In this document: positions 1 to 35,124 of the stretch, in pieces | Layout of the letters: each line of letters opens with the position of its first letter | Numbering within the stretch: position 1 is the first letter of the stretch | Source: Chloroflexota bacterium | Lineage (GTDB): Bacteria; Chloroflexota; UBA11872 | NCBI GenBank assembly: GCA_026707585.1 | Contig: JAPOWQ010000054.1 | Span: forward strand, 1 to 35,124 | Length of the DNA: 35,124 nt | Direction of reading: 5' to 3' | The notes under the pieces: model-generated | Databases searched by the model: none | Seen by the model: the letters and a program-made list of their open reading frames with translations, nothing else | Told to the model about the DNA's origin: nothing | Translations under genes and position numbers: made by a program

Positions 1-2287
1 AGCGAGAGAGTTTGGCCAGCGCGTGACGCATCTCAGGATATGGCCTGGCGTGTCGCCACCAAAACCTACGACGCGGCTTGCGCTGACTCTGCACGGAAGC
101 TGCATAGGCTGGATGGACACGCTCCTGAATCCAGCGGAACGGCTCCTCGTACAACGCAGCGTCGCCCTCGGACATTGTCCAACCGAAATCGACGATCCAT
201 TTTCCCGCCGAACGCCGAGTTAGGTCGACGCCATTTGTCCATGGCTTCAGCACATCGCCGTTGGTTCTACCGTTCGGATTCGCCGGTAAGCCAAGCCACT
301 CCCGAGCCTTGTCGCCCTCTATATCAAAGGGGCCGCCCTTCTCGTCGCCTCGGAAGGCCACGCCGACGTTTGCAGACAGTCGCTGAACGTTCGTGAGATC
401 AACGCCGACACGGCCAGTTCGGGCTGTCAGATCGGTGAAGATTTCGTCGACGGGCTGACCGTCGAGTCTTGCACCTGTTAGGTAATAGTCGTCAGTGCGC
501 GCAAAGCAAATCAAAGACACTCTTACGGCTGCTCCCTCAACCACCCATGGCTCGTCACTCCGCGCCTCAAAGATCCGTCGCGACTTCGTAGCTGCCTGAA
601 GAGCTTGCCGGTTCGCGCCGCCACGAATCGAGTTGGTCGCGACAAGTCCAACTCTCTTGGCCTTGCCTGATTCAATCTGTTCACCTGCCTTGACGAACCA
701 GTAGCAGACCAAGTCAGCTGCTCCAGACACGCGTCCGGCGTATATTGCGGACATACGGGACACGTAGCCTTCGCCGAGACCAGCGATTAGCCGGTTGCCG
801 CCCAAGAACGGCGGATTCCCAATCACTACATCTGCCTCCGGCCACTCTGGCTCCTGCCCCTCCGGCGTTAGCACCGCGTCCCGGCACTCGATCGTGTCCA
901 GCGGCTTCAGAATCGGGTCGCGGTCCTCGCTGAACCCATGCCGCCGCATCCACTGGATCTCCCCGATCCATACCGACACTCGCGCCAGTTCCGCCGCGTA
1001 CGGGTTCAGCTCAATGCCCTTCACATTGGCTGGACCCACCGCCGGAAACGGCGGCTGCAACCCCAGCCTCTGCGCCTCCACCCGTATTCGATGTTCCAAG
1101 TCTTTCAGTTCGTGCAGCGCCAGGTGCAGGAAATTGCCGGACCCGCAGGCCGGGTCCAGCACCCGGAACTCTGCCAGCCGCTCCAGGAAGTCCCGCAGCT
1201 GCTTGGAGGCCCGCTGACGCCAGCGGCTGGCGGCCTGCGGCGTCGTGGCCTTGGACTCCCGGCTGAGTAGGGCGACTAACTCATCATTGGTCGACGCCCA
1301 CTCCGCCAGCCAAGGTCGCACAATCACCGGATCCACAATCTGCATGATCTTGTCGCGGTCGGTGTAATGCGCGCCCAACTGCGAGCGCTTATCAGGGTCC
1401 AGTCCCCGTTCGAACAGCGTGCCCAGGATCGACGGGTCGATCTCTGACCAGTCCAGCCCCGCCGCCTCCCGCACTGCGTTGACCTGCGGCCGATCCAGTG
1501 GCAGCGACGTGTCGTCGTCGAACAGCCCGCCGTTGAACCACGCCACCTCCTCGAACCCGACCGTCCCGCCGTCTTGCATGGCCGCGAACAGGCTGCGCGC
1601 CATCCCGGCAAACCGCTCAGGCTGTTGCCGCGCCTGGTCCAGCATCCGGCGGAACATCTGGTCCGGCAGCAGCCCCACGTCCTCGGCGAACATGCAGAAC
1701 ACCAGCCTGTTGACGAAATGCGCCACGGTCTGCGGGTCGTACCCTCGCTCCCGCAGCCCCTGCGCCAGTTCGGCAAAGGTCGCCGCCGCCTTCTCGGTCA
1801 GCGCCTGCCGCGTCTGCTCCGGCTTCAGCCTTTCGGGGTCGCTGAACGACCATTTCAGCAGGTTGCGCGTGTCGAGGTCGTCCAGCTCGTAGATCGTGAA
1901 GTCATGGACCGTGCTGACGCTGTTGGTCCAGTTCGTTCGAATCCGGAAGTTTCGGATGTCGGAGACGATCAGCAGCGGCGGGTTGTCCAGCGCGGAGGCG
2001 TACTGCCGCAGCTGCTGAAACGCTGCGTCCAGGTCCTTGCCGGGACTCTTGTACTCCCAGGCGAAGTGCCCCCGCTTCCACACGTCCGCCCAGCCGCCGC
2101 CGCCGCTGTCCTTCTGGGCCTCCCGCTCGAAGCAGTACCAGTCGCCCTCGGGATCAGCCTCGATCGGCGTTGGCTCGCCGAGCAGCCGGCACAGGTCGAT
2201 GAAGTGGGATTGCGCGACGGCTTTCTCGGTCTGGGTGACCGGGCTCCACCGTCTGATGAACTCGCTAGGCGTCAGGCCCTTGACCAT
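1..2287 (-). CDS. MmeI-like (Type IIL) restriction-modification enzyme, C-terminus cut by the window edge
   Basis: A single polypeptide expected to both cut DNA and methylate adenine (N6) at its recognition site, using SAM. The frame is open from ATG at 2287 to the window edge, giving 762 codons. In order I see: an N-terminal PD-(D/E)XK-like segment with WEYKSPGKDL near residues 76-85; a helical region; GAHYT before the methyltransferase; motif I as LDPACGSGNF; and catalytic motif IV as NPPF. Near the edge, RRRFWWRHARP resembles the WW/RP segment of the target-recognition part of MmeI relatives. MmeI is about 920 residues, so roughly 150 residues probably lie outside. No separate nuclease or specificity gene is needed in this family. 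The frame was followed to the edge and seems intact. Family assignment is strong; target sequence and activity are unknown. Confidence 0.88.
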   Translation of the reverse strand, partial: MVKGLTPSEFIRRWSPVTQTEKAVAQSHFIDLCRLLGEPTPIEADPEGDWYCFEREAQKDSGGGGWADVWKRGHFAWEYKSPGKDLDAAFQQLRQYASALDNPPLLIVSDIRNFRIRTNWTNSVSTVHDFTIYELDDLDTRNLLKWSFSDPERLKPEQTRQALTEKAAATFAELAQGLRERGYDPQTVAHFVNRLVFCMFAEDVGLLPDQMFRRMLDQARQQPERFAGMARSLFAAMQDGGTVGFEEVAWFNGGLFDDDTSLPLDRPQVNAVREAAGLDWSEIDPSILGTLFERGLDPDKRSQLGAHYTDRDKIMQIVDPVIVRPWLAEWASTNDELVALLSRESKATTPQAASRWRQRASKQLRDFLERLAEFRVLDPACGSGNFLHLALHELKDLEHRIRVEAQRLGLQPPFPAVGPANVKGIELNPYAAELARVSVWIGEIQWMRRHGFSEDRDPILKPLDTIECRDAVLTPEGQEPEWPEADVVIGNPPFLGGNRLIAGLGEGYVSRMSAIYAGRVSGAADLVCYWFVKAGEQIESGKAKRVGLVATNSIRGGANRQALQAATKSRRIFEARSDEPWVVEGAAVRVSLICFARTDDYYLTGARLDGQPVDEIFTDLTARTGRVGVDLTNVQRLSANVGVAFRGDEKGGPFDIEGDKAREWLGLPANPNGRTNGDVLKPWTNGVDLTRRSAGKWIVDFGWTMSEGDAALYEEPFRWIQERVHPAYAASVQSQRKPRRRFWWRHARPYPEMRHALAKLSR

Positions 2288-2296
2288 GGCGTGTCC

Positions 2297-2797
2297 TCAC
2301 TGCGGCGGCAGGGCGTGGATCCCCCGGTATTTTGCCTCGAACCGCACGCCGGCGGCGGAGGGGCTATCGGCGAATGCGGGGTACTTCGTGCGATTCGGGA
2401 TCCCCATCCAAGCATCGGAGACAGGTGCTGTGACTGGCTCGGACGCCCGCCATTCCACGAACCAGGCGTCGAACTGCGCTGGGCATCGGCATTGCCCATC
2501 GATGGGCGTGCTACTCGAGCCGTGCAGCGGCCGGGGACTCGGTCGTCGACCGAATCCAGTTGCAGCTGCGCACACTCCCAAGTGGACCACAAAGGATGGC
2601 AGTTCAAGGTCAGGATCCGGATGGCGGCCCTCATCCCCAACGCCGGTACTGACTGATAAAATAGCGATGTCGCCGATAGGCGACGGATGGATGAGATTCA
2701 GTCGGACGTTGGGCACTAGCCTTTGCGTCAGCGGTGGCGCCGGCCAGTGCACGAACAGAAGTGACGAGCAGGGAGGACCGCAGCAGGCGGACGACAC
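2297..2797 (-). CDS. Possible hypothetical protein just upstream of the MmeI-like gene
   Basis: An open frame that ends 9 bases before the MmeI-like start codon, on the same strand. The last third (for example FVEWRASEP and VRFEAKYRGIHALPPQ) has codons rich in third-position G/C, as in the neighbouring real genes. The first half looks less protein-like (many Pro, Arg, Ser and Cys), so the true start may lie well inside, or only a remnant is left. I recognise no family. Proximity to the restriction gene suggests co-transcription, but nothing shows a functional link. It could also be a chance open frame in GC-rich DNA. Confidence 0.3.
   Translation of the reverse strand: MSSACCGPPCSSLLFVHWPAPPLTQRLVPNVRLNLIHPSPIGDIAILSVSTGVGDEGRHPDPDLELPSFVVHLGVCAAATGFGRRPSPRPLHGSSSTPIDGQCRCPAQFDAWFVEWRASEPVTAPVSDAWMGIPNRTKYPAFADSPSAAGVRFEAKYRGIHALPPQ
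2669..2684 (-). terminator. Short hairpin, terminator-like on the minus strand
   Basis: GTCGCC and GGCGAC form a 6-bp stem around a 4-base loop. On the minus strand the stem is followed by a T-rich stretch (ATCGCTATTTTATC). It lies about 540 bases beyond the prepilin peptidase gene in the direction of transcription, so it could end the pilus operon. The stem is short and the T run imperfect. Confidence 0.2.
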
Positions 2798-3219
2798 CTT
2801 GAGGGACTAGTGGCCTTCGGGATTTGCCGTTCCGAGCCCGCCCGCGTTGCCAACCAAACTAGAAGCCCTCCCGAGTCCGATGCGTCCGACCTTCCCAAGC
2901 CCGTCCAGAGAAGACCGCCGGCATCGCCGGCTGGCACCGACCTCAGACGTGGGCGCGAGACACAGATGCACTGCAGGCATTGCCCATTGCCACTCTGGAC
3001 CCGATACCACCCGCCACGCACACCTTGCGCACCCGGCACGGCGGCTGCCGGACCGCGGGCGTGGCGCGAGGGGAGGAACGCTGGATGTCGCGACTCACCG
3101 CGAAATCGCGAAACTTGCCCATCGACTTCCGTTAGGAGCGGGGAACGCGATCGCTGGTCGCGACCATCAGCTTCGCCCGCTGGCTGTCGCGTCGGCCGGC
3201 CAAGCGTTCGCGACGCCCG
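2798..3219. other. No convincing gene
   Basis: Open frames exist on both strands but their translations are rich in Arg, Pro and Ser with no motif, as expected by chance in GC-rich DNA. This is probably the 3' untranslated region of the pilus operon plus spacer. Confidence 0.5.
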
Positions 3220-3669
3220 CTAGCCAACGGCGGAGTTGAGCGCGACGGCAGCGTGGCCCGCCGTGCCCAGGGCAAGACAGGGCGCGAACGCTATCACCCG
3301 TTCGCTGGTCCTGCGACATCGGACTATCTGGACAGTCAGCGCGACCGCTGCAGCCGCAATGGCGAGGCCGATGACAGCAAGGACACCCGACACACCTGCG
3401 CTCATGCCCACAACCCCCACGAGCTTGATGTCGCCGAACCCAACAGAGTCACGGGCGATGAACCGCGGGAGAGCGAGCGTTCCCATCCCTAGACCACTGC
3501 CGGCCAAGGCATCCGGCCACCGGCCGCTAGTCGTGGCCAGCGCGGCAGCCGCCACCAAGCCCACGACGATGAGGCCATTCGAAATGCGCCGCTCCCGGAC
3601 ATCCGTTACTGAGGCCGCCAGCGTGACTGCCAGGGCAGCCAGCAACCCCAGCAGGTAGGGGTCAGCCAA
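3220..3669 (-). CDS. Prepilin peptidase, A24 family (TadV/CpaA type)
   Basis: Inner-membrane aspartic protease that removes the leader from Flp-type prepilins. The 149-residue length fits the short TadV/CpaA form without the methylase domain. The two catalytic aspartates are visible: D23 in DVRERR, next to the first membrane helix, and D80 in GFGDIK, matching the GxGD motif. Several hydrophobic segments are present, for example around residues 5-20, 33-45 and 83-112. The start is TTG at 3669, overlapping the end of tadC by 8 bases, which argues for translational coupling. It is the last gene of the pilus operon. Its substrates are presumably the Flp-like pilin and the two TadE/G-like proteins encoded upstream. 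Confidence 0.85.
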   Translation of the reverse strand: MADPYLLGLLAALAVTLAASVTDVRERRISNGLIVVGLVAAAALATTSGRWPDALAGSGLGMGTLALPRFIARDSVGFGDIKLVGVVGMSAGVSGVLAVIGLAIAAAAVALTVQIVRCRRTSERVIAFAPCLALGTAGHAAVALNSAVG

Positions 3670-4579
3670 AGAGCCCTGCCGCGATGCTCAAAAGCATGGG
3701 CACGAAAATCAGCAGCATGAACGCCGGGAGAAAGCAGATCGCAATGACGAGCTGCGCCTTCGCCTCTTGCGAGGCCACCTCGGCGTCGATGGCATTCTGA
3801 CGTTGCGCGCGCAGGCCGACCTCGTGTTGGTCGAGCACGGTGTCGAGCTCACCGCCCAGGCGGCGTGCCTGCTTGAGCGCCAGGACAAACGCCTCGAACT
3901 CCGGCGAGCCGAGCCGGTCGGCGGCCTCTTGAAGCGCCACCGTCAGCGGCACACCCAAGCCGTAGGTCGCCATGGTGCGCCGGATCTCGCGGACAAGCGC
4001 GGTGGATGCGGCGTCCGAACTCTCATCCTCCACCAGCACGTGCAGTGCACGCTCCACGCCCATGCCCGTGCCGATCAGTCCTCGCAACTCCGCGATCACG
4101 TCCGGCACTTCGGCCAGAATCTGCTTGCGCCGCGACCTCTTGCGGGCGTCAATGACCAGCGTCGGCAGCACGAACCCCACGAGTCCGCCAATGGGCGCAC
4201 CCACCATCATGGCCGGAACCCACGGGACGAGGAGTCCGAGTGCGCCGCCGATTGACGCACCAGCCACGAGCTTTATCCCAACGACAGTCCGGGGTGTGAC
4301 CCAGGCACTTTCGAAGCCGGCGTCCCGTAAGTCCTGGGCACGCACGAGGTGATGCGAGTAGCCGAGCCGGTGCCCGAAAGTCTCGAGCAGCATCCCGGCC
4401 ACATTCAAGGGTCCGGCCGGCGCCCGAGCCGTGGTGTCAGAGCCAGCCCGCGTCAGTCGGACGACACGCCGGTGGCGGGCCCCGCCAAAGACATCCGCAA
4501 GCAGCGTGAGCCCCGAGACCGCAAGGATCATCGTCGCGCTCGCAGCCGTGGCGGCGGCGATCGTCGGCAGGCTGATCAC
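3662..4579 (-). CDS. tadC: Tad pilus inner-membrane platform protein TadC (T2SF domain)
   Basis: One of the two platform proteins that sit over the TadA motor in the cytoplasmic membrane and support pilin extrusion. The 305 residues hold an N-terminal hydrophobic segment (about 14-30), two more at about 98-140, the cytoplasmic T2SF helix bundle from about 155 (EVPDVIAELRGLIGTG) and a strong C-terminal membrane helix with the ICFLPAFMLLIFVPMLL stretch. GTG at 4579 overlaps the tadB stop as GTGA, indicating coupling. Calling this one TadC and its partner TadB rests on gene order after TadA and the typical longer linker. Confidence 0.85.
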   Translation of the reverse strand: MISLPTIAAATAASATMILAVSGLTLLADVFGGARHRRVVRLTRAGSDTTARAPAGPLNVAGMLLETFGHRLGYSHHLVRAQDLRDAGFESAWVTPRTVVGIKLVAGASIGGALGLLVPWVPAMMVGAPIGGLVGFVLPTLVIDARKRSRRKQILAEVPDVIAELRGLIGTGMGVERALHVLVEDESSDAASTALVREIRRTMATYGLGVPLTVALQEAADRLGSPEFEAFVLALKQARRLGGELDTVLDQHEVGLRAQRQNAIDAEVASQEAKAQLVIAICFLPAFMLLIFVPMLLSIAAGLFG

Positions 4580-5442
4580 GGCCGACCCCGAGTAAAGCGG
4601 TGCCAGAGCAGCAGACCTCCGAGCTCACACAGCACCGCACTCGGCAGCAGCACGTATTGTCCCAGCGGCTGATCCATGACCGTGAAGGACGCCGGGTTGG
4701 TCCAGCGCAGATAGACATGAATGATCGGAACAGCCAGCGCCACGACGAATATCTGAATCCGCAGCCCTCGGGTTTTGGCTCGCAGATCGTCCTTTGCGCG
4801 GAGGTTGGCGGCGATCGTGCCCTCAAGGCCGTCAAGTGCCGTCACCGCTCGCCGACCGGCTACGCCGTGTTCGATGGCGCGCGCCAGAACACGATAGGCC
4901 AGTCGCAGGTTGCGGCCAGGCGTTCGCGCCGCAACGACGGCGAGCGACGCATGCAGGGGCCGATCAAGCCGAAAGCGACTGGTGATCCAGGCCAGGTCAT
5001 CCTGAACCTGGGCGGTGGCCACGCCCTCGGCTGCCGCCCGGAGCGCCTCGATATACGTGGCGCCCGCGCGCAGATGCGCGCTCAAGTGGCGAAGCAGAAC
5101 CAGCGCCTCGCGATCAGCACGGGCACGGGCATTCCCAACAGTTGCGCGTAGGACGAGAATGGGCGCGATCGTCCCGGCAACTGCGCCGAGCATCGCCGCG
5201 GGCATCGCCACCAGCCCGCCGATGAGTCCACCTAGCGCCACGGCCACAGCATTGAGCAGCACGAAGGTATGGGGCGCGATCCGGATACCCGCTTCTTGCA
5301 GTTGGGTGCCAAGCCCAACAAAGCGTCGGTTCCTTGCGACCGCTGTCGCGGTCGCGGAGCTCCGAGGCGCGGGGGCGAGCGCCAGCGCCAGGGCAACGAG
5401 TCCGGCCGCAACACAACCGGCAGCGATCAGGGAAGCAATCAT
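4576..5442 (-). CDS. tadB: Tad pilus inner-membrane platform protein TadB (T2SF domain)
   Basis: Partner of TadC in the pilus platform. The 288 residues start with a hydrophobic helix (2-24), followed by a membrane pair at about 60-100. The T2SF domain starts near residue 108, with REALVLLRHLSAHLRAGATY giving the typical first helices, and membrane helices follow at the C-terminus. The ATG at 5442 shares its A with the tadA stop codon (TGATG), so translation is almost certainly coupled. Gene order TadA-TadB-TadC is the conserved order in Tad systems. Confidence 0.85.
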   Translation of the reverse strand: MIASLIAAGCVAAGLVALALALAPAPRSSATATAVARNRRFVGLGTQLQEAGIRIAPHTFVLLNAVAVALGGLIGGLVAMPAAMLGAVAGTIAPILVLRATVGNARARADREALVLLRHLSAHLRAGATYIEALRAAAEGVATAQVQDDLAWITSRFRLDRPLHASLAVVAARTPGRNLRLAYRVLARAIEHGVAGRRAVTALDGLEGTIAANLRAKDDLRAKTRGLRIQIFVVALAVPIIHVYLRWTNPASFTVMDQPLGQYVLLPSAVLCELGGLLLWHRFTRGRP

Positions 5443-6794
5443 CAGACAACGCCGTGCAACCGCAGCTTGGTCTGGACTGCGGATCCCGGCTCATAGGCCT
5501 CTGACGCCTGAAATATCACGCCGACACCGCCGGACGCCCGCTCGGCGGTGAAGACGGGCCGCAGGTCGTAGGTCCCCGCGTCCGTGATCCCGGCAAGCTC
5601 CGCAACTTCAAGCACGACGCGTTGCCCGCCGGCTAGACGCCCAACATGAAGCACGAGATCAAATGCGCGTGCAATGGGCTCCCGGAGCTCGGGAATGGTC
5701 ACAGCCCGATACTCGCGACGGACCAGCGTCTCGAGTCGGACCAGGGCATCGGCCGCACCGTTGGCGTGAATGGTCGTTCCCGATCCGGCGTGACCTGTGT
5801 TGAGTGCCTCCAGGCAGACGTAGGCCTCGCGCGGACTGCGGATCTCGCCAACCACCAGTCGATCTGGCCGCATGCGAAGCGCATTGGCGACCAGGTCGGC
5901 CACCGAGACCGTGCGGTCCTGGTAATCGACCGCCCGGTGGCCGTGCACGCACTGCAGGCGAACGGTGTGTCCGCGCTCGGGCACGGCCAACTCCGTGGTG
6001 TCCTCGATGATAATCACGCGCTCGCTCAGGGGAGTGAGCGCCAGCAGACTGGCCAGCAGCGTCGTCTTCCCGGCACCGGTGGCTCCGGCGATCAGCAGAT
6101 TCAGCCGGGCGCGGACGGCGGTGGCCAGGAACGATGCCATGGCCTCGCTCAATCCGCCGGCAGCTACCCAGTCGGTCGGCGCCGCCTCGGCCTCGTCGAG
6201 CCCATCCGTGTCGGTGTGCTCGCGCCGAAGGGCCATTCGCACGCGCCGGTGCTTCCGAACGGAGAGGCAGGGGCCGCCGACGGGTGCGATCACGAGATTC
6301 GCCCGGCTCCCGTCGGCCATGCGCGCATCCACGCAGGGACTCTCCAACGACAGGTGGCGTCCAACCAGGGCCGCGATCTTCTCCATCAGCGCCGCGAGGT
6401 GCTGGACATCGCGAAACCGGACCGGCGTAGCCTCGAGCCGACCGCGGCGTTCCACCCAGATGTCGGTCGGCCCGTTGACGAGCACATCGGTAACGTGGGG
6501 ATCGGCCATCAGTGTCGCGAGCGGGCCGAGTCCGGCGAGCTCGTCGGAGAGCCGCCGAACCAACCCCGGGTCAGGCACCGCCCGGGGGAAGATCTCAGCC
6601 AGATGGGCATGAATGACCGCCTCGATGCGCGCGGTCCGATCTGGCACCGGGCTGAACGGATCCAGCACCTGCGGGTCCAGCGACGTCACCAGCCGCTCCC
6701 GCACCCGAGCCAAGAACGACTCATCGCCGAGCAGATCGGTTGGCGACTCGAGGGCAAGGTGCCCGTGCAGCGCCAGGTCGCTCGTGCCCGTCAT
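5442..6794 (-). CDS. tadA: Tad pilus assembly ATPase TadA (CpaF family)
   Basis: Cytoplasmic hexameric secretion ATPase that powers Flp pilus assembly. Its 450 residues match the family. Visible motifs: an N-terminal domain with DVLVNGPTDIWVERRGRL at about 103-120; Walker A GATGAGKT at 237-244; the Asp box around IIIEDTTEL (261-269); Walker B region VVGEIRSPREA (314-324); and the His box NTGHAGSGTTIHAN at 332-345. All key residues are present. ATG at 6794 overlaps the end of the CpaB gene by 4 bases. CpaF/TadA is closely related to VirB11, but the flanking TadB/TadC genes settle the assignment. Confidence 0.93.
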   Translation of the reverse strand: MTGTSDLALHGHLALESPTDLLGDESFLARVRERLVTSLDPQVLDPFSPVPDRTARIEAVIHAHLAEIFPRAVPDPGLVRRLSDELAGLGPLATLMADPHVTDVLVNGPTDIWVERRGRLEATPVRFRDVQHLAALMEKIAALVGRHLSLESPCVDARMADGSRANLVIAPVGGPCLSVRKHRRVRMALRREHTDTDGLDEAEAAPTDWVAAGGLSEAMASFLATAVRARLNLLIAGATGAGKTTLLASLLALTPLSERVIIIEDTTELAVPERGHTVRLQCVHGHRAVDYQDRTVSVADLVANALRMRPDRLVVGEIRSPREAYVCLEALNTGHAGSGTTIHANGAADALVRLETLVRREYRAVTIPELREPIARAFDLVLHVGRLAGGQRVVLEVAELAGITDAGTYDLRPVFTAERASGGVGVIFQASEAYEPGSAVQTKLRLHGVV

Positions 6795-7516
6795 GGGATG
6801 GACCGCGTGGTTTGACTTTCGTTCGACAGTCCGCTGCCCGGTGGCTCATCAAGTCGTTGCGTGAGAACAAAGATGCCCGTCGGAATACGGGCCACGTAGC
6901 GCGGCACGTCAATCGCCGGCACGGCCAGGACGGCGGCACCGATGCGAACGGCCGCCCGACGGCTGAGCCCCTCGCCGTCGGATGGAATCTGGAGCGGCTC
7001 GCCGCGGTCGCTGCGCAGTTCCACCAGCAGGACGCCACGGCCAAGGATCTCAACCTGGTGGGGCGTCGCTGCCGAAGCTCGTTCGCCAGCAGCTGGATCA
7101 GGACTGGCAACCAGAACGTCGACGATCTGGGATGCCGGCACCACGCCGCCGAGGGCGCGAACGGCATCCACCGGGATCGCGACAAGGGCGTAGTCGGGCG
7201 GAATCTGCGCCGCATGCGCCAACAGGGCCGCACGGCGCGAGTCGGCCAGTTGACCGCCAACGATGTACTGACCCTTGGGAATCGGTCCCGTGGCATAGGC
7301 CCCCGCGGCTGCCTCAACCGAGGCGAATGCACCGGATGGCCGCGCCGCGGGGTTAATGCTCTGGAGCTCCAGCTTGTCCGGTGTGAGGGGCTCGCCCAAC
7401 GCGAGCGGACGAGCCGCGACCACGACGGTTGCGATCTGCATGCTCCGATACACCAGGACGCCGGCGACGAGCCCGAGGAGCAGACCTACCGCAAGAAACC
7501 AATGCCGTCTCATCAT
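6791..7516 (-). CDS. cpaB: CpaB/RcpC-like pilus assembly protein (SAF domain)
   Basis: A membrane-anchored extracytoplasmic protein. CpaB/RcpC members sit between the inner-membrane machine and the cell exterior in Tad systems. The 241-residue protein has an N-terminal membrane helix (about 6-23) followed at once by a SAF-like domain (VVVAARPLALGEPLTPDKLE, 31-50, continuing to about 90). The second half carries AIPVDAVRALGGVVPASQIVDVL, the usual CpaB continuation. The start is ATG at 7516, overlapping the TGA of the preceding gene; a second ATG at 7513 is possible. In diderms CpaB works with the secretin, which I do not find here. Confidence 0.82.
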   Translation of the reverse strand: MMRRHWFLAVGLLLGLVAGVLVYRSMQIATVVVAARPLALGEPLTPDKLELQSINPAARPSGAFASVEAAAGAYATGPIPKGQYIVGGQLADSRRAALLAHAAQIPPDYALVAIPVDAVRALGGVVPASQIVDVLVASPDPAAGERASAATPHQVEILGRGVLLVELRSDRGEPLQIPSDGEGLSRRAAVRIGAAVLAVPAIDVPRYVARIPTGIFVLTQRLDEPPGSGLSNESQTTRSIP

Positions 7517-9123
7517 TCGTTCTCCCACGTGGTTGCGCCCTGAAACCGCACCGTGACCGCGATCGACGCGTGCATATCGAAGCGCCGGACCACGCCGTCG
7601 CTGTAGCTGACACGGATTCGAGCCCGAAGATGGATCGTGTACGGGTCGAGCCGGCCATGCACGACGGGCGTCACGTCGTTCCACTGGAATCGCAGGCGCT
7701 CGTTGGGTCTGCCCGTGTCGCCCGGGCGGGTGCCGCCGGGTCGATCGTTCACCCCGCGAACAAAGGTCCACTGCTCCAGCTCGACGCGCGCGGACGGATC
7801 GGTGGCCGGTGGCTGGACATCCGGTCGTACCCAGAGGTCAATCGGCGCGCCTCGAAGCACCTCGATAGACCGAAATCCCGCGTCGTCAGCAGCCATGGCC
7901 GATCCCGCGAGCACCGGCGCCACACGAATGGTGCCCGACGGCGGATCGTGGGCCGGCGTGGGCGATTTCGTCGGGGTCGGCGGTGGTTTCGGCGTGGACG
8001 TGGGTCCCGGCCGCCGGGTGGGCGTCGACACGGGTTCCGGATCGCCTGTCGGCGTCGGATCAACCTGCAGGCCGTCGGGTCCGTTCCCCGGCGAATCATG
8101 GTCCGGATCTCCGACCACGGGATCGGCGACCGGCGACGTCGGCGTCGGTGTTGCCGTCGGTCCAGCGTCGCTCTCGGGCGTCGGCGTCGGCAGGGCACCC
8201 GTCGTAAGCAGTACACGATCGTCCTGGAAGAAGACGATGCTCGTCGGCACAAAGCACCCATGACGCTTTCGATAGTTCTGGTAAAACGTGCCCGCGAGCA
8301 GTTGGCCGTTCACGTCCCGCTTGCGGCCGTTGAAGGCGGCGCCGTCGTATGGACTGCTGGCGCCCTTGCTGTAGCTGCCGAGATCCACCGCATACAGATC
8401 GTTCGGACGATTGTCGGTCACGGTCCCGTAGTAGATGCCGGTCTCAGATTCCTCGACCTTTGTGCCGGCGTAGTAGTTCGTCACCTTGTAGATACCGCGT
8501 GGAATCCGGCAGTTTGGGCGCGGCGTCGCATCCGGGACGGGCGTCGGCCTGGGATGGGGAAGGGCAACCCAACGGCGACGTGTCTCATAGTGGCCCGGCG
8601 ACACGACGACCCGCCGAGTCTCGTAATAGCCCGCCAGCCAGCGCCGGTCCGTCGTCCACCGGCCGGGCACCCACACCGTGGTTGTCTCCTCGCGTTGCTC
8701 TGTGATCCAGGAGCCGTGGTCTTGCCACTGGGAGGTGTTGACCCAGACTTTCTGAAGCGCCCAGCGCGAGGTGTCGACCCAGACGAAGTCAATCCCGGTA
8801 TCGTCGTCGTCGTCCAGCTCTGCCCAGTAGCCACTCTTGATCCACTGCAGGCGCTCCACCCAGTGGCCCGACACCACCCACACCATCCGCGATTGCCAGA
8901 CCCGCTCCTCGACCATGCGAATCCGGGTGTCCCAGCGTCCCGGAACCCAGACGCTGTGATCTTCCCAGCGGCCTGGAACCCAGACACTTCGGTCTTCGAT
9001 CACGGGCTCCACCCAGACCCTCTCGGTCTCCCAGATGCCGTGATCTGCCCTTGCCTTTGCGACAACGCACATAGTCAACAGGAGACCGACGGTCGCTGCC
9101 AGCCACAATTCCGTGCGCCACAT
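7513..9123 (-). CDS. Large secreted protein with WxxGxW-like repeats and Thr/Pro linkers
   Basis: A probably exported 536-residue protein of unknown function inside the pilus operon. Residues 1-26 form a signal peptide ending ARA. From about 28 to 187 there are repeated aromatic units of the kind VWVPGRW, VWVVSGHW, WIKSGYW, VWVPGRW and RWLAGYY, spaced by charged segments, matching the WxxGxW repeat seen in secreted bacterial proteins. A short Pro-rich hinge (190-204) leads to a central domain (about 205-310) with two cysteines. A long PTPTP-type linker (about 320-400) and a C-terminal beta-rich domain of about 130 residues follow. The gene starts 3 bases after the previous stop and overlaps cpaB. 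Its place suggests a surface or pilus-associated role such as an adhesin or tip protein (inference). Confidence 0.7.
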   Translation of the reverse strand: MWRTELWLAATVGLLLTMCVVAKARADHGIWETERVWVEPVIEDRSVWVPGRWEDHSVWVPGRWDTRIRMVEERVWQSRMVWVVSGHWVERLQWIKSGYWAELDDDDDTGIDFVWVDTSRWALQKVWVNTSQWQDHGSWITEQREETTTVWVPGRWTTDRRWLAGYYETRRVVVSPGHYETRRRWVALPHPRPTPVPDATPRPNCRIPRGIYKVTNYYAGTKVEESETGIYYGTVTDNRPNDLYAVDLGSYSKGASSPYDGAAFNGRKRDVNGQLLAGTFYQNYRKRHGCFVPTSIVFFQDDRVLLTTGALPTPTPESDAGPTATPTPTSPVADPVVGDPDHDSPGNGPDGLQVDPTPTGDPEPVSTPTRRPGPTSTPKPPPTPTKSPTPAHDPPSGTIRVAPVLAGSAMAADDAGFRSIEVLRGAPIDLWVRPDVQPPATDPSARVELEQWTFVRGVNDRPGGTRPGDTGRPNERLRFQWNDVTPVVHGRLDPYTIHLRARIRVSYSDGVVRRFDMHASIAVTVRFQGATTWENE

Positions 9124-9126
9124 CGG

Positions 9127-10041
9127 CTATGGCATTGCGGGATGAACGGCAACCCCGGCCCAGAGCTGGTCCGAGACCCGGGCGTCGAACACGAGGCCCA
9201 CCGATACCCGGGCAACTTCTGAGCCCGTGAGCACCGACGCCGCCTCATCGCCAATCAGACCGCGCAGTTCACCCATTCCCGCCGCGTCCCACGCGGCAGG
9301 CGTGCCGACCGACCAGAGGCGCACGGCCCAGCCACCCGCCGCAACCGCCTGGTATTGCCTGCCATCCACACGCACACGGTCGATGTCGCCCAGTCGGAGG
9401 GCATGGGCGACAAGCGTGCGCAGTGCCCCACGTCGCGTCTCATCGACAGCGGCCGCCGAGAGCCCCCGTCGGGCCCGTTCCCAGGCCACCCACTCAAGGA
9501 AGTGCTGCTCAAGCGCCACGAGCACGTCTGGATCAGGCTGTGTCGCGCCGTCCTGCGGGCGTGGGACGCCGGGCCGTCCAACCACAACCGTCGCCGATGC
9601 ATCGAACGGCGGGAGCACGGCGTGCACCCGTGCCTGCCCCGGTGCCAGACCAGTTACGCGGCCCTGCGAACTGACCGATAGGACGGCGCGATCACTCGAA
9701 AACCAGCGCACCGGGGCGTCCCCGCGTGATGTCCCATCGGCCAGGGCAACCTGGGCGTCTACCTGCGCTTCTTCGCCAACTTCCAGACGCAGCGGCTCGT
9801 CGACACCTGTCGCGACGGTCAGGTTGGTCACGGCGATTCCGGCGGGGCTGGATCGTGCTGGACTGCCTTCGGTTGGCTCGATGCCGGCCACGGCGGGGAG
9901 GGTCGGGTTTCCGGCAGCGCTTCCGATCAGCAGGCCGATCGCCGCGCTGAGGCTCAGGGCTGCGGCCGCAATCACGACGGCGAGCGCGAGGGGCAGCCGG
10001 ACGCGGCGCCCCGTAATCGATCGATGTTTCGGGCTTCGCAT
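9127..10041 (-). CDS. Membrane-anchored protein with a bacterial Ig-like (Big2-type) domain
   Basis: A 304-residue protein with a basic N-terminus and a membrane helix at about 17-44, followed outside by a Big2-like domain at about 72-155. The pattern LRLEVGEEAQVDAQV...WFSSDRAVLSVSSQGRVTG is typical of these folds: strand, S-D-x-V-L-S-V and G-x-V-x-G turn. The C-terminal 150 residues are unassigned. ATG at 10041 is preceded by AAGGAG, a strong ribosome site that overlaps the end of the previous gene. It is probably an extracytoplasmic accessory of the pilus or cell-wall interface. Confidence 0.65.
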   Translation of the reverse strand: MRSPKHRSITGRRVRLPLALAVVIAAAALSLSAAIGLLIGSAAGNPTLPAVAGIEPTEGSPARSSPAGIAVTNLTVATGVDEPLRLEVGEEAQVDAQVALADGTSRGDAPVRWFSSDRAVLSVSSQGRVTGLAPGQARVHAVLPPFDASATVVVGRPGVPRPQDGATQPDPDVLVALEQHFLEWVAWERARRGLSAAAVDETRRGALRTLVAHALRLGDIDRVRVDGRQYQAVAAGGWAVRLWSVGTPAAWDAAGMGELRGLIGDEAASVLTGSEVARVSVGLVFDARVSDQLWAGVAVHPAMP

Positions 10042-10045
10042 GGCA

Positions 10046-10549
10046 CTAGCTCCTTGTCGTTGCGCTGGCCGTGATCGGCAGAGCGCGAATTGCGGGCAAG
10101 CCCGCCAGGCGAAGGAGCCCGGTGCGCACGGGGACCTCGGCCCGGATGGATACGGTCGGGGCGGCCACGCTCCGTTTGCGGATCGGATCAAAGCCACCCT
10201 GTGCTGTGACGGCGATCTGGGCGGACGTGGCGACTGCGTCCGCCGTCGAACCCGCAATCAAGCCGTCAACTGATCGCAGGTTTAGGCGCAGGTACTCGCG
10301 GGCGACGGCGGTCGCGTGGTCACTGAGTCGGACTTCGCCGGTCGCCGCCAAGTGGTGTGCGTCGACCTCACCGGCAGCCACGACGGCGGCCTGCTCGAGC
10401 GCATCGCCAAAGCGTAGGCGCTGGCCACGAATGCCATTGATGTCGATTACCAGCGCCCCCAGCAGCAGGCTCAGGACGAGCAGCAACGGAGTCAATCCTG
10501 AGATCGAGCCACGCTCGTCGGCCACGGCGGCCCGCGCGACAGTGATCAT
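10046..10549 (-). CDS. TadE/TadG-like pseudopilin
   Basis: A small pilus-associated protein with one N-terminal membrane helix. After a short basic leader comes DERGSISGLTPLLLVLSLLLGAL, which resembles the Flp/TadE/TadG processing region (Gly followed by a hydrophobic helix). The body (about 40-165) would be extracytoplasmic. Total length is 167 residues, shorter than classical TadG and lacking a von Willebrand domain. ATG at 10549 overlaps the previous stop as ATGA. It may be a minor pseudopilin or a TadF-like protein. Confidence 0.62.
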   Translation of the reverse strand: MITVARAAVADERGSISGLTPLLLVLSLLLGALVIDINGIRGQRLRFGDALEQAAVVAAGEVDAHHLAATGEVRLSDHATAVAREYLRLNLRSVDGLIAGSTADAVATSAQIAVTAQGGFDPIRKRSVAAPTVSIRAEVPVRTGLLRLAGLPAIRALPITASATTRS

Positions 10550-10980
10550 CGATTGACTTCGCCCCGCGTCGTGAAACGCGAGCGCAATGGCACGTCCATT
10601 TCCAAGAGGAACGGAATACGGACGCGCTGGGTGCTCCGCAATTCGACGGTCACCGGCTCGCGCCAGTCCACCGCCGCTGGTTCGATGACGACGGACACGG
10701 ATGCGGGGTCGAGCCCCGCGGTCGCGAGGTCGGCCGCCACCCGGCCACGGAGAGCGGCACTGTCACCGCCCTCCTGCGCCACCTGCCGGGCCGCCGCGGC
10801 GGCCACGTGGTTCTGGGCCTGCCACGCGTCCAGGGTCTGGGCGAAGACAATCACCGCCACCAAGACGGGGACAATGACCAGCATCGCCAGGACTGCTTCC
10901 GCACCCACGGCCCCGCGCTCGCCGCCAAGGCCCGGCCTTGAACGAACGAACCGTCGTCGCGGCCTGGCCATCCCTGGCAC
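10546..10980 (-). CDS. TadE-like pseudopilin
   Basis: A 144-residue protein with an Arg-rich leader, then GERGAVGAEAVLAMLVIVPVLVAVIVFAQTL at about residues 20-50. This is the TadE pattern: ERG, a Glu five or six residues later, and a long helix. The remaining hundred residues would lie outside the membrane. Starts are GTG at 10980 or ATG at 10971; the gene follows the pilin gene by 3 bases. It is probably a minor pseudopilin cleaved by the operon's own prepilin peptidase. Confidence 0.65.
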   Translation of the reverse strand: MPGMARPRRRFVRSRPGLGGERGAVGAEAVLAMLVIVPVLVAVIVFAQTLDAWQAQNHVAAAAARQVAQEGGDSAALRGRVAADLATAGLDPASVSVVIEPAAVDWREPVTVELRSTQRVRIPFLLEMDVPLRSRFTTRGEVNR

Positions 10981-10983
10981 GGC

Positions 10984-11175
10984 CTAAAGCGCCGCCAGGT
11001 CCCTCAGGACACCAGCGAGATATTCGGACAGGCCGTTGTTCCAGGCCACGATGGCCGCCCCGAACACGGCGACTCCGATTCCGGCGATTACGATGTACTC
11101 GGTGGCATTGCCACGCTCGTCGGTCACAGCCGTCCGCAGACCGGCCACCAGCCGGTCCTTGATGTGCATACCCAT
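10984..11175 (-). CDS. Flp-like type IVb pilin
   Basis: The likely major subunit of the pilus. The 63-residue size matches Flp pilins. Residues 19-48 read DERGNATEY followed by a continuous hydrophobic helix (IVIAGIGVAVFGAAIVAW). The G-x-x-x-E-Y arrangement is the type IVb cleavage region, although Glu sits one residue closer to Gly than in textbook Flp (G-ATAIEY), so cleavage could fall before or after the Gly. GAGGAC lies a few bases upstream of ATG 11175. A 140-base gap separates it from the preceding gene, which could hold its own promoter. A highly expressed pilin would benefit from that. Confidence 0.75.
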   Translation of the reverse strand: MGMHIKDRLVAGLRTAVTDERGNATEYIVIAGIGVAVFGAAIVAWNNGLSEYLAGVLRDLAAL

Positions 11176-11315
11176 GAGGGTCCTCGCAGTCGTACGATGA
11201 AGAAGGGTTCGGTGAAGACATGCGCCGCAAGCCTTGCGGCCAGTCTTCGCAGGTCGGATCCGGCGCCGTCGGGGGCGAGGTGTGGTTGCCGATCCCCCGC
11301 CGGCGCCCTAGCAGT

Positions 11316-12200
11316 TCATCCGCGGCTCACCTCCAATCGCTTCGCGCGGGCCGGCACCGACCCATCGAGCAGCGTCTGCTGCCGGTCGGCTTCGCCGAGT
11401 ACGGGCGTCCAGACCGAGCCCAGCGGATCGGCAAGAAAGGCCGGCTCCCAGGCCACGGCGATATGCAGCACCTGGTCCATCCCCCCGATGCCGCGCGCGG
11501 CCAGCTGGTGCAGGCCGGACTGGAGGGCCTGGCGGAGGCTGGCCACTCGCGATCGCCGGCTGGTAGTGACGCGCAATTCGGGAAAGACCGGAAATTCCGA
11601 ACGCCAGGTGCCTGATCGCCAGAAGTGCGCATAGCGGTGCACCTTCCGGCTATATCGGCGGAGCTCCGCCGTGCCGCGGTCAATCTCGAAGAAGAGCCAG
11701 TGGTCGCCGCGCATACTGCGCACCTGCGCCAGTCCGTCGGGATTGATCACATGCCATCGATCGTTGGCCGGGTAACGCATCCGCAGGTGCGGGTCCGAAT
11801 TCCAGCGTATGAGCGCGTGACCGGCGGCGGCCTGCAGCGACCGCCACAGGGCAATGAAGCACTGGTTGACCGCCAACTGATGCCGGGCGCGTTCGGGCGT
11901 GAAAGCCTCGGGATCACGCACGAAGGGAATCTGGCCGCGGGGCGCATCGTCGATGTGCTCCAAAACGCCGGCACCCTTCGCCGACAGGCCGTAGACGTAC
12001 CCGCGACTGCCGCCACCCGGGCCGCCGCTGGCTGGCCGCGCCCGCACGACCAGACCTTGCGCGTGCAGGGTCGTCAGGCAGCGCTGGCACGCGCGCCGGC
12101 TGACCGGGGCGAAGACCACCTGGTGCACCTGGCCGGCGTCCATGAAGCGATGGGCGAGCAGCAGGCGCAGGACCTGGACCTGGCGAGGCGCCCAGATCAT
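11316..12200 (-). CDS. Replication-relaxation family protein (winged helix)
   Basis: A 294-residue protein of the Replic_Relax family, known from plasmids and conjugative elements and often next to an FtsK/TraD-like ATPase, as here. The first 60 residues form a winged-helix with VLRLLLAHRFMDAGQVHQVV and CQRCLTTLHAQGLV. The centre has RHQLAVNQCFIAL and the C-terminal half has the conserved GDHWLFFEIDRGTAELRRY. ATG at 12200 is preferred because the upstream extension of the frame is low-complexity Arg/Ser. A GC-rich stem (GGGGAAC pairing with GTTC-TCCCC) ends directly before this ATG and could hinder ribosome binding. The role is probably DNA binding; its exact function is not known to me. Confidence 0.72.
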   Translation of the reverse strand: MIWAPRQVQVLRLLLAHRFMDAGQVHQVVFAPVSRRACQRCLTTLHAQGLVVRARPASGGPGGGSRGYVYGLSAKGAGVLEHIDDAPRGQIPFVRDPEAFTPERARHQLAVNQCFIALWRSLQAAAGHALIRWNSDPHLRMRYPANDRWHVINPDGLAQVRSMRGDHWLFFEIDRGTAELRRYSRKVHRYAHFWRSGTWRSEFPVFPELRVTTSRRSRVASLRQALQSGLHQLAARGIGGMDQVLHIAVAWEPAFLADPLGSVWTPVLGEADRQQTLLDGSVPARAKRLEVSRG

Positions 12201-12408
12201 GGGGAGAACCCCGGAGTTCCCCTGATAGTTACGCGGCGCGACGGTCGTCGTTTTGTCGGAACATTCATTGGCGTCACGGCGGTCGACAGGTTTGGCTGTC
12301 CTCTGGATGTCGGCACGCCGAGACGACGGTGCTCCGTGGCCAGACGCACGAGGTCGCGACGGCATTGACGACGGCGAATGCGTCGTGTCGTCCCGGCCCG
12401 AAGAACCG

Positions 12409-13824
12409 TCACGCCGTGCCCTTCGGCATCTCGGGGGCGGCGTCGCTCGGACGGGCGGCCAGATCGACTCGGCCCTGCGCCTCGCCGGGCACGTCCTCCG
12501 TGGACGACCCGCCCGCGGAATCGTTGCCGACTGGATCTGCGCGTGACCCGTCGGATCCCATGAGGACGCCGTAGCGCGACGCGACGTGGGCATCAAGAGC
12601 GGCCCGGGGCTGGCCCAGGGCCCGTCGAGCGCGAGCTTGGATGCGAGCCGCCATGGCCGGATCCCCGCGCGGGATCGGCCCGACCGCCGCCTCGAAGGGC
12701 TGGGCGGGCTGGTTATCGACCAGCGTCTTGATCGCCATGTGATAGGCGGGGAGGTCATCGAGCTGTGCCGGCGTAAAGGCAGGCGCCATTTCCATGGCGA
12801 AGTGCCGCGTCTGCTCGCGGAGCCCACCAAACACCACGTGCGTCCTGGTGTTGAGTAACACGCTCGTGAGGATGCTCTGCAGCCGACGATGACCAGGGTT
12901 CTGGGTGGCCACCGCCAGCCCTACCCCGTAGCTACGCGAGCGTTCAAAAAAGGCGCCCATGTCGCGTCCAGTGTCGACGAACTCCTGGAACTCGTCGATG
13001 ACCGCAAAGAATGGCGCCCGCGCGCCCGCCGGCCGCCGCAGCACAGCCTGCCAAAACTGGGTCACAAGGATGCTGCCCAGCAGCCGGGATCCGGCCGCCC
13101 CCAGCGCCGTGTCGGCCTGATCCAGGTTGGCCAGCACGATCTCGCCACGCTCCAGCACGCCGTCCCAGCGCACCGCTGAGCGCGGCTGCACCAGGATGTT
13201 CCGCACGCGGGGATCCTGCACCAGCATGGCCATGCGCCGCAGAGCGCCGCCGAACGTCATCTCAAACTGCCGGACCGAGATGCGGTCGACTTGGTTGCGC
13301 CAATAGGAGAGCACGAATGGATCAGTGACGTTGGCCACAAGGCCCTGACGCCAGTCACGATCGATGAAGAGTCGTTCGAGGTCGAGCATGGTCGGCTTGA
13401 TCTGCGGGTTGGCAGCCAGCGTGCGAAACCCATAGGCAAAGGCCTGCGACATCGAGGTCCCCCAGAGGAAGTCCTCGCCGCGGACTAATTCGCGCAGCAG
13501 CGAATACACCGCCATGGCCACCCGGTCGCCCTCGTCCGCGTCCCGCACGTCGAGCGGATTGAGGCCCACTGGCCTATCCGTGTCCGCAAAGTCGAGTGAC
13601 AGGACGTCGCGCTCACGCGCCGGAGGAATCGAGGCCAGGAGGGCGTGCGCCAGATCTCCCTTTGGATCCAACAGCAGCATTCCGCGACCGAGCCGAACGG
13701 CCGACAAGGCCAGCCAAAAAAGAAAGGTGCTCTTGCCCACGCCGGTCGGACCTACGACGAATACATGCTTCAACGCGTCCGTGGGCTTCAGCCCGTAGGT
13801 CCGCCGCTCGCGACGCTCATCCAT
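12409..13824 (-). CDS. VirD4/TraD/HerA-like DNA-pumping ATPase
   Basis: A 471-residue P-loop ATPase resembling conjugative coupling proteins. Walker A GPTGVGKST lies at residues 25-33, LLLDPKGDL at about 50-58, Walker B as PFFAVIDEFQEFV in the middle, and the coupling-protein sensor AVATQN later. There is no N-terminal membrane domain; the preceding gene may supply a partner. The C-terminal 70 residues are disordered and Asp/Pro/Ser-rich. I chose ATG at 13824 because it overlaps the stop of the upstream gene by 8 bases; the frame upstream of it is a shadow of that gene. It could move DNA, or here could act with the pilus. No relaxase gene is visible. Confidence 0.8.
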   Translation of the reverse strand: MDERRERRTYGLKPTDALKHVFVVGPTGVGKSTFLFWLALSAVRLGRGMLLLDPKGDLAHALLASIPPARERDVLSLDFADTDRPVGLNPLDVRDADEGDRVAMAVYSLLRELVRGEDFLWGTSMSQAFAYGFRTLAANPQIKPTMLDLERLFIDRDWRQGLVANVTDPFVLSYWRNQVDRISVRQFEMTFGGALRRMAMLVQDPRVRNILVQPRSAVRWDGVLERGEIVLANLDQADTALGAAGSRLLGSILVTQFWQAVLRRPAGARAPFFAVIDEFQEFVDTGRDMGAFFERSRSYGVGLAVATQNPGHRRLQSILTSVLLNTRTHVVFGGLREQTRHFAMEMAPAFTPAQLDDLPAYHMAIKTLVDNQPAQPFEAAVGPIPRGDPAMAARIQARARRALGQPRAALDAHVASRYGVLMGSDGSRADPVGNDSAGGSSTEDVPGEAQGRVDLAARPSDAAPEMPKGTA

Positions 13825-14569
13825 CAGGCGCCTGCCCCAGGAAGAGCCCGGTGTCGTGTGTGACGCGTCCACGTCGGGCGCTGCGGCGGGTCCAGGTGCG
13901 CTGTTCGGCAAGGCCTGTGAATTCGCCGAGCGGACGGCCCGTAAGCACTGCCGCCTCGCTAGCACTCGCCACGAAGCCAGCGCCCGGCCATGGGCGGGCC
14001 GCCCGAATTGTTCGAAGATACGAGGCACGACGCATGGGACGTCGCAGCTCCAGCCGGTTGAATGGCCCAGCACCGTGATTAAAGACCGCAGCCGACTGGA
14101 GCAACCGCTTACGAGACCGCCGTCGGCCCCGCGTCTGGACGAGCACGTGGACCTCAAGGATCACCAGGACCCCTCGGACCTTCGCCTCGGCGGTGCCGGC
14201 CTCGGCCAGCCGTTCCCGAGTTGCCGCGTGCGACGTCGGTCGATAGGACTGGCCGGCAAGGGCGAACGCAAGCAATTCCCGCAGTCCCTCACCAAGACTG
14301 CGCCCGAGACTTGGCAAAAGGCCACGCCCACCGGGCTCTCGACCGGCTCGCAGGGCATGAACGATCGCCCACCCGCTGACGCGGACGTTCGGACTGATCG
14401 GCCTGGCAATGCTGCGGATGAGCACCGTTTCATCGCCCGCCAGACCGGCAAAGACCAAGTCCAGGTCTGGCGGCGGCGCCGAGGCCGGATCTTCCCACAG
14501 CGGCAGCGCCCATGAACGGGCTGGACGCAGGTATCCGCCAGTCGTGAATGACTCGCGACCGTGCGTCAC
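13817..14569 (-). CDS. Unknown protein upstream of the coupling-type ATPase
   Basis: A 250-residue protein of no recognised family. GTG at 14569 overlaps the preceding stop codon as GTGA, and its own end overlaps the ATPase start by 8 bases, so it is tightly coupled on both sides. Segments such as ARPISPNVRVSGWAIVHALRAGREP and VRGVLVILEVHVLVQTRG look like a soluble alpha/beta protein; there is no clear membrane helix or signal peptide. In VirD4/HerA-type loci the partner gene often encodes the N-terminal region found fused elsewhere. That would fit an ATPase that starts almost at its P-loop (inference). Confidence 0.6.
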   Translation of the reverse strand: MTHGRESFTTGGYLRPARSWALPLWEDPASAPPPDLDLVFAGLAGDETVLIRSIARPISPNVRVSGWAIVHALRAGREPGGRGLLPSLGRSLGEGLRELLAFALAGQSYRPTSHAATRERLAEAGTAEAKVRGVLVILEVHVLVQTRGRRRSRKRLLQSAAVFNHGAGPFNRLELRRPMRRASYLRTIRAARPWPGAGFVASASEAAVLTGRPLGEFTGLAEQRTWTRRSARRGRVTHDTGLFLGQAPDG

Positions 14570-14952
14570 GCCGGCGCACCTCGCCCGGATTCGGGAACTG
14601 CCTCCGTCGAGCCACGCCATCCAACCAGGGGAACCGTGGCTCGCGGCCACCAGCCGCGCGACCGGCGACGACGCTCGGCGGCATCGAGGCGTTGGGCGTA
14701 GCTGCGCGCCACTGTCTGTGTTCGCTGGAGCAGCCGCTGCAAGTGACTCTTCTGTCGGTGCGCGTCTTCAAGTTGGGTCCGGAGCCGGTCGACTTCGCGA
14801 CAGAGGTCCACGATTTGGCCGCGGGCCGCTGCGAGATCGCGCTGAGCGTCGGCCGCCGTCGCGATTTCCGGCAGTCGCTGCTCCAGCAGAACGGCCAGCC
14901 GGTCGCGCTCACGCGTGACGGTGCGGCGGCGCCCGGTGCTTCGCACTGCCAT
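14566..14952 (-). CDS. Small coiled-coil protein, first gene of the operon
   Basis: A 128-residue basic, helical protein. Heptad-like sequence runs through RDRLAVLLEQRLPEIATAAD, RGQIVDLCREVDRLRTQLED and HLQRLLQRTQTVARSYAQRL (about 18-100), so it probably forms a coiled coil. ATG at 14952 is preferred because GGGAGGGAAAGG precedes it; a longer frame to 15015 exists. No family recognised. As the first gene, translationally coupled to the next two, it may be a scaffold or DNA-associated partner of the ATPase module. Confidence 0.6.
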   Translation of the reverse strand: MAVRSTGRRRTVTRERDRLAVLLEQRLPEIATAADAQRDLAAARGQIVDLCREVDRLRTQLEDAHRQKSHLQRLLQRTQTVARSYAQRLDAAERRRRSRGWWPRATVPLVGWRGSTEAVPESGRGAPA

Positions 14953-16405
14953 TCGCCTGCCTTTCCCTCCCGCAACGGTCGGCTGTCTACCGTCTGCGGG
15001 AATCCTGCTGTGCACGTCCTGCCAATCAACGTTCGGTTACGGTAGGCACCGCACACGCGACGTGGAATCCAGGATTCAGTAATTGCGTTCGGGCAGGTCC
15101 GGCCGCCACGCGCACAATCAGGGCACCTGAGGACTGGCCCGACCTGACCTGAAGCGATCGCTCAGACGAAGGCTCCGCACCCCCGATCATTCGAGTTCGA
15201 ATAAGTTCCAAACGCTCTGCGGCCGGTCACCTGGGACGTCGGTCGCCGCACGATATCGCTTCAGGTCGCAGTCGGTGTTCAAGTGCAGGACGACGGGCTC
15301 CGAAGCGCGGGGCAGGCGCAGCAATGCCGGAATCGACGACCAAACGTCGCTCGGTATTCATGCCGCAGCATTGCGTGAGGCCATCGGGATCTGCAGCGCC
15401 AGGTACGAGCCAAGCCGTACCGTGGTCAACCGGCGCTGTGCATACCCTCATCTGCCGCGTCGACACATGTACAGCCCCAGCCCAACACGTGGTGGGCGTG
15501 CCACACCGACGATCTCGCCCTTGTCAACGCCGGACCCACTTAGATTCACCGCAGCACCGCTGCCGAGATCCAACTCATCAGATCGACAGTCTCGGCAGCG
15601 ATCGTGGAATGCGTCGCGGCACGTATCAGGTGTCAGGCCGATACCAGGGTTTCTGCACATCAGCCGATCGTAGCGGGTATTAGGTCCGCCAACACGCGAT
15701 GTCGGTCGGCACCATGAACGATCGCGTGGAAGAACGAGTCTAAGCTCGGTTGAATCGCGATCAAAGGATTCGGCGGCTCGAATGCTGAGTTCGTCCGCGG
15801 CAGAGCACGCGTGACGCGGGAGCATCAGGCTTCGAAAGCTGCAGTCTGAGGCCCGTGTCCGCGAATCTCGCTTCATCAGACCGGCCGATCGTGATTTAAG
15901 TGGACCTCGTGAGCACGGACCCCAACCTTGGGCCCCGACGGAGCGGTCATTGCTCGTCCGGAATTTCGCGATGTCGCCTCGGCGGATCGGCATCAGACAA
16001 GCGACTCGCAGCCCGTTCGGATTCAGGGTCGGTCACGTTCGCGATCGCGGCCACATTAACCCTGCGGCGACCAGTCCCCGGTCAGCCCCGTGGCGGCGCT
16101 GCACCCACGACGCGTCTCACGCTCAGTCGCGGACTGGCCCGATGCGACATCGACCGCCGGTCGCCGGACCGGCGGTCCGTGGACGCGACGATTCGGTTGC
16201 GATCGAGGCGCCAATGGTCAGAATGACTCGCCGCTCGGGACAACGGCCGGTCGGTTCCAGTTCAAGTTCACTCCTGACCGAAAGAGTAGGCTGTTGTCAA
16301 CGCACGATACCTGGATCACTGCTAACCCAACCGTTACTGGAGCGTAATTCCAACCCCTTTGAGTGTCATCGGTCTGTCACGCATCGACTTGTACGCTTTA
16401 TGAGT
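14953..16405. other. Long region without a convincing gene; should hold the operon promoter
   Basis: Frames on both strands (for example 15448-15993 minus and 15324-15683 plus) give Arg/Ser/Pro-rich translations without motifs. The leader of the minus-strand operon must lie near 14953-15100. TTGATT near 15030 is a possible -35 but has no good -10 partner. I see no tRNA or rRNA here. Confidence 0.45.
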
Positions 16406-16510
16406 CAGTTGGTCGCTTTGCCTTTGCGCGGAGCGTACGTATTGCCCGGAATGAAGCCACAGTTCAACTCCTCAGCTGCCCGCTCCGTGCAAAGGCACGG
16501 TGATCAACTG
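16406..16510 (+). repeat. 30-bp imperfect inverted repeat; candidate structured RNA hairpin
   Basis: Positions 16406-16435 (starts CAGTTGGTCGC, ends GCGGAGCG) and 16481-16510 (starts CGCTCCGTGC, ends GATCAACTG) are inverted copies with 25 of 30 identities. Four of the five differences become G-U pairs if the plus strand is transcribed, leaving one mismatch in a 30-bp stem with a 45-base loop. On the minus strand the same positions would be A-C mismatches. The bias suggests a plus-strand RNA, but no promoter or terminator is evident. It could instead be a decayed mobile-element end pair. Confidence 0.45.
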
Positions 16511-17264
16511 CCAAGTCTTGCAGACTTCGGCTGGCCCTAGTCCGGCCTACGCACTTCAGAATACCCGCAGCGCAACCTGCCGACCGCAGACCCTGTCGCG
16601 TCCACCCTTTGACCGCACTGGCCTCGGGCGGCCGCTCGCCGCGGTGCGTGTCGCACGGACGTTGACCGTCCCTCGGGCATCGGACCGATCGGCGGTCTCG
16701 CAGGGTCCAACATGCCCGAGCGTGCCGGAACAGTCCAAGGGCACGGCTATCGTGCGCTCGATTGCGCCCAGGGTTCACGCAGGGGTGCGGCGAACGGACC
16801 GGCCCACCCCGAGTGGTGCCGCGCCGCCGCGATGGCAACTACCCCTCCGGCTGTATCGACCCGGCGTGCAAACCCACGCGCCGCCGTATACACGCACCGG
16901 ATATATCAAGCGACATTATCTGCCTGGCAAGGGTCAGCGACAGCCCGATGGAACCTTGAGACTTCGATTCGGCTCCGCCCGGAGGCCACCGACGCAACGA
17001 CGTGCACGACGAACAGCAACCGCCGACGTACTGCGCCAAATGGCTCTCAAAAGCATTGCTCTGAAGCTCGCCTGCAACCTGCCGGATGAGCTTGGGCACG
17101 CCATTCGACGCAAGACCAACTTCTGGTGCAACCACGAGACCCGTGGATCCTTCTACAACTTCTAGTCCCCTCAGTCTGGACGGTCGTTGTTCATGGCACG
17201 TGTATGCAAGAGCCCGATGACTGGACCTTCCACCGAGTCTCGAAGGGGACCTGGAGGCCCCACG
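16511..17264. other. No convincing gene
   Basis: The long plus frame at 16500-17165 is Arg/Pro/Thr-rich without any motif, and I do not regard it as a gene. No RNA gene was recognised. Confidence 0.4.
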
Positions 17265-17486
17265 CTATGCGCAGACTCTTACTCGCTGGCCTATTAGCCG
17301 GCTCTCTACTCGTCTCTTGCGGCGAACCGCTCTCTGAAGAACCCACTGCATACCGCCGACCAGCGCGACCATCGGTACGCTAATCTTGTCATGCGCCACC
17401 GTCGCGTCCACGTTGGCGCAGACCTTGACGATCATGAGAGTTATCAGCGAGACGTACGCGATGGTCAGTAGGGTCTGGACGTTCAA
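17265..17486 (-). CDS. Small membrane protein, two predicted helices
   Basis: A 73-residue frame with TTG start at 17486. Codons in the first two thirds are strongly G/C-ending, like real genes here. Two hydrophobic segments are seen: VQTLLTIAYVSLITLMIVKV (3-22) and ISVPMVALVGGMQWVL (about 35-50), followed by a basic tail (RRKRR). The shape resembles small phage or plasmid membrane proteins such as holins, but I cannot assign it. An opposite-strand frame encoding a lipoprotein-like peptide overlaps it and is judged a shadow. Confidence 0.45.
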   Translation of the reverse strand: MNVQTLLTIAYVSLITLMIVKVCANVDATVAHDKISVPMVALVGGMQWVLQRAVRRKRRVESRLIGQRVRVCA

Positions 17487-17631
17487 TCGAATCGGCGTGA
17501 TCTATCGTTGGTTCGTTTCGGTCGGCTCCCCTGCCGGCTCGCTCGTGTCCTTACCAGTCATCGGTCGTCTCCGCTGGTGTGGTGGCGGAGTCGGGGACGG
17601 GCGGGTCGCGGACACCCATCGAATGTAGCGA

Positions 17632-17832
17632 ATGTATCGACGGACTGACGCCCAACTTGCTGACGCGTGGGGATGCACGTCGTGTCGCAGTTGCGTCGGT
17701 CAACTGGTACTGTGGACGGTTGGCGTGGTGGTGCTCATCGCCATCGGATCAGAGGCCCCATGGCTGGCGGCGATCTTGGTGATCGGCGGCATGGCCGCGT
17801 GGATCACATGGTCGGCGACATGTCGCCGCTGA
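17632..17832 (+). CDS. Small membrane protein with Cys motif
   Basis: A 66-residue frame from ATG 17632. CTSCRSC at about 19-25 precedes two membrane helices, QLVLWTVGVVVLIAI and WLAAILVIGGMAAWI. Codon use is G/C-ending and natural. No family recognised. It lies in a group of very small genes, the sort of content seen in prophage or plasmid remnants. Confidence 0.45.
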   Translation: MYRRTDAQLADAWGCTSCRSCVGQLVLWTVGVVVLIAIGSEAPWLAAILVIGGMAAWITWSATCRR

Positions 17833-17905
17833 GCCGGATTGCGAAACGATTTACGACCGCATCCTCTGTGCCATACGGACGGATGCGAAGCCGACCACGC
17901 CGGCG

Positions 17906-18037
17906 ATGGCCGCCGGGCTGATTGACCGCTGGTCCATGGAGGACTTGGTCAAGCTGATCGAAGCCCGGGACGAGACGGCGATCGACGTGACGACCCGGTG
18001 GAAGGACCGGCGGCTACGAGCGAATGAGGTTCCCTAG
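17906..18037 (+). CDS. Small hypothetical protein, start uncertain
   Basis: A frame reading AAGLIDRWSMEDLVKLIEAR and ending RANEVP. The coding look extends upstream of ATG 17906 (for example ETIYDRILCAIRTDAKPTTP), but no ATG, GTG or TTG occurs there before an in-frame TGA. Either a rare start or an indel is involved. The 3' end overlaps the convergent gene at 18014 by 24 bases. Helical, acidic; no family recognised. Confidence 0.4.
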   Translation: MAAGLIDRWSMEDLVKLIEARDETAIDVTTRWKDRRLRANEVP

Positions 18038-18301
18038 CCCAGCCGTTTCGAGGGTGGCGGTCAGGTCGCCAGCTTCCCTCTTGAGTCGTTGGAGCGAGTA
18101 CCTGGCCTCGCCGTACTGGCGAAGGAGCTTGATGAGTTTCGCAATGTCGAGCGTTTCCCAATAGACGGCATCGATGGTGTTGGGGTCGGGTGGGCGCAAG
18201 GCGCGAATCTTGTGCTCAAGATCTCGCATGCGACGCTCAGTGGCTTTCTGTTCCCCGAGAATGTCGTTGTAGCGCTTGAGCTGGGCAAGAGGGTCCTTCA
18301 T
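18014..18301 (-). CDS. Small coiled-coil protein of unknown function
   Basis: A 95-residue helical protein (MKDPLAQLKRYNDILGEQK at the N-terminus, then ATERRMRDLEHKIRAL and ARYSLQRLKREAGDLTATLE), with two predicted coiled-coil stretches separated by a loop at PPDPNT. The ATG at 18301 is preferred over the upstream start at 18355 because the intervening residues are Pro/Ala-rich. No homologue recognised. It could be a phage-type or element-type protein. Confidence 0.55.
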   Translation of the reverse strand: MKDPLAQLKRYNDILGEQKATERRMRDLEHKIRALRPPDPNTIDAVYWETLDIAKLIKLLRQYGEARYSLQRLKREAGDLTATLETAGLGNLIRS

Positions 18302-18662
18302 CGGGGCTTCGGGTAGCTTCGGCGGTGCGGCCGGGCCCAGGTGCCGTTGCGCCAATGGTCGATGACGGTGACGGGCCTGCGTGGTGCGCTCACGGCGTTC
18401 TGCTACGGACAGAGAGGTGGCCAGACTCCTTGCAGCGGGTCCACCGCAGTTCTTACCTCACTGCCCTTCGAGGCGGCACGCCCACCGCTGTATCACTCTG
18501 TTCGGGCGATCCGGACCTCGACGCGTAAACGCTCTCATTTCTGGCGACTTCGAGGAAAACGTGTCAAAGTGACCCACTACTTGATTTCGCCAAGCCGACT
18601 TGCGACAGTTGGGAATAGTGGATGGCCATTCAGGTCAACCCGCGAGGAGTGCAGGTTTTTCT
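18302..18662. other. Intergenic region upstream of the binding-protein gene
   Basis: No credible gene on either strand. It should hold the promoters for the divergent coiled-coil gene and for the binding protein. I could not pick out a convincing -35/-10 pair. Confidence 0.4.
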
Positions 18663-19823
18663 ATGAAACATGTCAGTAGGCGGCGAATTCTGCAACTGGG
18701 GACGATGGGCGTTGCAGGCGGAGTTCTTGCGGCCGCGTGCGGTGAAGCACAAATCGTGGAGAAGATTGTAACCCAAGAAGTCGAGAAGATTGTTGAGAAG
18801 GTAGTCACACAGGAAGTCGAGAGAGTGGTCACCAAGGAAGTTGTTGTCGAGAAAGTCGTGGAGAAAGTCGTCGAACCGCCGCCTCGAGAAAAACAGAAGC
18901 TCGTCTTTAGCGACCTCAACTGGACCAGTGCCCAGATACAGAACCGGATTGCTCAATATATCGTTGAGAAGGGCTATGGGTATCCGACCGACGTAGTGTT
19001 CGGCGCCACGCTACCGTTATTCCAGGGTCTGCGTCGTGGTGACACCCATATCACAATGGAAATCTGGCTACCTAACCAGGACGAAGCCTGGGAAGAGGCA
19101 GTGGCAGCCGGTGAAGTGGCGCCGATCGGCGAAAGCCTGGGTAAAGACTGGCAATCCGCGTTTGTCATTCCGGCGTACCTGCAGGAGGAGTATCCGGACC
19201 TGGATAGTGTGGAGGATCTGAAAGAGGAAGAGTTCAAGGCGTTGTTCCGCACGACCGAAAGCGGCGACAAAGCACGCTTGGTGTCGTGTGTCATCGGCTG
19301 GGCCTGCGAAGAGGTGAACGCCGCCCAGATCGAAGCCTATGGTCTCTCAGATCATGTACACGTCGTCAATCCGGGCGATGGCGCGGCCGCGAACGCTGAC
19401 CTGTACGGCGCGTATGAGCGGCGCGAACCCTGGCTCGGCTACCAATGGGGAACGAACGATCCATCGCTGGTGCTGGACCTGGTTCGGCTCAAGGAGCCCG
19501 AGTACAGCGACGAATGCTGGTTCACCACCAAGGCCTGCGCGTACGAAGACGCAACAATCTTGATCGCAGTGCATCCGGATGTTCTCACCGGCGCGCCCGA
19601 CGTGGTGGAGATGTTGAGGGCCTGGGGCCTCAATATCGAGGTCTATAGCACGATTGCCCAATGGCAGCGGGAAAACGATGGCGCCAGTAGCAACGACGCC
19701 GCCCTCTGGTGGCTGAAGAGCAACCCCGCCATCTGGACTGGATGGGTGACCGCCGACGCCGCAGCCGCCATTCAGTCCGCCCTGGACGCCAACGACGTCC
19801 CCGACGGCTGGCCGGTGGAGTAA
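18663..19823 (+). CDS. Glycine betaine/proline-type ABC transporter substrate-binding lipoprotein
   Basis: An extracytoplasmic solute receptor, 386 residues. SRRRILQLG (5-13) is a twin-arginine signal and VLAAAC (21-26) a lipobox with Cys26 as the lipid anchor. A repetitive stalk of EKIVTQEVEKIV-type units spans about 31-73, then the OpuAC/ProX-type fold begins (KLVFSDLNWTSAQIQNRIA, about 79 on). QGLRRGDTHITMEIWLPNQ is typical of the family. The upstream ATG-less extension is dropped because the signal peptide starts at 18663. No permease or ATPase gene adjoins it, so partners must be elsewhere. Such stalks are common in Chloroflexota lipoproteins. Substrate (betaine, choline or related amines) is inferred from the family. 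Confidence 0.85.
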   Translation: MKHVSRRRILQLGTMGVAGGVLAAACGEAQIVEKIVTQEVEKIVEKVVTQEVERVVTKEVVVEKVVEKVVEPPPREKQKLVFSDLNWTSAQIQNRIAQYIVEKGYGYPTDVVFGATLPLFQGLRRGDTHITMEIWLPNQDEAWEEAVAAGEVAPIGESLGKDWQSAFVIPAYLQEEYPDLDSVEDLKEEEFKALFRTTESGDKARLVSCVIGWACEEVNAAQIEAYGLSDHVHVVNPGDGAAANADLYGAYERREPWLGYQWGTNDPSLVLDLVRLKEPEYSDECWFTTKACAYEDATILIAVHPDVLTGAPDVVEMLRAWGLNIEVYSTIAQWQRENDGASSNDAALWWLKSNPAIWTGWVTADAAAAIQSALDANDVPDGWPVE

Positions 19824-20005
19824 ACCAGCGCGGCGAGGTCCGGCGCGTATGCATCTTCCAGGCATGCCGACGGGCAAGAGGCATAGGCCGGACAATTGTG
19901 CGACATGCTCACTGCAGGAATTTCGATTCCCCGAAGGCGCGGGGGTTGACCGGACCCTGCTCCGCTATTGCCGGAGACTGACTGTCTTGCGGACGTGCCC
20001 GACGG

Positions 20006-20302
20006 TTAGCGAGCCGGCGGCCCGCCCGGCTCCATCCCGGGGTCTGGCAAGTCCCGCTCGGGACACATCAGCACCTCTATGAGCCCCAACTGGTCGGCAA
20101 GGTTCAGCAGGACGAAGAGATGCGTCGAACTCGGTACCGTGCCCCGCCGCCACTCCCGGGGCCGATAGGGGCTGACCCCGAGGCGGCGCGCGAGGGCGCG
20201 CCAGGAAACCCCGCCGGCCGCCTTGAATCGCTCCAGCCGTGTGGGGAAGTCCGACGGAAAGACCGGGGTGACGGGGCGGTGGATCCGACGCTGGCGACCC
20301 AT
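20006..20302 (-). CDS. Small helix-turn-helix protein, paralogue of the next gene upstream
   Basis: A 98-residue protein with an XRE-like HTH at about 20-55 (RLERFKAAGGVSWRALARRLG, then SPYRPREWRRG). It aligns along its length with the gene at 20307-20588: both share DFPTRLERFK/DLPQRLERLK, SW..A..LGV and WRRGT.P motifs. That points to a tandem duplication. ATG 20302 lies 4 bases after the preceding stop. Probably a DNA-binding regulator; target unknown. Confidence 0.65.
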   Translation of the reverse strand: MGRQRRIHRPVTPVFPSDFPTRLERFKAAGGVSWRALARRLGVSPYRPREWRRGTVPSSTHLFVLLNLADQLGLIEVLMCPERDLPDPGMEPGGPPAR

Positions 20303-20306
20303 ATCA

Positions 20307-20588
20307 TTAGCGATCCGATGGCCGGCCGGCGTCGTCCCCGAGCAGCAGGTCGAGGCCGCCGGGGACGCGGTTTGCCAGCCGAATGAGCGCGAACAGCGCG
20401 CCGCCGCAGGGTTCCGTGCCTCGCCGCCAGCGCTGCACCTGGCGCACGTTCACGCCGAGGCACATGGCCACGCCCTCCCAGGAGAGGCCCATGGTCTGCT
20501 TGAGCCGCTCCAGTCGCTGGGGTAAGTCCTCTGGCAGGAAGGGCCAGCCCAACATGAGATGGGACGGCGGGGCCGACCTATGGCGCAT
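20307..20588 (-). CDS. Small XRE-like helix-turn-helix protein
   Basis: A roughly 93-residue protein with an HTH in RLERLKQTMGLSWEGVAMCL, then GVNVRQVQRWRRGTEPCGG. The tail LIRLANRVPGGLDLLLGDD is typical of small Chloroflexota-type regulators. ATG at 20588 overlaps the stop of the preceding gene by 11 bases; ATG at 20555 is an alternative. Paralogous to its downstream neighbour. Likely one transcript with the adjacent HTH genes. Confidence 0.65.
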   Translation of the reverse strand: MRHRSAPPSHLMLGWPFLPEDLPQRLERLKQTMGLSWEGVAMCLGVNVRQVQRWRRGTEPCGGALFALIRLANRVPGGLDLLLGDDAGRPSDR

Positions 20589-20877
20589 CGCCGTTCTCCA
20601 CGATGAACAGGTCATCGAAGCGAGCGATGTCGAGGCCCCGCTGCAGCCGCCGCCGCATCCGGGGCGAGGGACAGCGCTGGCCGGTGATGAGTTGTGACAG
20701 GTAGCCGGAGCTGATACCCATCTGGCGGGCGAGGTCGTTCTGGGAGCGGTTGGTCCGATTGAGCCGGTCCCACACGGCGTAGGGGTTTAGGCGGACCTTG
20801 GGTCGGGGGCGCTTACCGGGCACGCCGGTCGGCCTCCCGCGACGACGCCGGCTCGACGTCGGATGGTGCGGCATCAC
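20578..20877 (-). CDS. Small XRE-family helix-turn-helix protein
   Basis: An up to 99-residue protein; the HTH is clear in DRLNRTNRSQNDLARQMGIS followed by SGYLSQLITGQRCPSPRMRRRL, the classic XRE recognition-helix pattern. The first 25 residues are basic and low-complexity, so an internal start is possible. It differs from the two downstream paralogues. The gene is divergent from the restriction-modification gene and close to it, so it could control it like a C-protein, but this is only inference. Confidence 0.65.
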   Translation of the reverse strand: MMPHHPTSSRRRRGRPTGVPGKRPRPKVRLNPYAVWDRLNRTNRSQNDLARQMGISSGYLSQLITGQRCPSPRMRRRLQRGLDIARFDDLFIVENGDAP

Positions 20878-21010
20878 GAACAGGCCCGGTGGCGGCCGCG
20901 CGATCCTTCAGGTCGGCGCGGACGATCAGCCGCGCCAGGAGACGGAGCCCCTGGCGCCGGAGCGCGTCCTGCGCCGGGGGAAGCCGCAGCTGGCCGGTGG
21001 TCGTGGGCAA
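20813..21010 (-). CDS. Possible small protein heading the HTH operon
   Basis: A 65-residue frame with a natural-looking helix (QDALRRQGLRLLARLIVRAD). It overlaps the start of the first HTH gene on the same strand. It is also antisense to the open upstream extension of the restriction-modification gene. If real, it shows that the restriction gene cannot begin before about 21000. No family recognised. Confidence 0.4.
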   Translation of the reverse strand: MPTTTGQLRLPPAQDALRRQGLRLLARLIVRADLKDRAAATGPVRDAAPSDVEPASSREADRRAR

Positions 21011-24000
21011 TGGGTGCGACCTTCCGCCGGACTTTGGGCTGTACGCGGCGAAGCAGGTGCAGCGCGGGGGTCAGCCGAAAGACGACCAGTTGCCCGAGCA
21101 TGGCGTTGTTGAAGTGAAGTCGGCGGACGACGACGCGTGGCAGACCGCGACGAGCGAGCAGGTGAGCAAGTACTGGGGGCGCTACCGACTGGTGCTGGTG
21201 ACGAACTATCGCGAGTTCCTGCTGGTGGGCGAGGACGCGAACGGGAACCCGGCGCGGCTGGAGAGCTTCCGGCTGGCCGCCGACGCGGAGGATTTCGAGC
21301 AGCAGTTGGAGAAGCCGCGGGCCTTTGCAGAGCGGGTTGGCGTGGGGCTGGGCGAGTACCTGCGACGGGTGCTGAGCCACCGCGCACGGCTGTCCGACCC
21401 GCGCGACCTGGCCGAACTGTTGGCCTCGCATGCGCGGGACGCGCTGGCGCGGGTGGAGGCCGCCGAAGCCGAGTCGGGGGCTGGCGTCGCGCCGCTGGGG
21501 GCGGTACGGGACGCGCTGGAAGCGGAGCTGGGCGTGGAGTTCAAGGGCGAGCGGGGCGCGCGGTTCTTCAGGTCGACGCTGGTGCAAACGCTGTTTTACG
21601 GCGTCTTCTCGGCTTGGGTGCTTTGGGCGCGACAGACTCCGCCGCCGACAGGTGCATTCGAATGGCGCACTGCGGTCTGGCACCTGCGCGCACCGGTGAT
21701 GCGGGCGCTTTTTCAGCAACTCTCGGAACCGGGTCGGCTGCAACCGCTAGGACTGGTGGACGTACTGGATTGGACCGCCGCCGCACTGAATCGGGTAGTG
21801 CGCGATGAGTTCTTCGCTAGCTTCAGCCAGGGTGAAGCTGTTCCGTACTTCTACGAGCCATTCTTGGAAGCCTTCGACCCGGAACTACGCAGGGAATTAG
21901 GCGTTTGGTACACACCGCCGGAGGTGGTGCGCTACATGGTGGCGCGCGTGGACCGGGCGCTGAAAGACGACCTGGGGATCGCCGACGGGCTAGCCGCCGA
22001 GAACGTGTACGTCTTGGACCCTTGCTGCGGCACCGGCGCGTACCTGGCCGAAACGCTGCGGCGGGTTTCCGCCAACCTGGAAGGTCAAGGGCTTGGCGCA
22101 CTGACCGGAGCGCGAGTCAAGCAAGCGGCGACCAAGCGAGTGTTCGGATTGAAGATCATGCCGGCGCCATTCGTGGTGGCGCACTTGCAGGTGGGCTTGA
22201 CCATGCAGGACCTGGACGCGCCGCTGGCGGAGGACGGGGAAGAACGGGCGGGGATATTCCTTACCAACGCTCTGACCGGCTGGGAACCACACGCACAAAG
22301 GAAGTTGCCGATACCAGAACTGGCCGAGGAGCGTGACCGGGCTGAACGGGTGAAGCAGGACACACCGATCCTCGTGATCTTGGGCAATCCGCCATACAAC
22401 GGCTTTGCCGGAGTGGCAATTGATGAAGAGCAGGATCTCTTGGATGCGTACCGAACTGCGACTCGCGTGGAGCTACCCGATACCAGAGCGCTTCACGACC
22501 TCTACGTGCGCTTTTTCCGCATGGCCGAACGGCGCATCGCGGAAAGGTCTCGTCACGGTATCGTCTGCTTCATTTCAAATTACTCCTGGCTGGATGGACG
22601 GTCATTCGCCGGTATGCGGGAGCGATATCTCGAAGCGTTCGATGCTGTAAGAATTGACTGCCTGAACGGAGATGTGCGAACTGGTGGTCGCACTCCGGAC
22701 GGCGCACCATATCCAAGTGTCTTCACGACAGACCGCTCAGTTGGCATTCAGGTCGGAACTGCGATCACCACCCTGGTTCGCCAAGCTGCCCACACGGCAA
22801 CCACGAAGATCGGCTTTCGCCACCTCTGGGGTCAGGCCAAACTAGCGGAACTGACGAGTACAGCAGAGGCGGCACCGAAAAAACTCTACGCCGACCTTAC
22901 GCCCGTCTTGTCTTTAGGACTCCCATTCAAGCCGACCACCATAAGTGGAGGGTGGGCAAGTTGGCCCACACTACCCGAGCTATTCCCCGTCAATTTCTCA
23001 GGCGTGAACACCAACCGTGATGCATTCCTGGTTGATACTGATCTGGACCGCCTAAGAGCCCGCGTGGTCGACTATTTCGACCCGAACCTGAGTCACAGCG
23101 AGCTTGCAGAGCTCCATCCGTCCGCAATGCGACCTCGTGCGCGTTACTACCCCGAATCGGTTCGGGATACGCTCTTGGCGCGCGGCGGCCCTACGCAAAG
23201 TGGCTTCATCCGATACACCTACCGTCCATTCGACACTCGCTGGCTCTACTGGGAGGCCGATACAAAGCTGCTGAACGAGAAGCGGCCCGACTACCGGCCT
23301 CATGTATTCGACGAGAATCTCTGGCTGTCTTCAGCACCACACCTCCGAAAGTTCCCTGACGAACCGCAAGCCTGCGTCACCCAGCAGATGGCCTGTCTGC
23401 ACATGATCGAGCGGGGTGCCAACCTATTCCCAGCCTGGCTCGATGAAAACGCGCTGGGAGCCCAGAAGTCAGGAGCTCTTCGGCCAAATCTGTCAGCCGC
23501 CACTCGCCGTTACCTTGATCGCCTTGGATTTGCAGTCGAAGACCTCTTCCACCACGTAGTCGCAGTCCTGCACGACCCTGCCTATCGGGCAACGAATGCG
23601 GGCGCGCTGCGGATGGAGTGGCCGCGGATTCCGCTGCCGCACTGGTCCGAACTGTCGGCCCATACCAGTGCAGAGGAGCGCAAGTTGGCGGCCAAGGTCG
23701 AACATGCTGCCGAGACTTTGGCCGACTCGGTTGCTCGCGGGCGGGAACTAGTCGCGTTGCTGGAACCCGACTCCCCGGTTCCCGGCGTCACTACAGGCCA
23801 GCTTCGGCCTGAGATCGCCGCCATTGTCGTGCCGGCCACCACGCACGGGCGCAACATGTTCGGCGAGGACTTTCGCCTGACGGCCGGCTGGGGGCACTTC
23901 GGAGCCCGGCAGGCGGTGATGCCGGGGCAGGGTCGGGCGGTTGAGCGGGGTTTAACGGAATCGGAGCGCGCCGCGGTGGGCGCTGCCCCAGACACGGTGG

Positions 24001-24257
24001 GTGAGACGGCCTATGACATTTACCTGAACGAGAACGCCTACTGGCGGAATGTGCCGGCGAATGTGTGGAACTATCGACTGGGTGGGTACCAGGTGTTGAA
24101 AAAGTGGATGTCGTATCGGGAGCGGAAGGTGTTGGGGCGGGCGCTGAAGGCGGAAGTAGTGGGGTATTTCAGTGAGGTGGCGAGGCGGATTGGGGTGATT
24201 TTGCTGCTCAGACTACAGTCCGACTCCACCTTGAAGGGATTGGGAGAGGCCGTTTAG
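20997..24257 (+). CDS. Type ISP/Type IIG-like restriction-modification enzyme, probably N-terminally shortened
   Basis: A single-chain enzyme predicted to methylate adenine and cut DNA. With GTG at 20997 it has 1086 residues; the frame is open back to 20889. A PD-(D/E)XK nuclease begins almost at once: Asp in LPPDFGLYAAK (about residue 12) and Glu/Lys in VVEVKS (39-41). Methyltransferase motif I is LDPCCGTGAYL (Asp at about 341) and motif IV is GNPPYNG (Asn at about 464). The last 500 residues look like the Type ISP specificity region (for example FIRYTYRPFDTRWLYWE). There is no helicase domain, unlike true Type ISP enzymes, so it resembles a Type IIG arrangement. Relatives usually have more residues before the PD motif, which are missing here. 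Confidence 0.85.
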   Translation: MVVGNGCDLPPDFGLYAAKQVQRGGQPKDDQLPEHGVVEVKSADDDAWQTATSEQVSKYWGRYRLVLVTNYREFLLVGEDANGNPARLESFRLAADAEDFEQQLEKPRAFAERVGVGLGEYLRRVLSHRARLSDPRDLAELLASHARDALARVEAAEAESGAGVAPLGAVRDALEAELGVEFKGERGARFFRSTLVQTLFYGVFSAWVLWARQTPPPTGAFEWRTAVWHLRAPVMRALFQQLSEPGRLQPLGLVDVLDWTAAALNRVVRDEFFASFSQGEAVPYFYEPFLEAFDPELRRELGVWYTPPEVVRYMVARVDRALKDDLGIADGLAAENVYVLDPCCGTGAYLAETLRRVSANLEGQGLGALTGARVKQAATKRVFGLKIMPAPFVVAHLQVGLTMQDLDAPLAEDGEERAGIFLTNALTGWEPHAQRKLPIPELAEERDRAERVKQDTPILVILGNPPYNGFAGVAIDEEQDLLDAYRTATRVELPDTRALHDLYVRFFRMAERRIAERSRHGIVCFISNYSWLDGRSFAGMRERYLEAFDAVRIDCLNGDVRTGGRTPDGAPYPSVFTTDRSVGIQVGTAITTLVRQAAHTATTKIGFRHLWGQAKLAELTSTAEAAPKKLYADLTPVLSLGLPFKPTTISGGWASWPTLPELFPVNFSGVNTNRDAFLVDTDLDRLRARVVDYFDPNLSHSELAELHPSAMRPRARYYPESVRDTLLARGGPTQSGFIRYTYRPFDTRWLYWEADTKLLNEKRPDYRPHVFDENLWLSSAPHLRKFPDEPQACVTQQMACLHMIERGANLFPAWLDENALGAQKSGALRPNLSAATRRYLDRLGFAVEDLFHHVVAVLHDPAYRATNAGALRMEWPRIPLPHWSELSAHTSAEERKLAAKVEHAAETLADSVARGRELVALLEPDSPVPGVTTGQLRPEIAAIVVPATTHGRNMFGEDFRLTAGWGHFGARQAVMPGQGRAVERGLTESERAAVGAAPDTVGETAYDIYLNENAYWRNVPANVWNYRLGGYQVLKKWMSYRERKVLGRALKAEVVGYFSEVARRIGVILLLRLQSDSTLKGLGEAV

Positions 24258-24460
24258 GGAAGACGTGCGCGGGACGGTAGGTCTTGCTGCACCCGGCGAG
24301 AGCCAGCTTTCCCGATGCTAGGACGCGACCGAACTCAACAGTCACTGGATCTGTGCGCTTTCTTGACGTTGGGCGATCCGGCCATGAGTGCGACACTATC
24401 GGTGAAGGGCCCGAGGGACTCAAGAGGCCTAGCCGGAGAGTCTTTGAGGAGCCGCTGACC

Positions 24461-24921
24461 ATGCCCTACGAAGTGTTCAGCCTATTCTCCCAGTGTTCGG
24501 AAATACATGGAGCCCATTCCAGCTTGGAGGATGCCGCTGGTTGTTTCGCGCAAGTGACCCAACGTTACGGCGCTGAGATACCGGTACACCCCGATACTCA
24601 GAAGTATATTCACTGGATTGTCGCTATCGATAAGAACGGCAACCAGAGAGATTTCTCGAATTCCGAATTGATGAAAGTCGGCGAGCTTTGCCTAGACTGC
24701 AAGTCATTCGCGGCCAAGGTCCCTGGAATCACAACGTTTTCACAGCTCGCGGGAATGTACTACGAAGCGTCAAGGCTGATACCGGTGACGCACATCAATC
24801 TGAAGGGCATGTTTGACTACCAAGCCAAGGACCGGCACTTCTGGACTTCGGACGCGGGCAAAGGCCAGGCGTTGGCCTTCGCGCAGCAGGCAGCGTTTAC
24901 CCTAGAGCTAGCATTCAAGGC
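24461..24921 (+). pseudogene. 5' part of a HEPN-like gene split by an IS1595-family element
   Basis: Begins at ATG 24461 after GAGGAG. It reads as a normal protein for 153 codons up to LELAFKA, where the transposon enters; native sequence ends at the target duplication. Joining the copies of that duplication continues the frame as AFKAYLEVLGKLASPDA. The reading A-x-x-LELAFKAYL ... HKLVDLFKLL resembles HEPN-type helical domains (inference). HEPN proteins are often RNases in toxin-antitoxin and abortive-infection systems. The N-terminal 120 residues are unassigned. As it stands the reading frame continues 6 codons into the element and stops at 24943. Confidence 0.65.
24914..24921 (+). repeat. 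Target-site duplication, left copy
   Basis: TTCAAGGC directly before the left inverted repeat; identical to 27508-27515. Eight bases is the length known for IS1595-family insertions. Confidence 0.9.
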
Positions 24922-24945
24922 CGGGATTATAAGGTTGGCTTGACA
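24922..24945 (+). repeat. Left terminal inverted repeat of the IS1595-family element
   Basis: Twenty-four bases starting CGGGATTATAAGG, perfectly complementary to 27484-27507. Its inner end is TTGACA, which doubles as the -35 box of the transposase promoter. Confidence 0.92.
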
Positions 24946-24968
24946 ATTTGAGCGAAACCCGGTAGACT
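24940..24968 (+). promoter_or_regulatory. Transposase promoter starting inside the left inverted repeat
   Basis: TTGACA (24940-24945) and TAGACT (24963-24968) with a 17-base spacer, 30 bases before the transposase ATG. This is the best sigma-70-like promoter in the window. It would drive the whole three-gene operon. Confidence 0.65.
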
Positions 24969-24998
24969 CTCTTATCAGTCGAAATCGGGAGTCCAGCG

Positions 24999-25916
24999 AT
25001 GGCCGGACCGGGCAGAGGGCACCGCGAGACGATCAGTCTATTTCAGTTGCACGAACGCTTTCCCAATGAGGAATCGGCGGCGGAATGGTTCGTCAAGCAA
25101 CGTTGGCCGAACGGCGTGCAGTGCCCGCACTGTGACGGGAGCGAAGCCAAGACCGTCCCAGACGCCAAGCCGATGCCGTACTGGTGCAAACCCTGCCGGA
25201 AGTATTTCAGCGTACGGACAAAGACCGTCATGCATCGCTCGAAGCTCTCGCTGCGAACGTGGCTCTTTGCGATTTACCTGAACGCGACCAGTCTCAAAGG
25301 CGTATCCAGTCTGAAGCTGCATCGGGATCTGGGCATATCCCAGCCTGCGGCATGGTTCTTGAACCATCGTATCCGGGAAGCGCTTGCGTCCGGTGATTCG
25401 CTCTTGGCCGGTCCAATCGAGATTGACGAAGCGTATCTGGGAGGGACCGCGCGCAACCGCCCAAAACATCGTCGGCTGACAGCGGTAGTCGGGATACGTG
25501 ACCGCTCAACGCGCGAGATCCGCGCGATGGTGGTTCCTCGAACCACGCAGCCGCACTTGCTCCAAGCGCTCGCTATGCACACGGATCGCCGCGCCTATGT
25601 CTACTCAGACGGGAACCGCGCGTACCGCGTCCTGCCGCGTCATAGGGCTGTCAGACACAGTGTGGCTGAGTACGTGGCCGGTGAAGCCCACACGAACGGC
25701 ATTGAATCCTTCTCGGCGATGCTGAAGCGCTCCTTTCATGGCACGTTCCACCATTTCAGCCCGAAACATATGGGACGGTACATCAACGAAATGGCCACCC
25801 GGCAAAGCTGGCGCGAGTTCGACACGATGCAAGTCTTAGAACTTATCGCCAAGCGGTTGGTTGGAAAGTCGCTCACGTACGGTACGCTCACCGGTGGCGG
25901 ACCTGCCTACCCGTGA
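24999..25916 (+). CDS. IS1595-family (ISXO2-like) transposase
   Basis: A 305-residue DDE-type transposase that catalyses movement of this element. The N-terminal zinc ribbon is CPHC (42-45) and CKPC (63-66), followed by an HTH-like region (RTWLFAIYLNATSLKGVSSL). The catalytic core has IEIDEAYLGG (first Asp), VYSDGNRAY (second Asp) and HTNGIESFSAMLKRSF, which supplies the Asn/Glu and Lys of the family's DDxK pattern, then GTFHHFSPKHMGRYINE. The frame is complete and all motifs are present, so it may be active. GGGAG precedes ATG 24999. It is the first gene of the element. Confidence 0.93.
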   Translation: MAGPGRGHRETISLFQLHERFPNEESAAEWFVKQRWPNGVQCPHCDGSEAKTVPDAKPMPYWCKPCRKYFSVRTKTVMHRSKLSLRTWLFAIYLNATSLKGVSSLKLHRDLGISQPAAWFLNHRIREALASGDSLLAGPIEIDEAYLGGTARNRPKHRRLTAVVGIRDRSTREIRAMVVPRTTQPHLLQALAMHTDRRAYVYSDGNRAYRVLPRHRAVRHSVAEYVAGEAHTNGIESFSAMLKRSFHGTFHHFSPKHMGRYINEMATRQSWREFDTMQVLELIAKRLVGKSLTYGTLTGGGPAYP

Positions 25917-25920
25917 GCCC

Positions 25921-26130
25921 ATGCAGCCCGTTACGATCCGACGGCCAGAGTTTGACGTTATCCATAGCACGGCGCGCGATGCGTTAGACGCGGCACTTAG
26001 TCTGGATATCCCACAGTCCGACGCAGGCAACTTCCATACCATGCACAGGCTTCGACATAAGCTCCATATCGTGGTTGTCTCACTGGAAAGCTGGGAACGT
26101 TCCGCAGACAAATCGGACGCGATGTTATAA
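25921..26130 (+). CDS. Small passenger protein of the IS1595-family element
   Basis: A 69-residue protein starting at ATG 25921, 4 bases after the transposase stop, and ending in TAATG so that its stop overlaps the ATG of the methyltransferase. It is helical, with His- and Arg-rich stretches (NFHTMHRLRHKLHIVVVSLESWE). No family recognised. The coupling suggests a role with one of its neighbours, either as transposition accessory or as partner of the methyltransferase-HNH protein. Confidence 0.65.
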   Translation: MQPVTIRRPEFDVIHSTARDALDAALSLDIPQSDAGNFHTMHRLRHKLHIVVVSLESWERSADKSDAML

Positions 26131-27474
26131 TGGAACCTATGACGACTCTTAAGAATCGGACTGTATGGATACGGGATAATCTGGAAGTCCTTCGAGGAAT
26201 CAACTCAAATAGTATTGATCTAATCTATCTTGACCCGCCGTTCAATTCGAACAAGTCATACTCAGCTCCGATAGGCTCCAAAGCTGCAGGTCCGGTATTC
26301 AAAGATAGTTGGTCGCTTTCAGACTTAGATGAAGCTTGGATGGGATTGATAACAGACACCCAACCTGCTATTTATAAGTTACTTGAAGCGATATCCTTGA
26401 TTCACGGAAAGTCCATGCAAGCTTATCTTTGCATGATGGCTGTGCGGCTATTAGAAATGCGAAGAACCTTAAGGGACGGGGGTATGCTTACCCCGTGACG
26501 ATACTGCAAGTCACTATTTGAAGCTATTGTGCGAAGCCATATTTTTACCAGTTAACTTTCGAAATGAAGTTATATGGAACTATGCTGGTAGGGGAGCAAA
26601 GGCTGTAGCATCGAAGTTTGGACGGAATCACGATATCATTCTTAGCTATGCTAAAGACTATCGACGCGTAGTCTTTCATCGTCAATATGTCGAACGTCAA
26701 TTATCCAAACAAGAAGCGCGGCGACGTGGATATCAAATAGACGATAAGGGCCGCTGGTTCAAAACCGCACCAAGAGGGGATTATACCGACGCGTCGATAC
26801 AGCGTCTTGATAGTGAAGATCGAATCTACCGCACGCGTACAGGTTCAATACGAATCAAGTATTTTCTTACGATGCGAGACGATAAGATTATTGAAGATGT
26901 TCTAGTTGGTGATTCATGGTCGGACATACCGGGCGGCATGCATATGGGGAAAGAACGGACTGGCTACCCGACCCAAAAGCCGCGCAGACTCTTAGAGAGG
27001 ATTATTGAGTCTAGCTCCAATAAGGGCGGAATTGTACTTGACCCATTCTGCGGCTGTGCAACAGCCCTAGTCGCCGCTGAGCGCTTGGAGCGGCAATGGA
27101 TCGGAATTGACTTGTCACCCGTCGCTGAGCGATTAGTCGGTCAGCGACTTCCAGGCGACGAATACGGCGCGCTCTTTGAGCATACGTGGGTAACGGTACG
27201 TGACGACCTTCCAACGCGCTCAGACATTGACAAGCTCCCGCCCTACACAACCCACAAACATACGCTCTTTGGACAACAGGAAGGACGCTGCGGCGGCTGT
27301 CGTATGGATTTCCCATTCAAGCTCTACGAAGTCGATCATATCGTCCCGAAGTCGAAAGGCGGGACCGATAGCCTGGACAATCTCCAATTGCTTTGTGGCC
27401 ATTGCAACAAAGTCAAGGGCAATCGCTCGCAGGCACACTTGGCGTCCCAGCTATCTAAGCTCGGATACGTCTAG
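26130..27474 (+). pseudogene. DNA methyltransferase (N4/N6, beta class) fused to an HNH nuclease, frameshifted
   Basis: A transposon passenger gene. The 5' part (26130 to about 26490) has motif IV as YLDPPFNSNKSY (DPPF at 35-38). The 3' part continues DDTASHYLKLLCEAIF and has motif I as VLDPFCGCATALVAAERL. Order IV-before-I marks the beta class. The last 80 residues form an HNH domain: CGGC, EVDHIVPKSKGGTDSLDNLQ, then CGHCNKVKGNRS, with two CxxC zinc pairs. At 26484-26496 only 13 bases replace the 18 expected for the conserved SIYLHC segment, giving a net loss of about 5 bases, a frameshift and a TGA at 26496-26498. The damage is larger than a homopolymer error. Start is ATG 26130 or 26139. 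The intact ancestor could have been a solo methylase or a self-contained restriction-like enzyme (inference). Confidence 0.8.
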
Positions 27475-27483
27475 CCTGCGGGC

Positions 27484-27507
27484 TGTCAAGCCAACCTTAT
27501 AATCCCG
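27484..27507 (+). repeat. Right terminal inverted repeat of the IS1595-family element
   Basis: Begins TGTCAAGCC and ends TAATCCCG, the perfect reverse complement of the left repeat over all 24 bases. It starts 9 bases after the methyltransferase-HNH stop codon, placing that gene firmly inside the element. Confidence 0.92.
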
Positions 27508-27515
27508 TTCAAGGC
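27508..27515 (+). repeat. Target-site duplication, right copy
   Basis: TTCAAGGC directly after the right inverted repeat, identical to 24914-24921. Confidence 0.9.
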
Positions 27516-28442
27516 ATATCTGGAAGTTCTCGGGAAACTGGCGTCACCAGATGCTGCGGACGCCAAGAAATGGCAGACGCACAAGCTCGTTGACCTATTC
27601 AAGTTGCTCGCAGACGACGAGAAACGACAACTGGAAGAGTGGTGGAGTCACTCGGACACAAAGAGAACTCACTTCCACGGGAGCTTCCGAGACTTTCTTT
27701 CAGAGAGCAACAGGCTCTATGAGAAATGGCGGTACATCACGGATCTTACGTCCCGGACCTTTCCATTGATATACCGAAGCTGTTGAGCGCCTCCGAGTTC
27801 CTGTTGTCCGCCCGCAGCCGGGCATTCGAGAATAACTCACCCATCAAGCTCAACATCACGACGACAGTGTATCCGAATTCCGACGTTGACGACGGAAGCC
27901 CGGCTCCTCGCTACGAACCGACACTAGTTGAGGGTCGGGTTCGAGCTGAGAACATACCTGACGGATATGACCCTCTTAGCATAGTCGAGGTTGTGATCGA
28001 CTCTGATCGCCATGAGGACGAAGTGATTGCCCAGTTCTACAAGCGCCATGTCGAGAATTAATTTGGCCTTGAAGGGAAACAGGTCGCTCTATTCCGCAAC
28101 ATTAACAAAGACCGGCCACGTCTGCTAGCCCGCCCGCGTCACCTGGACGAACTCAAAGGAGAAAGTGTGTACGCCGTGGAGTATTGCACGCTGAAGGGAT
28201 CGATCCATGACATTAGGACTGTCCATTCCGTACATGGTAAGTCTGGGAAACTAGACCTTTCTCTCTGGGAAGAGACCTATTTCACCCAGGTCGAATGCAT
28301 CTTTGTGACGGATAAGGAGCGTGACCAGCTCAGGCGAATCAATCCGGGTGATACAATTCTGATAAGTGGTTGGGTCACTTTGCTGAATGGGCGACCAGTG
28401 GTTTTGGTTCAGCCTAACCATATCGAAGAGGTTGTTGAATAG
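27508..28442 (+). pseudogene. 3' part of the split HEPN-like gene, with a frameshift and a nonsense codon
   Basis: Continues the gene begun at 24461. It first reads FKAYLEVLGKLASPDAADAK, HKLVDLFKLLADDEKRQLEE and SESNRLYEKWRYITD, consistent with the second half of a HEPN-like helical domain. A shift of one base between about 27738 and 27752 moves coding to the frame of VPDLSIDIPKLLSASEFLL. A TAA at 28059-28061 then interrupts what looks like one continuous frame, since downstream codons read FGLEGKQVALFRNINKDRPR and on to 28442 (for example GDTILISGWVTLLNGRPVVL). The part after the stop could instead be a separate gene restarting at GTG 28167. Together with the insertion this makes three lesions, so the gene is almost surely dead. 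Confidence 0.6.
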
Positions 28443-29354
28443 GACGATGCTCGGGATCGTTGCCTCGTGAGATGCTCGGTTTCTTGATGGCCGAATTGGC
28501 ACTCACGTAGAGAAAGTAGGATGATCAGTGGCGCGTGAGTTGACGCTATTCGACTGCATTGTGCTAACGGATCACCGGCACTCGAAGCGAGCACGATGCA
28601 TATTCAGTCTTCTGAACACGTCCACGTGGCCTGCCTGCCAGAACCTGCGAGGCACGATTGAGCCGAGGTTCGAGCGTTACCCGGCTAGTTCGAAAACTGA
28701 AGTTGCAATTCGCGGCATTGCGTGCGACATCCCATGACCGCCAACGCAGTGCTGCTCAGCCTGATTTCCTTCAGGAGCTCTCGATGCCCTATCCCAGTTC
28801 GTCGGTCGAGATCCTGACTCGACGTTATGTGCACCGCACAATCGATAAGTCCCATAAAGATCGCAAGTTAGGTGTGTCGTCTAGGAGACTCCTGCCTTTC
28901 TATCTAGCAATTGTCACGCAGGACAAGAGCGACATGAACCACAGCACAAAAGCTAGGACAAGCACTTTGCGAACACTCTCAACTCATGACATTCGGAAGA
29001 CTTGAACGACTCGGCCTTCCAACAGACGACCAACTTGGCCTTCGTCATATTGGGTAGAGTGAGATTCTCCAGAGAACCGTCAGGTCACGGCAAGCATGGC
29101 TCCGCGGTTCCATCAGCGCATCCTTCGGCAGACGCGAAATTTGCGACAATCCACACATAACTGCTCAACGCGGGCGCAGGCGGCGCCTAGGAGTGCCGGT
29201 AGCCACACTGCGGCTGCCCAGAATGACCGACATCGTGCCCGCTGGGTGGCTGGACTTCGGGATCATTGCTCACGTGCGAGCCAGTCAGAAGGACGCCCGA
29301 ACACGGACTAGCGGAATTGCTTCCCTACTTGGATTCTGCAGACATGCCGCTTCA
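28443..29354. other. No convincing gene
   Basis: Short frames on both strands have no motifs and mixed codon use. It separates the decayed HEPN-like gene from the OppF remnant and is probably degraded DNA. Confidence 0.45.
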
Positions 29355-30116
29355 GCGTGCAACTGCTGGACTGACCGCTGATGCGTTTGGCGGCTCCGAC
29401 GGACGGGCATGTGCTGTCCGACGATGGAGAGGGGGAATTAAGGGACATAACGACGCTGCTTGACGAAGTGCTGAAGGCATTTCGGCGAAAGGCGCAGCTG
29501 ATCTTCCAGGATTCGTACGAGTCGCCGAGCCCTCAGCGCCCAGATCTCGAATCATGGCCGAGCCGCTGAACGTGCAGGACGCCGCCCGCCAACATCTGGT
29601 TTCGGTATTCACACGAGCTAATCGGGCGGCGAGCAAGAGTGGGTGGCGATCGCGCGGGCGGTGGTCATCGAACTTACCTTCGAGGTGGCGGACGAGCCGA
29701 TGTCGATGCTGGACGTCTCGCTTCGCCCGGGCGTGATGAACCTGATGAAGAGACTGGCCGAGCGGCTGCAGATCAGCTACTTGTACATCACGCACGACCT
29801 GGCGGTGGCGCGCCACATGTGCTCGCGGATCGCGGTGATGTACTTGGGCAAGATCGTGGAAAAGCGGGGCAGCCGGGACGTGCTTCAGGAGCCCAAGCAA
29901 CCGTACACGCAGGCGCTTCTGTCGGCCATACCGGTCCCCGATCCGACGGTGAAACGGGCACAGGTCCAAATTTCAGGGGTGCCGCCAGGCCGGTGGATCC
30001 GCCGCCTCGGTGCGGGTTGTATAGGCCCGTGTCTGATTGCCGATGAATTCTGTCCGGACAGTCTGCATCCGGGGTTGAAGGGGAAGGGGAGTGGGCAGAG
30101 AGCGGATTACTTCTGA
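29355..30116 (+). pseudogene. Decayed oligopeptide/dipeptide ABC transporter ATPase (OppF/DppF type)
   Basis: Homology is spread over several frames. Near 29381 it reads MRLAAPTDG, then AFRRKAQLIFQDSYESPSPQ (the Q-loop region). After a shift, RIMAEPLNVQD; in another frame NIWFRYSHEL, and after a further one-base shift SGGEQEWVAIARA (ABC signature). The final stretch is VADEPMSMLDVSLRPGVMNL (Walker B and D-loop; Asp-Glu present) with ITHDLAVARHMCSRIAVMYL (switch His) and the family's C-terminal EPKQPYTQALLSAIP. The Walker A lysine region near 29360 is no longer readable. At least three indels are needed, so this is a pseudogene. No other transporter genes adjoin it. Confidence 0.75.
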
Positions 30117-30122
30117 GGCCTC

Positions 30123-30147
30123 GGTCACTGCCCGGCGGCAGTGGACC
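30123..30147 (+). terminator. Hairpin after the OppF remnant
   Basis: GGTCACTGCC pairs with GGCAGTGGACC around a CGGC loop, giving ten pairs with one bulged G. No T run follows, so intrinsic termination is doubtful. Its position just after the old stop codon suggests it was part of the transporter gene's 3' end. Confidence 0.3.
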
Positions 30148-30245
30148 ATGCGCCTAGGTGGTAAGTGCTCGCGCTAGACTGAAGCAAGCAGCCAGAGTTT
30201 TCTGGCTCGTCTCTACAGGCAGAGGCTGCGAGACAGGGGCTGACG

Positions 30246-31454
30246 GTGCGCTTTGACGATGCGACGCTGGAAGAGATCCTTCGCGAGGGCGAAAGCTACC
30301 GGGTCGAATTCAAAGAAACCCTTGCCGGAGGTGTTTCGGACGCCATCTCGGAATCCATCTGCGCATTTGCCAACGACTTGCCCGCCTCGGGCAAGCCGGG
30401 AATCGTCTTCGTGGGCGTGCGAGACAACCGCGAGCCGGTCGGAATCAACGTCACCGACCGTATGCTGCAGCAGCTCACCAGCATCAAGACCAACGGTCAC
30501 ATCATCCCACCCCCATCGCTATTCGTGGAAAAACGGACTGTGGCCAACTCGGATGTTGCTGTCGTTACTGTGCTGCCATCGGACTCGCCGCCCGTCCGGT
30601 ACAAGGGTGCCATCCATGTACGTAACGGACCCCGACGGGGTGTTGCAACCGCGCAGGAAGAACGCATCCTCAACGAGAAGCGGCGGGCGCGTGACACTCC
30701 GTTCGATATCCATCCTGTACCTGGTACTGGGATCTCAGACCTCAATCTCATCCAGTTTGAGCACGAATACCTGCCACGTTCCTTCAGTATTGAATCGCTC
30801 GAGGCGAACGAACGCAGCCTGGAAGAGCAATTGGCTGCTACCAAAATGATCGCGTCTGCTGACGACCCGACAGCTACCGTCCTTGGGCTGCTGGTTTTGG
30901 GCAAACAGCCGCGTGATTTCATCCCGAGCTCGTACATCCAATTCCTGCGCATTCGCGGTTACGGGCTGGCGGACTCAATTGCTGACGAACAGGTCATTGA
31001 CGGAACAGTTTCGGACATCCTGAGGCGGAGTGACGAAAAACTGCGGGGACACATCCATACGCACGTCGACATCACTGGTTCGGACCTTGAGCAGCGCGCA
31101 TGGACGTTTCCGCTCGGAGCGCTTCAGCAACTCGTTCGCAACGCAGTCATGCACCGGACCTACGAGAAAACAAATATGCCGATTAGAGTCACTTGGTTCG
31201 ACGACCGTATCGAACTTATTAGTCCGGGCGGTGCATACGGAACAGTGACCCGAGAGAACTTTGGACGGCCTGACATAGTTGACTATCGGAACCCGACCTT
31301 GGCAGAGGCTATGAAGACCCTTGGCTATGTACAAAAGTTCGGTATCGGGATTTCCATTGCAACAAGACTGCTACAAGAGAACGGGAATCCCGATCCGGCG
31401 TTCAATGTCGAAGAGAGCTTTGTGCAAGTAACCATCCGGGAGTTCCAAGCATGA
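30246..31454 (+). CDS. AlbA_2 (Schlafen-like) domain protein with RecG-type ATP-binding C-terminus
   Basis: A 402-residue protein. Residues 14-26 (EGESYRVEFKETL) are the conserved start of the AlbA_2/Schlafen-like domain, followed by GIVFVGVRDNREPVGI at 52-67. The C-terminal third has LQQLVRNAVMHRTYE (about 294 on), DDRIELISPGG and RNPTLAEAMKTLGYVQKFG, the pattern of the GHKL/HATPase_c_4-like module often paired with AlbA_2 in proteins annotated as RecG-related transcriptional regulators. Start is GTG 30246. Its stop overlaps the next ATG (ATGA), so it forms a two-gene operon with a ParA-like ATPase. Such proteins occur in phage-defence islands and as regulators; the precise job here is unknown. 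The frame is intact, unlike its neighbours. Confidence 0.75.
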   Translation: MRFDDATLEEILREGESYRVEFKETLAGGVSDAISESICAFANDLPASGKPGIVFVGVRDNREPVGINVTDRMLQQLTSIKTNGHIIPPPSLFVEKRTVANSDVAVVTVLPSDSPPVRYKGAIHVRNGPRRGVATAQEERILNEKRRARDTPFDIHPVPGTGISDLNLIQFEHEYLPRSFSIESLEANERSLEEQLAATKMIASADDPTATVLGLLVLGKQPRDFIPSSYIQFLRIRGYGLADSIADEQVIDGTVSDILRRSDEKLRGHIHTHVDITGSDLEQRAWTFPLGALQQLVRNAVMHRTYEKTNMPIRVTWFDDRIELISPGGAYGTVTRENFGRPDIVDYRNPTLAEAMKTLGYVQKFGIGISIATRLLQENGNPDPAFNVEESFVQVTIREFQA

Positions 31455-32464
31455 GCGTTCCAGTTCTAACGTTCTTTAACAACAAGGGCGGTGTTGGGAA
31501 GACCTCGCTGGTCTACCACTTGGCGTGGACTCTGTCTCAAACCGGTCGCCGGGTGCTCGCCTGTGACCTCGATCCACAGGCAAACCTCACCGCCGCGTTT
31601 CTCGATGAAGAGAGCGTAGAACCCTTGTGGGATGGGGCGAGTGGGGATCACGGCACGACTATCTTCAAGTGCGTGGCCCCCCTGTTGGCAGTGGGAGATT
31701 TGCTGCCACCTGCGCTACAGGAAATCACGCCCGCCCTAAGGCTGATACCAGGAGATCTTGCCCTCTCCGGCTTTGAGGACACGCTTTCGGCTGAGTGGTC
31801 CAACGCGCTCGGGTCCAGCAATCTGTATCGGCCATTCAGAATCCTGACATCATTCTGGACCGTGATGCAGCGTGGGGCAAATGACATGGACGCAGACATC
31901 ATTCTGGCGGACGTTGGCCCCAATCTCGGCGCAATCAACCGCTCCGCTCTAATTGCCACAGACCATGTCGTCGTCCCACTCGCCGCCGACCTGTTTTCGC
32001 TCCAAGGTCTACGCAACCTCGGCCCAACGCTCAAACGCTGGCGCATGGACTGGCAAATCCGAAAACGCAACTGGCATGATAGTGAGAACGAACCAAGATT
32101 CTCGTTGCCTGAAGGGAGAATGGAAGCCATCGGATACATAGTCCAGCAGCACAGCGTCCGGCTAAGCCGTCCGGTCAAGGCGTACGTCAAATGGGTCAAC
32201 CGGATGCCCAGGGCGTACGCAGAGGATCTATTGGGTAAGGGCAATGGCCCGTTTCCTGACACACCACAGAACGATGAGCGGTGCCTAGCGACGGTGAAGC
32301 ACTACCGAAGTCTAGTACCTATGGCGCAGGAGAACCGCAAGCCAATCTTTGATCTCACGTCGGCCGACGGTGCCATCGGCGGGCACGCGGCTGCGGTCAA
32401 TGATGCGCGTAAAGACTTCAGAGAACTTGCCAAACTGATCATCAATAGGGCGGGCTTAATATGA
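31451..32464 (+). CDS. ParA-like (MinD/ParA superfamily) ATPase
   Basis: A 337-residue ATPase. KGGVGKTS (12-19) is the deviant Walker A with the signature lysine, CDLDPQANLTAAFLD is the ParA switch region, and DVGPNLGAINRSALIATDHVVVPL is the Walker B/nucleotide-binding part. A long insert and the C-terminal region (KHYRSLVPMAQENRKPIFDL) match ParA proteins of mobile elements and chromosomes. No parB gene or centromere-like repeats follow. Translation is coupled to the AlbA_2 gene by ATGA. The pair may act together, with the ATPase as a switch or a DNA-positioning factor; this is inference. Confidence 0.85.
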   Translation: MSVPVLTFFNNKGGVGKTSLVYHLAWTLSQTGRRVLACDLDPQANLTAAFLDEESVEPLWDGASGDHGTTIFKCVAPLLAVGDLLPPALQEITPALRLIPGDLALSGFEDTLSAEWSNALGSSNLYRPFRILTSFWTVMQRGANDMDADIILADVGPNLGAINRSALIATDHVVVPLAADLFSLQGLRNLGPTLKRWRMDWQIRKRNWHDSENEPRFSLPEGRMEAIGYIVQQHSVRLSRPVKAYVKWVNRMPRAYAEDLLGKGNGPFPDTPQNDERCLATVKHYRSLVPMAQENRKPIFDLTSADGAIGGHAAAVNDARKDFRELAKLIINRAGLI

Positions 32465-32722
32465 GATCATCTAAACATCCTCACCCGCTCTTGATCCGGA
32501 TGAGGCCACTCATCGCCCAATGCCTCACACCAAACCGCCACAGATGGCCGTGCCAAGCGAAACGGTATGACCCATAGCGCTGCACACACCAACTCCAACG
32601 CAGCCAGCCATCGCGCCGAAGTAGGAGACTTGCTCGTTCGCTTTATCACCGCATCTAACGACTAAGGACGAAGCCTCCAGAACCGCAGCCTCATGCCACG
32701 CTGCCAAGCAGCAGGAGGTCAC

Positions 32723-32955
32723 ATGACCACTCTCTGGATGCTGAGTCTGCTACCGCTGTCCGGACGCCGGGGCTGACTTGGCCAACGCGACCCGTACGAA
32801 CTGCCCGAGGTCGAGCTCATCGACGCCCAGATCGTGAGCCACAGCAGCGACTGCAAGGCTCTAGCGTCCAACGGCAAGAACGTGTGGCGTTGCTTCGGCT
32901 TCCCCCTAGTTGGCGGCTCCTGGACGACACTGACATCGACTTGGCGGAGCCCTGA
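32723..32955 (+). pseudogene. Small degraded gene with an in-frame TGA
   Basis: AGGAGGT precedes ATG 32723, a strong ribosome site. The frame reads TTLWMLSLLPLSG, meets TGA at 32774-32776, and continues in the same frame with clearly coding, G/C-ending codons (GQRDPYELPEVELIDAQIV and onward to FGFPLVGG). A one-base shift then gives LLDDTDIDLAEP and a stop at 32955. The initial hydrophobic stretch suggests a membrane-anchored small protein. No family recognised. Chance cannot be excluded. Confidence 0.35.
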
Positions 32956-33445
32956 TTGGCACTCGGCTCAAAACGCCCGGGCGTTGACGTTCGCCGGAGC
33001 GCGGCTGGCCCGCTCCCATGTTCGGGTCTCTCCATCCTCGCGGCAATTAGCCAGCCGCGCCGCGGATGACTCCACACTCGAGCAGACTCAACAGGTCTAA
33101 AGTGGACAGTACCCGTTATCGTGACTGGCGTATCGTGCCTGATTCGCCGCACGGGGCGGGTTGGCTGGCCGCCCGCCGCGACGAGACGTGATGTCCACGC
33201 GCGCGGGGGTCAGCCCTCTCGCTACAGGTTGAGGACGAACCTCAGCGTGAAGGTTTTTGATTTTGTCCAGCTTGGTAGACCTAAGGGGACTGTATTGCGA
33301 ACCCTTCGGTTGGAGGTCACCCTGTAGATAGATCTCTGAACGCTGCGCCCCGAACTGCGCCGATCATCGCCCACTGAGATTGGCCCGGAGGGATCACGCC
33401 AGGGCGCAGGCACAGTGCAGCCTACCTTTTGACGACCTGACAAGT
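32956..33445. other. No convincing gene; upstream region of the tRNA-His remnant
   Basis: Short frames without motifs on both strands. I could not identify a convincing tRNA promoter. Confidence 0.4.
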
Positions 33446-33510
33446 GTGAGTCATGGGTAAAGCGCCTGGTTGTGGCCCAGGTGATGAGGGTTCAATTCCC
33501 TATACTCGCC
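33446..33510 (+). tRNA. tRNA-His (anticodon GTG) lacking part of its D-arm
   Basis: The anticodon arm is perfect: CCTGG, loop TTGTGGC, CCAGG, giving GTG for histidine. The T-arm is GAGGG, TTCAATT, CCCTA, with a poor closing pair. The acceptor strands GTGAGTC and TACTCGC pair at six of seven positions, counting one wobble. Only 65 bases are present. Compared with ordinary tRNA-His, about 8 bases of the 5' D-stem and D-loop are missing between GTGAGTC and ATGGGTAAAGC, and the -1 G is a T. CCA is not encoded. It is probably a pseudo-tRNA or a tRNA end left by integration; a functional D-armless tRNA would be very unusual in bacteria. Confidence 0.6.
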
Positions 33511-33552
33511 CCGAGAATATATCGCCTATTCTCTTGTCAAAGGAGGTTTGGG

Positions 33553-34950
33553 ATAACACCCCGAGAACTCGTACAGACCGCGAGATCAAGTGTTATTGAA
33601 GCGACACTGAGAGAGCTCAAAGTCCCAGCACGAGTATTTGATGTGGTTGAGGGGACCAACAGTCACTCGGTATCTTGTTCGGCCGCAAGCCAACATTCGT
33701 GTGCCACGATTAGAGCTCGTTGCGAACGATCTTGCCGTATCGAGTGTGCGTCTGGTAGCACCTGTGCCAGATCAGCCGTTTGTGGGGATCGAAGTCCCAA
33801 ATGAAGAACCTCAGCCGGTTCTGCTGAATGATATCCATTCAAGTGACGAATGGATGACTTCGCAGGCCATGCTCAAATTACCCTTGGGCAAAGATATGGC
33901 TGGAAAAACGGTGATTGCCGACCTGACCACGATGCCCCACCTGCTAGTAGTTGGGACGCCAGGATCCGGGAAATCGGTGTGCTTGACTTCGTTCATCACC
34001 AGTCTGGCCAGTGAGAATACTCCGCAGCAATTGCGGATGATTCTCATTGATCCGAAGATGGTTGAAGTGACGATGTTCAACGAGCTACCCCACTTACTCT
34101 ATGATGTAGCGGTAAAGTCCGACCAGGCCGAACGCATGCTAGAGCTCGTAGTCGAGGAGATGGAAGAGCGATACGAACTTCTGTCCAAAGCTCGGAAGCG
34201 CAACATCGCCAGTTACAACGAGGACGCCGAAGACCCATTGCCACGGATCGTCGTCGTGATTGATGAGTTGGCTGAGTTGATGACTGTTGGGAAGCGTGAG
34301 ATCGAGGAAATCCTTGTACGGCTGGCACAATTAGCTCGAGCCGTCGGAATCCATGCAATCGCTGCGACGCAACGCCCATCTTCGGATGTCATCACTGGGT
34401 CATCAAAGCTAACTTCCCAACACGAATTGCCTTCATGGTCAGCACGAAAGTTGACTCTCGGGTGATTCTTGATCAGACAGGAGCAGAGGCGCTAGTTGGA
34501 CGTGGCGATATGCTTTATATGTCGCCACAACAACAGTCCCACGAACGAATCCAAGGGACATTCACCCCGGATAGCACACTTGAGCGAATGTTGCAGCGAT
34601 GGGAGAAACTGCCCGAATTCAAGACACAGCGCTTAGAGGTCACGGTTGAAGAACCGAAGGCCGAACCAATCCATGATACAACTTGGGAAGAGGAAATAGA
34701 GGCACTTCGGGAGCAGTGGCGAGAGCAGGATAAGGCTCGTCGCGAAGCATGGGATCGATCTGTTCTTGCTGATGACTCAGATGTATCGGCTGAGTCTTCC
34801 GAAGATGTTGAATTGGCGGCGGCTGATACCGCACGACCACGAAAGCGAAGCAGGGCTGTAAGGTTCATTAGTGGCCTTATAGTGTGGTTATGTGGAATCG
34901 CACTAGCAATTGTTGCACTCTATGTGCTGGGGGAAATCCTATGGGTCTAG
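33553..34950 (+). pseudogene. FtsK/SpoIIIE-like DNA translocase with two frameshifts
   Basis: A DNA-pumping ATPase core. AGGAGG (33541-33546) lies 6 bases before ATA at 33553, exactly where a start codon is expected; reading on gives TPRELVQTARSSVIEATLRE and VFDVVEG. One extra base at about 33651-33657 shifts coding to GPTVTRYLVRP and LVAPVPDQPFVGIEVPN. Walker A is VVGTPGSGKSVCL, Walker B VVVIDELAELM, and the TQRPSSDVITG motif follows. One missing base near 34397-34400 moves coding to IKANFPTRIAFMVSTKVDSR and GRGDMLYMSPQQQ. The end has an acidic linker and one membrane helix (FISGLIVWLCGIALAIVALY) instead of a gamma domain. Reconstructed length is about 465 residues, shorter than chromosomal FtsK and without its N-terminal membrane domain, so an element-type translocase is likely. 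Confidence 0.75.
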
Positions 34951-35124
34951 AATTTCTGACCGTTATGGTTCAGTGGCAAGACAACCGGGTGCAGACTCAT
35001 GCAGTAGACCCGAGTTTGAATCTCAGTAACGACTGGTCCCCCGCAGGTGCGGCGATAGACCTGCAGCGAGGCGTGTACGCCGCCGTGATCGAGCTCGGCA
35101 GCCCGGTTATGAATGCAGTCCCCG
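34941..35124 (+). CDS. Start of a possible gene running off the right edge
   Basis: ATG at 34941 overlaps the last codons of the FtsK-like gene, and the frame stays open for 61 codons to the window edge (MGLEFLTVMVQWQDNR and onward, including GVYAAVIELGSPVMNAVP). No motif recognised. It may be a coupled small gene of the same element, but the evidence is only the open frame and its position. Confidence 0.35.
   Translation, partial: MGLEFLTVMVQWQDNRVQTHAVDPSLNLSNDWSPAGAAIDLQRGVYAAVIELGSPVMNAVP

Follow-up and report, generated by a model that had tools for sequence, protein, structure and literature searches.

Few bacterial surface structures are as common as Tad (type IVc) pili, which usually go under the label of adhesins. 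In the window analysed here, a 35,124-nucleotide stretch of DNA from a Chloroflexota bacterium of a little-known group, the genes for such a pilus are joined to a conjugation-like module, which raises the question of whether this pilus serves adhesion or the movement of DNA. The ORF list contains 14 co-directional genes on the minus strand, from 15015 down to 3220, most of which overlap or lie a few bases apart. The initial annotation had recognised this run of coupled genes, but counted thirteen-odd and placed the end at 14952 rather than 15015. All 14 genes are collinear (14/14) in five other genomes from two genera (G001, G006, G008, G013, and G017), which rules out a chance neighbourhood. 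No close relative has the conjugation-like module separated from the Tad module; the two form one unit, as had been proposed, and every operon gene is under purifying selection (dN/dS 0.06-0.37). As for a promoter or terminator between the two modules, the interval 3000-16500 yielded no sigma-70-like promoter, and the terminator-like sites in it (9, versus 6.5 with an sd of 2.5 in shuffles) show no clear excess. The interval 11176-11315 is not a plain spacer; it holds a conserved GC-rich hairpin without a T tract (11262-11308, minus strand), located just past the relaxase stop and folded in five operons.

The initial annotation saw no relaxase in the operon. This must be revised. The gene at 11316-12200 (minus strand) encodes a Replic_Relax protein of 294 aa that matches PF13814 with 112 bits (E 3.9e-32, cut-off 25.3). 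PF13814 is listed as a MobC relaxase family in Table 1 of PMC5357655 and is the MOBC relaxase family in PMC12857230; by family membership, the protein is a MOBC-type relaxase. It consists of a winged helix and a C-terminal domain with the pattern PD155 / E172-x-D174 / K186, and residues D155, E172, D174, and K186 are invariant across 13 relaxase sequences. In the structural model (pLDDT 86), the alpha-beta order of the C-terminal domain fits a PD-(D/E)XK-type fold. A Foldseek search with this model gave nothing under E 0.001; the top nuclease-like match was 2okf (E 0.028), which we take to belong to a nuclease-like fold class. A profile search with the relaxase sequences against solved structures returned nothing useful.

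The relaxase gene lies downstream of a coupling-protein-like ATPase encoded in two parts. The motor half (12409-13824, minus strand, start ATG at 13824) carries Walker A GPTGVGKST and Walker B VIDEF. The 277-aa ORF before it (13817-14650, minus strand), previously regarded as unknown, is the N-terminal half of the same VirD4/VirB4-type ATPase, and its conserved part begins near 14593. The two ORFs are fused into one protein in L004 and G019, and the fused paralogue L004:8443-10830 (795 aa) matches the product of 13817-14650 over its N-terminal portion. A frameshift error was rejected as the cause of the split, since the stop of the second ORF overlaps the start of the third by ATGGATGA or a near-equivalent in all six operons. 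The fused paralogue is 73% identical to the VirD4/HerA-type ATPase of the window and passes the TrwB_AAD_bind profile PF10412 (25.3 versus a cut-off of 20.5 bits), while the window motor half on its own stays below all family cut-offs. The HerA/FtsK-type motor is thus assigned to the coupling proteins (T4CP) by way of this paralogue, in keeping with the VirD4/HerA-like label it had received. A model of the N-terminal half is weakly VirB4-like (E>0.3). The motor half is strongly conserved (dN/dS 0.06-0.15), and a scan of the genome contigs with an ATPase profile found five loci, all in genomes already found. The first gene of the operon (14566-15015, minus strand) encodes a small basic coiled-coil protein of 149 aa, which is first in all 6 operons with 53-77% identity and has no Pfam family above cut-off; our guess is that it may be a relaxosome accessory.

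Between the coupling-protein and relaxase genes lies a conserved non-coding block of 208 bp (12201-12408, minus strand), whose length is identical in six operons. It is a strong candidate for the origin of transfer (oriT). The core, AATGTTC[CT]GACAAAA-n15-CGCGTAACTAT, is located at 12225-12265. The core pattern is present in 5 operon-bearing genomes among the 25 searched, with one extra copy on G000:C59; G017 lies outside this 25-genome search, and its block was read at its own locus. Elsewhere in this genome the block stands alone twice, on C59 and C46, without relaxase, ATPase, or pilus genes. These copies adjoin AbiE/AAA gene blocks, which are parts of integrase-linked elements, in a reconstruction that joins contigs broken at a repeat. 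The block is unlikely to be a mere relaxase promoter, because it is retained where no relaxase follows. It is also unlikely to encode an N-terminal extension of the relaxase, since the frame is interrupted in G013 and the block is kept elsewhere without a relaxase. A similar arrangement is seen in CloDF13 MobC/MobB and pAD1 TraX, where a Replic_Relax family protein adjoins a VirD4-type ATPase and a non-coding block lies beside the relaxase gene; the restriction-endonuclease-like active-site pattern appears to be shared as well. Unlike these modules, the present one is built into a Tad pilus operon, has its coupling protein in two parts, and has no T4SS genes in the operon.

The remaining ten genes, all on the minus strand, encode a Tad pilus. 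They begin with a Flp-type pilin (10984-11175) with the prepilin motif ERG/NATEY and 79-87% identity among homologues. A TadE-like minor pilin (10546-10980) is assigned by position, a pilin-like N-terminal motif, and conservation, and a TadE/G-like one (10046-10549) by a match to PF13400 just under cut-off (E 9e-4). Two putative surface proteins follow: a membrane-anchored Big_2-domain protein (9127-10041; PF02368, 31.6 bits, above cut-off; start set from homologues) and a secreted WXXGXW-repeat protein (7513-9123; PF12779 above cut-off), which is kept in six operons. CpaB/RcpC, a SAF-domain protein (6791-7513), scores 71.3 bits against TIGR03177 (cut-off 71). The TadA/CpaF (VirB11-like) ATPase (5442-6794) is the sole copy found in this genome and scores 236 bits with TIGR03819 (5e-70, below its cut-off) and 198 bits with VirB11 (2e-58). 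The platform proteins TadB (4576-5442) and TadC (3662-4579) and a TadV-type prepilin peptidase (3220-3669; motifs D-x3-RRISN and GFGDIK, with a homologue at the same spot in six operons) are assigned by order, motifs, and homologues, without passing a curated family cut-off. The type IVc set of TadA, TadB, TadC, Flp pilin, and prepilin peptidase is therefore all present. No gene resembling RcpA, the secretin of diderm Tad systems, was found among the 14, as one would expect of a cell with a single membrane.

The operon is patchily distributed. TadA of this kind is found in 4/13 genus members and 2/6 members of the sister genus, and in each case relaxase and ATPase accompany it. The initial annotation had asked whether both lie beside tadA in relatives. 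They are within about 8 kb of each TadA that is at least 79% identical, and next to a 57% identical TadA (G019) the ATPase is about 5 kb away. G001 and G006 share 98.2% nt identity at rpoB but only 78.2% in the operon, which rejects vertical descent of the whole operon and shows that it was horizontally moved. Identity is also mosaic along its length. In G006, G001, and G008, related full layouts have a tyrosine recombinase at their end, and a related recombinase on C30 abuts tRNA-Gly. Two related integrases, the one at tRNA-Gly among them, are found on contigs other than that of the window; no linked integrase or attachment site was found beside the operon on the window contig.

The lack of a linked integrase at the window copy would suit a domesticated pilus for DNA uptake or release, in which ATPase and nuclease process DNA for the benefit of the host. 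Tad loci can serve transformation, as in Micrococcus luteus, where it is Tad-dependent according to the citation in PMC5696575 and the Tad machine is likewise tied to DNA movement. M. luteus, however, takes up free DNA, unlike what we propose here. We know of no relaxase or oriT in its Tad system. As first suggested, the combination of genes does speak for a role in handling DNA and not for adhesion alone. The uptake or domesticated system given as an example at that time is nevertheless improbable, and less likely than an exchanged transfer or mobilisation module: the operon is patchy and has been replaced between near-identical genomes, the oriT-like block also stands beside other elements, and the operon has no ComEC- or DprA-like gene.

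The best reading is a module for conjugation or mobilisation whose Tad pilus either takes over from the usual type IV secretion channel or aids it. We consider it somewhat more likely than not that the operon serves a horizontally exchanged element as its transfer module, with the Tad machine in place of that channel. The MOBC-type relaxase would recognise and nick the 208-bp oriT just ahead of its own gene. The split VirD4/VirB4-type ATPase (13817-14650 and 12409-13824) would then take the relaxase-DNA complex and drive it to the membrane, where the Tad machine (TadA motor, TadB/C platform, Flp and minor pilins, peptidase, and the two surface proteins) would span the envelope and make contact with the recipient. 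Elements of this genome with the oriT block alone would be mobilised in trans. The pilus genes are tied into a single exchanged operon with a relaxase, a DNA-pumping ATPase, and a probable start site for transfer, an arrangement that suggests a pilus for passing DNA between cells. Counting against this reading, the operon has no VirB4-, VirB6-, or VirB8-like gene, no integrase is linked to the window copy, and the relaxase model had no Foldseek match under E 0.001.

The order of coupling protein, relaxase, and Tad genes recurs on many Streptomyces plasmids, where, among the 60 best records, 42 have TadA following Replic_Relax on the same strand at a distance of 4-17 kb. In S. anulatus NZ_CP109414.1, which shares this order with the operon, T4CP and Replic_Relax are followed by CpaB-TadA-TadB-TadC-pilin-TadE in one direction. 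Unlike the operon, these plasmids have a VirB4-like ATPase and a lytic transglycosylase upstream and an unsplit ATPase, and identity is only about 23-26%. Many such plasmids are called non-mobilizable by current typing. The recurrence bears on whether the pilus is a plain adhesin that gained the relaxase-ATPase pair by chance or solely for co-transfer. Tad pili are indeed known mostly in that role, and VirD4-relaxase pairs also travel without tad in Chloroflexota, some with a VirB4-like gene. This explanation is nonetheless very improbable, given the same association on Streptomyces plasmids, a gene order kept across two genera, and dN/dS of 0.06-0.25 for the ATPase motor half and relaxase. 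The linear plasmids of Cutibacterium acnes have a tad locus together with FtsK/VirB4/TcpC-like genes, and the authors call the link unclear (PMC5696575). Their likeness to the operon is a tad locus next to conjugation genes, carried extrachromosomally, but no relaxase is reported and no single shared operon is described (PMC5696575). On the Chlorobium plasmid pCL1, tad occurs with ParA and a recombinase, but no Replic_Relax or VirD4 is annotated.

The Streptomyces loci, in which an ATP-binding (VirB4-like) gene precedes T4CP, and those of G060 and G019 keep a VirB4-like gene near the T4CP, and therefore a cryptic secretion channel could be encoded elsewhere. The relaxase and ATPase would then form an ordinary mobilisation module, and the Tad pilus would only join cells, as the thin type IV pilus of R64 does in liquid mating (PMC12857230). 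G000:C73 does carry a VirB4-like ATPase, along with a fused coupling protein of its own and a Replic_Relax gene. We regard this alternative as unlikely, though it deserves weight: the 15-40 kb read around each of the six operons showed no VirB4-like gene, and the tight 14-gene order, in which the relaxase sits among the pilus genes, suggests that they work together. PAPI-1 of Pseudomonas aeruginosa requires a type IV pilus for transfer, plus VirB4/VirD4 (PMC12857230), and so pairs an element-coded type IV pilus with a VirD4-like protein. The operon differs in its Tad (type IVc) pilus, its MOBC relaxase, its single-operon layout without VirB4, and its phylum.

It is possible, if still doubtful, that a Tad (type IVc) apparatus, supplied with DNA by a MOBC relaxase and the split coupling ATPase, is itself the DNA-translocating device and needs no type IV secretion channel. 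Such machines would then exist on islands of Chloroflexota and, more fully equipped, on many Streptomyces plasmids. Since a single operon unites a relaxase, an oriT candidate, a coupling ATPase, and a complete Tad machine, the locus is a concrete and testable case for Tad-driven or Tad-assisted conjugation. The signature T4CP - Replic_Relax - Tad can be used to find more such systems, and the plasmids and islands that carry it, many of them typed as 'non-mobilizable', may be transmissible.

The Tad operon consists of 14 ORFs on the minus strand, running from 15015 to 3220 of the window. The window is the entire contig C56, one of 75 in a Chloroflexota assembly of 3.9 Mb. The first seven ORFs encode a small coiled-coil protein, an ATPase in two ORFs, Replic_Relax, a Flp-type pilin, and two TadE-like proteins. 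These are followed by a Big_2 protein, a WXXGXW protein, CpaB, TadA, TadB, TadC, and a prepilin peptidase; TadB, TadC, and the peptidase were assigned from gene order and motifs. A GC hairpin without a T tract lies directly 3' of the relaxase stop, inside 11176-11315. No sigma-70-like promoter turned up in a general scan of the operon region, and terminator-like sites were not clearly in excess. Together, these features weakly favor a single transcript, whose expression may step at the pilin.

The second gene was described as unknown in the initial annotation. ORFs 2 and 3 form one open frame in a paralogue on contig C73 of the same genome (L004:8443-10830) and in the more distant G019. In all six tad operons (the window, three same-genus genomes, and two of a sister genus), the stop of ORF 2 falls just past the start of ORF 3, with the overlap ATGGATGA in the window. 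Gene 2 is thus reassigned as the N-terminal half of a coupling-protein-like ATPase. The paralogue with the fused frame scores above the TrwB_AAD_bind cut-off. The model of the N-terminal half (16 sequences) has a pLDDT of 74; its structure matches are weak and several are to the VirB4 ATPase TrwK, so the split ATPase may be of either VirD4 or VirB4 character. The C73 locus (L004, 8443-15399) is a second, tad-less transfer module, in which the coupling protein is fused (795 aa) and is accompanied by a VirB4-like protein of 803 aa and by Replic_Relax.

The operon was initially thought to lack a relaxase, but its Replic_Relax protein (11316-12200, minus strand) belongs to PF13814, which is classed as a MobC relaxase family (PMC5357655). 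MOBC relaxases such as pAD1 TraX and CloDF13 MobC are kin of PD-(D/E)XK restriction enzymes (PMC12857230). D155, E172, D174, and K186 are invariant across 13 aligned Replic_Relax sequences. The relaxase model, of good confidence, places a winged helix ahead of an alpha-beta domain. Structure searches with it returned winged-helix proteins, and the second domain matched 2okf (E 0.028), which we take to be restriction-endonuclease-like.

The whole operon is present in identical order in G001, G006, and G008 of the same genus and in G013 and G017 of the sister genus. Except for short scattered patches, nucleotide similarity of the window to these relatives spans the operon and goes no further than about 3149 and 15165. 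Whether the ATPase and Replic_Relax genes stay beside tadA in relatives had been raised as a check, and they do: TadA of this kind occurs in four of 13 genus members and two of six sister-genus members, with both genes present every time. G019, of another family of the order, carries a VirB4-like gene, a fused ATPase, and tad genes; Replic_Relax was not detected at this tad locus. In G060, of the same phylum, tad, VirB4-like, T4CP, and Replic_Relax genes lie within one 20-kb stretch. For more distant ATPases from 17 genomes elsewhere in the phylum, Replic_Relax adjoins the ATPase at 13 of 20 loci, and none of the 20 has tad genes within the stretch read. In some tad-less modules, direct repeats of about 83 bp lie in tandem between the coupling-protein and Replic_Relax genes (L108, G013:C10, 5345-5892; also L110, L111, and L112); these repeats are possibly relaxase binding sites.

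G001 and G006 are 98.2% identical in rpoB (4.2-kb stretch) and 97.9% in an integrase-VWA-AAA block, versus 78.2% in the tad operon. The nearest neighbor of the window shifts along the operon, from G001 and G008 in the relaxase region to G006 from about 7.8 kb downwards. DNA identity to G001 is 89% in the ATPase motor half and 82.6% in rpoB. On these sequence comparisons, the operon is judged to move between genomes by horizontal exchange. In G006, G001, and G008, the genes that come after the operon in the same orientation encode AbiE, one AAA and one VWA protein, and a tyrosine recombinase. Full-length or near-full-length recombinases at least 74% identical to the latter occur only in the four operon-bearing genus members (the G008 copy is in two pieces); G014 and G015 have short fragments of 72-73% identity. 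The window's own genome has two, on contigs C72 and C30, and the window contig is joined to neither. The C30 recombinase abuts a tRNA-Gly(gcc) gene (L119, 2787-4047), a likely attachment site.

The ATPase stop and the relaxase start are separated by exactly 208 bp in all six operons (12201-12408 in the window). The invariant core of this non-coding block is AATGTTC[CT]GACAAAA, then 15 bases, then CGCGTAACTAT. Among 25 genomes searched, the core pattern was found only in five operon-bearing ones, plus one extra copy on contig C59 of the window's genome; a reversed control pattern gave no match in the same 25. The C59 copy (L123, 9820-10022) retains about 203 bp, begins past the would-be ATPase end, and ends at the relaxase start codon, with both genes absent. 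It adjoins a tyrosine recombinase and AbiE. Profile searches revealed a third copy in this genome, beside an AAA-gene block (L150, contig C46, 2613-2805, E 9e-28), and in G017 a copy ahead of another Replic_Relax gene. Since the block is retained without its neighbor genes and near mobile-element genes, we infer a candidate oriT that would be nicked and could be used in trans. The stand-alone copies beside the AbiE and AAA gene blocks may mark mobilizable elements.

A similar arrangement is seen in Streptomyces plasmids, reached by a plasmid search with the fused ATPase. On one strand, T4CP and Replic_Relax come ahead of CpaB-TadA-TadB-TadC-pilin-TadE; upstream of them lie a lytic transglycosylase and an ATP-binding gene that is VirB4-like. 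TadA lies 4.2-16.5 kb downstream of Replic_Relax, on the same strand, in 42 of the best 60 Replic_Relax records, a share that is no population estimate, as only the 60 best were considered and the query derives from a tad-linked plasmid. pSITFR-21a is a counter-example to this linkage. Streptomyces and Chloroflexota Replic_Relax are 26% identical over most of their length (E 8e-8). On Streptomyces fungicidicus p1 (L155, 8401-17497), VWA, AAA ATPase, and DUF5682 genes adjoin a T4SS DNA-binding protein; a VWA-AAA pair is also present in the Chloroflexota integrase elements. The 14.6-kb Chlorobium limicola plasmid pCL1 (L156) consists mostly of tad genes with ParA and a recombinase, and has no annotated relaxase.

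Elsewhere in the window, island-like cargo at 20889-32464 includes a type ISP restriction-modification protein, an IS1595-type transposase, an N4/N6 methylase fused to HNH, and a Schlafen/AlbA_2 protein directly followed by a ParA-like gene. A tRNA-His and then an FtsK-like gene in two overlapping frames occupy 33440-34950. At 1-2100 (minus strand), frames judged by eye resemble parts of a restriction-methylase gene that is interrupted by frame changes or by the end of the contig.

A type IV pilus is essential for the transfer of PAPI-1 (PMC12857230). In Cutibacterium acnes plasmids, tad loci adjoin conjugation genes, and the link was called unclear there (PMC5696575). Our literature search, with most subscription journals outside it, found no paper linking Tad pili with a MOBC relaxase. 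The Tad machine may itself be the passage for DNA, or its pilus may serve only to bring cells into contact. The Tad-MOBC operon is real, conserved, and horizontally exchanged, and its sequence points to a conjugation or mobilization module as the most likely function.
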